NCBI RefSeq assembly: GCF_003056055.1
Contig: NZ_PYFP01000001.1
Span: 1,426,001 to 1,490,000 of the forward strand
DNA: 64,000 nucleotides
Origin: Glaciimonas sp. PCH181
GTDB lineage: Bacteria; Pseudomonadota; Gammaproteobacteria; Burkholderiales; Burkholderiaceae_D
Reading direction: 5' to 3'
Shown: piece after piece, positions 1 through 64,000 of the stretch
Position numbering within the stretch: the stretch's first letter is position 1
How the letters are laid out: each line of letters opens with the position of its first letter
Notes under the pieces: generated by a model
The model's database searches: none
Seen by the model: the letters and a program-made list of their open reading frames with translations, nothing else
What the model was told of the DNA's origin: nothing
Position numbers and translations under genes: made by a program

Positions 1-460
1 ACCCGGTTGCACGACCTCGTACGCTGCTTGGCATGAATTCAGAAACAAGAGTAGTGGCGACGGGGACTTCCCCGCCAAGACCGAAGTTCGATCCAAACCG
101 TGCGATGCCAAGTGTGGCCAAGTTCCAAGACGCTGCAGTGAGACCGGTAAACACCGCGAAGATGCCGACCGTAGCTTTAAATGCAGTTCGTCTACCAATA
201 TAGTCCGAAATGGTGCCCCAAAAGAGCGCTCCCAAGAAAGCGCCGACCAGTCCGAGAGTTGCCAGCATTCCAGCTTGTGCTGGATCCAGATGGAACTCCT
301 TCGATAGGGATGGAAGTGCTGTCCCGAACATCGCAAAGTCGACTGCATCGAATAGAACCCCAAAAAATGCAACCGCGACTAAATTACGGTGCCATCGAGA
401 GAATGGTAATCGATCCAAACGGTAAACGAGCGCTTCCGAAAGTTCTACGAGCGTAGCTAT
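1..460 (-). CDS. MFS transporter (AAHS-like), N-terminal part, cut by window edge
   Basis: Reading leftward, an open frame encodes the first part of a major facilitator superfamily transporter. Visible are a hydrophobic first helix with the sequence FDAVDFAMFGTALPSL, the helix 2-3 loop GTISDYIGRR, and the helix 4 segment GGEVPVATTLVSEF. The DAVDFAMFG pattern is typical of aromatic-acid or other organic-acid H+ symporters. It lies downstream of the FAH enzyme and the solute-binding protein on the same strand, so an uptake role in the same pathway is likely. No ATG, GTG or TTG lies at the expected start. An AGGAG ribosome site (466-470) is followed five bases later by ATA at 458-460, reading ATA-GCT-ACG. 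The start is therefore non-canonical or mutated. The substrate is unknown. Confidence 0.75.
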   Translation of the reverse strand, partial: MATLVELSEALVYRLDRLPFSRWHRNLVAVAFFGVLFDAVDFAMFGTALPSLSKEFHLDPAQAGMLATLGLVGAFLGALFWGTISDYIGRRTAFKATVGIFAVFTGLTAASWNLATLGIARFGSNFGLGGEVPVATTLVSEFMPSSVRGRATG

Positions 461-666
461 GATGACTCCTAAATTATTTTAATTGGACGCTTCTGTGCTG
501 TGCTATCCAGATTGCTCAAATAACGGACGATAGGTAACTAGCCGATACATAACATCTGACGAAGGTTGTAATAAGACTCCGACATTAATCACTCTCTCAA
601 TCCAATTTTTTAATATTTTCCGAGAGAGCGCTTAGTGCGTCCGTACTTATTTCTGATAGCAGTCAA

Positions 667-1671
667 CTAATCATTGACGCTTAAGACGACACGATTCCTT
701 AACATTCCAAGTCCATCAACTTCAGTTTCGACAATGTCGCCAGCTTTCAAGAAAGTTCCAGTACTCTGGCCGACTCCACCGATCGTACCCGTCATAAAGA
801 TATCCCCTGAGTGGAGCGTCATCATCTCGGAAACATATTCAATTTGCTCTTCTAAAGAGAAAATCATATCGTCCGTATTACCGTTCTGTTTGGTTTCTCC
901 ATTTACTTTCAAAGAAATATGGAGATTAGAATAATTAGGCACGAATTCGCGAGGAACAAAAAAAGGGCCCATTGGAGCGAATGTATCGAAAGACTTTGAG
1001 GCAAACCAATCAGAGCGGAAATTCGGACGATCTGCGCGCCATAATAAGTCACGACAAGTGACATCATTTGCGGTCATGAACCCGGCAACATGCAGCATTG
1101 ACTGGGCGGCTTTGATCCGTTTTCCGGGTCTCCCAATCGCCACAGCGACTTCAGCTTCCCAGTCAATCTGATGCTCACCGGACGGCAACACGATATCGTC
1201 ATATGCGCCAATTAGTGCGCTGGGAGCTTTCAGAAAAAAATACGGTTTTGCGGTACTTTTATCACCGGCAAAAATTTTGGTCTTGTCCACGTTTCCAGCT
1301 GCCTGAGTATAGTTACTCATTTCGGCTACATGCTCTCGGTAGTTTGCTGCCGAATTCAGCATTTTTGAGGGCTTTTCGATAGGCGGTCGTACGCGCAGTG
1401 AAGACAGATCGTAGACCGACTCCTTTAGCCGATCTGATGCTATATCTTCACTCCCGATAAATGCTTCCATTGCCTGGAGAACTGCGAAATTATTATCCCA
1501 GTCTTGAAGCAAATTGCTGATGCTATCTGCTGCGGACAAGGTTCCCGTCAGGTTGAAGCTGGAGTCTCTGTAATGGGCATGGACGATGGAAATAGCAACG
1601 ACCTTCTTTCCCAAGACCATTCCCACGAATGCATCGCTATTCTGATCAGAAAATGTGCCGAGTTTGAACAT
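667..1671 (-). CDS. Fumarylacetoacetate hydrolase (FAH) family protein
   Basis: This 334-residue protein carries the FAH catalytic domain in its C-terminal two thirds. The metal-binding part includes IDWEAEVAVAIGRPG near residues 168-182, then the NDVTCRDL and FDTFAPMGPF segments, and a C-terminal GDIFMTGTIGGVG-type stretch. The family includes hydrolases of fumarylacetoacetate and hydratases, isomerases or decarboxylases of 2-keto acids from aromatic meta-cleavage; the exact reaction cannot be told here. The N-terminal about 100 residues form the usual family extension. The ATG is preceded by a GGAGGG ribosome site. It sits between a periplasmic binding protein and an MFS gene on the same strand, probably one operon for an aromatic or keto acid. 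Confidence 0.85.
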   Translation of the reverse strand: MFKLGTFSDQNSDAFVGMVLGKKVVAISIVHAHYRDSSFNLTGTLSAADSISNLLQDWDNNFAVLQAMEAFIGSEDIASDRLKESVYDLSSLRVRPPIEKPSKMLNSAANYREHVAEMSNYTQAAGNVDKTKIFAGDKSTAKPYFFLKAPSALIGAYDDIVLPSGEHQIDWEAEVAVAIGRPGKRIKAAQSMLHVAGFMTANDVTCRDLLWRADRPNFRSDWFASKSFDTFAPMGPFFVPREFVPNYSNLHISLKVNGETKQNGNTDDMIFSLEEQIEYVSEMMTLHSGDIFMTGTIGGVGQSTGTFLKAGDIVETEVDGLGMLRNRVVLSVND

Positions 1672-1740
1672 TTATAACCCTCCGATGCTATTGCTGGATT
1701 TTAGTTTTCTAACGATTGATTTGTGTCTAAATACTTCGAA

Positions 1741-2952
1741 TTACTTTTTAACAAGCGCACAACGACTTTCGGATAGCGAGGGAAAGGCTTCTGCCGCAGG
1801 CACAGTTCTACGTATATGGTAGTAGTCCCATGGATATTTAGACTCTCCCGGTTTTTTGACTTCAATAAAATACATGTCGTGGACCATCCGACCATCCGCT
1901 CTAACCTGCCCATTTTTTGCAAAGAAGTCGTTGACCGGCGTATCCCGCATCTTTTTCATGACCGCTTGGGTGTCATCGGTGCTGGCAGCCTGGATGGCCT
2001 TAAGGTAATGCGTAACAGCTGAGTAGACGCCTGCCTGGTTCATTGTAGGCATCCGCTTCATCTTCGCGTAAAACCGTTTGGACCATGCACGCGTCTCGTC
2101 ATTGCGATCCCAATAGAATCCATCAGCCAAATACATACCTTGTGCAGTTTTGAGTCCCAAGCTGTGAACATCGGTGATTTGAAGCAGTAGTGCTGCCAGA
2201 GTTTGCTTCGGCGTCACGCCAAACTCTTCAGCGGCTTTGATTGCGTTAATTGTGTCGCCGCTCGCATTTGCAAGACCGATCACTTTTGCACCGGATTGCT
2301 GAGCTTTAAGTATGAAGGAAGAAAAATCCGACGCGAGATATGGATGCCGAACCGAACCCAACACTTTTCCTCCACCCGCCAGTAGGACTTGCGTTGCACT
2401 CTTCTCAAGGCTAACCCCAAACACATAGTCAGCGGTCAGGAAGTACCAGCTATCAAACCCTTTTTTTAGCAACTCACGTGCCACAATACGCGAAAGTACA
2501 TCTGTATCAAAAACCCATTGCACGGTGTTATTGTTGCAATCCTCATTGGTTACTCGGGTGTTCCCGGTTCCAGTAAGGAGAACAATCTTGTTTTTGTCTT
2601 TCGCCACCTGCATAACAGGCAATCCCTGAACAACCACATCGACGATCATATCGACTTTGTCTTTATCAAACCATTCACGTGCCTTAGTCGCTGCGATATC
2701 TGCCTTATTTAGGTGATCGGCGGACACAATCTCAATCGGTATTCCCAACACTTTTCCGCCAAAATCCTGAGCTGCCAGTTGCGCTGCATATACGGAGCCG
2801 GGCCCGGAAAGATCGGCATTGACTCCAGATAAGTCAGTTAGTACGCCAATTTTTACAACGTCATCTGAAATCTTTGGCTGAGCCACTGTATTAGCAACAT
2901 AACTCGCAACTAAAAGCGCCAACGCTAAGCGAGCAAATTTCTTAATTTTCAT
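1741..2952 (-). CDS. ABC transporter substrate-binding protein, Leu/Ile/Val (type 1 periplasmic) family
   Basis: This is a periplasmic-binding protein of the LivK or urea/amide-binding type. The ATG at 2952 is chosen because AGGAG lies just upstream; an ATG 12 bases earlier overlaps that ribosome site. The N-terminus is a signal peptide (KIKKFARLALALLVASYVAN) probably cleaved after VAQ. The mature part begins with DDVVKIGVLTDLSGVNADLSG, typical of this family, and continues with the two-lobed fold (LAAQDFGGKVLG, DKDKVDMIVDVVVQG, TAQGMYLADGFYWDR). No membrane permease or ATPase genes are adjacent in the window, so it is an orphan binding protein or its partners lie elsewhere. The stop is 69 bases from the FAH start. 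Confidence 0.85.
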   Translation of the reverse strand: MKIKKFARLALALLVASYVANTVAQPKISDDVVKIGVLTDLSGVNADLSGPGSVYAAQLAAQDFGGKVLGIPIEIVSADHLNKADIAATKAREWFDKDKVDMIVDVVVQGLPVMQVAKDKNKIVLLTGTGNTRVTNEDCNNNTVQWVFDTDVLSRIVARELLKKGFDSWYFLTADYVFGVSLEKSATQVLLAGGGKVLGSVRHPYLASDFSSFILKAQQSGAKVIGLANASGDTINAIKAAEEFGVTPKQTLAALLLQITDVHSLGLKTAQGMYLADGFYWDRNDETRAWSKRFYAKMKRMPTMNQAGVYSAVTHYLKAIQAASTDDTQAVMKKMRDTPVNDFFAKNGQVRADGRMVHDMYFIEVKKPGESKYPWDYYHIRRTVPAAEAFPSLSESRCALVKK

Positions 2953-3262
2953 ATGTCTCCTCATTTATATTTCTAACTTCTTTATGTATACGAAACGAAC
3001 TTTAAACTAAAGAAATTGATAGGAAAAATGATATTTTTCTATATTTTTGATAGAAATCTCGCATAGTAAATATTCCAATTGCTGTGAATCTAAAATGTTG
3101 ATCGCCAGAATTTATGATGACTGTTAAATATCTTGTTTAAATGATTCGGATAAGTGCGCATTTCGCTGTTCTGCTCTTGACGTTTTTTTGTTTGTTATTT
3201 ATGTACTACAGCGTGAATTTAAAATGTCAACGCTCAAACAATAAAAATAGGAAAGATAAAAA
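2953..3262. other. AT-rich divergent intergenic region
   Basis: This 310-base stretch separates the leftward binding-protein gene from the rightward 92-residue gene and must hold both promoters. It is markedly AT-rich. I see no coding frame, no tRNA and no convincing operator. It marks the switch from the catabolic genes to the accessory island. Confidence 0.5.
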
Positions 3263-3541
3263 ATGAGCAAACCGAATTTAGAAGAACTACTTCAACAGAA
3301 AGCAGAGCTTGAAGCGCGTATTCAGCCAACCAAAAATCGTGAAGCAGTAGAGGAACGAAAATGCGAGACCCGACAAAAATTTCTGGCAAGTGCTTATGTC
3401 ATTAAGCTGGCAGAGAATGACTTAAAAAAGCTAGGTAAGGAATTGATTACGGCAGGAATGTTGGAGTCAAGGGACTGTGCTTTATTTGGAGTAGCAAATG
3501 ATTTTTATGTCGCTGATTCTGATAGTCTGGCTTTGGTCTGA
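3263..3541 (+). CDS. Small charged coiled-coil protein, possibly mobilisation (MobC/TraD-like)
   Basis: A 92-residue protein preceded by AGGAAAG eight bases before the ATG. Residues 5-30 (LEELLQQKAELEARIQ) predict a coiled coil. The middle carries ERKCETRQKFLASAYVIKLA, which loosely resembles the arginine-rich segment of small TraD/MobC-type mobilisation proteins, and the end is LGKELITAGMLESRDCALFG. An H-NS-like DNA-binding role is the main alternative, but the C-terminal H-NS motif is absent. It stands alone at the left edge of the accessory island with no relaxase beside it. The family is not firmly recognised. Confidence 0.5.
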   Translation: MSKPNLEELLQQKAELEARIQPTKNREAVEERKCETRQKFLASAYVIKLAENDLKKLGKELITAGMLESRDCALFGVANDFYVADSDSLALV

Positions 3542-3698
3542 TTGATTTTTACAGCACTATTGGAAAAGCACCTGGACGGGTTAAAACACTTGGCCAAGCT
3601 GGGCAGTTACACAGAATTACTTACAGCCTCGATGTCGCGTTCGCCAACCATATACAGAGCCGGAGCCATGACTTTGGCACCTTGAAGCTAGCTAGTAG

Positions 3699-3992
3699 CT
3701 CCCAATTTCGATAAGCTTTGCCGTCTTTGACCAACCCAGCCAGGTCTATTTCCCGAAAACGAACCGCGGTACGCAAGTCGATGACCAGTCGCTGTACGAC
3801 GATGAAGACGTACAAGCAGTTATCGGCATATTCAAAACGCTGGCTGATTCGGTACGCGCGCAACGCGGCAAGTGGCAATGCATTGTGCTGGATCATGCCA
3901 GAGATGAAATCTATGGCGGAATCGACGAGCTCCACGAGGTGGATGTCTGGCGGGACGGCAAAAAACTCATTCCACCACACTGGTACGAATGA
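3699..3992 (+). pseudogene. C-terminal fragment of a DUF3732 (SMC-like ATPase) protein
   Basis: An open frame with no start codon reads [15 protein letters not shown], then [14 protein letters not shown], then [16 protein letters not shown], and ends [14 protein letters not shown]. The [10 protein letters not shown] segment is the Walker B/D-loop hallmark of DUF3732 proteins, and the DHA and LIP-WYE segments match their C-terminus. Two consecutive TAG codons at 3693-3698 close the frame upstream, and I cannot find the N-terminal ATPase part. It is therefore a relic of a large ATPase gene, of a family that I recall in multi-component ATPase, probably defence, loci. An overlapping leftward 127-residue frame is antisense to it and is not a gene. 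Confidence 0.7.
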
Positions 3993-4072
3993 GCGCGTCG
4001 TCAACAGCTTTTCACACTATAGATCTGCCAAGTTATGGATGGCGGCATAGTTTTGGGAATGGGGCATATTGA

Positions 4073-4351
4073 CCTAGATCATGCCCCAAAAAAGCTGGAT
4101 ACAACTGGACAGCGGCAGACGCGGCGCGTGTCCGGATTATCGACAACCTGTTTCTCGATTCAGGGTTTCGGTGCACTACGTTCAACTCCAACAACCTATA
4201 TTTTCTGCTGGCAATCCATGCAATAAATATTACCGCCGAACCTCGCCGTGTGAAACCAACACAGTTTGGCTACATGGTAACCGGCAGCGGTGCCGCAAGA
4301 ATGGCAAACGGCCAACTTTGGCTTTTCCCTTTGTTGTTCAACCTCGGCTGA
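4073..4351 (+). other. Open frame without start codon, probable decayed gene
   Basis: Between a TGA at 4070 and a TGA at 4349 one frame stays open for 92 codons, with plausible protein composition (DAARVRIIDNLFLDSGF, NNLYFLLAIHAINI, FGYMVTGSGAARM). It has no start codon at its beginning and no ribosome site. I do not recognise the family. It lies just after the DUF3732 relic and is probably another gene remnant. Confidence 0.3.
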
Positions 4352-4423
4352 AAATTGCGGTATAACTAGAGGATTAGATTGCCCAGTCGGCGCTAATGCA
4401 TGCGATGTTTCCTGATATACGGC

Positions 4424-4798
4424 CTACGTCGCACTGGAGTTTCCATCATCAGACTTTAGTGGACGAATGGCGGCAACAAAAACGGTACTCTGTTCAATGC
4501 ATTCACGCCGAATGATATAGGGCGTAGCCTCCTTGCTGCGCATTAACTTACGCACCTGTGATCGCGACGTTGTTTTGCCGAGACCCGATGTAGAGCCTCC
4601 GTGCGTGAACATGATATATTTCTTCCCCGCCGCTTGGGCCGTGATAAGGCTGTCCAGGGCAACGTCCCAAACTTCCTGCATATTTTCATGATATAGCCTA
4701 GTGATCTTTTCCTCTGACCAATGAAAATCCACTTCGACCAGATCAGGCAGCAATTCACGGTACTCCACCCAGTTGCGGATACCATATTTGAACTTCAT
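4424..4798 (-). CDS. Hypothetical protein (124 residues)
   Basis: The start at 4798 is chosen over one 69 bases upstream because AGGAGG lies eight bases before this ATG. The protein is soluble and mixed: KFKYGIRNWVEYRELLPDLV, a helix HWSEEKITRLYHENMQEVWDV, then a basic segment KKYIMFTHGGSTSGLGKTTS followed by SQVRKLMRSKEATPYIIRRE. The GGSTSGLGKTTSRSQ stretch looks like a nucleotide- or phosphate-binding loop but does not fit Walker A exactly, so I do not assign an activity. It is leftward, next to the NYN nuclease gene. Confidence 0.6.
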   Translation of the reverse strand: MKFKYGIRNWVEYRELLPDLVEVDFHWSEEKITRLYHENMQEVWDVALDSLITAQAAGKKYIMFTHGGSTSGLGKTTSRSQVRKLMRSKEATPYIIRRECIEQSTVFVAAIRPLKSDDGNSSAT

Positions 4799-4970
4799 TG
4801 CAGCGTCCTCCTTTTTTTGTTTACGTGAATTGCACCTACTAGGGTGGGCTCTATAACGCCGGCGCATTGTATTGGCAATGAGGGCACAAAAGACAATTGC
4901 CGCAGCGTGGCTTGCCCTCCAGGCATATAGCTACCTCACCGAAAGCGATCTTGCATAATACGGTTGGAAC

Positions 4971-5567
4971 TCATGACGGAAGTGCGTAGGCAACTTTGTT
5001 GTCAGTAATATTTATAGCTCCACGCTTTAATAACTGTTCAAGAAGCCCATCAAGCTCGTCGTCAGCAAGCTGATTTACGAAGAGAGACTTTATAGTGCTT
5101 CTAAGTATCTTGAGCGTTCGAGGCTTTGATGTTCTGTTTTTCGAGAGATTGTCGATTACCGCATCGATTTTCTCAGGAATCGACTTGGTGTTGGATATCT
5201 TGAGCAACGGAATATCAGCGATTGACGTCGACCACTGACAAAATATCTTTTGTGTCTTCAGATGTTTGATCAGCGGATCGAAACCTGTGTCTTTTGAAAT
5301 GATGTGGAAATATGCATCGGGTGTCGCTGCGGCCAGTCGCCCGATGTAATACGCGATGTGAAAGTCGAGCGCGTTACCACCGTTCCCATCAATCTGGATG
5401 TACTCAGCATCAGGCCCAAACACCTGGAGGGCACGAGCCATATCCAAAGGAATTTTTGCTTGATTAGCGCCAACGAAAACCTTGATCTTGAATGGCTCTC
5501 CATTCAACAGACTCATATTCTTTGGCTGGATATTTTCGAAATCCACCAGCACGAAATTTGTTCTCAA
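4971..5567 (-). CDS. NYN/PIN-like domain nuclease
   Basis: A 198-residue protein with the NYN (PIN-like) fold. The first acidic site is LVDFENIQP near residues 7-15, the middle acidic region is DGNGGNALDFHIAYYIGRLA, and the third is ISKDTGFDPLIKHL; the spaced aspartates are the expected metal ligands of this RNase superfamily. The last about 60 residues (TLKILRSTIKSLFVNQLADD) look like a small winged-helix or LOTUS-like module. Members act on RNA, and several sit in mobile or defence loci. The gene stands alone, leftward, divergent from the operon starting at 5801. The biological target is not known. Confidence 0.75.
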   Translation of the reverse strand: MRTNFVLVDFENIQPKNMSLLNGEPFKIKVFVGANQAKIPLDMARALQVFGPDAEYIQIDGNGGNALDFHIAYYIGRLAAATPDAYFHIISKDTGFDPLIKHLKTQKIFCQWSTSIADIPLLKISNTKSIPEKIDAVIDNLSKNRTSKPRTLKILRSTIKSLFVNQLADDELDGLLEQLLKRGAINITDNKVAYALPS

Positions 5568-5800
5568 AAACTCCCCCAGTCAGCGCGGCTCAAATAGCTA
5601 TTAGCGTTAATGTATCAGCTTGCGAGACCAAGCAATAAAAATCCCGCCAAAACGTCATAAACAGCGCAGAGAATTCCTCTGCTCAATATGCCGTCATCAC
5701 GTCGATTCCAAATAAATACAGACTTATATCACCGCTTTGAGAATGGAAACAACCACTCTCACTCGTCGATCTAAATCTCAATTAAAACTCAAGGAATTCC

Positions 5801-6157
5801 ATGGATAAAAATATCGCCTTCACGCTGCTCAACACCATCGTCGGGGCTCTAACAATTGTCGTGTTTTCTCCGGTCTTCAAAGCGAGGAATATGGAAGATC
5901 TAGTTGAAGCGCTTAAAACCAGGCCTGTGCTTGCGAAGGCTGTCGCTAGCAAAAGTTCACGAAACTATATCTACAGCTGCATCTACTTGTTCATATCGCT
6001 TGTTGCTTATGTCGTGATCGCCATTGGCAATGATGTGGAAATCGACATCGACCTGGCGATTTCTACCCTTGTGATTTTGCTCGCCATTACGCATGCCAGA
6101 GTGTGGCAATTACGCACATTACTTCGCCCACCAGAAAGCCATCTTGTTCATACATAG
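5801..6157 (+). CDS. Small inner-membrane protein (118 residues)
   Basis: The ATG at 5801 is preceded by CAAGGAATTCC. There are three hydrophobic segments: LLNTIVGALTIVVFSPVF near residues 8-26, YIYSCIYLFISLVAYVVIAI near 56-76, and DIDLAISTLVILLAITHARV near 84-104, joined by a charged loop. I do not recognise the family. It is the first gene of a rightward set that leads into the recombination operon, and may be expressed with it. Confidence 0.55.
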   Translation: MDKNIAFTLLNTIVGALTIVVFSPVFKARNMEDLVEALKTRPVLAKAVASKSSRNYIYSCIYLFISLVAYVVIAIGNDVEIDIDLAISTLVILLAITHARVWQLRTLLRPPESHLVHT

Positions 6158-6235
6158 ACGATGCAACTTTTTCATTCGCATTCTCAAACCCGCATGACGT
6201 CCCCATTCAATCAACTATTACGATCAGGAGTCCCG

Positions 6236-6367
6236 ATGGGATCAACTAACTCCCCTCTCGAAAGTCTCGCCGCATTTGCCATCGTGTTTGTGGTCAGTGC
6301 ACTCTCCACCATTTGCCTTGGTGCGTACATCACAAAAGTAAAAAGGGATGGCGACCATGGCGCTTAA
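6236..6367 (+). CDS. Single-span small membrane protein (43 residues)
   Basis: The ATG at 6236 is chosen because CAGGAG lies seven bases upstream; the longer frame from 6161 has no ribosome site. The product has one transmembrane helix, LAAFAIVFVVSALSTICLGAY, and a short basic tail KVKRDGDHGA. No family is recognised. It is spaced 59 bases from the next gene. Confidence 0.45.
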   Translation: MGSTNSPLESLAAFAIVFVVSALSTICLGAYITKVKRDGDHGA

Positions 6368-6426
6368 CCGCATGGCCTCGACCAGAACCGCCATCTCCCT
6401 CCACCACCCGAAAGGAGCAACACCGC

Positions 6427-6888
6427 ATGCCACTTACCTGTCCGCAATGTCATTCTGAACGGATTCATATCCATAACTACGCTAAAAAAACCTGTGGTGC
6501 CATTGGTGCGGTCGCTGGTGCCACGGCCGGTGCGGTCGGCATTGCCAGCGGCGCGGAAATCGGTGCGGTCACCGGCTTGATCGCCGGTCCTGCAGGTGGG
6601 GCGATTGGCGGCATTGCGGGCGCGATCATCGGCGGCCTGCTCTGTGGCGCTACGGGCTGCGCAGCGGGAGTCAAGCTGGGTGAAATTATTGATGAACATG
6701 TCCTCGACAACTATCATTGCCTGGCCTGTCAGTACGCATTTAGTACGCCCCCTGCTGCTGACGATCATGAACGAAATGACTATCGATCTCCCCGCGATCA
6801 TCCGCCCGACTATGATCAGGAAGACGATGATGACCTCGCATCCGACCTGCATGACGACTTCTTCCGACCCGACTTTTCGCATCCGTAG
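6427..6888 (+). CDS. Split zinc-ribbon protein with glycine-zipper membrane hairpin
   Basis: A 153-residue protein beginning at the ATG after AAAGGAG. Its first zinc knuckle is CPQCH at residues 5-9. This is followed by about 70 residues of glycine- and alanine-rich sequence (GAIGAVAGATAGAVGIASG, GAIGGIAGAIIGGLLCGA), a glycine zipper able to insert into membranes. The second knuckle is CLAC near residue 100. The tail is strongly acidic and ends in a run of Asp and Glu. The two knuckles would have to meet across the membrane hairpin to bind one zinc. Function unknown. Confidence 0.6.
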   Translation: MPLTCPQCHSERIHIHNYAKKTCGAIGAVAGATAGAVGIASGAEIGAVTGLIAGPAGGAIGGIAGAIIGGLLCGATGCAAGVKLGEIIDEHVLDNYHCLACQYAFSTPPAADDHERNDYRSPRDHPPDYDQEDDDDLASDLHDDFFRPDFSHP

Positions 6889-6929
6889 TTCCTCGCTAGT
6901 TCTTTCCCCTTACCTTTCCACCCTCTCTT

Positions 6930-6978
6930 GCACGTGCGCTGTCCCTGCTGTGATGCGCAGCGGCATCCTCACGTGCAC
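6930..6978 (+). promoter_or_regulatory. Hairpin upstream of the DUF932 gene
   Basis: TGCACGTG (6930-6937) pairs with CACGTGCA (6971-6978), and inside it CGCTG (6938-6942) pairs with CAGCG (6959-6963). It ends 21 bases before the DUF932 start and just before the AAAGGAAA ribosome site. The next two genes have comparable hairpins in the same position. Confidence 0.6.
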
Positions 6979-6999
6979 ACCCTTTAAAGGAAATACGCA

Positions 7000-7959
7000 A
7001 TGGCACATCTCGTCGAACAAATGGCGTACGTCAACGCCACACCCTGGCACGGCCTCGGTAACCGTCTGACCGCCAAACAACCGCTCGAAGTCTGGGCTGA
7101 ACAAGCCGGTATGGCATTCAATATTCTGGAAACGCCGGTCCGTTACATGTCGGAGTCGGCCGGTGCACTGGGCGCGATCATGTCGTTTCCAGAACAGAAG
7201 GTGCTGTATCGGTCCGACACCAAAGCCCCGTTATCGGTGGTTTCCAATCGCTATCAGGTCGTGCAACCACGCGACATTTTGGAGTTTTACCGCGACCTGA
7301 CCGACATCTCCGGTTTCGCACTGGAAACGGCGGGGGTACTCAAGTTCGGTCGCAAAATCTGGGCACTCGCTAAAACCGGTCAATCGGGCACGCTGAAAGG
7401 CAATGACACGATCAACGGCTATTTACTCTTGGCCACCGCCTGTGACGGCACGCTGGCGACCACTGCGCAATTCACCAGCATCCGGGTGGTGTGCAATAAC
7501 ACGCTGGCAGTCGCGCTGGCGAATGGCAACGGTGCTGTCAAGGTGCCGCACAGCACCAGCTTCGATCCGCAAGCCGTCAAAAAACAGTTGGGCATATCGG
7601 TCTCGGCCTGGGATGCATTTCTATATCGCATAAAAATCTTGTCCGAGCGCAAGGTGAAAGCGCACGAAGCGATGAATTATTTCTTGCGAGTCTTTACCGA
7701 TCCGGCCACCACGGCCACTGGTCTCAGCAACGAACGGGCGATGAAGAAAGTCCAGGGGCTATATGACGGTCAGGGCAAAGGGGCCGCATTGAGCTCTTCC
7801 AAAGGGACGGCCTTTGGTCTGCTGAATGCGGTGACAGAGTATGTCGACCATGAGCGCCGTGCGCGCAGTCCCGACCATCGGTTAGAAGCCGCATGGTTCG
7901 GTGCCGGGGCCACGTTAAAACAGAAGGCGCTGGAACAGGCCTTGCTGATGGTCGCTTAA
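7000..7959 (+). CDS. DUF932 domain-containing phage/plasmid-like protein
   Basis: A 319-residue protein of the DUF932 (TIGR03299) family, common on plasmids, phages and integrative elements beside single-strand annealing recombination genes. Features seen: the N-terminal AHLVEQMAYVNATPWHGLGN hallmark, the SNRYQVVQPRDILEFYRDL segment, a central TSIRVVCNNTLAVALANGNG stretch typical of the family, and a C-terminal AAWFGAGATLKQKALEQAL. The ATG follows AAAGGAAATACGCA. The family has no firmly established biochemical role; context suggests DNA processing. It is followed by the YqaJ exonuclease and the Gp3-like protein, evidently one operon. Confidence 0.9.
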   Translation: MAHLVEQMAYVNATPWHGLGNRLTAKQPLEVWAEQAGMAFNILETPVRYMSESAGALGAIMSFPEQKVLYRSDTKAPLSVVSNRYQVVQPRDILEFYRDLTDISGFALETAGVLKFGRKIWALAKTGQSGTLKGNDTINGYLLLATACDGTLATTAQFTSIRVVCNNTLAVALANGNGAVKVPHSTSFDPQAVKKQLGISVSAWDAFLYRIKILSERKVKAHEAMNYFLRVFTDPATTATGLSNERAMKKVQGLYDGQGKGAALSSSKGTAFGLLNAVTEYVDHERRARSPDHRLEAAWFGAGATLKQKALEQALLMVA

Positions 7960-7983
7960 GTTTTTCCCATCAACGTCATAACC

Positions 7984-8010
7984 GCCCGGCCGAGTGCTCA
8001 CTCGCCGGGC
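7984..8010 (+). promoter_or_regulatory. Hairpin upstream of the YqaJ gene
   Basis: GCCCGG (7984-7989) and CGAGTG (7991-7996) pair with CACTCG (7999-8004) and CCGGGC (8005-8010), leaving a two-base loop and one bulged C. It ends 22 bases before the start codon, and TGTATTCTTTTAGGAG follows. It could be a weak terminator or attenuator, or a processing site. Confidence 0.6.
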
Positions 8011-8032
8011 TGTATTCTTTTAGGAGCCTATG

Positions 8033-9034
8033 ATGGCCATAGCAGAAAAGAGGCATGCAACACGGACCGGTCGCCCTGCCTTGAAACTGGTCAAGACCAA
8101 CGATTTGAGTCGGGACGACTGGTTATCGGTGCGCAAGCGCGGACTCGGCAGTAGCGACGCTGGCGCTGCCGTTGGCTTGAATCCGTACCAATCCCAATTG
8201 GAACTATGGATGATCAAAACCGGGAGAGATGGCAATTTACCCAAAATCGATCCCAACGATGAAACCAGTCCGCTGTATTGGGGCACGTTGTTGGAACCCA
8301 TCGTCGCAGCGCATTACACCCGCCGCACGGGCCACCGGGTCCGTAAGATCAATGCGGTGCTGCAACACCCGGAATTTCCCTGGATGCTGGCGAACATCGA
8401 CCGGGAAGTCACCGGCGCGGCAGATGTGCAAATTCTGGAGTGTAAAACCGCTGGTGAATTTGGGGCACGGCTATGGAAAGACGGCGTGCCGGAATACGTA
8501 CAGCTACAAGTGCAACATCAATTGGCGGTCACCCATAAAGCGGCAGCGGATGTCTGTGTACTGGTCTGCGGGCAAGAAATCCGGATCTATCGGATCGAAC
8601 GGGATGATGCATTAATTGCCCGGTTGATCGCCTTGGAACAGCAATTCTGGCACTACGTCGAATCCGATACGCCCCCACCGGCTGATGGTAGTGACTCTGC
8701 TGATACTGCCTTGCGCTGCCTGTATCCGCAGGATGCTGGCACCACCCTCGATTTCAGCCACGACCGCAGGATGTCCGCCGCCTTTGCCGACTTGCTCGTT
8801 GTGCGGGAGGAGATCGCCCAACGTGAACACATCGCTGAAACACTGAAGCAGCGAATCCAGCAATGTATGGGGGACGCCAGCAAAATCCAGTTCGACACCG
8901 GATCCGTCAGCTGGAAACGCAGCAAGGATGGCCTCGGGATCGATATCGAGGCGCTGTTGAAAGATCAACCCGATCTGCGGCAACGCTATCCTCTCGTCAA
9001 ACCCGGCAGTCGCCGCTTTCTCATTACCACGTAG
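8033..9034 (+). CDS. YqaJ-type viral recombinase / lambda exonuclease-fold nuclease
   Basis: A 333-residue nuclease of the YqaJ family, which resects double-stranded DNA ends for single-strand annealing recombination. The domain spans about residues 30-200. Visible are the RGLGSSDAGAAVGLNPY entry motif, the LYWGTLLEPIVAAHY segment, and the catalytic acidic residues in LANIDRE, followed by ILECKTAG (the E-x-K pair). A Q-rich helix EYVQLQVQHQLAVT then follows. The C-terminus holds a coiled segment and SWKRSKDGLGIDIEALL. ATG at 8033 is preferred to 8030 for its spacing from AGGAG. A decayed relative lies at 16527-16645. Confidence 0.9.
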   Translation: MAIAEKRHATRTGRPALKLVKTNDLSRDDWLSVRKRGLGSSDAGAAVGLNPYQSQLELWMIKTGRDGNLPKIDPNDETSPLYWGTLLEPIVAAHYTRRTGHRVRKINAVLQHPEFPWMLANIDREVTGAADVQILECKTAGEFGARLWKDGVPEYVQLQVQHQLAVTHKAAADVCVLVCGQEIRIYRIERDDALIARLIALEQQFWHYVESDTPPPADGSDSADTALRCLYPQDAGTTLDFSHDRRMSAAFADLLVVREEIAQREHIAETLKQRIQQCMGDASKIQFDTGSVSWKRSKDGLGIDIEALLKDQPDLRQRYPLVKPGSRRFLITT

Positions 9035-9060
9035 TTCCTCGTCGTTCAACCGAAGTCGGT

Positions 9061-9113
9061 CGCCCCTCCGCTCGGGCTGTTTGTGCTGCCTGCCCCGAGC
9101 GGAAACTGGGGCG
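9061..9113 (+). promoter_or_regulatory. Long hairpin upstream of the Gp3-like gene
   Basis: TCCGCTCGGG (9067-9076) pairs perfectly with CCCGAGCGGA (9094-9103), and the outer CGCCCC (9061-9066) can pair with GGGGCG (9108-9113). GGGCTGTACTATTTTAAGGA follows, close to the GGGCTGTATTCTTTTAGGA after the previous hairpin. The start codon is 26 bases downstream. Confidence 0.65.
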
Positions 9114-9139
9114 GGCTGTACTATTTTAAGGAAAATTCA

Positions 9140-10054
9140 ATGATCAAAGGACTTGCCATCACGCCGCCGATACTGGGGCGCATTTCAATAGGTAAGGTAG
9201 TCGAAAAGAACGGTAAGCGCTTACCGGAAAAAGACGATCAATTCACGATCACGACCCAGGTGCAAAACAAGGACGGATGGATTCCCCATCCGTACGATGA
9301 GGCACTGCGCAAAACGCAGGATAATCACAAGATCCGCGCCATCCCGATCCGGTTGCTGTTCAACGAACCGGATCTCAACCTCCGTGCTGAATACTGTTTG
9401 TTCGATCGCCAGAACGGCAGGCCACTCTATACCGGCAATGGGGAGACGTGCCGACGCTACACGGCATCGGGCATGGCGCCACTACCCTGTCCATCGCCGG
9501 ATGCATGTGAGGTGGCCAAGGCTGGCTGCAAACCGTATGGTCGATTGAACGTACGCATCGCCGAGCAAGAAGATGATCTGGGAACTTTCATCTTCAGGAC
9601 CACCGGGTTCAATAGCATTCGCACCCTTGCCGCCCGACTGAGCTACTACCAGGCCGTCTCCGGTAATCTGCTGGCATGCTTGCCGCTAGCCCTCCGGCTA
9701 CGGGCCAAGAGCACCATCATGAGCCATCGTACTCCGATCTATTACGCGGATATTGGCGTGCGAGAAGGGCAAACCTTGGCACAAGCGATCGCTGATGCTA
9801 AGGAGCTCCACAGCCAGCGCTTAGCCACTGGCTATGAGCAAGCTGCATTGGATGCTGCGGGATATCAGGGATTGAGTAATGGTGCGTTCGAGGATAGCGA
9901 CGAAGATATCTCCGAAATTGTCGAAGAATTCTATCCCGCAACCGGTGAAAGTAGTATCGACGGGAATGTAGATGTTGCTGCCGTCAAAACCAAACCGACG
10001 CTAAAAGACAAACTGGACAGAAAAACTGCCAGCTTTGCTACTGCCCCCTCATAA
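9140..10054 (+). CDS. Gp3-like recombination directionality-type protein ('hydrolase or metal-binding')
   Basis: A 304-residue protein starting at the ATG after AAGGAAAATTCA. Its N-terminus (IKGLAITPPILGRISIGKVV) and the central four-cysteine region (Cys in GETCRRYT, then PLPCPSPDACEVAKAGCKPYG) match a family on plasmids and integrative elements variously annotated as hydrolase/metal-binding protein or Gp3-like recombination directionality factor. RTTGFNSIRTLAARLSYYQA is the conserved core. The acidic C-terminal tail (EDSDEDISEIVEEF) is poorly conserved in such proteins. It lies directly after the YqaJ exonuclease and is probably part of the same DNA-recombination module. The molecular function is an inference from family and context. 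Confidence 0.7.
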   Translation: MIKGLAITPPILGRISIGKVVEKNGKRLPEKDDQFTITTQVQNKDGWIPHPYDEALRKTQDNHKIRAIPIRLLFNEPDLNLRAEYCLFDRQNGRPLYTGNGETCRRYTASGMAPLPCPSPDACEVAKAGCKPYGRLNVRIAEQEDDLGTFIFRTTGFNSIRTLAARLSYYQAVSGNLLACLPLALRLRAKSTIMSHRTPIYYADIGVREGQTLAQAIADAKELHSQRLATGYEQAALDAAGYQGLSNGAFEDSDEDISEIVEEFYPATGESSIDGNVDVAAVKTKPTLKDKLDRKTASFATAPS

Positions 10055-10122
10055 GCGTCATTGCATTTTTCAACTCGGCCTAATGGGATCTTGTCCAAAC
10101 TGAAGAACCATCAATGCAAAGG

Positions 10123-10368
10123 TCAAAGATCTGCATCAATAAAAAGATCAGATGGTTTGCATTGAATGGCTTCAGCTATACGAACAATGTTTAGGAACGT
10201 GACGTTTCGTTCTCCACGCTCAATTTTTCCCATATGGGATCGATCAACCTCAGCGTAATCAGCCAAAGCTTCTTGTGACAGCGCCAACGCGATGCGTCGT
10301 GCCCGTATCGCAACTCCTAATCGCACGAGGTAACCATTTTTATCTACTTTTCCAGAGACTCTTGCCAT
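10123..10368 (-). CDS. XRE-family helix-turn-helix regulator
   Basis: An 81-residue Cro/C1-type repressor made almost entirely of one HTH_3 domain: LGVAIRARRIALALSQEALA forms helices 1-2, DYAEVDRSHMGKIERGERN is the turn and recognition helix, and FLNIVRIAEAIQCKPSDLF completes the fold. Such single-domain regulators often control mobile-element genes. It faces left, back to back with the zinc-ribbon genes and convergent with the recombination operon. No operator could be defined. Confidence 0.85.
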   Translation of the reverse strand: MARVSGKVDKNGYLVRLGVAIRARRIALALSQEALADYAEVDRSHMGKIERGERNVTFLNIVRIAEAIQCKPSDLFIDADL

Positions 10369-10683
10369 ACCGCAAATCGTCGCGCTATGATGCGTTAACG
10401 ACCACGGTATTTACGACCCATTTTAACTTACATTGCGTTTTATCGGGCAATTAAGGAGTCGCCACAGCTTTTGGAGTGGCTTCAAACCCGAATTAGAAAT
10501 TGATAAACATTCTTACGCCCGTACTTACAACTCCGTTTTACTTTTATTTTTCGAAGGAATTACATTGAAACGTACTAAATTCCCATGTGTGCATGTGTCA
10601 GCTCCCATCCAATCTTCAAACCAATACAAAGCGCTACCTAGCTTCCACCGTGCCCTCACCTGCACATCGCAGGAGGCAGCGAA

Positions 10684-11031
10684 ATGACAATGGTATTTTG
10701 CCGTGGCTGCGGCAAAGAAATTCATGATAGTGCTCCGCTATGTCCTCATTGCGGGGCCTCCCAGGTAGCAAACATCACCTTCCAGCAAAAAATGGAATCC
10801 CCTAGTTGGGTCGCAATTACCTCCCTCGCTTTTGCGTGCCTCTCGTTACTAAGCAGTATGACAAGCGATGGAGACACAGATTCGATTTTAGGATCCGCCG
10901 TATTCGCTATTACTAGCGCGATATTAGGCGGCATCAATCTTCACCAACGACGTTCCGGAAAAACAATCGCAATTGTCTCCCTTGTTCTGGCCTCCATCAC
11001 ATTACTGCTTAGCCTCGGCCAAATTTCCTAA
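10684..11031 (+). CDS. Zinc-ribbon membrane protein (DUF4190-like)
   Basis: A 115-residue protein with AGGAGG seven bases before the ATG. The N-terminal zinc ribbon is VFCRGCGKEIHDSAPLCPHC (two CxxC pairs, residues 6-25). Behind it are hydrophobic segments: WVAITSLAFACLSLLSSM, SAVFAITSAILGGINLHQ and TIAIVSLVLASITLLLSLG. This resembles the zinc-ribbon plus DUF4190 arrangement of many small bacterial membrane proteins without known function. Its neighbour at 11052 has a closely similar ribbon, so the two probably arose by duplication. Confidence 0.7.
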   Translation: MTMVFCRGCGKEIHDSAPLCPHCGASQVANITFQQKMESPSWVAITSLAFACLSLLSSMTSDGDTDSILGSAVFAITSAILGGINLHQRRSGKTIAIVSLVLASITLLLSLGQIS

Positions 11032-11051
11032 CCTTTCAAAGAAAGAACTCT

Positions 11052-11405
11052 ATGACCTCCCTCGTCTTCTGTCGCGGTTGCGCGCACCAGATCCATGTAA
11101 CCGCAACCACTTGCCCGCAATGTGGTGCGCCACAACTCACGGCAAACAGCCCTAGCGAACCCACGCCTTCCCCCACCTTCATTGCACCCGAAATACACCA
11201 TTACGCTGATGTACCTTGGTTCAGAAAGCGCTGGTTTGCTTTCGTGTGCTTCATGTTTTTCCCGCCAGCATATTTTTCTCTCGCCTTTACCGGCGAATTT
11301 TATTTCGAGAAAAACGGAGAGCTGCAGACCATGGCCAAAAACACCAAATTCATTTGGCTGGGCATTTTTATCCTCTTGGTACTCATCCGGTTCCTGAGGG
11401 ATTAA
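11052..11405 (+). CDS. Second zinc-ribbon membrane protein (117 residues)
   Basis: It starts 20 bases after the previous gene, at an ATG preceded by AAAGAA. The N-terminal ribbon VFCRGCAHQIHVTATTCPQC mirrors that of the upstream protein. A proline-rich linker follows, then the membrane segments RWFAFVCFMFFPPAYFSLAF and FIWLGIFILLVLIRFL. Function unknown; the pair may form one complex in the inner membrane. Confidence 0.65.
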   Translation: MTSLVFCRGCAHQIHVTATTCPQCGAPQLTANSPSEPTPSPTFIAPEIHHYADVPWFRKRWFAFVCFMFFPPAYFSLAFTGEFYFEKNGELQTMAKNTKFIWLGIFILLVLIRFLRD

Positions 11406-11506
11406 CACCACGCGACGGTTCATCAACGATGCAATCGTTGAATCCGCCAATAGCGTTTGCCGATGGGGATATCCCGAATTAGGAGCAACTTAAAAGAAAG
11501 TATGGG

Positions 11507-12751
11507 ATGAATATTTCAACAGTTTTACGATACACGCTGTGGGTAGGTATGGTTGGCGCTACGTTAGTGCTGGCCGGTTGCGGCAAGAAAGTATTGGATT
11601 TCCGCAATGCGGAGATCGTGAATGGCAAGATTTTCCCCACTGGTACTAACTCCCCGTTTTCAGGGCGCGTAACCAACATGCGGACCTTCCAACTCCCGCC
11701 CTTATATGAAGGCTTTGCACCGATCGAACGAACATTAAATACATTAGTAAAGGAAAATTACTACCTCTTGGGAGAGGCATGCGATGTGACCATAAAAAAT
11801 GGCAGCTTACAAGGTAAAGGAGTTTGCCGACCAGTCAAGAGTGACCAAGTCACCAGTGAGTTTTCCTTTGACAACGGTGTACTGCAAGATCGCTTCAAGC
11901 TGTTTAGCAGCACATCCGGTAAAGTGATTGCCGAAACCAATTATGACAAGGGTCACCTGGATGGGAAAATGCAGTTATTCAATCCCGACAACGGAAAGCT
12001 CATTTACAAAAACAAATGGAAAGAGGGAAAGCAAGATGGCGATGTGACGCAATACACGCTGGATGGTGAATATCCGCTCTACGAAGTGCAATTTGTGGAT
12101 GGAAAAAAAAATGGTATAGAGAAAACTTATCATCCGACCACGCACAAACTGATCCAAAAAACGACTTACAAAGATGATGTCAAAACGGGTACTGAGCGAG
12201 CATGGAGTGAAGACGGCTCGGTGCTGTGGGCCGATCTAGACTGGGTGGATGGTAAAGCGTCGGGATTTCTGAAGCAACTGGATCCGACCGGCACAATCAG
12301 GGTAATCGACCTTATCTGGAAAGAAGGGAAAAAAACCGGGTTGCAAATAGAAGGAAGTCTGACGGCTGATCATACCGAATCCTATTACAAAAATGGTCTG
12401 CTCGATGGTCCGCAAAAAAAATACCGGTTAAATCCCTCCACGCAGAAAGTGTACCTCTATGTCATTGACAATTACAAAGAAGGCAAACGCGATGGCCCGC
12501 ATCAAGAGCTCAGCAGTGATGGGACAATCACTTACGAAATTAATTACAAAGATGACGTTGAAATTTCATCCCCATCTTTGCCCGCACCTACCTTCAATAC
12601 GCAGCCTCTTATGGACCCGACCAATATCGGCAACTGCGTCGAGAGCTGGGTGGCGGCATATCGTCAAGAAGCGGGAGACGAAGCGTTGATCAGGACCGAT
12701 CAACGGGGGGAATGGAAAGAGTGGTGCACACAGGGGAAAAAACCTAAATAG
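11507..12751 (+). CDS. Lipoprotein with MORN-like/YwqK-type repeats
   Basis: A 414-residue protein with a type II signal peptide: ISTVLRYTLWVGMVGATLVL then the lipobox LAGC at about residues 22-25, so it is lipid-anchored. Residues from about 130 onward hold repeats of the form G-x-L-(x)-G-x-x-Y/W plus KEGKQDGDV, FVDGKKNGIE, KDDVKTGTER, DWVDGKASGF, KEGKKTGLQ, KNGLLDGPQKKY and KEGKRDGPHQE. These are the degenerate MORN-type repeats seen in the YwqK family, where some members are labelled antitoxins. The C-terminus has two cysteines (GNCVESWVAAY, EWCTQGKKPK). A frameshifted paralogue lies at 40966-42302. Role unknown. Confidence 0.75.
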   Translation: MNISTVLRYTLWVGMVGATLVLAGCGKKVLDFRNAEIVNGKIFPTGTNSPFSGRVTNMRTFQLPPLYEGFAPIERTLNTLVKENYYLLGEACDVTIKNGSLQGKGVCRPVKSDQVTSEFSFDNGVLQDRFKLFSSTSGKVIAETNYDKGHLDGKMQLFNPDNGKLIYKNKWKEGKQDGDVTQYTLDGEYPLYEVQFVDGKKNGIEKTYHPTTHKLIQKTTYKDDVKTGTERAWSEDGSVLWADLDWVDGKASGFLKQLDPTGTIRVIDLIWKEGKKTGLQIEGSLTADHTESYYKNGLLDGPQKKYRLNPSTQKVYLYVIDNYKEGKRDGPHQELSSDGTITYEINYKDDVEISSPSLPAPTFNTQPLMDPTNIGNCVESWVAAYRQEAGDEALIRTDQRGEWKEWCTQGKKPK

Positions 12752-12774
12752 TATTCATCAAACGTGGTTGGAAA

Positions 12775-12845
12775 TTTCGCGAGTGACAGTTCAACTGGGC
12801 CGGACATTTTGTCCTAAGCACAGCAAACTACTGTCACTCGCGAAA
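12775..12845. repeat. Perfect 16-bp inverted repeat flanking 39 bp
   Basis: TTTCGCGAGTGACAGT at 12775-12790 is exactly repeated in inverted orientation at 12830-12845. The loop contains no gene and no T-run follows, so a classical terminator is unlikely. The arrangement (short terminal inverted repeats around tens of bases) is compatible with a miniature element, the collapsed ends of an insertion sequence, or a protein-binding palindrome. It sits in the non-coding gap 12752-12992, which holds nothing else recognisable. Confidence 0.6.
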
Positions 12846-12992
12846 GCCAACTTTAGCCTCAGGATCTTATTTTTTTGAATTCCACTCCCTTAGTTTCCTA
12901 TCGCATCAGGGGAAACCGTCTTTGCAGATTGCACCAATCGGTGGAAAGAAAATCGGCGCGAGCTAGGGAAATATACTTTGAACGAATACATA

Positions 12993-13301
12993 TCAATGTA
13001 AACGACTATAAGCCTCATAAATCATCGCATATGAGCAAGCAATCGCATTAGACTCACCGAAGTTGACCAAAGCATCTGTCTCAGGATAACTAAATACTGG
13101 TGATGGACGAACCATGCTGATATACACTGGATTCAAATGGCCTTCTCTTTGTAATTCACTAATAGCCTCTCTCTCGATCATTTGCATTAAGCGCCAAGTG
13201 AGTTTGTCGCCCTCCCCACGGTGGCGCGCCACAATAGGCTCGATAACCAATTCTAGTCGCGCCACGACCGCATCAAACTCAGACATCTCCAAAAATTCCA
13301 T
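12993..13301 (-). CDS. SOS-box-controlled small protein of unknown function (102 residues)
   Basis: A soluble 102-residue protein rich in helices: FDAVVARLELVIEPIVARHR, then LTWRLMQMIEREAISELQRE, and a C-terminal NFGESNAIACSYAMIYEAYS. GGAGGG lies upstream of the ATG. I do not recognise the family. The upstream LexA box at 13324-13343, 22 bases before the start codon, is almost the Escherichia coli consensus and implies induction by DNA damage. An island gene under SOS control could act in mobilisation, mutagenesis or cell-cycle arrest; nothing in the sequence decides which. Confidence 0.65.
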   Translation of the reverse strand: MEFLEMSEFDAVVARLELVIEPIVARHRGEGDKLTWRLMQMIEREAISELQREGHLNPVYISMVRPSPVFSYPETDALVNFGESNAIACSYAMIYEAYSRLH

Positions 13302-13323
13302 GTGCCCTCCAAGGCCAAATTAG

Positions 13324-13343
13324 TACTGTATTTATATACAGTA
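13324..13343 (-). promoter_or_regulatory. LexA-binding site (SOS box)
   Basis: TACTGTATTTATATACAGTA is a palindromic 20-mer carrying CTGT-N8-ACAG. It differs from the TACTGTATATATATACAGTA consensus at one position. It is centred about 32 bases upstream of the leftward 102-residue gene, overlapping where its promoter must be. Confidence 0.8.
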
Positions 13344-13409
13344 TATATTCATTTTGAAATTGCCCAGAGAATTCGATAGAACTATTCACAAGCGTCTAGA
13401 GAAATCGAG

Positions 13410-13640
13410 ATGTTTTTCAGTCAACGCCCTCTAGTAGCCAAACGGATAAGAAACTCTCGGCAGACGTTATCTGCATCAATTGCATCCAACAAGGCACTAT
13501 GGTTTGTTGGAGCGATTGTGGCAGGTGGAGTCGGGGCCCCGGTATTGTTGATGCTGGGACTTACCGGATTGCCCGCGTCTGGCGCCTCTCTGTTGCTGAA
13601 TGCCGAAGGCGTGTTTACTGCATTGTTGGCGATAGTAGCA
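13410..13640 (+). pseudogene. EamA/DMT-family transporter fragment
   Basis: The frame reads WFVGAIVAGGVGAPVLLMLG, LTGLPASGASLLLNAEGV and FTALLA, the hallmark middle of EamA (drug/metabolite) transporters. Full-length members have about 280-300 residues, with two transmembrane repeats. Here the upstream half is missing and the frame diverges immediately after FTALLA, where intact homologues continue with WFVFREN-like sequence. The break coincides with the 3' end of chrA, which reads into the opposite strand of this fragment. Confidence 0.7.
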
Positions 13641-14796
13641 AGGGGTAGACCGCTAGTCCGATCAACGCTGCACCAATCACGATGACAGGTTCTGGTAATT
13701 TCTTGAATTTCCATAACAGCGCTGCAGTGCCCAACGCTAGCAAGGCGGTCGGAGTGTCAATAATTGACCGTTGCGCGATCACCACCACGGAGCCAGCGAT
13801 GGCACCGATGGCAGCTGCCGTGATGCCATCGACGAAAGCGATCAGCGCTGGCAGCTTGCCGTATTTTTTGAAGTATGGGGCAGCGATGACAGTAGCCAGG
13901 TAACAGGGAACAAAAGTGCCTACGGCGGCTAGGACGGCGCCGGGCAAACCACCAATCAGGTAACCGATGAATCCTGTGGTGATGACCACAGGACCAGGAG
14001 TAATCATGGCAACGGCCACGGCATCGACGAACCGCTTTTCTGTAAGCCAGTGGTGTTCGGTGACGATACCTGCATAGAGGAAGGGCACGATGGCCAGGCC
14101 CGAGCCGAACACGAAGGCTCCCGCCTTCGTGAAGAACAGAGCAATCTGGATCAGCGTATTAGCATCGCTTGCGGAGGCAAGAGCAATAGTGGGAAATTGC
14201 GTCGCCAGCGCAGCGGTCAGATGCGACGAACCCAACTTTGGTTTGCAACGGATTACCCATACCAGCACGCCCGCAGCAATGAACAGCCACGCGACTTCCG
14301 ATTGCGTGATGATGGTTGTCGCCGCCAGCAACAAGAAGATACCCCACAGGAGCTTGTCGCGACCAAGGTTCTTACTGGCGAGCTTGTGCGCGCTGATGGT
14401 CATGATGCCGATCACTGCCGCGCCAACGCCATAAAAAACGGACTCCATCCAGGTCAGCCCGCCGAACGCGACGTAGGCCCACCCGAGGGTCACAACCATA
14501 AGGAACGACGGCAGCACAAAGGCAAGCCCTGCCACCGTCGCGCCAAGAAGGCGGAAGTGCACAAAGCCCAAGTAGATGCCCAACTGGGCAGCAAGCGGTC
14601 CAGGTGCGATCTGCGCCAGCGCAAGACCCTCCTTGTAGTCTGATTCGCTGATCCAGCCGCGTCGCTCAACTAAGTCGCGATGCATATAGCCAATCAATGC
14701 GACCGGGCCGCCAAAGCCAAACGTACCTAAGCGGAGGAGGTACAGGATAAGTTGCCACAAGGTGTAGGGCGGTTTGGTTGTTTCGTTCACGGTCAC
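13615..14796 (-). CDS. chrA: Chromate efflux transporter ChrA
   Basis: A 393-residue member of the CHR family, long-chain type with two homologous halves. Half one begins LWQLILYLLRLGTFGFGGPV with the RRGWISESDYKEGLALAQIA signature and APGPLAAQLG. Half two begins LFFTKAGAFVFGSGLAIVPF and has WLTEKRFVDAVAVAMITPGP. The family exports chromate at the cost of the proton motive force. The start is 11 bases after the chrB stop, so the two are one operon. The last residues (LSPTMQ) and the stop are read from the antisense of an EamA fragment, showing that the original 3' end was replaced by recombination. Confidence 0.93.
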   Translation of the reverse strand: MTVNETTKPPYTLWQLILYLLRLGTFGFGGPVALIGYMHRDLVERRGWISESDYKEGLALAQIAPGPLAAQLGIYLGFVHFRLLGATVAGLAFVLPSFLMVVTLGWAYVAFGGLTWMESVFYGVGAAVIGIMTISAHKLASKNLGRDKLLWGIFLLLAATTIITQSEVAWLFIAAGVLVWVIRCKPKLGSSHLTAALATQFPTIALASASDANTLIQIALFFTKAGAFVFGSGLAIVPFLYAGIVTEHHWLTEKRFVDAVAVAMITPGPVVITTGFIGYLIGGLPGAVLAAVGTFVPCYLATVIAAPYFKKYGKLPALIAFVDGITAAAIGAIAGSVVVIAQRSIIDTPTALLALGTAALLWKFKKLPEPVIVIGAALIGLAVYPLLLSPTMQ

Positions 14797-14807
14797 GATT
14801 CCTGCTG

Positions 14808-15743
14808 TTATTTAGTTTCTTGTTGGAAGGCGGTAAGTAGCCCATCGAACACGCTGCTGGCGACCGCTAGCAGGTGATCGTCATCGGTGATGGCTTCACG
14901 CAGTCCGGCGAGTACGCTTTCAATTCCCGCAGACTCGGGTGGTTGCACGCCGCCGACATCGAGGTAATGTACTAATGCGCCAAGACGCTTGAGCGCCGCT
15001 TGCTCAAGACCGAAGCTTGCCAGTAGCACTTCAAAGCTGACGCGGCTGCCCACGTGACTGAAGGTCGCACCATCGAAGTCGAAGCCCAGCGCATCGGCCG
15101 GGCAGTCATTGGGCGACTCCAGCCAGAACAGACGAGCTTGCGGATCAATGAAGCGCCGGATCAACCAGGCGCAGGCCAGTCGATCCACCCAAGGCCGCCG
15201 CCGCGTTGCCCACGTACGACCTTGGTATTGGCTTATTAACAGGAGGGAGATCGGTGTATTGGCCGGGTGCGGTTCGTCCGGGGCCAATACCCTGGCTGCA
15301 GTCAGTTCCAGTTCTTGCAGGGCCGCATCCGCTTGCCGCTGGGCTTCGCCGGGGAAGAAGTCGATGTCACCAAGATTGGCGAAGGCCTTGCGTAGCTTGC
15401 GCGTTTGCTTGAGCGCATTCATCACCGTATCGGTGGTCAGTGTTTCACGGACTTTGGCGACCTCTGCCAGTAGTGCTGCGTAATCCTCGCTACGGTCAAA
15501 CAGTCCAACGAAATTGGTGCCAATGGGTTCTTCAACGCGCAAAACAAGGGCGGTCCCGCCACCTGAAAGCACGTCAGCGGCGACCGCTTCCAATGTGTTA
15601 CGGCAAGGTTCGTGCTCGGGCATTAGATAGACACCATCGCGCAACACCGCTGCACCCGATGCCTTGAGCGCCCGCCAGACACGCATGCGTACCGTGGCAT
15701 TCTCCGTTGGTAGGCTGGTAATAAGTGATAGATATTTATTCAT
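14808..15743 (-). CDS. chrB: ChrB, chromate-responsive regulator
   Basis: A 311-residue ChrB protein. The N-terminal half (SLPTENATVRMRVWRALKAS, then GVYLMPEHEPCRNTLEAVA) matches the ChrB N domain. The C-terminal half has the ChrB C domain signature TWATRRRPWVDRLACAWLIR and FDGATFSHVGSRVSFEVL. ChrB senses chromate and relieves repression of chrA in known systems. A palindromic AT-rich site directly upstream of the ATG is the likely operator. It is first in the chrB-chrA operon. Confidence 0.92.
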   Translation of the reverse strand: MNKYLSLITSLPTENATVRMRVWRALKASGAAVLRDGVYLMPEHEPCRNTLEAVAADVLSGGGTALVLRVEEPIGTNFVGLFDRSEDYAALLAEVAKVRETLTTDTVMNALKQTRKLRKAFANLGDIDFFPGEAQRQADAALQELELTAARVLAPDEPHPANTPISLLLISQYQGRTWATRRRPWVDRLACAWLIRRFIDPQARLFWLESPNDCPADALGFDFDGATFSHVGSRVSFEVLLASFGLEQAALKRLGALVHYLDVGGVQPPESAGIESVLAGLREAITDDDHLLAVASSVFDGLLTAFQQETK

Positions 15744-15777
15744 GTAGATAATTTTACATATGTGTAGAATTATCTAC
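15744..15777 (-). promoter_or_regulatory. Probable ChrB operator
   Basis: GTAGATAATT (15744-15753) is repeated inverted as AATTATCTAC (15768-15777), separated by 14 bases. It abuts the chrB start codon, so binding would block promoter or ribosome access. AT-rich inverted repeats with this arrangement are known upstream of chrBA operons; identity of the binder is inferred. Confidence 0.6.
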
Positions 15778-16089
15778 AATACCAATTTTGGCGGAGTCGC
15801 CGTAATGACATTTTATTGCTCTGGCGACAGTTTCGCGTGTCAAAGGAGTTCGGCCGAGTGTGCTAGTAGCGACAGCAAATCATATGACTCATTTTCTACA
15901 CTGCTATAGTCGATTTACAAGGTCAACCTTTACAAATCGGACAATGTTGCTTTGGGGAAATTCGATCGCTATCTAAGCACGTCTCGCTCAAAAATACTGC
16001 TAACATCATTTTGTTTTAATATTTGAATCGGCCAATGGACTAGTTCCAATATATCGATATCTTCCATGCTACCAAGGCAGGAAAAGCTG
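15778..16089. other. Gap upstream of the CheB fragment
   Basis: These 312 bases hold the promoter side of chrB and the leader of the truncated CheB gene. A direct repeat TTTACAA-N8-TTTACAA occurs near 15914-15935. No coding frame or RNA gene is recognised. Confidence 0.35.
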
Positions 16090-16524
16090 ATGACTCAACG
16101 AAACATAGTAGTAATTGGCTGTTCGGCTGGTAGCTTCGAAGGATTGAGAATACTAGTAGCCGGCCTACCATCAACACTGCCGGCTGCCTTACTTGTCGTT
16201 ACGCATATGCCTGCCGATAGGCGTAGTTTTTTGGCAGATATACTCAATGGCGCTAGCGCACTCCCTGCAATACGTCCCCTTGAAGGTGACCCGGTAATTC
16301 ATGGGCGTATCTACCTCCCAACAGTTGACCGGCATCTTTTAGTAAAGAACAGCCGAATAAAGTTAACGTCGGGTCCCAAAGAAAAGTTTTCACGTCCGTC
16401 TATCGATACGCTATTTCGTTCAGCCGCCCTATGTTACGGATCTAGGGTAATTGGCATCTTACTTTCAGGTGCCCTTGATGATGGGACCGCTAGGCTAGAA
16501 ATAATCAAAGACCACGGCTATTGA
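16090..16524 (+). CDS. CheB-type methylesterase domain, C-terminally truncated
   Basis: The ATG at 16090 follows AGGAAAAGCTG. The frame encodes 144 residues of a stand-alone CheB methylesterase domain: IVVIGCSAGSFEGLRIL carries the nucleophile Ser-x-Gly motif (GCSAGS), VVTHMPADRRSFL the catalytic His, and ILLSGALDDGTARLEIIKDHG the region of the catalytic Asp. Free-standing CheB domains normally run about 180-200 residues; here the frame stops right after the catalytic Asp helix, and unrelated YqaJ-like sequence begins within a few bases. The core triad is present, but the missing last strand and helix make activity doubtful. No chemotaxis genes are nearby. Confidence 0.7.
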   Translation: MTQRNIVVIGCSAGSFEGLRILVAGLPSTLPAALLVVTHMPADRRSFLADILNGASALPAIRPLEGDPVIHGRIYLPTVDRHLLVKNSRIKLTSGPKEKFSRPSIDTLFRSAALCYGSRVIGILLSGALDDGTARLEIIKDHGY

Positions 16525-16526
16525 GT

Positions 16527-16645
16527 ATGTTGCTAGAACCAATCGTCAAGGCGAATTACATAAAAAGAACCGGTCATCAGGTCCTTAAGGTAAAACCCGG
16601 TGCCGCAACACCTGGAGAATCCCGGGATGTTCGCAAACATCTACC
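16527..16645 (+). pseudogene. Decayed second YqaJ exonuclease fragment
   Basis: Directly after the truncated CheB frame, LLEPIVKANYIKRTGHQVLK aligns with LLEPIVAAHYTRRTGHRVRK of the intact YqaJ protein at 8033. After a frame change, QHLENPGMFANIY aligns with QHPEFPWMLANID. Only this central 40-residue part remains. It shows that a related recombination gene once stood at the right edge of the island. Confidence 0.65.
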
Positions 16646-16683
16646 TGGTCTTGGCGAGCGCTGCTTTAAAAAAAACCGAGTTT

Positions 16684-17439
16684 CTATCTAGAGAGATTTT
16701 TTGCACCTTGCATTAAAAAACTGTGATCTGAGGCGACCAAAAAAAGACTGACACCCTGCTTCTCCCAGAATGGTATTTCGGCCGCATCTGCAAGATACAT
16801 ACCCAAACGCCTACCAACGCTGTGCGCGGCATGGCATATCACTTGCATAGCCGCCACGACTTCAGGATGTGCCTGATCAGTCGTCCCCATCGATACAGCT
16901 AAGTCTGCACGTCCTATAAACAAGCAATCTATCCCTTTTACAGCCGCGATTTCATCGATACAAAGAAGCGCATCTACATCTTCAATCTGCGCTATTACAG
17001 TTGTGTTGCTTCGGCTGTTCAACAAATGTTCTGCCGCGTTAATCCTGGTATATCCGGCCGCGCGGGTTGAGCCTGCATAACCTCGGCCACCAGATCCGTA
17101 ATGACACATATTTACCGCAGCCTGCGCTTCTTGGGCACTGGTGACATGCGGCACCATGATCCCCGAGGCTCCGCAGTCAAGAGCGTTTAAGGCTAATTCT
17201 GCGCGCGCCGCGGGAATACGTACCAGTGTTGGCATGTCGCCAGCGCGCGCGGCGAGCAAACAAATATCCAGAGCGGACCGACTAAATGGAACGTGTTCGG
17301 TATCAAGACAAAGCACCGATAACGAGGTATTCGCCAATACCTCAATATTGGTGTAATCGGTCGACTTTATAAAGGTTCCTACGAGTTTTTCTTGATTACT
17401 CAAGCGAGCGGAAAATGTCGAGATGCGAGATTTCATCAT
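16684..17439 (-). CDS. HpcH/HpaI-type aldolase
   Basis: A 251-residue class II pyruvate-dependent aldolase of the HpcH/HpaI (2-dehydro-3-deoxyglucarate aldolase, 4-hydroxy-2-oxoheptanedioate aldolase) family. Visible are the VGTFIKSTD opening, LCLDTEHVPFSR (conserved D-x-E-H), GASGIMVPHVTSAQEAQAAV (metal-site region), RGYAGSTRAAGYT, the VIAQIEDVDAL metal Glu, and CLFIGRADLAVSMG (metal Asp). It cleaves 2-keto-3-deoxy sugar acids or similar compounds to pyruvate plus an aldehyde. It is last in a leftward operon after the HisD-like dehydrogenase and SDR. A second, distant paralogue lies at 22470. The true substrate is unknown. Confidence 0.88.
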   Translation of the reverse strand: MMKSRISTFSARLSNQEKLVGTFIKSTDYTNIEVLANTSLSVLCLDTEHVPFSRSALDICLLAARAGDMPTLVRIPAARAELALNALDCGASGIMVPHVTSAQEAQAAVNMCHYGSGGRGYAGSTRAAGYTRINAAEHLLNSRSNTTVIAQIEDVDALLCIDEIAAVKGIDCLFIGRADLAVSMGTTDQAHPEVVAAMQVICHAAHSVGRRLGMYLADAAEIPFWEKQGVSLFLVASDHSFLMQGAKNLSR

Positions 17440-17501
17440 ATTTTTTTATAAATAGTTTAGCTGGTAAAGCAAGAAATACTACAAACCTAGAAGCCTCTAC
17501 A

Positions 17502-18263
17502 TTAAAGTGGACGCCCCCCGTCAACGCTAATGACCGCACCTGTCGTGAAAGTAAGATAGACGGCGGTGGCCAGTACCGTTCCGGCTATTTCATCGACCGT
17601 AGCGAGGCGCCCCAAGGGGGTCCTGAGTACTTGCTCCTCCCGCCATTTTTGACTTAGTCCCTGCACAAATTCGGTATCAACCAAACCCGGTGCGACGCTC
17701 AATACTCTGATCTGAGGTGCTAGTGCGCGTGCGAGCGATTTGGTTAAATTATCTAACGCAGCCTTACTGGCACAGTAAGCGATATTGCTTCCAATCCCCG
17801 TCTGCGCTGCCACAGAAGAAATATTAACAATTAGCCCTTCTCCCGTTGCTGCCAGCATCTGCTGAAATACACGCACACATGCGATAGCACCGCGTACATT
17901 GGTGGTGAAAATTTCGTCGATCAGCGCGTCGTTCATACCGTTCAGATCGCCGTGAGCGACAAATGTGGTGGTGCCCGCACAATTAACCAAAATATCGCAT
18001 CTCCCGTACTGTGCAAGCACCCTGTCTCTGGCCAATTCAAGGCGTGAACTGTCGGTCACGGGTATCGCCAACGCGATATGGCCACTACCAGAAAGCGTCG
18101 CCACCAAGGCATTAGCCTTGGCGATCGAACGGTTGAAACCGACCACGACATTGGCACCGTGCAATGCAAATATCTTCGCGATTGCACTACCCAACCCGCC
18201 TGTGGCGCCGGTAATCACCACGACCTTGCCGCGTAGAGTCTGTAATACTTGGTCCGAACGCAT
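17502..18263 (-). CDS. SDR-family NAD(P)-dependent oxidoreductase
   Basis: A 253-residue classical short-chain dehydrogenase. The cofactor motif is TGATGGLGSAIAKIFALHGA (TGxxxGxG) near residue 18; LVNCAGTT is the NNAG equivalent, the catalytic Ser is in NISSVAAQTG, YCASKAALDNLTKSLARALA holds the YxxxK pair, and the end is TGAVISVDGG. It probably oxidises a hydroxyl group of the same compound as the HisD-like enzyme. Its start overlaps that gene's stop by one base (TAATG), indicating translational coupling. Confidence 0.9.
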   Translation of the reverse strand: MRSDQVLQTLRGKVVVITGATGGLGSAIAKIFALHGANVVVGFNRSIAKANALVATLSGSGHIALAIPVTDSSRLELARDRVLAQYGRCDILVNCAGTTTFVAHGDLNGMNDALIDEIFTTNVRGAIACVRVFQQMLAATGEGLIVNISSVAAQTGIGSNIAYCASKAALDNLTKSLARALAPQIRVLSVAPGLVDTEFVQGLSQKWREEQVLRTPLGRLATVDEIAGTVLATAVYLTFTTGAVISVDGGRPL

Positions 18264-19549
18264 TACGATGTTTTCCTAAAACGTCGCACGCGTATATCGG
18301 CCTGCTCTTTATGTCCTGAAAAATGCTCCAGCGCACACAAGCGCGAACAGTATTCGCCGATCAGCACACTTGCCTCATCGGTTAACACACGCTGATAGCT
18401 GTGCGTCTTAATAAATTTTCCAACCCAAAGACCACCGGTAAAACGCCCAGATTTTTTCGTAGGCAACGTGTGATTAGTACCAATGACCTTATCCCCGTAG
18501 GAGACGTTAGTGCGATGCCCTAGAAAAAGTGCGCCATAGTTGGTCATCTTTTCAAAAAACCATTCAGGATCTTCGGTCATCACTTGCACATGTTCAGAGC
18601 AAATACGCTCTGATTCTGCAAGCATTTCTTCCTGTGTATCGCAAAGAATTATCTCGCCATAATCTTGCCACGCATGCCTTGCAATATCCCTTGTATCAAG
18701 TCGTTCTAGCACGGCTTCGATTGCCGCCGGTAGCTCCGCAGCAATCTTTTTACTCCGGGTGACACATACCGTTGGCGAGTTCGGCCCATGCTCGGCCTGC
18801 CCTAGCAAGTCGACGGCCACTAGTTCGGCGTCCACTGTGTCATCGCACAGGACCATCGTTTCGGTAGGCCCGGCTAGCAGATCAATCCCCACTCTGCCAA
18901 ACAACTGTCGCTTGGCTTCGGCCACGTAAGCATTTCCCGGACCGACTAACATATCAACGGCTTCGCAATTTTCGGTACCTAGCGCCATCATAGCGATCGC
19001 CTGCACGCCCCCAATGACATAGATTTCATCCGCCCCAGCCATGGCCATTGCAGCAACAATCGCGGCAGCAGGCTTCCCCTCGTATGGCGGCGCGCACGCA
19101 ATCACCCGCTTAACGCCAGCAACCTTGGCAGTCAACACGCCCATATGTGCCGACGCCAATAATGGATATTTCCCGCCGGGAACATAACACCCTACCGAAT
19201 TGACTGGGATATTCTTGTGACCAAGAATCACTCCCGGCAACGTTTCGACCTCAACGTCACGCATGCTAAGCATTTGAATCTGTGCAAAACGACGAATCTG
19301 GGTCTGAGCGAACGTGATATCCGCCACCGCCTGAGGGGATAGCGAATCGATGCATGCCTGTATTTCGACATCGGACAAACGAAATTTTGCGGGATTCCAG
19401 CTATCAAATTTTTGGGAATATTCACGTACCGCCACTTCTCCTTGTGATTCAATATCCGTAAGAATTGCTTCTACGATGGATCGCACTTTTGTGTCGATAT
19501 CCAACTTCTCTTGTACCGGCTTACCCTGTTTTAAATATTGAATTGCCAT
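18263..19549 (-). CDS. Histidinol dehydrogenase-like protein (HpsN-type)
   Basis: A 428-residue HisD-family NAD-dependent alcohol dehydrogenase that oxidises a primary alcohol to the acid in two steps. Conserved segments: [65 protein letters not shown], the zinc-ligand region [12 protein letters not shown], and [19 protein letters not shown]. No other histidine biosynthesis gene is near; it is instead grouped with an SDR and aldolases. That fits the catabolic HisD paralogues such as sulfopropanediol 3-dehydrogenase (HpsN) or other polyol dehydrogenases. The sulfonate-specific partner genes are not visible, so the substrate is left open. Confidence 0.85.
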
Positions 19550-19608
19550 GCTCTACTCCTGGACGAAAAAATTTACTTCGGAAAATGAATTGAGATAAGG
19601 TATGCCGA

Positions 19609-20613
19609 TCAGAACGTCTGCCGTAAACCGATATCAAAAACCTTGTCGGTTGCACCCTGGACGCCACCGGCGTTGATCGCTGAATTTCGGTCGTTTTTTA
19701 CGAATGCGACAGAGGAATATAAGGCTGTTCGTTTCGACAAATCAAAGAGGTAGCCAAATGCGACTTGACGTGCATTCGCGTCGGAAATTTGCTTGTTTTG
19801 TTTATAGATGAACGACGCCATTAGTTTGCTACGTTGGAGCGGTAAGCTCACCCCGATCATGCTATCTCGAACCTCAGCGCCGCCACCGCTCGTCACCCGA
19901 TCAGCACCCGCGTGCAGCTTGAATGGGCCGAAATTGTAGGCGCCCCCGATGAACCAGACCTTCACACTATCAATGCCAAGCGCATCATTCGTCGAGTGAT
20001 AAGATACCGTTCCAGTCAGCGGAGCGCCCACGTAACCGACCGAGAATCCCATCTGGCGGGAGGCGGCGGAATTACCCGCAACCTCGCCCAACCCATACAG
20101 CACGCTAGCGGTCAGATTGCCGTAGCTTGGCGCGGTATAAGTGATCGCATTGTCGACCCGAAAGTTACCGCTACTAAACCACTGGCGAATGCTGGTCATA
20201 TCGCCCTTCATACCACCGACAAACGGATCCACCGTAAGTTGCGCCAGATATATCGGTGCGTACTGACGTCCTAGTCGGACGGCACCGAAGTCGCCTTGTA
20301 ATCCTATATAAGATTGACGTCCGAACAAACGACCACCTTGCGCGGCGCTGCCATCGTCAGGATTGAAGCCGTTTTCAAGGAAGAAGGTCGCACTAAGCCC
20401 GCCACCGAGATCCTCGCTACCTTTGAAGCCAAGACGGCTGCCATTGAATACACCAGGCTCCATTTTGGTGACTGCGCCAGCGCCATTACTTTCCCGGCTT
20501 ATGCTGGCATCGATAATCCCGTAGATCGTGATATTGCTTTGCGCAGCGGCAATGCCTGCAATAAGGCTAATCGGCGCAGCAATAGCGAGCGATTGAAATA
20601 ATTTTTTATTCAT
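19609..20613 (-). CDS. Gram-negative general porin
   Basis: A 334-residue outer-membrane porin of the Burkholderiales OmpC-like family (Porin_4). It has a signal peptide (NKKLFQSLAIAAPISLIAGI, cleavage near AAAQ), the first strand SNITIYGIIDASISRES, the RLGFKGSEDLGGGLSATFFL hallmark, RLFGRQSYIGLQGDFGAVRL, and the terminal strand VFDIGLRQTF ending in Phe. As first gene of the porin, HisD, SDR, aldolase set it probably admits the substrate through the outer membrane. It is divergent from the LysR gene, and a putative operator lies between them. Confidence 0.92.
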   Translation of the reverse strand: MNKKLFQSLAIAAPISLIAGIAAAQSNITIYGIIDASISRESNGAGAVTKMEPGVFNGSRLGFKGSEDLGGGLSATFFLENGFNPDDGSAAQGGRLFGRQSYIGLQGDFGAVRLGRQYAPIYLAQLTVDPFVGGMKGDMTSIRQWFSSGNFRVDNAITYTAPSYGNLTASVLYGLGEVAGNSAASRQMGFSVGYVGAPLTGTVSYHSTNDALGIDSVKVWFIGGAYNFGPFKLHAGADRVTSGGGAEVRDSMIGVSLPLQRSKLMASFIYKQNKQISDANARQVAFGYLFDLSKRTALYSSVAFVKNDRNSAINAGGVQGATDKVFDIGLRQTF

Positions 20614-20782
20614 TATGGGTTTCCTATCAGGTTAGGCGGAAATACTGCAAGTCCTTGAGTTCCCGATAACGTGACCGCTGGCGATCACATCGAGAGCATT
20701 GCAAACGCATGCAGGCACCTTCTATGGGCGGCCCACACTAAGTCTCCTCCACGTTTGCAGCCGCTACTTTGCCCTCGACACA

Positions 20783-20801
20783 ATCATTTGTCTAATATAT
20801 A
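20783..20801. promoter_or_regulatory. Putative LysR operator, copy 1
   Basis: ATCATTTGTCTAATATATA lies between the porin start (170 bases away) and the LysR start (37 bases away). 18 of 19 bases recur at 29084-29102 upstream of the sugar-binding protein gene. Similar TTTCAT sequence follows both copies. An AT-rich site in the divergent promoter region fits a LysR autoregulatory and activation site. Confidence 0.55.
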
Positions 20802-20837
20802 TTATGTCTACATTTCATACTTTTAACGAATACAAAA

Positions 20838-21767
20838 ATGCTAGAACTGCGCCAACTTCGTTACTTCGTAACACTTGCGGAAGAGCTTAATTTCGGCCGT
20901 GCGGCGACCCGGCTGCACATCACGCAACCCCCGCTAAGCCTACAAATCATGCATCTGGAAGATCAGCTGGGCGCCAAGCTGTTCATCCGCGGAAAACGCC
21001 CTCTACAACTGACATATGCGGGCAAGGAATTACTGATCAAATCGCGCCGGTTACTAGCGGATGCGGAAGGCCTCTCCGGTTATATGCACTTGCTCACGCA
21101 AGGCGATCGCGGTCGGCTTGTGGTGGGATTTATTATCGGCTCGCTACCTATCCTATTGCCCGCTTTTATCAACTCGTTCCGCACACGTTATCCGTTGGTG
21201 GAACTCGAATTGCGAGAATTGGTATCAGGTCGTCAGGTGGGGGATTTACTGCAGCGTGAGATAGACGTGGGCATCATGCGCCCACTTCCAGAGGGTACGG
21301 AGCTGATGACCAAGATGCTGATCACAGAGCCACTGGTACTTGCAGTGCCTCTGTCAAATCCGCTACATAAAAAGAAAGAACTGAGTATTGATGAGATATC
21401 CAGCGAGCGCCTCATAACATTTAGCCTTAAGGATTCCCAGTATTTCTCACAATTAATCTCAGGGCTTTTCGCTCGCGCCGGATGCATCCCAAACATCGTT
21501 CAGGAGGCAACGCAATTAGGTACCGTGCTGGCATTAGTCGCGAGCGGCATGGGCTTGGCAATCGTGCCGGAGTCAGCCCGACACTCGCCTTATCAAGGGA
21601 TCGTTTACCGCCGCATCAAACTGCCGCGGCGGGTAGACGCAGAACTGGTTTTAGGCTGGCGCGCCGATAATGGAAACCCGGCGCTCGCCCATTTCATAGA
21701 AATCGCTGCCGAAGAGGCGAGGACATATTCAGAGAAATTTATTTCGTTGCAGACCAAAAAATCGTGA
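20838..21767 (+). CDS. LysR-family transcriptional regulator
   Basis: A 309-residue LTTR. The N-terminal wHTH is LELRQLRYFVTLAEELNFGR followed by AATRLHITQPPLSLQIMHLE; the C-terminal effector domain starts at about residue 90 (RGRLVVGFIIGSLPILLPAF) and has the usual ASGMGLAIVPES segment. The CatR/BenM-like N-terminus suggests a catabolic activator. It is the only rightward gene in a locus of leftward catabolic genes, divergent from the porin operon. The shared 19-bp motif suggests that it also controls the ABC-transporter operon. Confidence 0.93.
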   Translation: MLELRQLRYFVTLAEELNFGRAATRLHITQPPLSLQIMHLEDQLGAKLFIRGKRPLQLTYAGKELLIKSRRLLADAEGLSGYMHLLTQGDRGRLVVGFIIGSLPILLPAFINSFRTRYPLVELELRELVSGRQVGDLLQREIDVGIMRPLPEGTELMTKMLITEPLVLAVPLSNPLHKKKELSIDEISSERLITFSLKDSQYFSQLISGLFARAGCIPNIVQEATQLGTVLALVASGMGLAIVPESARHSPYQGIVYRRIKLPRRVDAELVLGWRADNGNPALAHFIEIAAEEARTYSEKFISLQTKKS

Positions 21768-21771
21768 CACG

Positions 21772-22473
21772 CTAACCTGGAAGCTCATTCAAAAAATACT
21801 GAATATGTCGCGCGCACCATGGCGCGTCCAGCACGGGGAGTAAATGTCCCACACCAGCCCGCGAATGATGACTTGATCGCGATGCATCGGCGTACGCCAT
21901 AATTTCTTCACTAAAAATCGGCGGGCACACCACATCATTTTCTCCGGACAATGCCAGCACCGGCATTGTCAGCGTAGAAAGCGGCAACAAACCTGAGCGC
22001 TCGGCCGCATAACCTAACTGCTTACGAAAACGATCAATACCAACGCGTTTTGCTTGTCGGATCAGGCTGTCACAGAGCGGCCCTTCGCCGGTTAATCCGT
22101 ATAAAGGCGCAAGTTGCTGGCGGAACATAATCTCTATACCATCGCGTTCGAGTTGTGCCACTTGTTCAGCCCTGCGCTGTGGTCCGGCACTGCCATCTGG
22201 CCGTGAATTAGAAGCAATAATGATTAGTGCCAAACAATGCTGCGGTTGACGTATCGCAAGATGCAGAGCAGCGATACCGCCGAGAGAGTGTCCAATCCAT
22301 ATTGCTGGGGAGGTAGTAAGTCTGGCTAGCCGCTCCAGCTCTGCTTCAAAGCTGCTTTCCTCGCCTAATACCTCAACTCGCAACGACTGCCCGAGAGCAT
22401 CCGATAACGCTTGCATACTGGCCGCATCCATCAGCGTTCCAGGCAAGGCAATCCATTCTGCCGCCAGCCTCAC
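21772..22473 (-). CDS. Alpha/beta-fold hydrolase
   Basis: A 233-residue hydrolase. The nucleophile elbow is GHSLGG in AIWIGHSLGGIAALHLA; the oxyanion region is LPGTLMDA, the acid is in ALSGENDVVCPP, and the catalytic His is probably in RAGVGHLLPV. The family covers esterases, lactonases and C-C hydrolases. Its start overlaps the stop of the second HpcH aldolase (ATGA), so both belong to one operon with the bicupin and ABC transporter. A lactone or ester hydrolysis step in the same pathway is a reasonable guess. Confidence 0.85.
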   Translation of the reverse strand: MRLAAEWIALPGTLMDAASMQALSDALGQSLRVEVLGEESSFEAELERLARLTTSPAIWIGHSLGGIAALHLAIRQPQHCLALIIIASNSRPDGSAGPQRRAEQVAQLERDGIEIMFRQQLAPLYGLTGEGPLCDSLIRQAKRVGIDRFRKQLGYAAERSGLLPLSTLTMPVLALSGENDVVCPPIFSEEIMAYADASRSSHHSRAGVGHLLPVLDAPWCARHIQYFLNELPG

Positions 22474-23246
22474 GAGCTGTGGCCTGCGGCGGCGCGTCGA
22501 ACGCCATCAACACGCGCAGCAGCCCCGGCCCGTAACAATTGCACGTCATTTCCTGGCGTGACCAAGTCATATCCAATTCGCACGCAATCCTCTCCCATAT
22601 CGGGCGCGCCGCAAAAAATGCCAGCATACTTACCGCGTGCATGCGCGACTTCCAGAATATGCGTAACGGCAGCTTTCATCCGTGGATCCGACCAGGCGTC
22701 AGGCCCTAATCCTAATGCGATACCAAGATCACTCGGGCCGACATAAATGCCATCCAGTTCCTCGACGTCGAGCATTCTCTCTACGTTATCCAGTGCATTG
22801 CTGGTCTCAATCATGGCCAGCGACATGATCTGATCGTCGGCCCGCGCAAGGTAATCGCTACCGCCATACAGCAGGCCACGCGCAGGACCATAACTGCGCG
22901 CTCCACGGGGCGGATATCGGCAACTCGCAGCGAAGACAGCCGCCTGATCCACATCATCAATTAAGGGGCAGATAATGCCATAAGCCCCGGCATCGAGTAA
23001 CTTATTAATCTCTGCAAGGGTCGAACCAGCGCAACGTGCAAGCGGCACAGCCTCAGTCGCGGAGATCGCTTGCAACAAATGTACTGCCTGATCGAAACCA
23101 TACGGGCCATGCTGAAGGTCGACAGTGACGGCATCAAAGTTGCAATGCCCGAGTACCTCAGCCAGATAGCCATTTCCCATCGATATCCAGGCATTTACCG
23201 CAACCCTTTTTTCTAACTGAAGTTGCTTCAATCGGTTCACACGCAT
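22470..23246 (-). CDS. HpcH/HpaI-type aldolase, second paralogue
   Basis: The start at 23246 is chosen because an AGAGAG ribosome site precedes it and the product (VNRLKQLQLEKRVAVNAWIS) aligns with family N-termini. The 258-residue enzyme has FDAVTVDLQHGPYGF (D-x-Q-H active-site motif), LLDAGAYGIICPLIDDVDQA, RYPPRGARSYGPARG, LAMIETSNALDNV (metal Glu) and DGIYVGPSDLGIALG (metal Asp). The Q in place of the E seen in the 16684 paralogue and the different loops suggest different substrates for the two aldolases. Confidence 0.88.
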   Translation of the reverse strand: MRVNRLKQLQLEKRVAVNAWISMGNGYLAEVLGHCNFDAVTVDLQHGPYGFDQAVHLLQAISATEAVPLARCAGSTLAEINKLLDAGAYGIICPLIDDVDQAAVFAASCRYPPRGARSYGPARGLLYGGSDYLARADDQIMSLAMIETSNALDNVERMLDVEELDGIYVGPSDLGIALGLGPDAWSDPRMKAAVTHILEVAHARGKYAGIFCGAPDMGEDCVRIGYDLVTPGNDVQLLRAGAAARVDGVRRAAAGHSS

Positions 23247-23288
23247 TGCATTCTCTCTAGGGACTACAATAAAAGACAACCATGGCGC

Positions 23289-24419
23289 CTAATGCGCTGC
23301 CAGTTCTAATATTGCGGTTGGTGCAATATATCCGTTCTGATCAAGCGCCCAGCCCAGTGCCGCGGCTGCATCCAGCACCGACATTGCCCACTCAATTCGG
23401 GTCCTACTTTCGCCACCGGTAACCAGCAACAACTTTCCGCTTCCTTTTACGCACACCAGAGAGCGCCATGCATCGGGCGGAATAGAAATGACCGTCCCAG
23501 GCTCAATCACAACGGAATGCGAGTCGACTCCGCTATTGAGCGTAAACCGCCAACTCCCTTCCTTCACTAATATCGCCTGAGTACTGCTGTGGCGATGCTC
23601 CAGCAAACCATTACCCACAGGTGAGCGCAACCACTCCATGGTGAATCCGTGTGGATTGACCACTGGCGGCACTAGGTCGCGATTCTCCGCTAATCCGAAG
23701 CCGATCACTGACGCCATTTCTTTAGAGCCACCCGGCAGCAAACTGTCCAGCAGGGGGAATGCATGCCATTGCAACGCATCATGCCTGACCAGACGTCGTT
23801 CCATTTCTTCTGGTGTGTAATGACGCAAACCAGCAATCTTTTCTGCTGGCATAGGTGGCATAATTAAATCTGGCGACACATCTGGCGTCTTGTGCAAATC
23901 GATCAGCGTATTTTTTTTGGAAATCACCAGACCAGTAGCACGCGCTTTTTCCAATATCGAAGGTGCCCAAATAACTCCACCGGTCAAGTCCCGACCCAAC
24001 ACGGTATATAGATAGCCTTTGTCATCGCCTTCATTCGTAAATCCGCGGAAAATCCAGGGCGGAATAGTCGCCACATCCCCCTCTTCGAACAAGGTCTCAC
24101 CCTGCTCGCCCGATGGCCCCCAACGCAAGCGCCATTGCCCACCCCAGCACATGAAGACCTCGGCGGTGAAATGCATGTGGAGATTATTTGTGATGCCATG
24201 TGGCATGCTGGCTCCCCCTAATGCAAAGCCATGCGGTTCGCACAGATTGACAAAACTATGCGGATTTTGCGACACACCCTCGCCAATCAACTGGTAGTTG
24301 TACTTGGGAGTGGACCCGGGAAGTCGGACGTCAACAAATGCTTCTGCATCGGACTTCAGATCAGTACGTTTGATGATGCGCGCATTCATCTGGGATGGCG
24401 TGATTACGATACTACGCAT
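23289..24419 (-). CDS. Bicupin protein, gentisate-dioxygenase-like
   Basis: The start at 24419 is preceded by GGAGAATAGC. The 376-residue product has two cupin domains. The first contains NNLHMHFTAEVFMCWGGQWR (H-x-H-x5-E-type metal site) followed by GDVATIPPWIFRGFTN; the second contains LEHRHSSTQAILVKEGSWRF (H-x-H with Gln) and PGTVISIPPDAWRSLV. Two-domain cupins include gentisate and other ring-cleaving dioxygenases, as well as sugar-acid isomerases. The first domain keeps a full metal site; the second has Gln where Glu is usual. Its place behind a sugar-type ABC importer argues against a simple aromatic pathway. Reaction unknown. Confidence 0.72.
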   Translation of the reverse strand: MRSIVITPSQMNARIIKRTDLKSDAEAFVDVRLPGSTPKYNYQLIGEGVSQNPHSFVNLCEPHGFALGGASMPHGITNNLHMHFTAEVFMCWGGQWRLRWGPSGEQGETLFEEGDVATIPPWIFRGFTNEGDDKGYLYTVLGRDLTGGVIWAPSILEKARATGLVISKKNTLIDLHKTPDVSPDLIMPPMPAEKIAGLRHYTPEEMERRLVRHDALQWHAFPLLDSLLPGGSKEMASVIGFGLAENRDLVPPVVNPHGFTMEWLRSPVGNGLLEHRHSSTQAILVKEGSWRFTLNSGVDSHSVVIEPGTVISIPPDAWRSLVCVKGSGKLLLVTGGESRTRIEWAMSVLDAAAALGWALDQNGYIAPTAILELAAH

Positions 24420-24514
24420 GCTATTCTCCATAACAAAGTTAGCCGACAAATACTGCGATAACTCGCTCAGGATTTACCGATAAAAATGATCGACATGTAG
24501 ATGCCGCATTGGCA

Positions 24515-25597
24515 TCAAAGGGGTGTCGTATCCCTGTTTTCCAGTGCGATCAAACGTTGCTGCGTAGCAGCGTCAAATAAATAACTACGATTGGCATGGA
24601 TGCTTAACCCAACGACTTCTCCAAATTTTGCCTTGAAGGTTTTTTCTGTGCGCACCACGATCATCTGCTTGCCACGTTGCACCGTCACTTGGGTGGCATC
24701 ACCGATCAGCTCGACTGTATAAATTTCGCCATCCATTTGCCCCGCACCGGGCGTGGTTAGAATAATATCCTCCCAGCGCACTCCTAGCACCACATCGGCG
24801 TAAGAGCCTTTTCCTGCATCAGGAATGCGGATGTTCTCACCGACAAAATCACCGTTTTCCAGACGTCCACTTAACAAATTCATCGCCGGTGAGCCAATAA
24901 AATCTGCGACGAACAGGTTAGCTGGCTCGTTATAGATATTCTCCGGCGTGTCGATCTGCTGAATCACTCCGCCATACATCACCACAACCCGGGTCGCCAA
25001 TGTCATCGCCTCTATCTGATCGTGTGTCACATAGACCATCGTGGTACCCAGTTCATATTGCAAATGTTTGATTCGCGCGCGCATGCTGATACGTAGCTTA
25101 GCGTCTAGATTCGAGAGAGGCTCATCCATTAGGAACACTTGTGGCTGACGCACAATGGCTCTTGCTAACGCCACCCGCTGTCGCTGGCCGCCAGAAAGTT
25201 GCTTGGGCTTGCGATCAAGTAAATCTTCCAGCTCAACTTTACGTGCAGCTTCAGCGATCAATGCAGCGTGCGTCTCGCGTGGCACTTTTCGAATGCGAAG
25301 TGGGTAAGAAATATTTTGTTGAACTGTCATGTGCGGATAGAGGCCATAGTTTTGAAACACCATGGAGATATCACGGTCGCGCGGCGCCAAATGCGTGACA
25401 TCACTACCACCCATAGTGATATGCCCGCTGGTAGGCTGTTCAAGACCGGCAATCATGCGCATGGTCGTGGTCTTCCCGCAACCGCTAGGACCCAGCAATA
25501 CTAGAAATTCACGATCATGAATTTCTAACGATAAATCCTTTATGACAAATTTATTGTCCCAACCCTTGCTTATATTGTTCAATGAAATTGCTGCCAT
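24515..25597 (-). CDS. ABC transporter ATP-binding protein (MalK/UgpC type)
   Basis: A 360-residue ATPase of carbohydrate importers. The Walker A motif is GPSGCGKTT (about residues 36-44), the signature is LSGGQRQRVALARAI, Walker B is VFLMDEPLSNLDAKL, and the switch His is in VYVTHDQIEAMTL. The C-terminal OB-type regulatory domain (DVVLGVRWEDIIL, VELIGDATQVTVQRG) is that of the MalK/UgpC subfamily. It energises uptake by the permease pair just upstream. Confidence 0.94.
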   Translation of the reverse strand: MAAISLNNISKGWDNKFVIKDLSLEIHDREFLVLLGPSGCGKTTTMRMIAGLEQPTSGHITMGGSDVTHLAPRDRDISMVFQNYGLYPHMTVQQNISYPLRIRKVPRETHAALIAEAARKVELEDLLDRKPKQLSGGQRQRVALARAIVRQPQVFLMDEPLSNLDAKLRISMRARIKHLQYELGTTMVYVTHDQIEAMTLATRVVVMYGGVIQQIDTPENIYNEPANLFVADFIGSPAMNLLSGRLENGDFVGENIRIPDAGKGSYADVVLGVRWEDIILTTPGAGQMDGEIYTVELIGDATQVTVQRGKQMIVVRTEKTFKAKFGEVVGLSIHANRSYLFDAATQQRLIALENRDTTPL

Positions 25598-25638
25598 GGT
25601 GACTCCTGTTTCTATATATTCTTATTTCGTGGTTGATC

Positions 25639-26466
25639 TCAGCGCACCGCGCCGCTGGTACTGCCCTGTATGAAATGCTTTTGAATGACCAATCCAAGCA
25701 CAAACATCGGCAACATAATCAGCACGCCGGTAGCCGATATAAGCTGCCATAGGTCACCCTCCTCTGCACTGAACATTGCCAATCCCACAGGAAGCGTCAA
25801 CGCGTCCTTACTAGTAACGATCAATGCCAATAAAAATTCGTTCCAAGAAATAATGAAGCAAAAAATAGAAGCAGTGATCAGGCCAGGTGCAGCCATCGGA
25901 ATAACGATATTTTTAATCACTTCCAGGCGGGTAGAGCCGTCTATCATCGCCGCCTCTTCTGTATCCAGCGGAATGGCATCGATAAAGCCTTTGATCATCC
26001 ATATCGCATAAGGTGTGACGAACGAAAGATTCACGAGAATCAGCGCCAGCTTGGTATCGAGCAAACCGATATCACGGAACAATATGAAAAAGGGCAAAAC
26101 CAGGATAACCGATGGGACAAACTGGGTAGCGATGATCGCCATGAAAAGTGATTTTTCACCCCGCAGACGAAAGCGTGAAAAGCTATAAGCAGACATGGTG
26201 GCAATTGGAATCGCAATGGCGATCGTGGCTAACGCTACCAATAACGAATTCAACAATTTCTTATGAATCTCATAGGGCGGCTCCATAATTGTTCTGAAGT
26301 TATCTAAAGTTGGTATGAACAGCCAGCGCGCCTGGAAAACATCAGCGTAACTTTTGAAGCCCGCCGCGATCATCCAGTAGATTGGAATCAAAATTGCGGC
26401 AGCGGTTAGGAATATTAATAGACTCTGTGTAAAACCGAAGAAACGGCTTTGGTGAGATGTGCTCAT
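25639..26466 (-). CDS. Carbohydrate-type ABC permease (MalG family)
   Basis: A 275-residue inner-membrane permease with six predicted helices. The EAA loop that docks on the ATPase is EEAAMIDGSTRLEVIKNIVI followed by PMAAPGL. It belongs to the MalG family (ISWNEFLLALIV is the usual late helix). It pairs with the MalF-type protein whose stop is nine bases upstream. Confidence 0.92.
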   Translation of the reverse strand: MSTSHQSRFFGFTQSLLIFLTAAAILIPIYWMIAAGFKSYADVFQARWLFIPTLDNFRTIMEPPYEIHKKLLNSLLVALATIAIAIPIATMSAYSFSRFRLRGEKSLFMAIIATQFVPSVILVLPFFILFRDIGLLDTKLALILVNLSFVTPYAIWMIKGFIDAIPLDTEEAAMIDGSTRLEVIKNIVIPMAAPGLITASIFCFIISWNEFLLALIVTSKDALTLPVGLAMFSAEEGDLWQLISATGVLIMLPMFVLGLVIQKHFIQGSTSGAVR

Positions 26467-26475
26467 TGCCGACTC

Positions 26476-27477
26476 CTAAACACGCTTGAAAATTAAACGA
26501 ATATACAAATACGACAGTGCCAGCATGGGCAACACCAGGAAATACGAGACCGCAGAGGCGTAACCCATGTCGTAATACTTGAAACCCTGAAAGTAAATGT
26601 AGTGCGCCATGGTCTGCGTCGCCTGCCCCGGACCGCCATTGGTAATCATAAACACCTGATCAAACATTTTTAGAGAAAAGATCGCCTTCAATATTGCGCA
26701 AACCATCAATACCGGCAAGATCGACGGCAAGGTGACGTCACGAAATACCTGCCAGGTGGAAGCGCCATCCACCTCTGCCGCTTCCTGTGCTTCTTTTGGC
26801 ACTGAAGCTAGCGCACCCAGCATCAGCATGGCCATGTACGGTGCCCAATGCCATACATCGCTAGCAACCAGCACCGCAAAAGCCAGCACAGGATCGGCCA
26901 ACCAATCGACTGAAGCGAGTGACGGCCAGATATCTTTGAATATCGCGTGAATAAGGCCATGCTGGGGATTTGCCATGAATCGCCACGAAATCCCGACCAA
27001 GGCCGGACTCATCGCAAATGGCAATATCAATAAAGTTCGCACAAAAATCCGAGAACGCGTCCCGCGTCCTAGCAGCAAGGCGACGCCGAGCGCTACTATC
27101 ACAGTTACGAACACCGACACCAAAGTAAAAACAGTGGTGACCCACATAGAATTGCGGAGTGCATCATCATTCAGAGCGCGCGAGAAATTATCGAAGAGAT
27201 AGGAAATATTCTGAATTCCATCATCAGTCAACGACCAGAGTGCTTTCGATGACGACGATTTGCTCAGATTCCATTCTCGAAAAGCAAGATATAAAGCGCT
27301 CAACAAAGGGCCAACAGCGGTCAACCCGACCAGTATCAATGCCGGCAGGATCAACAGATATTTTAGATACCGATCAGACACTCCGCGCCGCTTATTTGGT
27401 TTCATTGTTGCCGGAGGACTTGCGCTACTTTCTTGCTGAAACTTTGATGTCATGGGAAGCTCAGTACTGGTAATCAT
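26476..27477 (-). CDS. Carbohydrate-type ABC permease (MalF family)
   Basis: The ATG at 27477 is taken as start, because a longer frame would overlap the upstream gene. The 333-residue protein has a basic N-terminal region, then six membrane helices (YLKYLLILPALILVGLTAVG first) and the EAA loop EAQEAAEVDGASTWQVFRDV followed by TLPSILP. MITNGGPGQATQTMAHYIYF is a common MalF-family stretch. It forms the translocation pore with the MalG-type partner. Confidence 0.9.
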   Translation of the reverse strand: MITSTELPMTSKFQQESSASPPATMKPNKRRGVSDRYLKYLLILPALILVGLTAVGPLLSALYLAFREWNLSKSSSSKALWSLTDDGIQNISYLFDNFSRALNDDALRNSMWVTTVFTLVSVFVTVIVALGVALLLGRGTRSRIFVRTLLILPFAMSPALVGISWRFMANPQHGLIHAIFKDIWPSLASVDWLADPVLAFAVLVASDVWHWAPYMAMLMLGALASVPKEAQEAAEVDGASTWQVFRDVTLPSILPVLMVCAILKAIFSLKMFDQVFMITNGGPGQATQTMAHYIYFQGFKYYDMGYASAVSYFLVLPMLALSYLYIRLIFKRV

Positions 27478-27493
27478 GGAATCCCGCCTTAAC

Positions 27494-28819
27494 TTAACGC
27501 CGCGCACGACGAAGTGCCCTTGCCGCATCCTTCGCCGACGATTTCAAAAGTTGCTCTACATCACCACCGGAAGCGGCCTTGCTGATGGCATTCGACAACA
27601 AATCACCGATCTCCGGCCACTCCGCAATCAGCGGCATAACGTCTGCTTTGGCAAGACTTGCCGCCCCTGCTTTGGCGACGCCATTGTTGGCGACATCCAC
27701 ATCCCGATCATTCAAATTCACTTTTTGATTGACGACATTATTTACGATTTCGACTCCACCTACTTTACGTTCGATCGCATTCCTTTTCTCCAGATCAGGA
27801 TTGGATACCCATTTCATAAACTCCCAGGCGGCCTCTTGATGCTTGGAATAACGTGAGATGCCAAAAGGCAGAGTAGTCGCAAGTGTCACGGGCTGCGCTC
27901 CTTTATAAGATGGCATACTCGTGAAGGCAACTTGGGAAGGCTTGAGTATGGATGTCGCAGGATTGACAAAGCCAGAATAACTCCACCACCAGACAGGAAT
28001 CATCGCCGCTTTACCCTGCATAAAACTGACCCTGGCGTCTTGCTCCAAAGCAGATACCGCGCCATCGGCGCAGATCTTGTGCTCGGTATTCAGTGCTATG
28101 AAATCTTTGGTCGCTTTAATCGCCGCGGGACTGTCCCAAGCAGGCTGCCCATTCGCATTAAAGATTTTTGCCCCGGCACCCCATAAGTAATTTACCCAAA
28201 TAAAAAGGTTTTGCCGGTTACCATCTGCGCCGTAATAACAAGCCAGCGGACCAATGCCCGGCTTGGCCTTTTTAATAGCTGCACCGATGGTCGCTACGTC
28301 ATCCCATGTCTTTGGAGGCTGCAGTTTAAGCTCATCAAAAATATCTTTTCGATAAAAGAAAAGCTGGGTATGCGAACGCATAGGCAAACCAATGACCTTG
28401 TCCTCAAAAGTGACGGCCTTGACGAACGCTGGAGGGTAACGCTCCATATCAACGCGATCACGCTTCAGTAACGCATCCAAAGGCAGAAGCCAATTCGCAT
28501 TGGATGGCCCCCATGCATCGAGATAATTCACTACGTCATAGTTTCCGTCCGCTGCGACTCCTACGCTGGCTATTTTTTCTTGCAAACTCTTGAAAGGAAC
28601 CTCTGTCCATTTAACATTAATACCAGTCAGCTTTGTAAACTCCTCTGTGCGCAACTCTAATCCTTTGAATTGTGGCGTTACCACTACCAAGGCTTGAACA
28701 GTAGTTCCTGCGTAAGGCTTACCCTCTTTTAGGCTGTAAGGCAGCTTATCTTGTGCCCATGCGACGAAACTAGTCATCATGGTTGTGACGACAATAAATT
28801 TGATAACCGAGCGTTGCAT
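27494..28819 (-). CDS. Extracellular solute-binding protein, family 1 (sugar type)
   Basis: A 441-residue periplasmic binding protein. The signal peptide is KFIVVTTMMTSFVAWA with cleavage before QDK. Typical family-1 elements are VVTPQFKGLELRTEEFTKLT, the GLPMRSHTQLFFYRKDIFDE and LKLQPPKTWDDVATIGAAIK segments, and a late GGVEIVNN region. It is the first gene of the ABC, bicupin, aldolase and hydrolase operon. Ligands of this family range from sugars and polyols to glycerol-phosphate; no specific ligand can be read from the sequence. Confidence 0.92.
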   Translation of the reverse strand: MQRSVIKFIVVTTMMTSFVAWAQDKLPYSLKEGKPYAGTTVQALVVVTPQFKGLELRTEEFTKLTGINVKWTEVPFKSLQEKIASVGVAADGNYDVVNYLDAWGPSNANWLLPLDALLKRDRVDMERYPPAFVKAVTFEDKVIGLPMRSHTQLFFYRKDIFDELKLQPPKTWDDVATIGAAIKKAKPGIGPLACYYGADGNRQNLFIWVNYLWGAGAKIFNANGQPAWDSPAAIKATKDFIALNTEHKICADGAVSALEQDARVSFMQGKAAMIPVWWWSYSGFVNPATSILKPSQVAFTSMPSYKGAQPVTLATTLPFGISRYSKHQEAAWEFMKWVSNPDLEKRNAIERKVGGVEIVNNVVNQKVNLNDRDVDVANNGVAKAGAASLAKADVMPLIAEWPEIGDLLSNAISKAASGGDVEQLLKSSAKDAARALRRARR

Positions 28820-29083
28820 ATATTTGTCTCCTAAAAATCTAGTACTTAAGTCCCATCCAGCTTTAAAAATGGATTCTCTGTAAAACCTCTAGATGGTCGC
28901 CACCGTTTATATTACGGTCGTTGGGCTATATTATGTTCAGGGCCGCATGCATAAAAAATCAACAAATCTCACCTCAGTAGCACCCTTCACAGGCAAGTTC
29001 ATTTCCGCCAGGCGCAGCGCAATAAAAGTATTTAGTGCACAAAAGCGCTGCCTAAAATGAGTCGTCAATATGATCTTTGGCTG

Positions 29084-29102
29084 ATCATTTGTCCAATATA
29101 TA
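29084..29102. promoter_or_regulatory. Putative LysR operator, copy 2
   Basis: ATCATTTGTCCAATATATA matches the site at 20783-20801 at 18 of 19 positions, in the same orientation. It lies about 265 bases upstream of the solute-binding protein gene, in the otherwise empty gap 28820-29196. Confidence 0.55.
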
Positions 29103-29196
29103 ATTAATCTTTCTTTCATTTGAAAAACATATGAAACAAACGTAGCGCAACCTTACCGCAAGAGATCGATTGTTCAGTCGGCCACTTCCAGTCTTA

Positions 29197-29234
29197 GGGG
29201 TCTGAGGTGCAGTGGAACGGAAAACCGGGTTAAG
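29197..29234. repeat. Left terminal inverted repeat of the Tn3-family element
   Basis: 38 bases beginning GGGGTCTGAGG and ending CGGGTTAAG. They match the right end at 37 of 38 positions. The resolvase stop codon (29230-29232) lies inside it. Confidence 0.95.
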
Positions 29235-29796
29235 GAATTGGCGCCACCTTCAAGTATTGATACAGAGTCTCTCGGCTGATGCCGAACTCGCGCGCGAGCG
29301 CGGCTTTTGGCTCGCCGGCACCAGCGCGGCGGCGCAACTCGGCAACCTGGTTGTCAACCAGCGCTCTTTTGCGACCGCGATAGGCGCCGCGCTGTTTGTC
29401 CAATGCGATCCCTTCGCGCTGCCGCTCGCCAATCAAGGCCCGCTGGAATTCCGCAAACGCCCCCATGACCGATAGCAGCAAGTTCGCCATCGGCGAGTCT
29501 TCGCCAGTGAAGCTCAGGCTTTCCTTGACGAACTCAATTCGTATTCCGCGCTTTGTCAGCGTCTGCACCAGCCGACGGAGATCGTCCAGGTTGCGCGCCA
29601 GCCGGTCCATGCTGTGCAAGACTACCGTGTCGCCTTCGCGCGCGAACGACAGCAAGGCGTCGAGCTGGGGCCGCTGAGTGTCTTTGCCCGAGGCCTTGTC
29701 GGTGAACAGCTTGTCCACCTGGACCTGATCGAGCTGACGCTCTGGATTCTGGTCAAAACTGCTGGCCCGGACATAACCGATGCGTTGACCTCGCAA
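29230..29796 (-). CDS. tnpR: Serine resolvase TnpR
   Basis: A 188-residue small serine recombinase. The TTG at 29796 is taken as start because AAGGAGG lies just upstream and the product then begins RGQRIGYVRASSFDQNPERQ, the conserved catalytic region with the active Ser at about residue 11. Other motifs are VVLHSMDRLARNLDDLRR, the FAEFQRALIGERQREGI helix, and a C-terminal helix-turn-helix KAALAREFGISRETLYQYL. It resolves Tn3 cointegrates at res and usually also represses its own and tnpA transcription. The frame is intact. Confidence 0.94.
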   Translation of the reverse strand: MRGQRIGYVRASSFDQNPERQLDQVQVDKLFTDKASGKDTQRPQLDALLSFAREGDTVVLHSMDRLARNLDDLRRLVQTLTKRGIRIEFVKESLSFTGEDSPMANLLLSVMGAFAEFQRALIGERQREGIALDKQRGAYRGRKRALVDNQVAELRRRAGAGEPKAALAREFGISRETLYQYLKVAPIP

Positions 29797-29814
29797 AATG
29801 TGCCTCCTTAACAA

Positions 29815-30120
29815 GATGTGTCAGGAAAAACTCTATGACCGTTCAAGGCATACGTCAAGAAATGGAAATACTGATCCTATCCTGACAGACAGCGTTGGGG
29901 TCGTCTGACATCAGGTTAGGGTATAGTCCAGACTGACACGTATTTGACAACTACACTATTTCGGATACCTTACTTAAAGCCACCTCTATTAACCCAGCTT
30001 TGGCGGCGCGAGGTGGCGCACAAGCCGCATATGAAGAATTTCAGCTATGTTTCAGCGGCGTTAAGAGTTCAGGTGACGTAATGCTTGGCGGAAGCTGGGC
30101 GAGCAGACCCTAGCTTGACA
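29815..30120. promoter_or_regulatory. Probable res (resolution) region of the transposon
   Basis: The gap between tnpR and the TetR gene carries several TGTC/GACA half-sites (TGTCAGG, CCTGACAGAC, GTCTGACATCAGG, ACTGACACG) between 29818 and 29950. This is the expected composition and location of a three-subsite res. Exact subsite borders cannot be set by eye. Confidence 0.5.
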
Positions 30121-30124
30121 GCCT

Positions 30125-30148
30125 CAAATAGAATTGATATTCTATTTG
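30125..30148 (+). promoter_or_regulatory. Perfect palindrome, probable TetR autoregulatory operator
   Basis: CAAATAGAAT (30125-30134) and ATTCTATTTG (30139-30148) form a perfect 10-bp inverted repeat with a 4-base centre. It ends one base before the ATG of the TetR gene. There is no ribosome site between, so the repressor gene may be translated from a very short leader. Confidence 0.7.
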
Positions 30149-30149
30149 A

Positions 30150-30743
30150 ATGGTCCGACTCGCTAAATTCACCGAAACCCAGTTCATCGACAGCGCCATC
30201 GACGTGGCGGCGCAGTGCGGCGTCAAAGCGGTGTCGATATCGGCGATCGCGGTCAAGGCGGGCGCGCCGATCGGCTCCGTCTACCATCGCTTCGATTCGC
30301 GCGGCACGATTCTGGCGCGTGCTTGGTTGCGCGTGAAGGCCGATTTTCGGCAAGAAGTAGCGAGCCGCTGGCAGTGCGGCGATAGCTGGAACGGTGTTGC
30401 CGGCCTGCTCGACTGGTGCCGGCGCAAGCCTGTCTACGCGCGCTTCCTGCTGCTAGGCGACGATGCGTTGATTTTCGATGCCGGCCTGTCGCCCGAGATG
30501 CTGGCCGCGCTGGAAACGGAGCAGGCCGAACTCGACACCTGTTTCGAACACTGCGCACTAGCCTTGCAAAACAATGTGGATGCCGACGCCGTCGCGCCGA
30601 TGCTGCGTTTTATCCTGATCGACGGCCCTGTGGCCATCGTCAAACCCTATCTCGCCAACAACCAGCCCATTCCCGCCTGCGTCGACGCGATCCTGCGCGC
30701 CAGCCATGACGCCGTGCGCGGCTGGGCCAACAGGACCAACTGA
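30150..30743 (+). CDS. TetR/AcrR-family regulator (transposon passenger)
   Basis: A 197-residue repressor. The HTH lies at residues 5-50 (FIDSAIDVAAQCGVKAVSIS, then AIAVKAGAPIGSVYHRFDSR). The ligand-binding part is helical, with a WCRRKPVYARFLLLGDDAL segment. The directly upstream palindrome suggests autoregulation, and the stop is two bases from the aminopeptidase start, so the two genes are co-transcribed and probably co-regulated. The signal it senses is unknown. Confidence 0.88.
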   Translation: MVRLAKFTETQFIDSAIDVAAQCGVKAVSISAIAVKAGAPIGSVYHRFDSRGTILARAWLRVKADFRQEVASRWQCGDSWNGVAGLLDWCRRKPVYARFLLLGDDALIFDAGLSPEMLAALETEQAELDTCFEHCALALQNNVDADAVAPMLRFILIDGPVAIVKPYLANNQPIPACVDAILRASHDAVRGWANRTN

Positions 30744-30745
30744 CA

Positions 30746-31555
30746 TTGCGCTACTCCACCCAGCTTGACCACGGCAAGCCGATTCCACTGTACGACGAGG
30801 CCGGCTTTGCCGCCATGCGCGTGGCCGGCCGCGTCGCCGCCGACACGCTCGACTTCATCACGCCCTACGTCAAGCCCGGCGTCTCCACGGCCGAACTGGA
30901 TCGGCTGTGCGAAGAATTCATGCGCGCCGCCGGCAGCATTCCGGGCACCATCGATTACCACGGTTATAAGCACGCCAGCTGCATCTCGGTCAACCACGTC
31001 GTCACGCATGGCGTGCCGTCGGCCACCAAGATCCTGCACGCCGGCGACATCGTAAATATCGATGTCACGCCGAAGTTCCAGGGCTGGCACGGCGACACCA
31101 GCCGCACCTACGAGGTCGGTGCCGTGTCCATCCTTGCGGCGCGCGTGGTGCGCACGGCCCACGAGGCGATGATGGCGGGAATTAACACGGTGCGTCCCGG
31201 CGCCACGCTGGGCGACGTCGGCGCGGCGATCGAGGCGGTGGCGCGGGCCCAGGGTTTTTCGACGGTACGCGACTTTTGCGGCCACGGCATCGGCCAAGTG
31301 ATGCACGACGCGCCACAGGTGCTGCATTATGGCCGCGCCGGCACAGGCGTCGTCCTCGAGCCGGGCATGATCTTTACCATCGAGCCGATGGTCAACGCCG
31401 GCAGCTATCAAGTGAAAACCTTGCCCGACAAGTGGACCACGGTCACCAAGGACCGCTCGCTGTCGGCCCAGTTCGAGCATACGCTGGCGGTGACGGAGAC
31501 GGGCTTCGAGATTTTTACGCTGTCGGCGCTAACGGGAAGTTTAGCGGGACCATAA
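30746..31555 (+). CDS. map: Type I methionine aminopeptidase (transposon passenger)
   Basis: A 269-residue pita-bread fold aminopeptidase that removes initiator Met from new proteins. The dinuclear metal ligands are all present: Asp in GDIVNIDVTPKF, Asp in GWHGDTSRTY, His in CGHGIGQVMHD, Glu in FTIEPMVN and Glu in SAQFEHTLAV. The likely start is TTG at 30746, two bases after the TetR stop. Housekeeping map genes normally sit beside rpsB or infA; here an extra copy rides on a transposon under a TetR regulator, as if replacing an inhibited host enzyme or processing a special substrate. Confidence 0.9.
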   Translation: MRYSTQLDHGKPIPLYDEAGFAAMRVAGRVAADTLDFITPYVKPGVSTAELDRLCEEFMRAAGSIPGTIDYHGYKHASCISVNHVVTHGVPSATKILHAGDIVNIDVTPKFQGWHGDTSRTYEVGAVSILAARVVRTAHEAMMAGINTVRPGATLGDVGAAIEAVARAQGFSTVRDFCGHGIGQVMHDAPQVLHYGRAGTGVVLEPGMIFTIEPMVNAGSYQVKTLPDKWTTVTKDRSLSAQFEHTLAVTETGFEIFTLSALTGSLAGP

Positions 31556-31592
31556 AGAATGGTGCTTCGGTCTCAGCTCAACAGGAGAACTC

Positions 31593-34495
31593 ATGCCAGT
31601 CAGCTTTCTCTCGAACGACCAGCGCGAAAACTATGGCCGCTATGCTGGCTCACCTTCGCCCCATGACCTCGCCCGGCATTTTCACCTGGACGATGCCGAC
31701 CACACGCTGATTGCGCAAAAACGCGGCGCGCACAATCGGCTTGGTTTCGCCATTCAACTCGGCACGGTACGCTACCTGGGCACGTTCCTGGAAGATCCGA
31801 TGGCCGTGCCTCAACCCGTGCTGTGGATGCTGGCTAAGAAGTTGCACATCGAGACTCTGGCAGCGACCAGTGCCTACAGCACTGGCGAACAGCGGTGGGA
31901 GCATGCGATCGAAATTCGTGCGCGCTATGGCTACGCCGAGATTACAGAACCGCTGATCGGCTTTCGTTTGAGCCGGTGGCTGTACGCGCTTTGCTGGACT
32001 GGAACTGATCGGCCGAGCGTTCTGTTCGATCGTGCCACGATCTGGCTTGTGACGCACAAGGTGCTGCTGCCTGGATGCTCTACGCTCGAACGCTACGTTG
32101 CACGCTTGCGTAGTCGGGTGGAGGAGCGTTTGTGGAAGTCGCTTGGCGGCGGGCTAAGCCTGGATCAACAAACACGGCTGGAAAATCTCTTGGTATCTTC
32201 TGGCGGCACTCGAAATTCGCCACTGGACCGCCTTCGCACCGGGCCGGTGGTGGCCAGCAGCCGATCGATGAGTCTGGTGTTGATGCGACTTCAATCGGTA
32301 CGTGAGCTTGGCATACGATTGCCGGCCGCCACGCGCATTCCCGCCACGCGGATCGCGGCCCTAGCCCGATTCGCCGGCACCGCCAAGGCCAGCGCGATCC
32401 TGCGCCTGCCGGTATTGCGCCGCTTGGCCACACTGGTCGCGTTTGTCCATTGCCTCGAAGCCTCGGCGCAAGATGACGCATTGGAGGTGCTGGAAATCAT
32501 TCTCCGGGATCTGTTCGGCGATGCCGTGAAAGCGGACAAAAAGCACGTCTGCGCTCGCTCAAAGATTTGGATGAGGCGGCCGCCGCCCTCGCCAGCGCCT
32601 GTCAAATCCTGCTGGACACCAGCGTGCCGGATGCCGAGCTGCGCACCCAGTTGTTCACTCTGATTTCGCCCGACGCGCTCGCGCAAGCGCTCGCCGGCGT
32701 CCACACGCTGATCCGGCCCGCCGATAATGTGTACTACCTGGAGCTGGACGCGAAGTACAAAACAGTGCGTCGAATCCTGCCGGCACTGGCCGAGCACATT
32801 CATTTTCGCGCAAATGCCGCTGGCGAACCGTTCGTCGCCGCTTTCGCATGGCTTCGCGCCAATATGAGGGTAAAAAAGTCCGCCGACGACGCGCCACGTG
32901 CAGTCATCACCAAGCCTTGGCAGCGCCATGTGCTGGGTAAAGATGACGCCGTCGATTTTCACACCTACACTTTTTGCGTGTTATCGGAACTGCGCACCGC
33001 GCTGCGGCGGCGCGATGTATTCGTGGCGCCAAGCTAGCGTTACGCCGATCCGCGTACTGGCCTGCTCGATAACGCTGAATGGGAATCCACGCGTCCGATC
33101 ATTTGCCGTACTCTGGGCCTGACGGCGGAACCGGAGCCAACTTTGACGGCCCTGGCCGATGAACTGGACAGTACCTATCGCGCCGTCGCCGCCAGGTTGC
33201 CCGAGAACCCGGCCGTGCGATTCGACAAGGTGGGAGACAAGCTGGAACTGGTGCTCAGGCTGCTGGATAGAATGGCGGAGCCGGCGTCGTTGATCGCGCT
33301 ACGCGCCAAGGTTACAGGAATGTTGCCGCGCGTTGATTTGCCAGAATTGCTCCTGGAAATTGCCGCCCGTACTGCCTTTACCGACGCTTTCACCCACATT
33401 TCGGAGCGCACTGCGCGCGCGGCCGACTTGCATGTGAGCATCTGCGCGGTGCTGATGTCCGAGGCCTGCAATACCGGAGTCGAGCCGTTGATTCGCGGCG
33501 ACGTGCCGGTACTCAAGCGCGACAGATTGTCCTGGGTAGACCAGAGCTATTTGCGCGATGACACCATCACCGCAGCCAATACCCTGCTGGTAGCGGCGCA
33601 AAGCCGTTCGGCGCTGGCCGGCGTGTGGGGCGGCGGTGAGGTGGCGTCGGCCGACGGCATGCGGTTCGTGGTGCCGGTGCGGTCGGTACATTCCGGGCCA
33701 AACCCGAAATATTTTGGCGCCGGTCGTGGCGTCACCTGGTACAACCTGATATCGAGCCAGTTTTCCGGCCTTAACGACATTACTGTGCCCGGCACGCTGC
33801 GCGATAGTCTGGTCTTGCTGGCCGTCGTACTGGAGCAGCAGACCGACCTTCAGCCGACGCAGATCATGACGGACACCGGCGCCTATAGCGACGTGGTTTT
33901 CGGGCTGTTTCGCCTGCTTGGATACCGTTTCAGTCCACGCTTGACCGATGTCGGCGGTCATTGGGACGACATGCTGCGCCTGGCCGGCTCGCTAAAACTC
34001 GGCCGGGTATCCGCCGCCGGCATCATGCGAACACTCCAGGTCGGCGAGCGGCCGACCAGACTGGCCCAGGCCATCGCCGAGTTTGGCCGTATCGACAAGA
34101 CGCTGCACACGCTGAACTACATCGATGACGAAGCCAAGCGCCGGGGTACTCTGACACAGCTCAATCGTGGTGAGGGGCGACACAGCGTCGCCCGCGTAGT
34201 TTTTCATGGTAAGCGCGGCGAACTGCGGCAGCACTACAGAGAGGGCCAGGAAGACCAACTCGGCGCGCTCGGCTTGGTGCTCAACGTGATCGTGCTATGG
34301 AACACCAGTTACATGGAGGCCGCTTTGAACCAGCTACGCAGGGATGGTTTCGAGGTGAAGGACGAGGATGTGGCGCGGCTGTCGCCGCTTCTGCACGAGC
34401 ATATCAACATGTTAGGGCGGTATTCTTTTTCGGTGCCGGACGCAGTGGCAAAGGGCGAACTGCGACCGTTGCGCAACCCGGCGAACGACGAGTAG
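31593..34495 (+). pseudogene. tnpA: Tn3-family transposase TnpA, frameshifted and with an internal stop
   Basis: Read across frames, this is a full-length (about 967 codons) Tn3-type transposase: the N-terminal VSFLSNDQRENYGRYAGSPS domain, the central part, and the C-terminal DDE catalytic region with QIMTDTGAYSDVVFGLFRLL, SPRLTDVGG and the LNVIVLWNTSYMEAAL region. Two lesions are seen. One A is missing from a run near 32540-32545 (AAA AAA would restore KADKKARLRSL). TAG at 33035-33037 replaces a Trp codon in the conserved APSWRYADPR. The reading frame is otherwise well preserved, so inactivation looks recent. Confidence 0.9.
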
Positions 34496-34509
34496 GTCGG
34501 CAAGCCGGG

Positions 34510-34547
34510 CTTAACCCGGTTTTCCGTTCCACTGCACCTCAAACCCC
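34510..34547. repeat. Right terminal inverted repeat of the Tn3-family element
   Basis: 38 bases, the reverse complement of which begins GGGGTTTGAGG. It differs from the left end at one base. TCTTA follows directly, matching the left flank. Confidence 0.95.
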
Positions 34548-34630
34548 TCTTAGCAAATGCAGAACGTTCCAGTCGCGTGAACTGCTAACAAAAAAAACAC
34601 GTTGCCATCTCATTGTTCGATGATTACAAT

Positions 34631-34659
34631 TTAACTGCGACTATTTTAGTCGTAGTTAA
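34631..34659 (+). promoter_or_regulatory. Palindromic operator upstream of the FAD oxidoreductase (probable Rrf2 site)
   Basis: TTAACTGCGACTA (34631-34643) and TAGTCGTAGTTAA (34647-34659) are inverted repeats with one mismatch and a 3-base centre. It lies 32 bases before the start codon. A degenerate copy lies upstream of the Rrf2 gene at 35957-35983. Confidence 0.7.
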
Positions 34660-34691
34660 AAAATCACTCAACATTTCATTGGATAAATACT

Positions 34692-35903
34692 GTGACTCAA
34701 AGAATTTTGATCGTTGGATCCGGCTTTGCCGGTATGTGGAGCGCCTTGGGTGCAGCAAGATTATTAGATAAGGAAGGAAAATCAGATAGTTCTATAGAAG
34801 TAGCTCTCATTGCGCCCGAACCGGTTTTACATGTACGCCCTCGACTGCATGAGGCAGCACCGGCCAGAATGACCGCACCGTTGCTACCCGTGCTTGAGGC
34901 CGCAGGCGTTCGCTATATTCAGGGAAGTGTTAAATCCATCCTGACCGATAAATCGTGTGTAATCGCTATCGATCAAGCCGGGGAACACATCACAATCGCG
35001 TACGACAAATTGGTGCTGGCAACCGGAAGTAAGCTCTTTCGTCCCCCGCTACCCGGACTGCATGAACATACTTTCAGTATCGATCAAACCGACGAGGCAT
35101 CAGTGCTTGAGACCCATCTTGCACGTTTGATCGACCTGCAGGAAACGACGAGTCGCAATACCATTGTTGTTGTAGGCGGGGGATTTACCGGCCTCGAAAT
35201 CGCTACCGAATTGCCCGAGCGTCTGCGCAAGATCATGGGTGAAAAAGCATCGTTCAAGATCATCATCGTTGAACGCGCACAAGCGATTGGTCCAGATCTC
35301 GGTCCCGGCCCACGGCCCGTTATTCAAAAAGCGCTGGATGCACTGGGCATAGAATGCCGACTCGGTAGCGCGGTGATGTCCGTGGATCCAGATGGTATTG
35401 ATATCGCCAATGGCGACCGCATTGATGCGAAAACTGTTATTTGGACAGGCGGGATGCGCGCCAGCTCGCTGACAGAACAAATATCGTCCAATCGCGACAA
35501 TCTCGGGCGTCTGCGTGTCACCCGCGATCTGCGAGTAGGTGAAGTAGCCAACGTATTTGCTGCCGGTGACGTGGCACTTGCAGCAACCGATGATAAAGGC
35601 AACTTTGCATTGATGTCATGCCAGCACGCAATGAACATGGGGCGCTTCGCAGGCTACAACGTCGCAGCGGAACTGCTCAATCTACCTACGCTTCCCTATG
35701 AACAAGCATTCTATGTGACCTGTCTGGATCTGGGATCCTGGGGTGCCGTCTATACCGAAGGTTGGGAACGTGAAATAAAGATGGAAGGCAATGAGGCGAA
35801 AGCATTGAAGAAGAAAATTGTTACGGAATGGATTTACCCGCCTTCACCGAGTCGTAAGGCGGTATTCGCAGATGCGGATCCTTTACGTATCGTCGTCGCC
35901 TAG
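34692..35903 (+). CDS. NAD(P)/FAD-dependent oxidoreductase, type II NADH dehydrogenase-like
   Basis: A 403-residue flavoprotein starting at GTG. The FAD motif is ILIVGSGFAGMWSALGAARL at the N-terminus, LVLATGSKLFRPPLPGL follows, the second dinucleotide motif (VVVGGGFTGLEIATELP) is near residue 160, and VFAAGDVALA closes the FAD site. The layout is that of NDH-2 and related NADH:quinone or NAD(P)H reductases. It is followed by an Rrf2 regulator, and both genes carry similar palindromes, suggesting redox- or NO-responsive control. Its physiological acceptor is not known. Confidence 0.88.
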   Translation: MTQRILIVGSGFAGMWSALGAARLLDKEGKSDSSIEVALIAPEPVLHVRPRLHEAAPARMTAPLLPVLEAAGVRYIQGSVKSILTDKSCVIAIDQAGEHITIAYDKLVLATGSKLFRPPLPGLHEHTFSIDQTDEASVLETHLARLIDLQETTSRNTIVVVGGGFTGLEIATELPERLRKIMGEKASFKIIIVERAQAIGPDLGPGPRPVIQKALDALGIECRLGSAVMSVDPDGIDIANGDRIDAKTVIWTGGMRASSLTEQISSNRDNLGRLRVTRDLRVGEVANVFAAGDVALAATDDKGNFALMSCQHAMNMGRFAGYNVAAELLNLPTLPYEQAFYVTCLDLGSWGAVYTEGWEREIKMEGNEAKALKKKIVTEWIYPPSPSRKAVFADADPLRIVVA

Positions 35904-35956
35904 TTTCTCTGTGCGGTAGCGGCTGAAATGCTTGTCGATGACATTCCCGCATGATA

Positions 35957-35983
35957 TAACTACGATAAATCTAGTCTTAGTTT
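35957..35983 (+). promoter_or_regulatory. Degenerate copy of the palindromic operator, upstream of the Rrf2 gene
   Basis: TAACTACGATA, a short centre, then TAGTCTTAGTTTA resembles the better palindrome at 34631-34659, particularly the AACTACGA and TAGTC blocks. It lies 17 bases before the GTG start. Autoregulation by the Rrf2 protein is inferred. Confidence 0.5.
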
Positions 35984-35999
35984 AGTCTTTGGAGTTGCC

Positions 36000-36515
36000 G
36001 TGGCTCATATCAGTACTGGGGTTGAATACGCCTTGCATTGCCTTTTGTTCCTAGTGGACCAACCACCGGGCTCCCCTGCGACGGGAGCCCGCGATCTGGC
36101 GGAGCTACAAGGCGTTTCATCTGAATTTGTCGCCAAGCTCTTTACCAAATTGCGCAAGGCCGATCTGATTATTTCGACGGAAGGGGTGACAGGGGGCTTC
36201 CGTTTGGCGCGCCCCGCAGAAAAGATCAGTGTATTGGATGTCACGAATGCCATCGATGGCGAGAAATCGCTGTTCGATTGTAAAGAGGTTCGTTCACGGT
36301 GCGCCATCTTCAACGACAATCCTCCGATATGGGCAACGCGCGGAGTGTGTTCGATTCATGCAATCATGCTAGAAGCGGAGCAACGCGTACGCGAAACGCT
36401 AGCGGCCCACTCGCTTGCCGACTTGTCTAATCAGGTCAAGTCAAAAGCAAGCGCAGCCTATAGCAAGCAAGTCGTCAACTGGTTGGAAAATCGAACCTCA
36501 ATTCGCATAAATTGA
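36000..36515 (+). CDS. Rrf2-family transcriptional regulator
   Basis: A 171-residue Rrf2 protein starting at GTG after GGAGTTGCC. Helix-turn-helix: AHISTGVEYALHCLLFLVDQ, then DLAELQGVSSEFVAKLFTKL and GGFRLARPAEKISVLDV. Three cysteines sit in FDCKEVRSRC and, 15 residues later, RGVCSIH, the region where NsrR, IscR and RsrR bind an iron-sulfur cluster; the spacing (C-x6-C-x15-C) differs from IscR. It probably senses redox state or NO and controls the upstream flavoprotein gene. Confidence 0.9.
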   Translation: MAHISTGVEYALHCLLFLVDQPPGSPATGARDLAELQGVSSEFVAKLFTKLRKADLIISTEGVTGGFRLARPAEKISVLDVTNAIDGEKSLFDCKEVRSRCAIFNDNPPIWATRGVCSIHAIMLEAEQRVRETLAAHSLADLSNQVKSKASAAYSKQVVNWLENRTSIRIN

Positions 36516-36530
36516 GGCGCCGCGCGCCTC
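36514..36530 (+). terminator. GC-rich hairpin at the end of the Rrf2 gene
   Basis: GAGGCGC (36514-36520), loop CGC, GCGCCTC (36524-36530): a perfect 7-bp stem overlapping the stop codon. The following TCTATCATTCC has only a weak T content, so termination is likely but unproven. Confidence 0.5.
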
Positions 36531-36937
36531 TCTATCATTCCTCGAAAAGCCAAAATCGGTAGCCATGGTTCTTCACATACTTACTACCCTTTCGCCAGCT
36601 ATCTCACACCTAGGCCGAAGACACCACATCGTTTAAGTAAATTCATTCGTAAGAACCGCTCTTTTCGTCAAATACAGAAAAACACGCACTAAGGGACTAC
36701 ACTTTTCTTCCGCGAAAAGAATAGTCGACGCCACAATGTTTACATTGCAATTGCGAATGCTCCGTGACCAGCCGAAATACACTCAACCCAGTTTAAATAC
36801 GATTCACTATTTCGAGACAACAGTGTGCGGCTTAGTTGATATCAGACGGCCGGAAAGCTAATATTGACGGGGATTTTAAGAAACTCATGGGCGTCCCAAC
36901 TGTATCAAGAGTCTCTTTGCTTGTTTTTAGAATGATG
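36531..36937. other. Non-coding gap
   Basis: About 400 bases between the Rrf2 hairpin and the convergent MFS gene. I see no coding frame with a ribosome site, no RNA gene and no repeat. Confidence 0.4.
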
Positions 36938-38251
36938 CTATTTGACTTTCAGTTTGCTTGCCGCTACCGCCAAAGAAAAAATGCTTAGGCCGGAAGCCGC
37001 GATCAGGTAGTAACTTGTCGCAACGGGAGTCCCTGTTATCTTGATCAGGAAAATGGAGATGGCAGGCGCAAATCCCCCAAATACGCTAACGCCGATGCTG
37101 TAACTGAGGGACATACCCGTGACACGCGTTTCAACCGGAAAGATGTCCGACATGACCGATGCTAGCGGCGCGAAATAGATAGCCTTGATCAATCCGATCA
37201 TGCCTACGACAAGCAGCAAGGACGTATCGGTGGGGTTGGCGTTCAGCCAGAGAAAGAACGGGTAGGCCAACAGCATATAAACGATTGCTGCACCCAACAT
37301 GATCCTGATTCGCCCGATTCTATCTGCTAGCAGGCCGACAATAGGCGTCACAAATGTCAACATGAGACCGGCGAGCAAGGTGGCTAAAAAGCCCGTGGAT
37401 TGCGACAGCTTCAGATTCTCTACCGCATAGGTCGGCATGTACTTGATCAAGAACGTCGAGGCGGTCGAAATGATCAATACGCCCGTTGCGACCAGCATCA
37501 ATAATTTCTGAGAACGAAAGAGATGGGATATTGGCTTGTTGACCGTATGTGCATTCTTATTTTCGGCCTTGTGGGCAAACTCAGGGCTTTCATCGACTTT
37601 GCTGCGCAGATACAAACCGACGGGCGCAATCGACAAGCCGAAGAAAAATGGAATGCGCCATCCCCAATCCTGCATCGCGGCTGCAGTCAGATTCTTAGTC
37701 AGAAAATAGCCAAACAGCGACGCAATCACGACGCCGAATCCTTGACTTGCAAATTGTAAACTAGCGACAAAAACCCGTTTTTTTTGCGGTGCGTGCTCCA
37801 TCATGAAAGCGGTGGAACTGCCAAATTCGCCGCCGGCGGAGAAACCTTGCAGCAGACGCGCCAATACCATGCCGGCAGGCGCGAGTACGCCGATGGTCGC
37901 ATAAGATGGCATGACTGCAATCATGAATGTACCGAGCAGCATCAGGCTTAGCGACATGCTCAAGGATTTTTTTCTACCGGCGCGGTCCGCATAGGCTCCC
38001 AGTACCATCGCGCCTACCGGTCGGATAAGAAACGAAAGGCCGAACGTGCCGAATGCCATCAGCAATGACAGGGACGAATCGTCTGACGGGAAAAATACCT
38101 TGCCGATGGTGACAGCAAAATACGCATACACAGACAAGTCGAACCATTCCAAGGTATTCCCGATCAGAGAGGCTCCAACAGCTCTCGTTAACGACGTTCC
38201 CTTTTTTTCAATGATCGCCTCAGAAAGAAATTGGCTCGCTTTTGCTGGCAT
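36938..38251 (-). CDS. MFS transporter, metabolite:H+ symporter (MHS) family
   Basis: A 437-residue 12-helix transporter. IGNTLEWFDLSVYAYFAVTI and IRPVGAMVLGAYADRAGRKK are the standard MHS signatures (ProP, KgtP, citrate and shikimate carriers), with LLQGFSAGGEFGSSTAFMME in helix 5. It probably takes up a carboxylate or amino-acid-like compound by proton symport. It lies 101 bases downstream of the M20 peptidase on the same strand, so the two may be one uptake-and-cleavage unit. Confidence 0.92.
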   Translation of the reverse strand: MPAKASQFLSEAIIEKKGTSLTRAVGASLIGNTLEWFDLSVYAYFAVTIGKVFFPSDDSSLSLLMAFGTFGLSFLIRPVGAMVLGAYADRAGRKKSLSMSLSLMLLGTFMIAVMPSYATIGVLAPAGMVLARLLQGFSAGGEFGSSTAFMMEHAPQKKRVFVASLQFASQGFGVVIASLFGYFLTKNLTAAAMQDWGWRIPFFFGLSIAPVGLYLRSKVDESPEFAHKAENKNAHTVNKPISHLFRSQKLLMLVATGVLIISTASTFLIKYMPTYAVENLKLSQSTGFLATLLAGLMLTFVTPIVGLLADRIGRIRIMLGAAIVYMLLAYPFFLWLNANPTDTSLLLVVGMIGLIKAIYFAPLASVMSDIFPVETRVTGMSLSYSIGVSVFGGFAPAISIFLIKITGTPVATSYYLIAASGLSIFSLAVAASKLKVK

Positions 38252-38352
38252 GATGATGACTCCGTTTCTTTTGAATAATTATTTAGAGTGAAACCACGGG
38301 GCGTCTCTGTCCCCGCAACTGATAACAGAATGGATTAATCAGGACTACTTTT

Positions 38353-39750
38353 TCAGGACTTGCGCAAGCGATCTCTATCAAGTTCGCCTAGATCCCAGAA
38401 CAAGCTGGTCATGATTTGCATTCCCTCCTCAGCAATCGAGCCGAGCATGTGTTCGTTTGCCGCATGCTGAGCGCAACCGGGGTAAGAGTGCGGTATCCAC
38501 AAGGTAGGCAGTCCCAATACATCCGCGAAGACGTCATTAGGTAAGGTGCCGCCCAGATTGGGTAATATCGCTATCTCCTGGTTGACGGCCGATTTCATCG
38601 ATTGCTCAGCCCATCTCACCCACACGTTATCTGGGTCCAGTCGCGTAGCGGCGGTGCCTCGTTGAATCCGAATGTCGACAGAAGCGAAACCGTGTTGATT
38701 CAGATGTGTTCTCAGGATCGTTTCCAGTTCTTGCCAGCGTGTGCCGACCACAAAGCGAAGCTGGCAAAAGGCTTTCGCATGTGGCGGAATCGCGTTGACG
38801 GGATTGGCGGGGTTACCAGAGGTAAACGCCAGGATTTCAAGCGTATTCCAGCCCAGCAGTTTTTCTGCCGATGACAAGGAGGGTTCTCCCCACTCGTTAT
38901 CGATCGGAAGTCCCATCAATTCGTCTGTGATGGAAAGCTTGCCAAGCGCCTGCTTGACCGATGGGGACATCGGCGGAGGAAGCAAATCCGCCACTTGAAT
39001 GCGTCCGTTTTTGTCGATCATGCTGACCAAAGCATTCGCCAGTATCGTTGCCGGATTGCGCATCAGGCCGCCCCAGTTTCCAGAGTGCAGGCCGCCGCTT
39101 CTGAGATTGACCGAAAGCTCGAACAAGACCGAGCCGCGCGAGCCCAAAAAGATTGTCGGTTGCCCGGCGCTCAGTCGGGGCCCATCCGACGCGATGAAGA
39201 CGTCGGATTTGAGTTGATTTGCATTCAGCTCGCAGTACTTTCTCAATCCCGGCGAACCGATTTCTTCTCCCGTTTCGAACAGGCACTTGACGTTGTAACC
39301 CAAGCGTCCGTTGCGCGCGTTGATGACGGTCTCCAGTGCAGCGAGATTGATTGAGTGCTGTCCCTTGTTGTCAGCGGTACCGCGTCCATACCATTTGTCG
39401 CCTTTGACGGTGAGTTTCCACGGATCGATGTTATCGCTCCATTGATCGTCGTAACCGCGTACGACGTCGCCGTGGCCGTAGGTCAGGACGGTGAGCAGCT
39501 CGTCCCCTTCGTGGCGTTCTGCAAAGAGAAGGGGCGGCTTTCCTTGAATTGGGTTCTCGGCGATGTGACAGGTGAAGCCCAGGCGATTGAGCACCGCTTC
39601 CAGTTCATTTTCCAGATAGGCGTGTAAAACCGCTGCCTGTTCTGGAACCTGGCTTTCTGTTTTGTACGAAATCCGTTTCTCGATAGCAGCTTTTAAATGC
39701 CCTTCGGCATAGTGCATTTTGGCACTTTTCATTGCTGATGCTTTATTCAC
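38353..39750 (-). CDS. M20-family metallopeptidase
   Basis: A 465-residue peptidase starting at GTG after GGGAGAGCTT. Zinc-site residues are visible: TYGHGDVV (His, Asp), WYGRGTADNKGQHSINLAAL (bridging Asp), LFETGEEIGSPGLRKY (Glu-Glu) and the late WIPHSYPGCAQHAANEH (His). The family includes carnosinases and acyl-amino-acid hydrolases; cytoplasmic, with a dimerisation lid between about residues 200 and 320. It is divergent from a LysR gene with a palindrome between them, and followed by the MHS transporter. Confidence 0.9.
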   Translation of the reverse strand: MNKASAMKSAKMHYAEGHLKAAIEKRISYKTESQVPEQAAVLHAYLENELEAVLNRLGFTCHIAENPIQGKPPLLFAERHEGDELLTVLTYGHGDVVRGYDDQWSDNIDPWKLTVKGDKWYGRGTADNKGQHSINLAALETVINARNGRLGYNVKCLFETGEEIGSPGLRKYCELNANQLKSDVFIASDGPRLSAGQPTIFLGSRGSVLFELSVNLRSGGLHSGNWGGLMRNPATILANALVSMIDKNGRIQVADLLPPPMSPSVKQALGKLSITDELMGLPIDNEWGEPSLSSAEKLLGWNTLEILAFTSGNPANPVNAIPPHAKAFCQLRFVVGTRWQELETILRTHLNQHGFASVDIRIQRGTAATRLDPDNVWVRWAEQSMKSAVNQEIAILPNLGGTLPNDVFADVLGLPTLWIPHSYPGCAQHAANEHMLGSIAEEGMQIMTSLFWDLGELDRDRLRKS

Positions 39751-39839
39751 AAGCTCTCCCTGATCATCGGATATATGTTTATTGCAGCAAGTCTAGTACT
39801 GGCGGGCGTTCTTTAAAATTGCTATATTCAGAAACATCC

Positions 39840-39856
39840 CTTCTAAATATTAGAAG
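39840..39856. promoter_or_regulatory. Palindrome between M20 peptidase and LysR gene
   Basis: CTTCTAAATATTAGAAG is a perfect inverted repeat (7-base arms) containing a T-N11-A LysR-type core. It is 18 bases before the LysR start and 90 before the peptidase start, the usual autoregulation and activation position. Confidence 0.65.
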
Positions 39857-39873
39857 ACCATCGGAGTCGTCAC

Positions 39874-40776
39874 ATGCGCAACACTGCTCTACACTATTTT
39901 CTGGAAGTCGCTCGCTCAGGCTCATTGAGCCGAGCCTCCGAGAAGTTGCACATTGCGCCGTCTGCAATCAGCAGGCAAATCGCAAAATTGGAAGAGGATG
40001 TGGGTGCGCAACTATTTGAGCGCCAGCCTACCGGAATGGTATTAAGCGCAGCAGGAGAAGTACTTGCCACCCACGCCAGACGTGCAAATCTTGAGCAGGA
40101 GCGGATTCTGGGCGAAATCCAGGAATTATCCTCCGATGGCGGGAGCTTGATTTCCGTTGCGTCAACGGAAGGAGTGGCACGGAATTTTCTGCCACATGTA
40201 ATGAGCACGTTCAGAGAGGCTTATCCCAAGACACGTTTCTCATTGAATGTCGCCATCCCCAAGATTGTCATTGGCATGATCAAGGACGGAGACGTGGATC
40301 TGGGTATTACGTTTAGCACGAAACCGAGTCAGGGCGTCCATATTGAATACTCTGCCACCTCGCAAATTTACGCACTCATGCATCGCCGACACCCGCTCAG
40401 CAAGCGCAAATCTTTGATGCTGGCTGATTTGCAGCAGTATCCCATGGCGCTCAAAGAAGAAGGGAGTACGCAACGACAGTTGGTAGACCTTTGTTGCCAA
40501 ATGGAGGGATTGGTGTTGAATCTTGTATTGACAAGCAACGACTCAGGATCATTGCATCAATTTGTCTTTCATTCAGACGCCATCGCACTGACAAGCAAAG
40601 TGTCGGAACAATATGCGCTACAGAAAGGAGGTTTGATCAGCATTCCTCTTTTGAATGCGGAATTACGTCAACGGAATGTGCAGGTATTGACCATGGCAGG
40701 ACGTACTCTTCCAATTAACGTTCGGCGATTTGTCGACTTGGTTACAACTAAGATGGCTGCCACTTCGTTGTCTTGA
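39874..40776 (+). CDS. LysR-family transcriptional regulator
   Basis: A 300-residue LTTR. The DNA-binding part is TALHYFLEVARSGSLSRASE followed by KLHIAPSAISRQIAKLEEDV and GAQLFERQPTGMVLSAAG. The effector-binding domain starts near residue 90 (SLISVASTEGVARNFLPHVM). It is divergent from the M20 peptidase and MHS transporter genes and probably controls them through the 17-bp palindrome. Confidence 0.93.
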   Translation: MRNTALHYFLEVARSGSLSRASEKLHIAPSAISRQIAKLEEDVGAQLFERQPTGMVLSAAGEVLATHARRANLEQERILGEIQELSSDGGSLISVASTEGVARNFLPHVMSTFREAYPKTRFSLNVAIPKIVIGMIKDGDVDLGITFSTKPSQGVHIEYSATSQIYALMHRRHPLSKRKSLMLADLQQYPMALKEEGSTQRQLVDLCCQMEGLVLNLVLTSNDSGSLHQFVFHSDAIALTSKVSEQYALQKGGLISIPLLNAELRQRNVQVLTMAGRTLPINVRRFVDLVTTKMAATSLS

Positions 40777-40965
40777 TATTGTGTGATGAGTCGAAGGGCT
40801 CGTTTTTGATGCATGCTGAGCCACTTGGCATGAATATGATCCTCACCTCCGCGGTTGACACCGAACTCCTTGAATTCACTCTGAATACTTGTTTGGTTTT
40901 AATTTGTGTCTTCCGAACTTACGTTACCTCAGTAAGGCCGAATCTCAGGGTAGCCTCGTTTTTTC

Positions 40966-42302
40966 TTGATTTCAACAGTTTTACGACAAACGCTGCGGGT
41001 AGGTATGGTTGGCGCTGCGTTAGTGCTGGCCGGTTGCGGCAAGAAAGTATTGGATTTCCGCAATGCGGAGATCGCGAATGGCAAAATCTTTTCTAGTGGT
41101 GCCAACTCCCCTTTCTCAGGACAAGTTACAAACATCGACATATTCAAAATACCGAATTTGAACAATGGCGCATCACCCATTTTGAAGACGCTCAACTCAT
41201 TGATTGGAGCAAGTCTTTACTCAGATGAATACATTACCCTGGGAGACCTTTGCGACGTTAATGTAAAAGATGGCATCTTACAAGGTAAAGGCCTATGCAA
41301 AGCCGTAAAAGGCGACAACGTTATCAGCGAATTTTCGTTTGAAAATGGTGTGCTGCAAAATCATTTCAAAATGTTCAGCAAAACGTCAGAGTTTGTGATC
41401 GCCGAGGCAGATTTCGACAGTGGCCGCTTGGATGAAAAATGCTGTTATCCAATCCTGATAATGGACAGCTCATTGCCAAAACAAAATTTAAAGAAGGAAA
41501 GCTGGATGGCGACGTCATTCGTTACACTTTGGACGGTAAATACCCCCTTTACAAAGGGAGTTTCGTAGATGAAAAAAGAGATGGTGTAGAGGAAATGTAC
41601 CATCCCACCACGCACAAATTAATCACGAAATTGCATTGGCAGAATGGCATAAAAAATGGTTCCGAGAAGCGATGGAGTGATGATGGGTCAACATTGTTAG
41701 CCGATCTGAATTGGCTGATCGATAGTAAGGAATCTGGGTTCGAGAAAGAGATGGATGCGACCGGTACCAAATTGTTAATTGATCTCACCTGGCAAAGTGG
41801 GAAAGCAACGGGATTCAAGACCGTCGTACACACCGCCAGTGGCACCATGGGCGACTACGATGAATACCACATCAAAGATGATCTATTTGATGGCGTTCAC
41901 AAAAGATATGGACCAGGATACTTACATGACGAACACATCATGTTCCTGTCTCAGGTAGAGAATTTCAAAAAAGGGAAACTCGATGGTCATTATCAAAATC
42001 TCAATTCAAATGGAACGGTATGGGAAGAAGGGAATTACAAAGATGGCTTAAAAGACGGGCTTTATCAATGGTTCGATTCAAATGGAAAAATACAAGAGGA
42101 AAGAACCTATAAGGATGGTGTCGAAATTATGATGCCAATACCTGCAGGCCCTGACGTTAATTACGAAAATTGCATAAAAAGTTGGATAGTAGCGCGCCGC
42201 ATTGAGACGCGTAGTGAGATCAGTCTCGCCAGCATTTCAGGAAGCGCGTTCATTGAATTAAAAACCATGTGTGAACAAGGAAAAACACCCGCCTCACATT
42301 AA
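40966..42302 (+). pseudogene. Frameshifted paralogue of the repeat lipoprotein at 11507
   Basis: The first 80 or so bases nearly match the 11507 gene, including VGMVGAALVLAGCGKKVLDF with the lipobox. The native ATG region is missing: homology begins exactly at ISTV, and only a TTG without a ribosome site is left. One base is lost near 41432 (GATGAAAAATGC; one more base would restore DGKM), moving the rest (SNPDNGQLIAKTKFKEGKLD and onward, to the C-terminal MCEQGKTPASH) into another frame. The MORN-like repeats and the two late cysteines are kept. Protein divergence from the 11507 copy increases downstream. Confidence 0.85.
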
Positions 42303-42332
42303 TTGATCAACGCCCTACTTTCGCCTGCACCA

Positions 42333-42659
42333 TCAAAGAGTAACTTCAGGATAGATTAATAACAAACAGGCGGCCGATGGCCGCCTGTGCTCCTGATATG
42401 CTGGGAGCATTTTTTCCGACGCTACCGCCGCAGGAATAACACCGCTTGCAATAGCAGAGCCGCTCAGCCGCTTTGTCGCTGCAGATACAAGAGCATCGAA
42501 GACTAATGCGAGAGTTAGGGCTTGAGGCAATGCGGAAACGAATTGGCTATGTGGCACGTTATGAGAAGGAACGTGCGCAGCTTTATGTCGTTCTTTTGCA
42601 AGTTGCCGGAAGATATCATCCATATTGCCGGGGAGTACCATACCTGCTTTCTGACTCAC
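42333..42659 (-). CDS. Possible hypothetical protein (108 residues)
   Basis: A leftward frame starting at GTG, overlapping the stop of the next upstream frame (GTGA). It has some protein-like character (LPGNMDDIFRQLAKERHKAA and LPQALTLALVFDALVSAATK) but a rightward frame overlaps it, no family is recognised, and the hairpin at 42367 lies inside it. It may be non-coding debris. Confidence 0.25.
   Translation of the reverse strand: MSQKAGMVLPGNMDDIFRQLAKERHKAAHVPSHNVPHSQFVSALPQALTLALVFDALVSAATKRLSGSAIASGVIPAAVASEKMLPAYQEHRRPSAACLLLIYPEVTL
42367..42387. terminator. GC-rich hairpin after the lipoprotein pseudogene
   Basis: CAGGCGGCC (42367-42375), loop GAT, GGCCGCCTG (42379-42387): a perfect 9-bp stem. 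No T-run follows on the plus strand. On the minus strand it reads into TTTGTTATTAATC, a weak T tract, so it may serve either direction. Confidence 0.45.
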
Positions 42660-42955
42660 GATTCGTGCGGCCTACCAAAAATTTTCGACACCGAAAAATT
42701 TGTTATTTTCACAACGTCGTCAGCAGAGATGTTGGACTTATCTCGAGCAAACGAGTAGTCCGTGAATTTATATAATGACCCAAGGGGCCCTGAAGCGATT
42801 GCAACTGCGGCCCGCTCGAATTCAAGAATTCTATCGTTCGTTGTCCCATCACGCGACATATTTAGAAGCCCTTCAAATGTTGCGACTATCGAGGCCGTTT
42901 TCAGTCCAATTGGTAGATGAGTATAAGTGAGGGGAGCAAAATGGCAGAAGGACAT
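42656..42955 (-). CDS. Possible hypothetical protein (99 residues)
   Basis: A leftward frame (LPIGLKTASIVATFEGLLNM, ILEFERAAVAIASGPLGSLY) coupled by a 4-base overlap to the next frame. The longer version from 43054 would read through a good terminator at 43023, so the later ATG is used. There is no clear ribosome site and no known family. Kept only because of the coupled overlap. Confidence 0.25.
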   Translation of the reverse strand: MSFCHFAPLTYTHLPIGLKTASIVATFEGLLNMSRDGTTNDRILEFERAAVAIASGPLGSLYKFTDYSFARDKSNISADDVVKITNFSVSKIFGRPHES

Positions 42956-43010
42956 CAGAAACCACTGCAGCCTGTCTCTGACAAAATAAGGCGTTCCAAG
43001 TTGGAACGCA

Positions 43011-43038
43011 GAAAATAAAAAAGGCAGCCGAAGCTGCC
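43011..43038 (-). terminator. Rho-independent terminator with TTCG loop (leftward)
   Basis: On the minus strand GGCAGC-TTCG-GCTGCC is followed by TTTTTTATTTT. It lies 22 bases after the stop (43060-43062) of a short leftward frame ending FKATVVKAAEA. That frame is apparently the surviving tail of a lost gene, since no start-to-stop gene precedes it. Confidence 0.75.
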
Positions 43039-43300
43039 ATTGTGGGACGTTCAAAGAGGTTAGGCTTCTGCAGCCTTAACTACCGTGGCTTTGAAAACGG
43101 CAAAGTTTCACCGAGACTGGAATTAGGCAATCCTTCATTCTCCTAAAATAGTTCACTAACTTATTTTCGCGCAGGGTCTTAGCCACGAATACGGCCGAGT
43201 CCGGCGTCGCAACCGTCAATTTGCACGGGGAATGAATGCCTCGCGTCACCCGATGGCGATTTGCATTTCAATACTTAGCGTCGACCAGAACTCTATTCCG

Positions 43301-44674
43301 TTAGACTTCGCGCTGGCGCAGATTCGCCACACTGCGCGTCGCCCTGGCATACAGCAGGCCACCTAAGGCGAACAGTGCACCGAATACATATATTCCGATG
43401 CTCATGCTGCCCGTGTGCGTCTTCAACCATCCGATCGAGGCTGGGCTGACGACTCCACCGAGAAGGCCGATGGTCGCGATTGCCGCGATAGCGTTCGCGA
43501 CGCCTGGACCGGGTAAGCAAGCCGGCACGCTGGCCCAGAATAGCGGAATGAACGTAACCAGTGCTGCCATAGTTACCGACAGTAAAACGATTGAAAGCAC
43601 TAGCGAACTCGAGGCGAATGGCAGCAGGCAGAGTGCGGCGGCGCCGACCAGCGCTGACGCAATAATGCTTTCGCGCAAACGCCGCGTGCGGTCGGTATGC
43701 ACGCCAATCGTGATCATCGCGACGAGTGAGACTACGCTGGGGACGGCGGAGTAGAGGCCGATCGTGGCGATGTCGGTCACGCCGAGCGAGCGAATGATGG
43801 CCGGCATCCAGAAATGGATTATCGCGATAACGGTCGCGAACGAAAAATATACGGCCATCAGCGCATAAAGGAGAGGATTACGGAGGGCCTGTGCGAACGT
43901 CTGGCCCTCGCTAGCTGGTGCACCGGCTTCGAGCGAAGCAGCGATCATGGCCTTTTCGTTGGTTGACAGCCAGTCGGCACTTTCGGGCGACTCATCGAGC
44001 AGCATCGGAACCAGCAGGCCGAGAACGATGCATGGCAGACCTTCGAGCGGGAACATCCACTGCCAACCGTCCAACCCCCCTACGTCGTGCATGTACTTGA
44101 GGATCGCTCCGGATAACGGATAAGCAAGCATTCCAGATATCACGATTCCCGACGAGAACAGCGCAAACGCCTTGGCGCGGCGCTGCAGCGGAAACCAGCG
44201 CGACAAGTAGTAGACGACGATCGGGTAGAATCCCGCCTCGAACACGCCCAGCAGAAAGCGCAGCGTATAAAACGAGATTGGGGTGCGGACAAACATCGTG
44301 AGTGACGAGACGCAACCCCAGCCAATTGTCAATAACATGATCGTCTTAAGTACGCCGAGCCGCTTCATCACGAAAATGTTAGGCAATTCGAACAGCGCAT
44401 ACGACAGGAAGAAGATGCCCGCGCCCATACCATAAACGGCATCGGTGAAACCGAGTGCGGATTTCATCTGGAGCTGCGCGATGCCCACGTTGACGCGGTC
44501 AATGTTAGCCATCAGGTAAATGATGAATAACAACGGGATCAGACGGCGAGTGATCTTTTTGAACGTTTTATCGGCATCGAGAAACTGCGCGGCGCTCGTG
44601 GGGCTTTCCTCGGGATATTTCGCTAGCGAATCCATAGTTGTCTCTAGCTGATTGTTTTTGATAGTCTGTCTCAT
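43301..44674 (-). CDS. MFS transporter, anion:cation symporter (phthalate permease-like), copy 1
   Basis: A 457-residue 12-helix transporter. After an N-terminal tail, LIPLLFIIYLMANIDRVNVG carries the D-R-x-N-x-G signature of the ACS/phthalate permease group; FELPNIFVMKRLG and FYPIVVYYLSRWFPLQRRAK follow. It is likely to import an organic anion. The leader is a 39-bp tandem repeat, so two ATG codons (44674 and 44635) have the same upstream context. The first keeps GGAG and is used here; it adds 13 residues (RQTIKNNQLETT) that are probably not functional. Confidence 0.9.
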   Translation of the reverse strand: MRQTIKNNQLETTMDSLAKYPEESPTSAAQFLDADKTFKKITRRLIPLLFIIYLMANIDRVNVGIAQLQMKSALGFTDAVYGMGAGIFFLSYALFELPNIFVMKRLGVLKTIMLLTIGWGCVSSLTMFVRTPISFYTLRFLLGVFEAGFYPIVVYYLSRWFPLQRRAKAFALFSSGIVISGMLAYPLSGAILKYMHDVGGLDGWQWMFPLEGLPCIVLGLLVPMLLDESPESADWLSTNEKAMIAASLEAGAPASEGQTFAQALRNPLLYALMAVYFSFATVIAIIHFWMPAIIRSLGVTDIATIGLYSAVPSVVSLVAMITIGVHTDRTRRLRESIIASALVGAAALCLLPFASSSLVLSIVLLSVTMAALVTFIPLFWASVPACLPGPGVANAIAAIATIGLLGGVVSPASIGWLKTHTGSMSIGIYVFGALFALGGLLYARATRSVANLRQREV

Positions 44675-44709
44675 AGTTGTCTCCGGCTGATTGTTTTTGA
44701 TAGTCTGTA
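44633..44709 (-). repeat. 39-bp direct repeat at the MFS start
   Basis: Two units of ACTATCAAAAACAATCAGC followed by (C/T)(G/A)GAGACAACTATG lie head to tail, with a period of 39 bases (13 codons). The upstream unit keeps the GGAG ribosome site, the inner one has AGAG. The same structure is present in copy 2 near 46441-46517, so it predates the larger duplication. Confidence 0.8.
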
Positions 44710-44729
44710 TAAGTCGTCATGGGGGCCGG

Positions 44730-45065
44730 TCAGACCCAGCGTGTGAAACTCTCCACCGTCTCTCGCGGCGTCTTATAGGTGTTCACCGGCGCGGACTCGT
44801 CTGCATAGCCCAATGACATGCCGCAAACCAGCATTTCATCGGAACCCGCGCCGATGAACGGCATGACAATCTTCGCGTAGTTGTTCCACGCCGCCTGGGG
44901 GCATACACCTTCCACGGCTGGGTGTTCGTGCTGGACGCCGCGCAACTCGCGATCCGCAGAATCTCGTCGACTTGCTGGCGCGCGACCAGCTTGTCGTGCG
45001 AGAACGCACGACAAGAGAAGCGGCTCTCGATGGCCGACACCACGCTCGCAGAATCCCGCACGACT
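44730..45065 (-). pseudogene. Nitroreductase pseudogene (unit 1 copy)
   Basis: The C-terminal portion (WNNYAKIVMPFIGAGSDEML, PVNTYKTPRETVESFTRWV) and the N-terminal portion (VVRDSASVVSAIESRFSCRA) are joined across a 367-base deletion that also shifts the frame. The first codons are lost at the duplication border. It cannot make the enzyme. Confidence 0.9.
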
Positions 45066-45108
45066 GATTTGCATTTCAATACTTAGCGTCGACCAGAACT
45101 TTATTCCG

Positions 45109-46482
45109 TTAGACTTCTCGCTGGCGCAGATTCGCCACACTGCGCGTCGCCCTGGCATACAGCAGGCCACCTAAGGCAAATAGTGCACCGAATACATATA
45201 TTCCGATGCTCATGCTGCCCGTGTGCGTGTTCAACCATCCGATCGAGGCTGGGCTGACGACTGCACCGAGAAAGCCGATGGTCGCGACTGTCGCGATAGC
45301 GTTCGCGACGCCTGGACCGGGCAAGCAAGCCGGTACGCTGGCCCAGAATAGCGGAACGAACGAAATCAGTGCTGCCATAGCTACCGACAGCAACACGAGT
45401 GAAAGCACTAGCGAACTCGAGGCGAATGGCAGCAGGCAGAGTGCAGCGGCGCCGACCAACGCCGACGCAACAATGCTTTCGCGCAAACGCCGCGTGCGGT
45501 CGGTACGCGCGCCAATCGTGATCATCGCGACGAGTGAGACTACGCTGGGGACGGCGGAGTAGAGGCCGATCGTGGCGATGTCGGTCGCGCCGAGCGAGCG
45601 AATGATGGTCGGCATCCAGAATTGGATCACCGTGATAGCGGCCGTGAGCGAAAAATATACGGCCATCAGCGCATAAAGGAGAGGATTACGGAGGACCTGT
45701 GCGAACGTCTGCCCCTCGCTAGCCGGTGCCCCGGCTTCGAGCGAAGCAGCGATCATGGCCTTTTCGTTGGTTGACAGCCAGTCGGCACTTTCGGGCGACT
45801 CATCGAGCAGCATCGGAACCAGCAGGCCGAGAACGATGCATGGCAGACCTTCGAGCGGGAACATCCACTGCCAGCCGCCCAACCCCCCTACGCCGTCCAT
45901 GAACTTGAGGATCGCTCCGGATAACGGATAAGCAAAAATCCCAGATATCACGAGTCCCGACGAGAACAGCGCAAACGCCTTGGCGCGGCGCTGCAGCGGA
46001 AACCAGCTCGACAAGTAGTAGACGACGATCGGATAGAATCCCGCCTCGAACACGCCCAGCAGAAAGCGCAGCGCATAAAACGAGATTGGGGTGCGGACAA
46101 ACATCGTGAGTGACGAGACGCAACCCCAGCCAATTGTCAATAACATGATCGTCTTAAGTGCGCCGAGCCGCTTCATCACGAAAGTGTTAGGCAATACGAA
46201 CAGCGCATACGACACGAAGAAGATGCCCACGCCCATACCATAAACGGCATCGGTGAAACCAAGTGCGGATTTCATCTGGAGCTGCGCGATGCCCACGTTG
46301 ACGCGGTCAATGCTAGACATCAGGTAAATGATAAATAACAACGGGATCAGACGGCGAGTGATCTTTTTGAACGTTTTATCGGCATCGAGAAACTGCGCGG
46401 CGCTCGTGGGGCTTTCCTCGGGATATTTCGCTAGCGAATCCATAGTTGTCTCTAGCTGATTGTTTTTGATAGTCTGTCTCAT
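45109..46482 (-). CDS. MFS transporter, phthalate permease-like, copy 2
   Basis: A 457-residue paralogue of the 43301 protein, with the same signature (LIPLLFIIYLMSSIDRVNVG). Substitutions cluster in membrane segments: FFVSYALFVLPNTFVMKRLG in place of FFLSYALFELPNIFVMKRLG, and SLTAAITVIQFWMPTIIRSL in place of SFATVIAIIHFWMPAIIRSL. Loss of a Glu and a His in helices could change substrate range. It lies 55 bases downstream of the intact nitroreductase, so it is the likely operon member. Confidence 0.9.
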   Translation of the reverse strand: MRQTIKNNQLETTMDSLAKYPEESPTSAAQFLDADKTFKKITRRLIPLLFIIYLMSSIDRVNVGIAQLQMKSALGFTDAVYGMGVGIFFVSYALFVLPNTFVMKRLGALKTIMLLTIGWGCVSSLTMFVRTPISFYALRFLLGVFEAGFYPIVVYYLSSWFPLQRRAKAFALFSSGLVISGIFAYPLSGAILKFMDGVGGLGGWQWMFPLEGLPCIVLGLLVPMLLDESPESADWLSTNEKAMIAASLEAGAPASEGQTFAQVLRNPLLYALMAVYFSLTAAITVIQFWMPTIIRSLGATDIATIGLYSAVPSVVSLVAMITIGARTDRTRRLRESIVASALVGAAALCLLPFASSSLVLSLVLLSVAMAALISFVPLFWASVPACLPGPGVANAIATVATIGFLGAVVSPASIGWLNTHTGSMSIGIYVFGALFALGGLLYARATRSVANLRQREV

Positions 46483-46537
46483 AGTTGTCTCCGGCTGATT
46501 GTTTTTGATAGTCTGTATAAGTCGTCATGGGGGCCGG

Positions 46538-47263
46538 TCAGACCCAGCGTGTGAAACTCTCCACCGTCTCTCGCGGCGTCTTATAGGTGTTCACCGGCGC
46601 GGACTCGTCTGCATAGCCCAATGACATGCCGCAAACCAGCATTTCATCGGAACCCGCGCCGATGAACGGCATGACAATCTTCGCGTAGTTGTTCCACGCC
46701 GCCTGGGGACAGGTGTGGAGACCGAGGGTGCGCGCCGCCAGCATCACGGTCTGCAGGAACATGCCGTAATCGATCAGGGAGCCGCGGCCCATGACGCGGT
46801 CGATGGTGAACATGAGGCCCACCGGCGCGTCAAAAAAGCGGTAATTTCGCTGTGCCTGCGCGTGCATCTTGTCCTTCTCGCCTTTTCCGATTCCGAGAAG
46901 ACCGTACAGGGTCCAGCCGTTGTGACGTCGCCGGTCGATGTAAGGCGAGACCCACTCCGCGGGGTAGTAGCCGTCCACCTCCCCGTATTCGGCGGCCAGT
47001 GAGGGATCCGCATGGGTCGCATCGTGCGCAGCACACACTTTCGCGACGAGTGCATCACGACGATCGCCCTGCAGCACATACACCTTCCACGGCTGGGTGT
47101 TCGTGCTGGACGCCGCGCAACTCGCGATCCGCAGAATCTCGTCGACTTGCTGGCGCGCGACCAGCTTGTCGTGCGAGAACGCACGACACGAGAAGCGGCT
47201 CTCGATGGCCGACACCACGCTCGCCGAATCCCGCACGACTGTCTTGACTTGGGACATGGTCAT
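46538..47263 (-). CDS. Nitroreductase-family flavoprotein (intact copy)
   Basis: A 241-residue FMN-dependent NAD(P)H oxidoreductase. The N-terminal VSAIESRFSCRAF holds the FMN phosphate-binding Arg/Ser residues, ASCAASSTNTQPWKVYVL the S-x-x-N-x-Q-P-W motif, SLIDYGMFLQTVMLAARTLG the dimer core, and GAGSDEMLVCGMSLGYAD the C-terminal flavin contact. It reduces nitroaromatics or quinones, or performs a related hydride transfer, and in a catabolic cluster could saturate an activated ring or enone. Two further broken copies lie at 44730 and 54128. Confidence 0.9.
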   Translation of the reverse strand: MTMSQVKTVVRDSASVVSAIESRFSCRAFSHDKLVARQQVDEILRIASCAASSTNTQPWKVYVLQGDRRDALVAKVCAAHDATHADPSLAAEYGEVDGYYPAEWVSPYIDRRRHNGWTLYGLLGIGKGEKDKMHAQAQRNYRFFDAPVGLMFTIDRVMGRGSLIDYGMFLQTVMLAARTLGLHTCPQAAWNNYAKIVMPFIGAGSDEMLVCGMSLGYADESAPVNTYKTPRETVESFTRWV

Positions 47264-47290
47264 TGAAGTTCCTGCATTGAGTTCAGCACC

Positions 47291-48490
47291 TTAGACCGTG
47301 CCCGCCTTGCGCAGCTCGGCAATCTGCCCGGCCGAGAGCCCCGCAAGTTCGCGCAGGACCTCGTCGGTATGCGCGCCCAAAGCGGGCGCTGGCCTGATTT
47401 GCGGCGACGGTGTCCCGCTGAACCGGGGCTGCACAGCCGGCATCTTCAGTGCGCCGAGTAGCGGGTGCTCGACGGTGGCGATGCTGCCTCGGGCCTGGTA
47501 GTGCGGGTCTGCGACGATGTCCTGGATCGAGTAGATCAAGGAAAAGGCGAGGCCTTTTTCTTCGAGGATCCTGCAAACCTCCGGAACAGGCAGCGACTTG
47601 ATCCAATCGGCGACGATCTTGTTGACCTCCTCGATGCTGGCGATGCGTTTCACGTGGCTGGAAAAGCGCTCGTCGCCCACAAGGACCGGAATGGCTTCGC
47701 ACAGTCGACCGAACATGCGGTCGTTGGACACGGTCAGGACGATGTAGCGTCCATCGCACGTTTCGAAATGATCACCCGGGGCGGCCGCGAAGTGGATGTT
47801 GCCCGTCCGCTCGCGTGGCAGTCCCAGCTTTTCGTAAGCCGTGACCATCACGTCGGTGAAGCGGAACACTGTTTCGTAAAGCGAGAGATCGATTTGCTGA
47901 CCAGTACCGCCGCGCGCATCACGATGGTAAAGCGCCACCATTGTTCCGAGAGCACCAAGGACCGCCGTCGAGTAGTCGGCCATTGCCGTGCCGAGCTTTA
48001 CCGGAGCGCGGTCCGGATAGCCAGTGGCGTTCAGCGTGCCCCCCATCGCGAGCGCAATGCGGTCATATCCTGCACGATTTGCATACGGACCGGTCTGGCC
48101 GTAGCCGGAAACACTGAGCATCACAAGCTTTGGATTTACTTTCTTCAGGTGCTCCCACGACAGATTCCATTTATCTAGGATCCCAGGACGGAAGTTTTCC
48201 ACGAGCACGTCGGCGTGTTTCACCAACTCCTTCAGTAGCCGCTGACCTTCGGGATGGTGCAGATCGAGCGTCACGGATTTCTTGTTTCGCCCTTCGACAT
48301 TCCACCAAAGGCTCTCGCCTTCCAACGACGGCCCGATATGGCGCAGCGCGTCTCCGCGGCCCGGCTGCTCAATCTTGATCACGTCCGCGCCGAAGTCTGC
48401 AAGCAGCGTCGCGGCAACAGGGCCTGCGACCATCGTGCCGATATCGATCACGCGCATACCTACCAACGGTCCTTTGTCTTTCTGTTCCAT
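47291..48490 (-). CDS. CaiB/BaiF-type CoA-transferase
   Basis: A 399-residue class III CoA-transferase. Typical elements: MRVIDIGTMVAGPVAATLLA, DFGADVIKIEQPGRGDALRH, then NRNKKSVTLDLHHPEGQ-like sequence with the catalytic Asp region VLVENFRPGILDKWNLSWEH, and VMLSVSGYGQTGPYANRAGYD. It transfers CoA between an acyl-CoA and a free acid, activating the substrate for the beta-oxidation genes that follow on both strands. It is 27 bases upstream of the nitroreductase in a leftward operon with the MFS genes. Confidence 0.93.
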   Translation of the reverse strand: MEQKDKGPLVGMRVIDIGTMVAGPVAATLLADFGADVIKIEQPGRGDALRHIGPSLEGESLWWNVEGRNKKSVTLDLHHPEGQRLLKELVKHADVLVENFRPGILDKWNLSWEHLKKVNPKLVMLSVSGYGQTGPYANRAGYDRIALAMGGTLNATGYPDRAPVKLGTAMADYSTAVLGALGTMVALYHRDARGGTGQQIDLSLYETVFRFTDVMVTAYEKLGLPRERTGNIHFAAAPGDHFETCDGRYIVLTVSNDRMFGRLCEAIPVLVGDERFSSHVKRIASIEEVNKIVADWIKSLPVPEVCRILEEKGLAFSLIYSIQDIVADPHYQARGSIATVEHPLLGALKMPAVQPRFSGTPSPQIRPAPALGAHTDEVLRELAGLSAGQIAELRKAGTV

Positions 48491-48691
48491 GATTTTTTAA
48501 TCCTTAAATTTTTAATATCAAAAGAGTGACCGGCTTGTAACTCTGACTTTGGTTTCGAGTCCTACTAACTACCGTTACTTAGGCCGGAAAACAGGACGAC
48601 GATGCCGGTTCGGCATGAAAATCGGAGTCCACTAAAGCCGTCGGCAAATTTTTAGCAATAAATTGATAGCAGAAGGTTTAGCTAACCCGCC

Positions 48692-48868
48692 TTATTTGGT
48701 CAACCGTCCTTTTACCTTAGTCAATGCCACAATTTTCGCCCACTTTGCTTGCTCTTCTGACTGAAAGCGGAGAGTGTCACTTACCGAACCAGGTAATGGT
48801 TCAAGGCCTTTGGGACGTAGCGACTCAATATTTTTCGGATCCCGAAGAAAGACGTTGGTAGCTTCATT
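48692..48868 (-). pseudogene. C-terminal remnant of a Bug/TctC-type binding protein
   Basis: The leftward frame reads NEATNVFLRDPKNIESLRPK, then GLEPLPGSVSDTLRFQSEEQ and AKWAKIVALTKVKGRLTK, which is the C-terminal helix region of tripartite tricarboxylate transporter receptors. It has no start codon: a TAACGGAGACAAC leader runs straight into it, as if an internal deletion removed the body of the gene and left leader and tail. Confidence 0.65.
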
Positions 48869-48969
48869 CAGTTGTCTCCGTTAATGATTTTTATTTTATA
48901 GAACCGATTGCTGATGGATCGGAACTATTCCCGCTTTATGTGCCAAAAACCTTCCGTAAAATCTTCCAA

Positions 48970-49761
48970 TTACTTGCCCTGGAACTGGGGCGCACGTTTT
49001 TCCCGAAATGCGGCCAGTCCTTCGACCCGATCAGCTGAATAACTGTGCAAGTTGCTGAGTGCGCGTTCGGAGCGAAGCGCAATTGGCAAGGGCTGATCGA
49101 GCGAATCATTAAGGGCTTGCTTCATTCGGGCGAGCACGAGCGGGCTCTTGATGGCAAGCTTCTTTGCAATCCGCGATACGCCGTCGATGAATTCATTATC
49201 TGCTAGTACCTGGCTAACCAAGCCTAGCGCCATCCATTCTTGAGCCGGCAGCATTTCGCCCGTGAACATAAAATATTTTGCGTTATTTACGCCATTCTTT
49301 CTTGGCAGGCGCGCGGTCACCCCGGCGCCCGGAAACATGGCATAGTTCGAATGGGCATCTCCAATCTTGGCGGACTCGGTCGCAACAACGAAATCACATG
49401 CGAGCACTAATTCCAGACCACCAGCAACGGCAATTCCGTTCACGGCCGCAATAATAGGTTTAGTGGACGCCTCCATCAAGACCGTCAGTTCACCAATAAC
49501 TTTAACGAATTCGGCGCCGCTTTCATGCGTGCGCTTTGCACTGTCTTTTAGGTCAGCACCAGCACAGAACGCTCTGCCCTCACCTGTTAATACAATTACA
49601 CGTACGGCAGGATCTCGCTCAGCATCCTTTATAGCGCTTGTCAATGCGTCGACAAGCGTCGCAGTTAGCGCATTCAGCGCATTTGGCCGGTTCAATTTAA
49701 GCCATAGGACTGCATCGGCCTGATGTCGGTGAAGCTCTTCCGTGGTATCTGATGGTTTCAT
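48970..49761 (-). CDS. Enoyl-CoA hydratase/isomerase
   Basis: A 263-residue crotonase-fold enzyme. LWLKLNRPNALNALTATLVD, then VLTGEGRAFCAGADLKDSAK (first oxyanion loop), AVNGIAVAGGLELVLACDFV (second loop with the G-G-x-E motif containing one catalytic Glu) and IGDAHSNYAMFPGAGVTARL. The second usual Glu position reads G-A-G, so isomerase or hydratase activity cannot be assigned with certainty. A promoter with the ACCAGCAAGT element lies upstream at 49818-49845. Confidence 0.9.
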   Translation of the reverse strand: MKPSDTTEELHRHQADAVLWLKLNRPNALNALTATLVDALTSAIKDAERDPAVRVIVLTGEGRAFCAGADLKDSAKRTHESGAEFVKVIGELTVLMEASTKPIIAAVNGIAVAGGLELVLACDFVVATESAKIGDAHSNYAMFPGAGVTARLPRKNGVNNAKYFMFTGEMLPAQEWMALGLVSQVLADNEFIDGVSRIAKKLAIKSPLVLARMKQALNDSLDQPLPIALRSERALSNLHSYSADRVEGLAAFREKRAPQFQGK

Positions 49762-49817
49762 TTTATTAGTGCTACCTTTCTTAAATATAAGGAATCGTAA
49801 CCGTTAAGCGTTCGTTG

Positions 49818-49845
49818 ATTCTATCACTTGCTGGTCAGTTATCAA
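49818..49845 (-). promoter_or_regulatory. Promoter with TetR-type operator core (site A)
   Basis: On the minus strand: TTGATA (-35), a 16-base spacer containing TGACCAGCAAGT, then TAGAAT (-10). It lies about 57 bases before the enoyl-CoA hydratase start. Core and spacing match sites B (51863) and C (63737). Confidence 0.7.
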
Positions 49846-50249
49846 GGTTTTTTACGCCAGTTTGGTACCTTTATAGGACCGGCCTGTTGGGCCAGCATCA
49901 GGTGCTAGTTGAGTATATTTTTGAGCAGGGATCATCTAGCGGTGCCCTTCAGCAGGATTTCGGCAGGATGTGCGCCCACTTTGTAGCCAAACCTTAATTT
50001 TGAAGGCGAAGGCGAACGTGAACAGGTTAGCTTCTGGCTAGGTTAATGCAGAGGCATCGGCTTCGTGATGAGGGCATGACCAAAACCTCTAACCATCTCG
50101 AAAATTACTACCAAGACGTTCGCTCGTTCTGGTCACCCTGCATCGATTCCAGCAAGACTTTAATTGCTAAATTAACTCTAGGGCCTGCCCTTGTGTTTTG
50201 GGCGAGGCAGTGAATATACTGTTTCTATTACGAGATCGTTTAGCCGAGA
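49846..50249. other. Non-coding gap
   Basis: About 400 bases between the hydratase promoter and the end of the porin gene. Short rightward frames here lack ribosome sites and resemblance to known proteins. I see no RNA gene or repeat. Confidence 0.4.
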
Positions 50250-51485
50250 TCAGAACGTGTGATCGATCCCGGCATTAAACACCTTGTCTGTGCCGCCGCG
50301 GGAATCAGGGGTGGCGATACTCGCCGCGCCATCGTTTGCAATCCGAGCGAAAGAAGTATAAAGAGTTGTGCGTTTTGAAAGAGAATAAGTGTATCCAAGA
50401 GCGATTTGAGTGGTGTCTGCGTTTGTAAGCGCTTTATTTTTTTGCTTGATATAAGACGCCAATAGTTTGTGTCGACCGAATGGCACGCTCACCCCGACTA
50501 AGAAATCACGCGTCTCCAGAGCGGCGACCGGATCGTCATTCTTGTTGGACTGATAGAGACCAGACAGCCGAGCGATCCCAAAGTTATATGCCGCTCCAAT
50601 TCCAACATTCTTTGTATTGACGACTGGCGCTGCCATCGCAGCTGGCGTTGTAGCCGTCGCAGGAGAATTATTAAAATTGTTGTAAAGCAAATTCGTACTG
50701 AACGGCCCATTTACGTATCCCACCTGCAGTCCGATATTGCGACCCTGTGAGATGCTACCGACAACTTCACCTAAGCTGTAAGAAATTTCGCCACTGAAAC
50801 CGCCCAGATTGGCCGGCGTACCGTACAAGATTGTGTTGCTTAACCGTTTTCCTGCGCCGAGCGAGATTACGCGATTGTAGTAGCCTTCTAGCGTACCAAG
50901 GAAGGGATCGTACTGATAGCCTCCAGTGAAAAGAGGATTGTATTGACGGCCGAGTTTTAGTACACCCAGATTACCCTGGAGTCCGACGAATGCTTGGCGA
51001 CCGAATCCGATACCACTTCCGTCAAATGCGCCCGTATCGGAACCAAAGCCCATTTCTGCGGTAAAAATTGCAGCTAAGCCTCCACCTAGATCTTCGCTAC
51101 CTTTAAATCCAAGACGGGAACCAGCCAAGCTTGCTGCCGCGCCTTCCATCGTAGTGACTGATCCCGCAGGATTGCCACCGCGATCATGCGCAACATACGT
51201 ATCAACCACACCGTAAACCGTTACCGAAGTCTGTGCATATACATTGGAATACAAAGAAGTCAGCGCAACGGCAGCCAGAGCAGCGGTAAGGAGCCTGTTC
51301 GACGAATAGCCAGATTCCTTTCGGCGCGACGTTGATCCCCTACACTGATCGCAGGCCGAAAAAAGGGACTTTGCAATAGATACCCTGTTAATTCGATTAG
51401 AAGTCACCGCGCACTTTGAAGCGTGGACACAACTACGCGGGTCATGAGGCAATTTTTTTAGTGCTGCAACAAGCGAGGATTCCAT
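50250..51485 (-). CDS. Gram-negative porin with atypical N-terminal extension
   Basis: A Porin_4 outer-membrane protein: QTSVTVYGVVDTYVAHDRGG begins the mature part, then RLGFKGSEDLGGGLAAIFTA, GFGRQAFVGLQGNLGVLKLG, and the last strand VFNAGIDHTF ending in Phe. The signal-peptide core LLTAALAAVALTSLYSNVYA is present, but no start codon lies at its beginning. The only start with a ribosome site (GGAGACAACCC) is ATG 51485, which adds about 64 residues (ESSLVAALKKLPHDPRSCVH and onward, cysteine-rich and basic). The native start was probably lost by a rearrangement, so export may be impaired. Confidence 0.8.
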   Translation of the reverse strand: MESSLVAALKKLPHDPRSCVHASKCAVTSNRINRVSIAKSLFSACDQCRGSTSRRKESGYSSNRLLTAALAAVALTSLYSNVYAQTSVTVYGVVDTYVAHDRGGNPAGSVTTMEGAAASLAGSRLGFKGSEDLGGGLAAIFTAEMGFGSDTGAFDGSGIGFGRQAFVGLQGNLGVLKLGRQYNPLFTGGYQYDPFLGTLEGYYNRVISLGAGKRLSNTILYGTPANLGGFSGEISYSLGEVVGSISQGRNIGLQVGYVNGPFSTNLLYNNFNNSPATATTPAAMAAPVVNTKNVGIGAAYNFGIARLSGLYQSNKNDDPVAALETRDFLVGVSVPFGRHKLLASYIKQKNKALTNADTTQIALGYTYSLSKRTTLYTSFARIANDGAASIATPDSRGGTDKVFNAGIDHTF

Positions 51486-51862
51486 GGGTTGTCTCCGTAA
51501 TGGATATTTTTGTTTTGAAAGAAAAAGTAAGGTCGAATCAATGCTCATCGACTGATGTGAAGCCACGGATCAGAGTCACGAAAAATTGCGATTGGCCCTA
51601 AACCATGCCCTTTGGCATTGAGACCCAGAAGCTATCAACATGCCGCGGCTAAGCGAAGTACGACGTCCAATATGTGGATTGTTTTTCTAGCTCGTCCGAC
51701 AAAATTCTGGCTCGGATAGTGTTCTGCCGAGTCTGGTCGTCTATGAAAACCATAAACGCGATTATTCGACCAAGGCATCAAGAGAAGTGAAAAAATTTCT
51801 TCTGCTCCGTATTAGCTTAAGAAAGCCGCCTTACAAACTTGTTGGTTGACCCGCAAAAATAC
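51486..51862. other. Divergent intergenic region, porin to thiolase
   Basis: It contains the porin leader (with GGAGACAACCC) and leads into the thiolase promoter. No coding frame or RNA gene is recognised. Confidence 0.4.
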
Positions 51863-51890
51863 TTGACATCCGACCAGCAAGTGATAAGCT
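51863..51890 (+). promoter_or_regulatory. Promoter with TetR-type operator core (site B)
   Basis: TTGACA (-35), 16-base spacer containing CGACCAGCAAGT, then TAAGCT (a weak -10). It is 77 bases before the thiolase start. Core and spacing match sites A and C. Confidence 0.7.
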
Positions 51891-51966
51891 TACTCTCGTT
51901 AATCGGCGCTTATGCTAGTTAAGCGCCATACATAACGCGTTAATTTAACTAAAACTTGGAGAGACT

Positions 51967-53145
51967 ATGACTATTCGCGTCGCTATCGCTGGCGTTGGAA
52001 TGACCCCTTTTGGAAAATTTATCGACCGTTCGGTGAGAACATCTGCAGAAGAAGCCGTACGAAATGCGCTGGCAGATGCCGGCATCAATGCGGAGCGCGT
52101 CGACCGGGTTTATTTTGGCAATGCGGCTTCCGGCTTGATCACCGGTCAGGAGATGGTTAGGGCGCAAGCCGCGCTCAGATTCACCGGTTTGCTCGGCAAG
52201 CCAATGCTTAGCGTCGAAAACGCCTGCGCGACCGGAAGCACGGCGTTTCACTTGGCTTGGCAAGCCGTTGCCAGTGGCCAGGCAGACGTTGCCATTGCGA
52301 TCGGTGCCGAAAAACTAACTCATGTCGACAAAGCGGTGTCATTTGGCGCCTACGGTGGAGCCGTGGATAAGGAAGATATATTGCCTGCGCACATCGGATC
52401 GGGCACCGGTTCCATTTTTATGGACATCTATGCAGAGCGCACACGGCGCTATATGGCCGCGACTGGAACAACGCCGGCAGACTTCGCACGTATAACCGTT
52501 AAGAGCCGGCACGCTGGATCCATGAATCCGTATGCGCAGTTCCGGAAGGAGACTACGGTAGAGGAAGTGTTGGCCAGCCGCATGATCAGTGACCCACTGA
52601 CGCTTCCGATGTGTTCGTCAATCGGCGACGGCGCAGCTGCAATCGTTCTTTGCTCAAGCACCGTTGCCGCGCAACTGACTGGTTGCAGGCCTGTGTGGGT
52701 GGCAAGCTCAGTGCTTCTTTCGGGTCTGGCTGACTCGACGAAGGAAAGCGCTTCGGTTCGAGCAGCGCAAGCGGCTTATGAAGCGGCGTCGATCGGGCCA
52801 GACGAAGTTCACGTCGCAGAGGTTCATGATGCATCAGCGCCTGGAGAACTGATTAATTATGAGGTCGTGCAATTCTGTAAGCCTGGACAAGCTGTGGAAC
52901 TGCTGCGTAGCGGAGCCACCGAAATTGGGGGAAGGATCTCCGTGAATCCGAGCGGCGGCCTGTTAAGCCGGGGTCACCCAATCGGCGCAACTGGTACCGC
53001 CCAACTCGTGGAGTTGGTCCAACAGCTCCGCGGCGAATCTGGCGAACGTCAGCGGCCATCAGCGAAAGTCGCTCTGGCCCAAAACTCGGGCGGACAAGTA
53101 GGCGGCGAATCGGCGGCGGCAGTTGTTTCTATTCTGGTCGTATAA
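51967..53145 (+). CDS. Thiolase-family protein (acetyl-CoA acetyltransferase-like)
   Basis: A 392-residue thiolase. AIAGVGMTPFGKFIDRSVRT at the start, the nucleophile Cys in LSVENACATGSTAFHLAWQA, a glycine-rich IGDGAAAIVLCS region, VAEVHDASAPGELINYEVVQ in place of the usual N-E-A-F-A motif, and GGLLSRGHPIGATGTAQLVE with the catalytic His. The H-D motif points to the SCP-x/non-specific lipid-transfer thiolase branch, which acts on bulky or branched acyl-CoAs. It is followed 52 bases later by the SDR. Confidence 0.9.
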   Translation: MTIRVAIAGVGMTPFGKFIDRSVRTSAEEAVRNALADAGINAERVDRVYFGNAASGLITGQEMVRAQAALRFTGLLGKPMLSVENACATGSTAFHLAWQAVASGQADVAIAIGAEKLTHVDKAVSFGAYGGAVDKEDILPAHIGSGTGSIFMDIYAERTRRYMAATGTTPADFARITVKSRHAGSMNPYAQFRKETTVEEVLASRMISDPLTLPMCSSIGDGAAAIVLCSSTVAAQLTGCRPVWVASSVLLSGLADSTKESASVRAAQAAYEAASIGPDEVHVAEVHDASAPGELINYEVVQFCKPGQAVELLRSGATEIGGRISVNPSGGLLSRGHPIGATGTAQLVELVQQLRGESGERQRPSAKVALAQNSGGQVGGESAAAVVSILVV

Positions 53146-53197
53146 CACTCTTAAGCAAATAGTTCCCTTAGACCGATTGAAGTATCAGGAGGAAGAA

Positions 53198-54112
53198 ATG
53201 ACGCATTGGCTGAAAGACAAAGTAATAATTGTGACCGGCTCTGGTGCTGGCGTTGGCAAAGAAATAGCGCTTGAAGCGGCGCGCCAAGGTGCACGAGTGG
53301 TTGTGAATGACCTAGGCGTAAGTATGGATGGTGCCGGGGGTAGCGCAGGACCTGCGCAGCAGACTGTAGACCAAATTTGTGCTGCTGGTGGTGAAGCTAT
53401 CGCCAATACCGATAGCGTTGCAGATTGGAGCGCAGCCCAACGCATCGTCCAGCAGGCACTTGATGTATATGGACGAGTCGACGGACTGGTCAACAACGCA
53501 GGCAACCTCCGCGATGTGATTTTCCACAAGATGCAAGAAGAGGACTTTGATGCGGTTGTAAAGGTGCATCTAAAGGGCTGCTTCAACATGGCACGTGCTG
53601 TTGCGCCACATTTCAAGGGTCAGGAGACCGGCGCCATCGTGCACATGACGTCGACATCAGGGCTAATTGGCAATGTCGGCCAAGCTAACTACGCGGCGGC
53701 GAAGATGGGTATTATTGGCCTCTCAAAGTCGATTGCGCTCGACATGGAGCGTTTTGGTGTGCGATCAAATTGCATTGCACCTTTCGCATTTACCCGCATG
53801 GTAAGCTCGATTCCGACCGACACTCCGGAAGGGCTAGCGCGCACACAGGTCAATCAAAGGATGGAAGTTGCCAAGATTGCCCCGTTCACATGCGCATTGC
53901 TAACTGATCGGGCCCGTGATGTGACAGGCCAGATATTCGGTGTTCGGAATAACGAAATCTATCTGTTCTCGCAGCCTCGTCCAATCCGCACTGCACATAG
54001 GGGAGACGGCTGGACCGTCGATACCTGCCTCGAAGTGGCGCTGCCAATGCTGAAGCCGTCCTTTTTCCCGCTCGACAAGTCGCGCGACGTCTTCACCTGG
54101 GACCCGGTCTGA
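53198..54112 (+). CDS. SDR-family dehydrogenase (3-hydroxyacyl-CoA dehydrogenase, MFE-2-like)
   Basis: The ATG at 53198 has AGGAGGAAGAA before it; an upstream frame overlapping the thiolase is ignored. The 304-residue product starts THWLKDKVIIVTGSGAGVGK with TGxxxGxG, has VNDLGVSMDGAGGSAGPAQQ (as in the 17-beta-hydroxysteroid/MFE-2 group), LVNNAGNLRD, the catalytic Ser in HMTSTSGLIGNVGQANYAAA, and YAAAKMG carrying Y-x-x-x-K. It likely oxidises a 3-hydroxyacyl-CoA made by the hydratase for cleavage by the thiolase. Confidence 0.9.
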   Translation: MTHWLKDKVIIVTGSGAGVGKEIALEAARQGARVVVNDLGVSMDGAGGSAGPAQQTVDQICAAGGEAIANTDSVADWSAAQRIVQQALDVYGRVDGLVNNAGNLRDVIFHKMQEEDFDAVVKVHLKGCFNMARAVAPHFKGQETGAIVHMTSTSGLIGNVGQANYAAAKMGIIGLSKSIALDMERFGVRSNCIAPFAFTRMVSSIPTDTPEGLARTQVNQRMEVAKIAPFTCALLTDRARDVTGQIFGVRNNEIYLFSQPRPIRTAHRGDGWTVDTCLEVALPMLKPSFFPLDKSRDVFTWDPV

Positions 54113-54127
54113 GGCCGCACAGGCCCA

Positions 54128-54374
54128 GGCAGGTCGCTGATCGATTACGGCATGTTCCTGCAAAACCTCATGCTCGCAGCTCGGGCACTGGGCCTGCACA
54201 CGTACCCGCAAGCGGCATGGAATAACTACGCCAAGATCGTCGGCCCATTCATCGGCGCGGGAGCCGACGAGATGCTGGTCTGCGGCATGTCTTGGCTACG
54301 CGGTCGAAACCGCGCTTGTGAACACCTACAGCACGCCGCGGGCAAAGCCAGAGAGTTTCACGCGCTGGGTCTGA
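54128..54374 (+). pseudogene. Third nitroreductase copy, C-terminal fragment
   Basis: GRSLIDYGMFLQNLMLAARA, LGLHTYPQAAWNNYAKIVGP and FIGAGADEMLVCGMS align with the intact enzyme at 46538. One base change of frame at 54293 (TCTTGGCTACGC) moves the rest (VNTYSTPRAKPESFTRWV) into another frame. It starts abruptly 15 bases after the SDR stop; the first 150 codons are absent. Confidence 0.85.
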
Positions 54375-54435
54375 CCGAGTTGCCCGTTTTTTAGCGATCA
54401 CACCGAAGCCATCCACAACACACAAAGGAACTAAC

Positions 54436-55572
54436 ATGGACTTTAAGTTTTCAGAGGACTCACTCGCCCTGCAGGCGTCCACCCGGGAAGTAGTCAACGA
54501 CCTCCTCAAGCATGAGCCGCACTTTCACGAGACCAACGTGGTGCCGCAAGAGGTGGACGCGACGCTGCGGACGATGGGGTACTACGGGCTGGCGATCCCT
54601 GAAGAATTCGGTGGAACCAATGTCGACAAGGTCAGTTCGGCGCTGATCCAACTAGAACTCGCGCGCATGCCTCCCCAGTTCTGGCCCTCGATTCGTCAAG
54701 CCTTGGGGCCGATCCCCCAATTGCTCCTCCTGCACGGTACCCCGAAGCAAAAGGACAATTGGCTGCCGCGGATCGCGGCCGGCGCGACGGTCTGCTTCGC
54801 ACTCACCGAGCCCGATGCCGGCTCGGACGTGGCAGCGATGAGAACCACCGCCGTAAAAATGGGCGACCGATGGGTGCTGAACGGATCCAAGACCTACATC
54901 TCGAATGCCGAGCGAGGCGATGTTTTCCTGGTGTTTGCCAAGACCGACAAGAGCAAAGGGCGAGACGGCGTGTCGGCCTTTCTCGTGGAGCCGCAAACTC
55001 CCGGATTCAGCATGAGCAAGCCCATTCGCACGATGGGCTTCATGACCAATGGCGTTTACGGGCTCACGTTCGATAACTGCGAAATCCCTGCGGAAAATCT
55101 GCTTGGCGAAGAGAACCGCGGCTTCTACTACGCGGTCTCGGGGTTGAATGAAGCTCGCATCAATGTCGGCTGCCAAGCCCTCGGAGGCAGCCAGATTGCC
55201 TTCGAGCACGCGCTCCAGTATTCCAAGGATCGCGTGACCTTTGGCCAACCGCTGTCAAGCCACCAAGTCCTGCAACACATGCTGGCGGATATGGCCATGG
55301 AGCAGCATGCTGCGCGAATGCTGTTGTTAGAAGCCGCATGGAGCCTGGAGAATGGTGCGGACGTGCGCTTGAAGTCCTCCTATGCCAAGGTGTTCTGTAC
55401 GGAGGTCGCCAATCGCATTGCGGACAAGGCATTGCAAATCTTCGGAGGCGCCGGCTATATCAAGGGCATGGTGGTTGAACGCGTGTACCGCGAGTTGAGG
55501 GTCATGCGGATCTTCGAGGGTGCGAACGAAATCCAACGCAACATGATTGCGAAGCAGTTGCTGAAGGAATAG
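54436..55572 (+). CDS. Acyl-CoA dehydrogenase
   Basis: A 378-residue FAD enzyme after AAAGGAACTAAC. Motifs: DFKFSEDSLALQASTREVVN, then MGYYGLAIPEEFGGTNVDKV, CFALTEPDAGSDVAAMRTTA (FAD/substrate loop), RIFEGANEIQRNMIAKQLL (with the catalytic Glu position in FEGANE), and GGAGYIKGMVVERVYREL. It introduces the alpha-beta double bond in an acyl-CoA and passes electrons to ETF, which is encoded about 0.9 kb downstream. A dead IS6-family element separates them. Confidence 0.93.
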   Translation: MDFKFSEDSLALQASTREVVNDLLKHEPHFHETNVVPQEVDATLRTMGYYGLAIPEEFGGTNVDKVSSALIQLELARMPPQFWPSIRQALGPIPQLLLLHGTPKQKDNWLPRIAAGATVCFALTEPDAGSDVAAMRTTAVKMGDRWVLNGSKTYISNAERGDVFLVFAKTDKSKGRDGVSAFLVEPQTPGFSMSKPIRTMGFMTNGVYGLTFDNCEIPAENLLGEENRGFYYAVSGLNEARINVGCQALGGSQIAFEHALQYSKDRVTFGQPLSSHQVLQHMLADMAMEQHAARMLLLEAAWSLENGADVRLKSSYAKVFCTEVANRIADKALQIFGGAGYIKGMVVERVYRELRVMRIFEGANEIQRNMIAKQLLKE

Positions 55573-55635
55573 TTCTTATAACGGACGAAAGCAGCACTTC
55601 GAATCTTGCGGAGTGCTTGCCCCAGATGTTTTTAC

Positions 55636-56459
55636 GGTTCTGTCGCGTTGATCAAAGTCATCGAGTCGCTCAGGTAGACTGCTGTCTTTGAAAAAAGGGC
55701 GAACCGACATGCTCAAAGCCAAAGGGATGCGATTTCCCATCGACGTGATTCTGGTCTGCATCCGTTAGTACGCAGCCTACCCATTGAGTTACCGTCACCT
55801 GGAAGAAGTGATGGAAGAACGCGGCGTGGTTGTCGATCACTCATCGATCAATCGCTGGGCGATCCGGTTTCTGCCGTTACTTGAAAAGGCTTTCCACAAG
55901 CACAAGCGTCCGGTTGGCGGAAGCTGGCGAATGGACGAGACCTATATAAAAGTCAAAGGCGTCTGGAAGTATCTCTATCGGGCCGTGGACAAGGAAGGCA
56001 ACACGGTCGATTTTCTATTGACGGCCAAGCGGGACAAGTCGGCGGCGAAACGTTTTTTCAACAAAGCCATGCAAGCTCATGGCGTTCCTGAAAAAGTCAC
56101 GATGGATAAAAGCGGCGCCAACAAGGCGGCGATTGATGAGATCAATGCCGGCATGGACATTCCGATGGTCGTTCGGCAGATCAAATACCTCACCAATGTC
56201 GTCGAACAGGACCATCGGGCCGTCAAGCGCGTGACCAAGCCGATGCTCAACTTCAAATCATTTCGGTCCGCCAAACACATCTTAGCTTGCATTGAACTCA
56301 TGCACATGATCCGTAAAAGCCGGCTCATGATGGAAGGCACCGATGAGATGACTTTTGCAGACCAATTTTATGCATTAGCGGGAAAAATCCATCCAGTTTG
56401 AAGGCCGGTGCACCGGCCCAGCTAAAAATCCGACTTGTCCTTGCTAACGCAACAGAACC
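55636..56459. mobile_element. IS6-family insertion sequence, 824 bp, inactive
   Basis: Terminal inverted repeats GGTTCTGTCGCGTT (55636-55649) and the complement of AACGCAACAGAACC (56446-56459) match at 13 of 14 positions. Length and gene content fit the IS6/IS26 family. The 8-bp flanks (GTTTTTAC and AGATCACG) are not duplicated, as expected after a cointegrate-type rearrangement. It lies between the acyl-CoA dehydrogenase and etfB. Confidence 0.85.
55709..56401 (+). pseudogene. IS6-family transposase with in-frame stop
   Basis: Reads LKAKGMRFPIDVILVCIR, then TAG (55766-55768), then YAAYPLSYRHLEEVMEERGV. In intact relatives the stop position is Trp (TGG). The DDE core is otherwise kept: WRMDETYIKVKGVWKYLYRA, VTMDKSGANKAAIDEINAG, NVVEQDHRAVKRVTKPML. 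Translation could restart at 55799 or later, but this would lack the N-terminal domain. Confidence 0.88.
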
Positions 56460-56511
56460 AGATCACGTGCCGATTGTATTAAGAATCACTATTGAATGAA
56501 AAGGGAAACAG

Positions 56512-57261
56512 ATGAAAATATTAGTTCCAGTCAAGCGTGTAGTCGACTACAACGTGAAAGTACGCGTCAAATCCGATGGCATAGGTGTGGATATTGCCAA
56601 CGTCAAAATGTCGATGAATCCGTTTGATGAAATTGCGATGGAAGAAGCCACGCGTCTAAAAGAAGGCGGCAAGGTCACCGAAGTGATCGCGATTTCCTGC
56701 GGTGTCACCCAATGCCAGGAAACGCTGCGCACCGCGATGGCGATCGGCGCCGACCGCGCCATCCTGGTCGAGTCCGATGTCGAGCTGCAACCGCTGGCGG
56801 TGGCCAAACTGTTGAAGGCGATTGCGGATAAGGAGCAACCGCAGCTGATCATCCTCGGCAAGCAGGCGATCGACGACGATTGCAACCAGACCGGCCAGAT
56901 GCTGGCCGCCTTGCTGGACTGGCCGCAAGCGACCTTTGCCTCAAAGGTCATGCTGGAAGAGGGCAAAGTGCTGGTCACGCGCGAAGTCGACGGCGGCCTG
57001 GAAACCCTGGCTTTGACGCTGCCGGCCATCATCACCACCGACTTGCGCCTGAACGAGCCGCGTTACGTGACGCTGCCGAACATCATGAAAGCCAAGAAGA
57101 AACCCCTGGATGTGTGCAAGCCGGCCGATCTGGGCGTCGATGTCAGTCCCCGGCTGAAGACGCTGAAAGTGGTAGAACCTGCCAAACGAAGCGCCGGGAT
57201 CAAGGTGCCGGACGTGGCTACGCTGGTAGCCAAATTGCGTAACGAAGCCAAGGTCATTTAA
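56512..57261 (+). CDS. etfB: Electron transfer flavoprotein beta subunit
   Basis: A 249-residue Etf[21 protein letters not shown], then [20 protein letters not shown] (family signature), [20 protein letters not shown] and [20 protein letters not shown] with [20 protein letters not shown]. It binds AMP and forms the heterodimer that accepts electrons from acyl-CoA dehydrogenases. AGGGAAACAG precedes the ATG. The IS6 element 52 bases upstream may have separated it from earlier promoters. Confidence 0.95.
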
Positions 57262-57345
57262 TCCGCGACCACTTTTACCACCGAACCGATGCAGCGGGCC
57301 GCCGCCTTTGCAGGCGACCGCAACACCTCATCATCAGGAGATACC

Positions 57346-58275
57346 ATGACCGCTCTCGTCATAGCTGAACACGATAACGCCACCTTAAAGGGCAGCACCC
57401 TCAACACCATCACCGCCGCCATCCAATGCGGCGGCGAGGTCCATGTAATGATCGCCGGCAAAGACTGTGGTGTGGCGGCCCAAGCCGCTGCGCAAGCCGC
57501 CGGCGTGACCAAAGTACTGGTCGCTGACGCGGCGTATTTTGCCGATGGCCTGGCCGAAAACGTCGCCGAACAAGTGCTGGCGCTGGCCGCCAACTACAGC
57601 CACATCCTGGCTCCGGCCACCGCCTACGGCAAGAATATCCTGCCGCGCGTCGCAGCCAAGTTGGATGTCGGCCAGATTTCCGAAATCGTCAAAGTCGACA
57701 GCCCAGATACCTTCGAGCGTCCGATCTATGCCGGCAACGCGATTGCCACCGTGCAATCGATCGATGCGATCAAAGTCATCACCGTCCGGACCACCGGTTT
57801 CGATGCGGCTGCAGGCGGTGGTTCGGCTGCGGTCGAGAACATCGGCGCGGCAGCAGATTTTGCCAAGTCGGCATTCGTCTCGCGTGCACTGGCCAAGTCG
57901 GACCGGCCAGAACTGACTGCGGCCAAAGTCATCGTCTCCGGCGGCCGCGGCCTGGGTTCGGCGGACAACTTCAAGATCCTGGAGCCATTGGCCGACAAGC
58001 TCGGCGCCGCAATGGGCGCGTCCCGTGCCGCGGTCGATGCCGGTTTCGTACCGAACGACTGGCAAATCGGCCAAACCGGCAAGATCGTCGCACCGCAGCT
58101 GTATATCGCGGTCGGCATTTCCGGCGCGATCCAGCATTTGGCCGGGATGAAGGATTCCAAGGTGATCGTCGCGATCAACAAGGATGAAGAGGCGCCGATC
58201 TTTGCGGTAGCGGACTACGGTATCGTCGGGGATTTGTTCGAAATCGTGCCGCAACTGGTGGATGAACTCGGATAA
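57346..58275 (+). CDS. etfA: Electron transfer flavoprotein alpha subunit
   Basis: A 309-residue EtfA. The ATG at 57346 is preceded by CAGGAGATACC; an earlier in-frame start lacks a site. The N-terminal part is [20 protein letters not shown]; the FAD domain has [20 protein letters not shown], the [20 protein letters not shown] motif, then [20 protein letters not shown] and [20 protein letters not shown]. It holds the redox FAD of ETF. It is 84 bases after etfB. Confidence 0.95.
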
Positions 58276-58378
58276 AACGTTTAGATATACAACGCCCCCC
58301 ACAAGAGTTTCGTCGCATATCCATCATTACAATAGAGACCTCAGGGTTTATCGACGTTTGATACAGCAAAGACTTTAA

Positions 58379-60049
58379 ATGACAAAAGACTTACTGGAAC
58401 AACACGGCCCGCGCGAAGCGATGGAATATGACATCGTCATCGTCGGCGGCGGCCCGGCCGGCTTGTCGGCAGCCATCAAACTTAAACAGTTGGCATGGGA
58501 AAAAGGTAATGGCGTGTCCGTCTGCGTACTGGAAAAAGGCGGCGAGCTTGGCGCGCACATCCTGTCCGGCGCGGTCATGGATCCGATCGCGATCAACGAG
58601 CTATTTCCAAACTGGAAAGAACTGGGTGCGCCATTGACGACTGAGGTCAGCGAAGACCGCTTCCTATTTTTGACAGAGAGAAAAGCCGTCAAAACACCGA
58701 ACTGGATGCTGCCCGCCTGCTTTCAGAACCACGGAAATTTCGTTATCTCGCTAGCCAATGTCGTGCGCTGGCTAGGCCCGCAAGCCGAGGCATTGGGCGT
58801 TGACATTTTCCCTGGTTTTGCCGCAGCTGAAGTGTTGTACAACGACGATGGTTCGGTTAAGGGCGTCGCGACCGGAAACATGGGCATCGACCGCCACGCT
58901 CAGCCGACAGCGGCGTTCCAGCTCGGCATGGAATTGCATGCCAAATACACACTTTTTGCCGAAGGCGCACGCGGCCATCTGGGCAAACAGTTGATAAGCA
59001 AGTTTGATCTCAATAAAGGCAAGGATCCGCAGACTTACGCTATCGGCATCAAGGAATTGTGGGAAATCGATCCGAAGATGCATCAACCCGGCCTAGTCGT
59101 CCACACAGCTGGCTGGCCTCTCGATACCAGCACCTATGGCGGTTCCTTTCTATATCATCTGGAGAACAATCAGGTGGCGGTCGGTTACGTGGAGGGACTC
59201 GCCTACGAAAACCCGTATCTGTCGCCGTATGAAGAATTTCAGCGCTACAAGACGCATCCTGAAATCCGACAATTCTTTGAAGGCGGCAAACGCATTTCGT
59301 ACGGCGCGCGCGCGATCACCGCTGGCGGCCTGCAATCGCTGCCTAAGCTGAGCTTCCCCGGTGGCGCGCTAATTGGCTGTGATGCCGGCTTTTTGAATGC
59401 CAGCCGCATTAAGGGCAGCCATGCCGCGATTAAGAGCGGCATGCTGGCCGCCGATGCGGCATTCGATGCCTTGAACGCGAATCGCCAATACGATGAATTG
59501 ACGGCGTATTCGCAAGCGTTTGAACGATCCTGGCTGCAGGATGAATTGCATCGGGCGCGCAATTTCAAACCGTGGATGAGCAAAGGGCTGGTCACCGGCA
59601 CGCTAATGGTGGGCATCGATCAAGTGTTGTTCCGCGGCAAGGCTCCATGGACCCTGCATCACACGCATGCCGACCACAAGTGCCTGAAGCCAGCCGCGAA
59701 CTACGCCCCGATTGTGTATCCGAAACCGGATGGCAAGCTGACCTTCGATCGTTTGTCTTCGGTATTTATCTCAAACACGAACCATGCGGAAGACCAACCG
59801 GTACATTTGACGTTGAAAGATGCGAGTGTGCCGATCAATCTCAACCTGGCGAAATATGCTGGCCCCGAGGCGAAGTACTGCCCCGCAGGCGTGTACGAGT
59901 TTGTAAAAACCGATGCCGGTGACGAGCGTTTGCAAATCAATGCGCAGAATTGCGTGCATTGCAAAACCTGTGACATCAAGGATTCGACCCAGAATATCGT
60001 GTGGATCACTCCAGAAGGTGGCGGCGGACCGAATTATTCGGCGATGTAG
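58379..60049 (+). CDS. Electron transfer flavoprotein-ubiquinone oxidoreductase
   Basis: A 556-residue ETF-QO. The FAD motif is YDIVIVGGGPAGLSAAIKLK; GAHILSGAVMDPIAINELFP is typical of the family; GAIIG-like GGALIGCDAGFLNASRIKGS lies near residue 330. The C-terminal 4Fe-4S site has Cys in AKYCPAGVYEF and in QNCVHCKTCDIKDSTQNIVW. It is a monotopic inner-membrane protein that moves electrons from ETF to ubiquinone. It follows etfA by 103 bases. Confidence 0.95.
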   Translation: MTKDLLEQHGPREAMEYDIVIVGGGPAGLSAAIKLKQLAWEKGNGVSVCVLEKGGELGAHILSGAVMDPIAINELFPNWKELGAPLTTEVSEDRFLFLTERKAVKTPNWMLPACFQNHGNFVISLANVVRWLGPQAEALGVDIFPGFAAAEVLYNDDGSVKGVATGNMGIDRHAQPTAAFQLGMELHAKYTLFAEGARGHLGKQLISKFDLNKGKDPQTYAIGIKELWEIDPKMHQPGLVVHTAGWPLDTSTYGGSFLYHLENNQVAVGYVEGLAYENPYLSPYEEFQRYKTHPEIRQFFEGGKRISYGARAITAGGLQSLPKLSFPGGALIGCDAGFLNASRIKGSHAAIKSGMLAADAAFDALNANRQYDELTAYSQAFERSWLQDELHRARNFKPWMSKGLVTGTLMVGIDQVLFRGKAPWTLHHTHADHKCLKPAANYAPIVYPKPDGKLTFDRLSSVFISNTNHAEDQPVHLTLKDASVPINLNLAKYAGPEAKYCPAGVYEFVKTDAGDERLQINAQNCVHCKTCDIKDSTQNIVWITPEGGGGPNYSAM

Positions 60050-60101
60050 ATCCTCAGTTCGAATCCACTATCCCTCAACGCACCCATGAATCAATAATGT
60101 A

Positions 60102-63100
60102 ATGATCACCGCACTTCATAACCCACGTCCCATCCGTAAACTTCTGGTCGCTAACCGCTCCGAAATCTGCATCCGCGTGATGCGGGCTGCTGCCGAACTC
60201 GGTATTCGGACGGTGGCGATTTATGCTGCAGAAGATCGTTTTGCCTTGCATCGGTTTAAGGCAGACGAGAGCTATCTGGTCGGAGAAGGCAAGAAACCGA
60301 TTGCGGCCTATCTGGATATTGACGACATCATTCGTATTGCTAAAGAAGCGAAAGTCGATGCGATTCATCCGGGCTATGGCTTCTTGTCCGAGAATCCTGA
60401 ATTTGCCGAGGCTTGCGCTAAAAATGGCATCGCCTTTATCGGCCCGTCGCCAACCGTGATGCGCACGCTGGGTAATAAAGTTGCGGCCCGTAATGCGGCT
60501 GTGGCGGCCGGTGTGCCGGTGATGCCAGCCACGGCTGCGTTGCCGCATGATATTGACGTGGCGCACAAAATGGCGGCGGAAGTCGGCTATCCGTTGATGC
60601 TGAAAGCCAGCTGGGGTGGCGGCGGTCGCGGGATGCGCGTGATCGAAAGCGCAGAGGAATTGCCGGGGCAGCTAGAAATGGCGCGGCGCGAGGCGCTGGC
60701 TGCTTTTGGCAACGATGAAATGTATCTGGAGAAACTGGTGCGGCGTGCGCGTCACGTTGAAGTCCAGATTCTGGGCGATAAGCACGGCAATCTGGTGCAT
60801 TTGTTTGAGCGCGATTGCTCGGTTCAACGGCGCAATCAAAAGGTCGTGGAACGCGCGCCCGCGCCGTATCTGGATGCGGCGACCCGCGCCGATCTCTGTG
60901 AATCTGCATTGCGTCTGGGTCGTGCGGTCAACTATACCCATGCCGGAACGGTCGAATTTTTGATGGATGCCGATACCGGCAAGTTCTATTTCATTGAAGT
61001 TAACCCACGGATTCAGGTAGAACACACCGTCACCGAACAAGTGACCGGCATCGATATCGTCAAGGCGCAAATCCGTATTACGCAAGGCGCGGTGATTGGT
61101 GATACCAGCGCCAGTGCCGAGCATTCTGCTGGCGTCCCGGCGCAAGCGGATATCCGCCTGAACGGTCATGCGCTGCAATGCCGCGTCACGACAGAAGATC
61201 CCGAAAACAATTTCACGCCCGATTATGGTCGTTTGACCGCGTATCGCAGCGCGTCCGGTTTCGGTATTCGTCTGGATGGCGGCACTGCTTATTCGGGCGC
61301 GGTGATTACGCCGTATTACGATTCGCTGCTGGTAAAAGTGACGGCGCATGCGCCTAGTTCAGAAGAAGCAATTGCGCGAATGGATCGTGCGCTGCGCGAA
61401 TTCCGCATCCGTGGCGTGTCGACGAATCTGCTGTTTCTTGAGAACGTCATCAATCATCCGCAATTCAAATCCGGCGAATGTATTACGCGCTTTATCGATA
61501 CGACGCCTGCGCTATTCCAGTTTGCCAAACGACGTGATCGTGCGACGCGTATCTTGCGTTTCATCGGTGAGGTAGCGGTTAACGGTAATCCGGAAATGAA
61601 GGGACGCGTGCAGCCGGTGGGCATTGTGCCGACGCCGCTGATTCCCAAGACCGACAGACTCGCGCCTATTGCGCCCGGCAGCCGTGACAAATTGATCGCC
61701 CTCGGCCCGGACAAGTTTGCCCAATGGATGAAAGAGCAGCCGCAAGTCTTGCTGACCGACACCTCCATGCGCGATGCGCATCAATCGTTGTTTGCTACTC
61801 GCATGCGGACCGCTGACATGCTAGCGATTGCGCCTGCATATGCGCGGACGTTGCCGAATTTATTTTCGATGGAATGTTGGGGCGGTGCGACATTTGACGT
61901 GGCAATGCGCTTTCTGAAAGAAGATCCGTGGGAACGTCTGACGCAATTGCGTGAGCGCGTGCCAAATATTCTGTTTCAGATGTTGTTGCGCGGCTCTAAC
62001 GCGGTTGGCTATACCAACTATGCCGACAATGTGGTGAAACATTTTGTCGAACAGGCAGCAAAGGGTGGTATCGATTTGTTCCGTGTATTTGACTCGCTGA
62101 ATTGGGTTGAGAACATGCGCGTGGCGATTGACGCGGTGCGCGAATCCGGCGCGTTATGTGAAGGCGCGATCTGTTACAGCGGCGATTTGCTGGATGCCAA
62201 ACGGGTCAAATACGACCTGAAGTATTACGTCACGATGGCTAAGGATTTAGAGCGTGCCGGGGTCAATATTCTGGCGATCAAGGACATGGCCGGGATTTGC
62301 AAACCGCAGGCAGCACGGTTGCTAGTGAAAACGTTAAAAGAAGAAGTCGGCCTGCCGATTCATTTCCACACGCATGACACTAGCGGCATCAGCGCCGCCA
62401 GTGTGCTGGCGGCTATCGAAGCCGGTTGCGATGCGGTGGATGGCGCGATGGATGCGATGAGCGGCCTGACTTCTCAGCCGAATCTGGGCGCGATTGCAGC
62501 AGCCTTGCGCGGCACTGAACGCGATCCGCAACTCGACTCGACCGCGATGTTTGGCATTTCACAATACTGGGAAGGCGTGCGGCGTGCGTATGCGCCGTTT
62601 GAGGCGGATATTCGGTCCGGCACCTCAGATGTGTATCGTCATGAAATGCCGGGTGGTCAATACACCAACTTGCGCGAACAGGCGCGGGCGATGGGATTGG
62701 CGCACCGCTGGACCGAGGTTTCGCAAGCCTATTCGGACGTGAATCAGCTGTTCGGTGACATTGTGAAAGTGACGCCGACGTCCAAGGTAGTGGGCGATAT
62801 GGCGTTGTTCATGGTCGCCAACGATCTGACCCCGGCGGATGTGAGTAATCCAGATAAAGAAGTCGCTTTTCCGGATTCTGTGATTTCCTTATTCAAGGGC
62901 GAGTTGGGCTTTCCGGCGGATGGTTTTCCGAAGCCGCTAGAGCAGAAAATACTCAAAGGCGGCCAGCCGATGGTTGGGCGTCCCGGCGCACATTTGCCGC
63001 CAGTCGATTTGGTGTTAGTTCGCGCTGAAGCTGAAAAAGCCGTTGAGCGCAGCATCACCGAGCAAGAACTGTCGTCGTATCTGATGTATCCGAAAGTCTT

Positions 63101-63587
63101 TAAAGAGTACGCAGAGCATCGCCGTCATTACGGCAACGTCAGCGTGCTGTCGACTCCGGTGTTTTTCTACGGGATGCAAGACGGACAAGAAACTTCGATT
63201 GATATCGATCAGGGCAAAACGCTAGTCGTACGTCTGCAAGGGCAGACCGAAGCGACCGATGATGGTCAGACCAAGCTGTTCTTTGAACTGAACGGTCAGC
63301 CGCGCCTGATCCGTATCGACCGTGCCGGTGCAGTCAAGACCGCGACCCATGTGCGTGCCGAAGAAGGCAATCCGAAGCATGTCGGTGCGCCGATGCCGGG
63401 CATGGTGGTGACGGTGGCGGTGAAGGCAGGACAAAAAGTGGAAAAAGGCGATCCGCTGGTCTCAATTGAAGCCATGAAAATGGAAACCATGATCCGCGCC
63501 GAGCGCAATGGCACGGTCGGCCATACCCATGTCAAACCGGGCAGCGTGATCAGTGCCAAGGACTTGCTGATGGAGTTTGTCGATTAA
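60102..63587 (+). CDS. pyc: Pyruvate carboxylase
   Basis: A single-chain 1,161-residue pyruvate carboxylase with domains in the usual order. Biotin carboxylase (residues 1 to about 470): KLLVANRSEICIRVMRAAAE, KASWGGGGRGMRVIESAEEL, VEFLMDADTGKFYFIEVNPR with VEHTVTE. Carboxyltransferase (from about 540): LLTDTSMRDAHQSLFATRMR, the MECWGGATFDVAMRFLKEDP motif, and HFHTHDTSGIS metal site. Biotinyl domain at the end: IEAMKMETM, Lys near residue 1125. It makes oxaloacetate for the citrate cycle. It lies beside the ETF genes, so the operon links acyl-CoA oxidation to anaplerosis. Confidence 0.95.
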   Translation: MITALHNPRPIRKLLVANRSEICIRVMRAAAELGIRTVAIYAAEDRFALHRFKADESYLVGEGKKPIAAYLDIDDIIRIAKEAKVDAIHPGYGFLSENPEFAEACAKNGIAFIGPSPTVMRTLGNKVAARNAAVAAGVPVMPATAALPHDIDVAHKMAAEVGYPLMLKASWGGGGRGMRVIESAEELPGQLEMARREALAAFGNDEMYLEKLVRRARHVEVQILGDKHGNLVHLFERDCSVQRRNQKVVERAPAPYLDAATRADLCESALRLGRAVNYTHAGTVEFLMDADTGKFYFIEVNPRIQVEHTVTEQVTGIDIVKAQIRITQGAVIGDTSASAEHSAGVPAQADIRLNGHALQCRVTTEDPENNFTPDYGRLTAYRSASGFGIRLDGGTAYSGAVITPYYDSLLVKVTAHAPSSEEAIARMDRALREFRIRGVSTNLLFLENVINHPQFKSGECITRFIDTTPALFQFAKRRDRATRILRFIGEVAVNGNPEMKGRVQPVGIVPTPLIPKTDRLAPIAPGSRDKLIALGPDKFAQWMKEQPQVLLTDTSMRDAHQSLFATRMRTADMLAIAPAYARTLPNLFSMECWGGATFDVAMRFLKEDPWERLTQLRERVPNILFQMLLRGSNAVGYTNYADNVVKHFVEQAAKGGIDLFRVFDSLNWVENMRVAIDAVRESGALCEGAICYSGDLLDAKRVKYDLKYYVTMAKDLERAGVNILAIKDMAGICKPQAARLLVKTLKEEVGLPIHFHTHDTSGISAASVLAAIEAGCDAVDGAMDAMSGLTSQPNLGAIAAALRGTERDPQLDSTAMFGISQYWEGVRRAYAPFEADIRSGTSDVYRHEMPGGQYTNLREQARAMGLAHRWTEVSQAYSDVNQLFGDIVKVTPTSKVVGDMALFMVANDLTPADVSNPDKEVAFPDSVISLFKGELGFPADGFPKPLEQKILKGGQPMVGRPGAHLPPVDLVLVRAEAEKAVERSITEQELSSYLMYPKVFKEYAEHRRHYGNVSVLSTPVFFYGMQDGQETSIDIDQGKTLVVRLQGQTEATDDGQTKLFFELNGQPRLIRIDRAGAVKTATHVRAEEGNPKHVGAPMPGMVVTVAVKAGQKVEKGDPLVSIEAMKMETMIRAERNGTVGHTHVKPGSVISAKDLLMEFVD

Positions 63588-63736
63588 TGCCGATCAGCCC
63601 GAACTAGCGATGCTCTTCAAGTAATGGGTTTAACGACCAATAGAGCCAAATAGTTAGTAATTTTGGATAAACCGCAGTGCCGTTGCAATTTAGGACGTCT
63701 TTATAAGAACTAACTAATCTATCAATATTAAGAAAA

Positions 63737-63764
63737 TTAACATTCGACCAGCAAGTAGTAGAAT
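63737..63764 (+). promoter_or_regulatory. Promoter with TetR-type operator core (site C)
   Basis: TTAACA (-35), a 16-base spacer containing CGACCAGCAAGT, then TAGAAT (-10). It lies 48 bases before the TetR-family gene at the window end, so autoregulation is likely. Core and spacing equal sites A and B. Confidence 0.7.
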
Positions 63765-63811
63765 AGACGTTCGTAGTGTAAGCGTGACTGTATAGGAAAT
63801 GGAACCAAATT

Positions 63812-64000
63812 ATGATTAAAGAACAAGCGGTGCAAGGTGCAACGTTGGAGCCATTGGGCGAAGCTGCAAATCATGCTCCGAGCGAAATTTTTAAAGCGCG
63901 CGGGTATCCGGCAAGGGGAAACGTGGCCAGCCAGAAATCCTCAGCACCGCTTCGCCGGTCGCAGCAGGAGCGTAGTTCAGAATCTGAGGAGCGACTTTTA
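63812..64000 (+). CDS. TetR-family regulator, N-terminal part (cut by window edge)
   Basis: An open frame from ATG 63812, after TAGGAAATGGAACCAAATT, runs off the window. The first about 45 residues (IKEQAVQGATLEPLGEAANH and onward) are a variable leader; then RRSQQERSSESEERLL looks like the start of a TetR helix-turn-helix, where relatives read R-T-Q-A-E-R-S-x-x-T-R-x-x-L-L. The HTH itself lies beyond the window, so assignment rests on this start and on the operator-like promoter. It may control the acyl-CoA genes. Confidence 0.55.
   Translation, partial: MIKEQAVQGATLEPLGEAANHAPSEIFKARGYPARGNVASQKSSAPLRRSQQERSSESEERLL

What the first reader, a model, noticed from the sequence alone, without database searches (positions are those of the whole stretch)
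49818..63764. Three promoters across 14 kb share an ACCAGCAAGT core between -35 and -10 with identical spacing
Site A (49818-49845, minus, enoyl-CoA hydratase), site B (51863-51890, plus, thiolase) and site C (63737-63764, plus, TetR-like gene) each show a -35 hexamer (TTGATA, TTGACA, TTAACA), a 16-base spacer with GACCAGCAAGT at the same register, then a -10 (TAGAAT, TAAGCT, TAGAAT). A repressor bound there would block all three promoters. The TetR-type gene at 63812, itself behind site C, is the natural candidate. The regulon would be acyl-CoA oxidation sensed by an acyl-CoA. I recognise no published operator with this sequence.
Basis: partly seen in the sequence, partly recalled or inferred. 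Interest (0 to 1): 0.72.

Follow-up and report, generated by a model that had tools for sequence, protein, structure and literature searches.

The report
Repressor switch for acyl-CoA breakdown genes
A TetR-type repressor gene and the acid-degradation operons beside it carry the same DNA-binding site laid exactly over their promoters, and matching sites accompany relatives of this repressor in distant soil bacteria, so this looks like a portable, apparently undescribed but ordinary-style switch for a catabolic gene cluster.

Summary
The three sites are real, in the stated register, and not chance. The shared ACCAGCAAGT is the right arm of a 22-bp imperfect palindrome (ideal ACTTGYTGGTCGACCARCAAGT). 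The "-35" lies in its degenerate left arm; the -10 starts 2 bp after it. Within 3 mismatches of the three-site pattern the 5.3-Mb genome holds only these three. The gene behind site C encodes a 260-aa TetR protein. Distant relatives (39-49% identity) have the palindrome near their gene in 29 of 35 loci outside the training set (permuted matrices: mean 0.09); in Pseudomonas genomes not seen before it is there in 7 of 7. The operator before the thiolase recurs before its Arthrobacter orthologue (81%). Best reading: an autoregulated TetR repressor of an acquired acyl-CoA (beta-oxidation-like) cluster. Binding, repression and inducer are untested. New member of a known kind.

The parts
49826..49847 (-). 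Operator A, CCTTGATAACTGACCAGCAAGT; -10 TAGAAT at 49823-49818; 64 nt before the ATG (49761) of the enoyl-CoA hydratase gene
   Evidence: (23.7 bits with a matrix without window sites)
51861..51882 (+). Operator B, ACTTGACATCCGACCAGCAAGT; -10 TAAGCT at 51885-51890; 84 nt before the thiolase ATG
   Evidence: (28.9 bits); an operator lies 88 nt before the Arthrobacter orthologue
51837..51858 (.). Fourth operator B', ACTTGTTGGTTGACCCGCAAAA, 2 bp upstream of B (24-bp register); perfect left arm, degenerate right arm
   Evidence: 22.0 bits on minus, 14.3 on plus. A 24-bp tandem also in Bradyrhizobium L022 2165/2189 (2165 weak, 11.4 bits) and 22-bp tandems in Arthrobacter L013 and L015 9797/9819
63735..63756 (+). 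Operator C, AATTAACATTCGACCAGCAAGT; -10 TAGAAT at 63759-63764; 55 nt before the TetR ATG
   Evidence: 22.8 bits; operators also lie 34-36 nt before TetR genes in Caballeronia L018, P. podalyriae L019 and Arthrobacter L013-L015
63812..64000 (+). TetR-family regulator, start only; full gene L008:3812-4594 (G000:C1:1489812-1490594), 260 aa
48970..49761 (-). Enoyl-CoA hydratase/isomerase, first gene behind operator A
   Evidence: ECH_1 8.8e-62; 73-75% orthologues in Arthrobacter L013-L015 and Bradyrhizobium L022
47291..48490 (-). Family III (CaiB-type) CoA-transferase, probable operon A
   Evidence: CoA_transf_3 7.1e-118; 78-90% full-length orthologues in L013-L015, L021, L022
46538..47263 (-). 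Nitroreductase-family protein, probable operon A
   Evidence: 2.1e-27
45109..46482 (-). MFS transporter, probable operon A (its tandem copy at 43301-44674 is the one scanned)
51967..53145 (+). Thiolase with similarity to 'lipid-transfer protein' models (SCP2 kind, label recalled), first gene behind operator B
   Evidence: no NCBIfam cut-off reached; 81% orthologue behind an operator in Arthrobacter
53123..54112 (+). SDR dehydrogenase (listed from a TTG start that overlaps the thiolase end)
54436..55572 (+). Acyl-CoA dehydrogenase
   Evidence: 93% (L021) and 78% (L022) orthologues in Bradyrhizobium, the latter 69 nt behind its own operator (L022 16439)
56512..60049 (+). EtfB, EtfA and ETF-quinone oxidoreductase; these names are from my reading of the sequences, no family scan was run on them
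   Evidence: used as queries
60102..63587 (+). Pyruvate carboxylase
   Evidence: NF009554, 1806.3 bits against cut-off 965

Best explanation
A TetR-family repressor encoded at 63812 (complete just past the window) binds as a dimer to a 22-bp palindrome placed over the core promoter, from the -35 to 2 bp before the -10. It occupies the promoters of three transcription units: enoyl-CoA hydratase/CoA-transferase/nitroreductase/MFS, thiolase/SDR/acyl-CoA dehydrogenase/ETF/pyruvate carboxylase, and its own gene. Binding would exclude RNA polymerase. At the thiolase promoter a second operator one 24-bp register upstream probably allows a second dimer and tighter control. An intermediate of the pathway, most likely a CoA thioester of a branched or alicyclic carboxylic acid, would release the repressor. 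The left arm is imperfect because it also has to serve as the -35 (TTGACA, TTGATA, TTAACA). Shown by computation: sites, palindrome, family of the protein, recurrence of the palindrome beside relatives of the regulator, conserved placement before orthologous genes. Inferred: binding, repression, dimer count, operon extents, inducer, substrate, and the reason for the imperfect left arm.
For: Only these three sites genome-wide within 3 mismatches of the three-site pattern. Four window sites found with a matrix trained without the window. Operator within -3000..+900 of the TetR start in 29 of 35 loci not used in training; 100 permuted matrices give a mean of 0.09 loci, maximum 3. In 7 of 7 Pseudomonas genomes with the regulator that had not been seen in the genome-contig scan, a site of 20-26 bits lies within the 1.5-kb flank; 1000 permuted matrices mean 0.025, maximum 1. 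Strict palindrome in 19 of 24 TetR-bearing genomes, reversed control 0 in all 24; 23 of 24 positions lie inside a fetched TetR locus, the last on the same contig before a thiolase. Operator, 2 bp, then TAGAAT in 7 of 31 sites listed, from the window, Paraburkholderia, Caballeronia and Arthrobacter; a TAnnnT within 6 bp in 19 of 31. AGYSRG, which by recalled TetR anatomy lies in the DNA-reading helix region, is invariant in 26 of 26 aligned proteins. It is the only close TetR of this kind in the genome (next 8.6e-10 against 2.1e-120). The four other same-genus genomes have neither the regulator (E 1e-35) nor the sites.
Against: No binding or expression data. 6 of the 35 loci show no site at the threshold (L029, L036, L040, L041, L045, L052; L041 and L045 just below at 13.8 and 13.7; L040 has one 3.3 kb upstream, outside the tested interval). 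The interval and the 14-bit threshold were set after I had seen. Many Pseudomonas loci are near-copies (three of the seven new ones share one site), so 35 and 7 overstate the independent number. The co-occurrence test in 249 Pseudomonas genomes (4 of 5 with the regulator against 5 of 244 without, p = 4e-6) is partly circular: three of those genomes had shaped the pattern, and without them p = 0.048. 12 of 31 sites show no TAnnnT -10 within 6 bp. The window's left arms are poor (C has ATTAAC) and B's -10 is weak. The structure model is moderate (mean pLDDT 74.3, residues 1-43 below 50).
Confidence: 0.85

Rival explanations
1. The sites are read by a different regulator (for example the IclR-like protein encoded at L008:9121-9972, name from my reading, or another TetR), and the 63812 protein merely sits behind one of them.
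For: The IclR-like gene lies 4.5 kb downstream of the TetR gene; three weaker TetR-profile hits exist in the genome.
Against: The palindrome recurs beside this TetR subfamily in several genera; the next TetR in the genome is very distant; operators of this type lie directly before the TetR gene in Caballeronia, Paraburkholderia and Arthrobacter.
Confidence: 0.06
2. The protein is an activator or dual regulator rather than a pure repressor, or the upstream operator B' activates the thiolase promoter.
For: B' lies directly upstream of the -35, a place compatible with activation; some TetR proteins activate (AtrA, passage in PMC3511530).
Against: Operators A, B and C cover the -35 and spacer, where a bound protein would block polymerase.
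Confidence: 0.07
3. Chance or a promoter copied by recombination, with no bound protein.
For: The three units are neighbours within 14 kb, so copying is conceivable.
Against: By eye the agreement ends with the operator and -10; the palindrome recurs in diverged form in other phyla.
Confidence: 0.02

Closest known systems
AtuR / RdmA (TetR repressors of acyclic terpene and DSF catabolism, Pseudomonas)
   Same: TetR repressor next to a catabolic cluster, operator close to the -10, two inverted repeats in one promoter (passages of PMC9973270)
   Different: Reported operators AGCAAGCGCTTGG and CCAAGCGCTTGCT, 40-42 bp apart: CAAG-N2-CTTG. Here CTTG-N12-CAAG, arms pointing the other way, tandem register 22 or 24 bp. 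The AtuR protein itself was not aligned here
PA3973 (P. aeruginosa TetR, controls acyl-CoA dehydrogenase and thioesterase genes)
   Same: TetR binding its own promoter, with an acyl-CoA dehydrogenase target (abstract and passages of PMC9736018)
   Different: Motif SAAGRNMTGAACG, palindrome TGAATCCGGATTCA
FadR of Bacillus / SaFadR / AibR (TetR-fold repressors; acyl-CoA release partly from entry titles, partly recalled)
   Same: Same fold by model comparison (3whb, 6en8, 5k7z among the hits, TM normalised to target 0.72-0.80)
   Different: 14-19% identity; operators differ (recalled, not compared by a call); ligand here unknown
FadP, LiuQ and PsrA regulons of proteobacteria
   Same: TetR-type regulators of fatty-acid or branched-chain acyl-CoA use (recalled; PMC5343134 seen only as a search listing)
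   Different: Motifs could not be compared: PMC2612455 is not held

Membership tests
TetR/AcrR family regulators | N-terminal TetR helix-turn-helix domain | tested here: met
   PF00440 6.7e-11, 42.2 bits against cut-off 24, residues 62-108
TetR/AcrR family regulators | All-helical TetR fold | tested here: met
   Nine helices, no strand of 3 or more residues; 478 PDB chains at E <= 0.001, the 50 listed are regulators, by title mostly TetR-family
TetR/AcrR family regulators | Palindromic operator at own or neighbouring promoter | tested here: met
   (sequence only, no binding shown)
TetR/AcrR family regulators | DNA binding relieved by a small ligand | not testable with these tools
   Needs bench work
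AtuR/RdmA | Operator AGCAAGCGCTTGG / CCAAGCGCTTGCT | tested here: not met
   By reading: the four window operators do not hold it
PA3973 | Motif SAAGRNMTGAACG | tested here: not met
   By reading: not in the four window operators
NCBIfam models for ScbR, MtrR, AcrR, BetI, FadR (Bacillus), PsrA and others | Score above the curated cut-off | tested here: not met
   13 of 13 listed models below cut-off; best 57.8 bits against 150 (ScbR); FadR 26.9 against 200; PsrA 24.7 against 300
FadP / LiuQ | Regulon motif | not tested
   Source paper not held

The most novel reading that the evidence does not exclude
A mobile regulatory module: a TetR subfamily whose promoter-embedded 22-bp operator has travelled together with its acyl-CoA catabolic genes between Actinobacteria (Arthrobacter), alpha-proteobacteria (Bradyrhizobium) and beta-proteobacteria (Paraburkholderia, Caballeronia and the window's host), keeping the operator-to-minus-10 register in many copies, with tandem operators that set graded repression, and controlling an as yet unnamed acid-degradation pathway sensed by one of its CoA intermediates.
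Probability: 0.5. Interest if true: 0.5.

Novelty: new member of a known kind. Interest (0 to 1): 0.42.

Why it matters
It gives an operator, a regulator and a testable regulon for a TetR subfamily, uncharacterised as far as my searches show, found in soil and plant-associated bacteria of two phyla, and an operator by which further members of the same catabolic pathway can be found. It also suggests how an operator arm and a -35 hexamer can share the same bases, and how such a switch can keep its register after moving between phyla.

Tried and rejected
Standalone 10-mer core: rejected, the unit is a 22-bp palindrome. PA3973 and AtuR/RdmA operators: compared by reading and different. Naphthenic-acid proteome paper PMC8289671: passages read, nothing bearing on this regulator. 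Plasmid collection: no match to the TetR protein at E 1e-30. Looser pattern CTTGN6GACCARCAAGT with 2 mismatches in the own genome gave 30 matches against 13 for the reversed control, so a looser pattern alone cannot call further regulon members. Pathway substrate: family scans of neighbours did not name one. IS ends around the IS6-like transposase: the only inverted repeat of 12 nt or more in 55400-56600 is a short palindrome inside it. Of the 249 Pseudomonas genomes, five have the strict palindrome but no regulator hit: six places, none with a window-cluster protein matched at E 1e-8 in the 3-kb locus; 5 of 6 overlap an open frame of more than 120 codons. Reversed-control matches in that search: 5 in 4 of 249 genomes.

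Literature seen: PMC9736018 abstract, outline and passages; PMC9973270, PMC3511530 and PMC8289671 passages; PMC5343134 and PMC9795900 search listings only; PMC2612455 nothing (not held).
Full report
Observation. The three sites are present at the given coordinates and register. Exact ACCAGCAAGT occurs three times in the window, and with up to one mismatch ten times against a shuffle mean of 3.0, 0 of 100 shuffles reaching ten. GACCAGCAAGT occurs 7 times in the 5.3-Mb genome, against 3 for the reversed control. The four copies elsewhere lack the -35-like hexamer at the register. The 24-nt form with up to three mismatches gives only these three sites (1 control match).

The regulator. The gene at 63812 runs past the window. 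Read in the genome it is 260 aa, with TetR_N at 6.7e-11 and TetR_C_6 at 3.6e-07, both above the Pfam cut-off. It reaches no cut-off of the 13 NCBIfam models listed. The AlphaFold model (mean pLDDT 74.3, residues 1-43 below 50) is all-helical, and its best PDB matches are by title mostly TetR-family proteins, including FadR and AibR structures. In the genome the next hit to the subfamily profile is 8.6e-10 against 2.1e-120.

What the site is. The protein search found 121 proteins and listed 120, the first being the window's own. The genome-contig scan returned 79 loci, of which I scanned L013-L058 and L068 for sites (47 of 79); the remaining 32 (L059-L067, L069-L091), mostly below 39% identity, were not scanned. 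Many promoters carry ACTTGYTGGTCGACCARCAAGT-like palindromes, for example GCTTGTTGGCCGACCAACAAGC in Pseudomonas putida L047 and ACTTGTTACTCGACCAACAAGT in Paraburkholderia L016. The window sites are this palindrome with a good right arm (ACCAGCAAGT) and a degenerate left arm (ACTTGacatc, CCTTGataac, AATTAacatt) that coincides with the -35. A matrix from 12 non-window sites finds in the window 51861 (28.9), 49826 (23.7), 63735 (22.8) and a fourth, 51837 (22.0 on minus, 14.3 on plus). The next place is at 11.0. The fourth stands 24 bp upstream of B. Bradyrhizobium L022 has a 24-bp tandem that shares the string TGACCCGCAAAA with the window (its upstream member is weak, 11.4 bits), and Arthrobacter L013 and L015 have 22-bp tandems.

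Tests outside the training set. In 35 loci not used for training (L023-L057, 39-49% identity), 29 have a site of 14 bits or more within -3000..+900 of the TetR start. 100 permuted matrices give a mean of 0.09 loci and a maximum of 3; elsewhere in the same loci there are 7 sites in 504,382 bp. The six without are L029, L036, L040, L041, L045 and L052. Threshold and interval were chosen, and several Pseudomonas loci are near-copies. The strict palindrome RCTTGYTKNNYRNHYARCAAGY, without mismatch, was sought in the 24 genomes behind 26 of the 79 loci: 19 of 24 have it, with 0 reversed-control matches in all 24. This pattern was drawn up after seeing the Pseudomonas sites, so one search tests specificity, not sensitivity. 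In 249 Pseudomonas genomes the palindrome is in 9 and the regulator (E 1e-30) in 5, with 4 shared; Fisher p = 4e-6. Three of the four shared genomes had shaped the pattern; without them p = 0.048. The fifth regulator genome has a near-palindrome ACTTATTGGCTGACCAGCAAGT at 25.5 bits beside the gene. A wider draw found the regulator in 12 of 398 Pseudomonas genomes. Seven of these 12 were not in the genome contigs set, and all 7 have a site of 20.1-25.5 bits in the 3.6-kb locus, next best place 8.1 or less; 1000 permuted matrices mean 0.025, maximum 1. Two of the seven had been looked at before, and three share one identical site. Within the family of the window's genome, 2 of 392 genomes have the regulator at E 1e-35, the window's own included. 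The four other genomes of its genus lack regulator and sites, which points to acquisition.

What it regulates. Behind A: enoyl-CoA hydratase, CaiB-type CoA-transferase, nitroreductase-family protein, MFS transporter. Behind B: thiolase, SDR, acyl-CoA dehydrogenase, ETF genes (named by reading), pyruvate carboxylase. Behind C: the regulator. In Arthrobacter ISL-65 an operator lies 88 nt before the orthologous thiolase (81%), another about 250 nt before a citrate-synthase-like gene followed by an SDR gene, and others near the TetR genes. In Bradyrhizobium operators lie 69 nt before the acyl-CoA dehydrogenase (78%), about 480 nt before the citrate-synthase-like/thiolase pair, and before ABC and TRAP transporter genes. 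In Caballeronia and P. podalyriae they lie 36 nt before TetR genes and also before hydratase genes. Operator, 2 bp, then TAGAAT is seen in 7 of 31 listed sites (window A and C, L016, L018 twice, L019, L105), and any TAnnnT within 6 bp in 19 of 31.

Mechanism. Covering the -35 and spacer implies exclusion of RNA polymerase, and an operator before the TetR gene implies autoregulation. These, the dimer count, and release by a CoA thioester are inferences from established TetR biology. The substrate is not identified; CoA-transferase, several acyl-CoA dehydrogenases and a lipid-transfer-like thiolase suggest a branched or alicyclic acid (inference from recalled pathways).

Known or new. AtuR/RdmA and PA3973 operators differ. 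Searches for the palindrome, its half, and combinations of terms found no paper with this operator; sequences printed in figures would be missed, and most subscription papers are not held. I file it as a new member of a known kind: an autoregulated TetR catabolic repressor with an operator I found nowhere described.

Noticed in passing
window 43258-46708: Tandem duplication: the MFS transporter unit 45066-46708 is repeated at 43258-44900 (96.4%), joined to a 165-bp piece of the nitroreductase gene (44902-45066 = 47077-47241, 98.8%).
   Followed up: partly
window 55784-56401: IS6-family transposase ORF (205 aa, profile matched from position 23) sits between the acyl-CoA dehydrogenase and EtfB genes, possibly interrupting operon B.
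   Followed up: partly
L008 4216-4872: Opposite the 3' end of the TetR gene an ORF holds a thiolase-like stretch (VGAARTAIGTFGG, by my reading) and then runs into unrelated sequence: probably a thiolase remnant. Arthrobacter L068 has a thiolase fragment at 11284-11493 behind an operator.
   Followed up: no
L008 4986-9972: A second acyl-CoA set (hydratase, two acyl-CoA dehydrogenases, citrate-synthase-like protein; only the last scanned) diverges from an IclR-like gene and has no operator of this type (best 9.9 bits outside site C), although its citrate-synthase-like orthologue (79%) follows one in Bradyrhizobium L022.
   Followed up: partly
L016 1871-2428 and 5625-6581, L018 7143-7700 and 10754-11710: A DUF2889 protein (L018 copy scanned) and a FabK-like protein (L016 copy scanned) recur in the related Paraburkholderia and Caballeronia clusters, judged by their first 40 residues.
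   Followed up: no
L058 9489-9510: A Mycolicibacterium relative (40%) has AACTTGTTGACCAACAAGTT nearby, a shorter-centred version of the palindrome.
   Followed up: no
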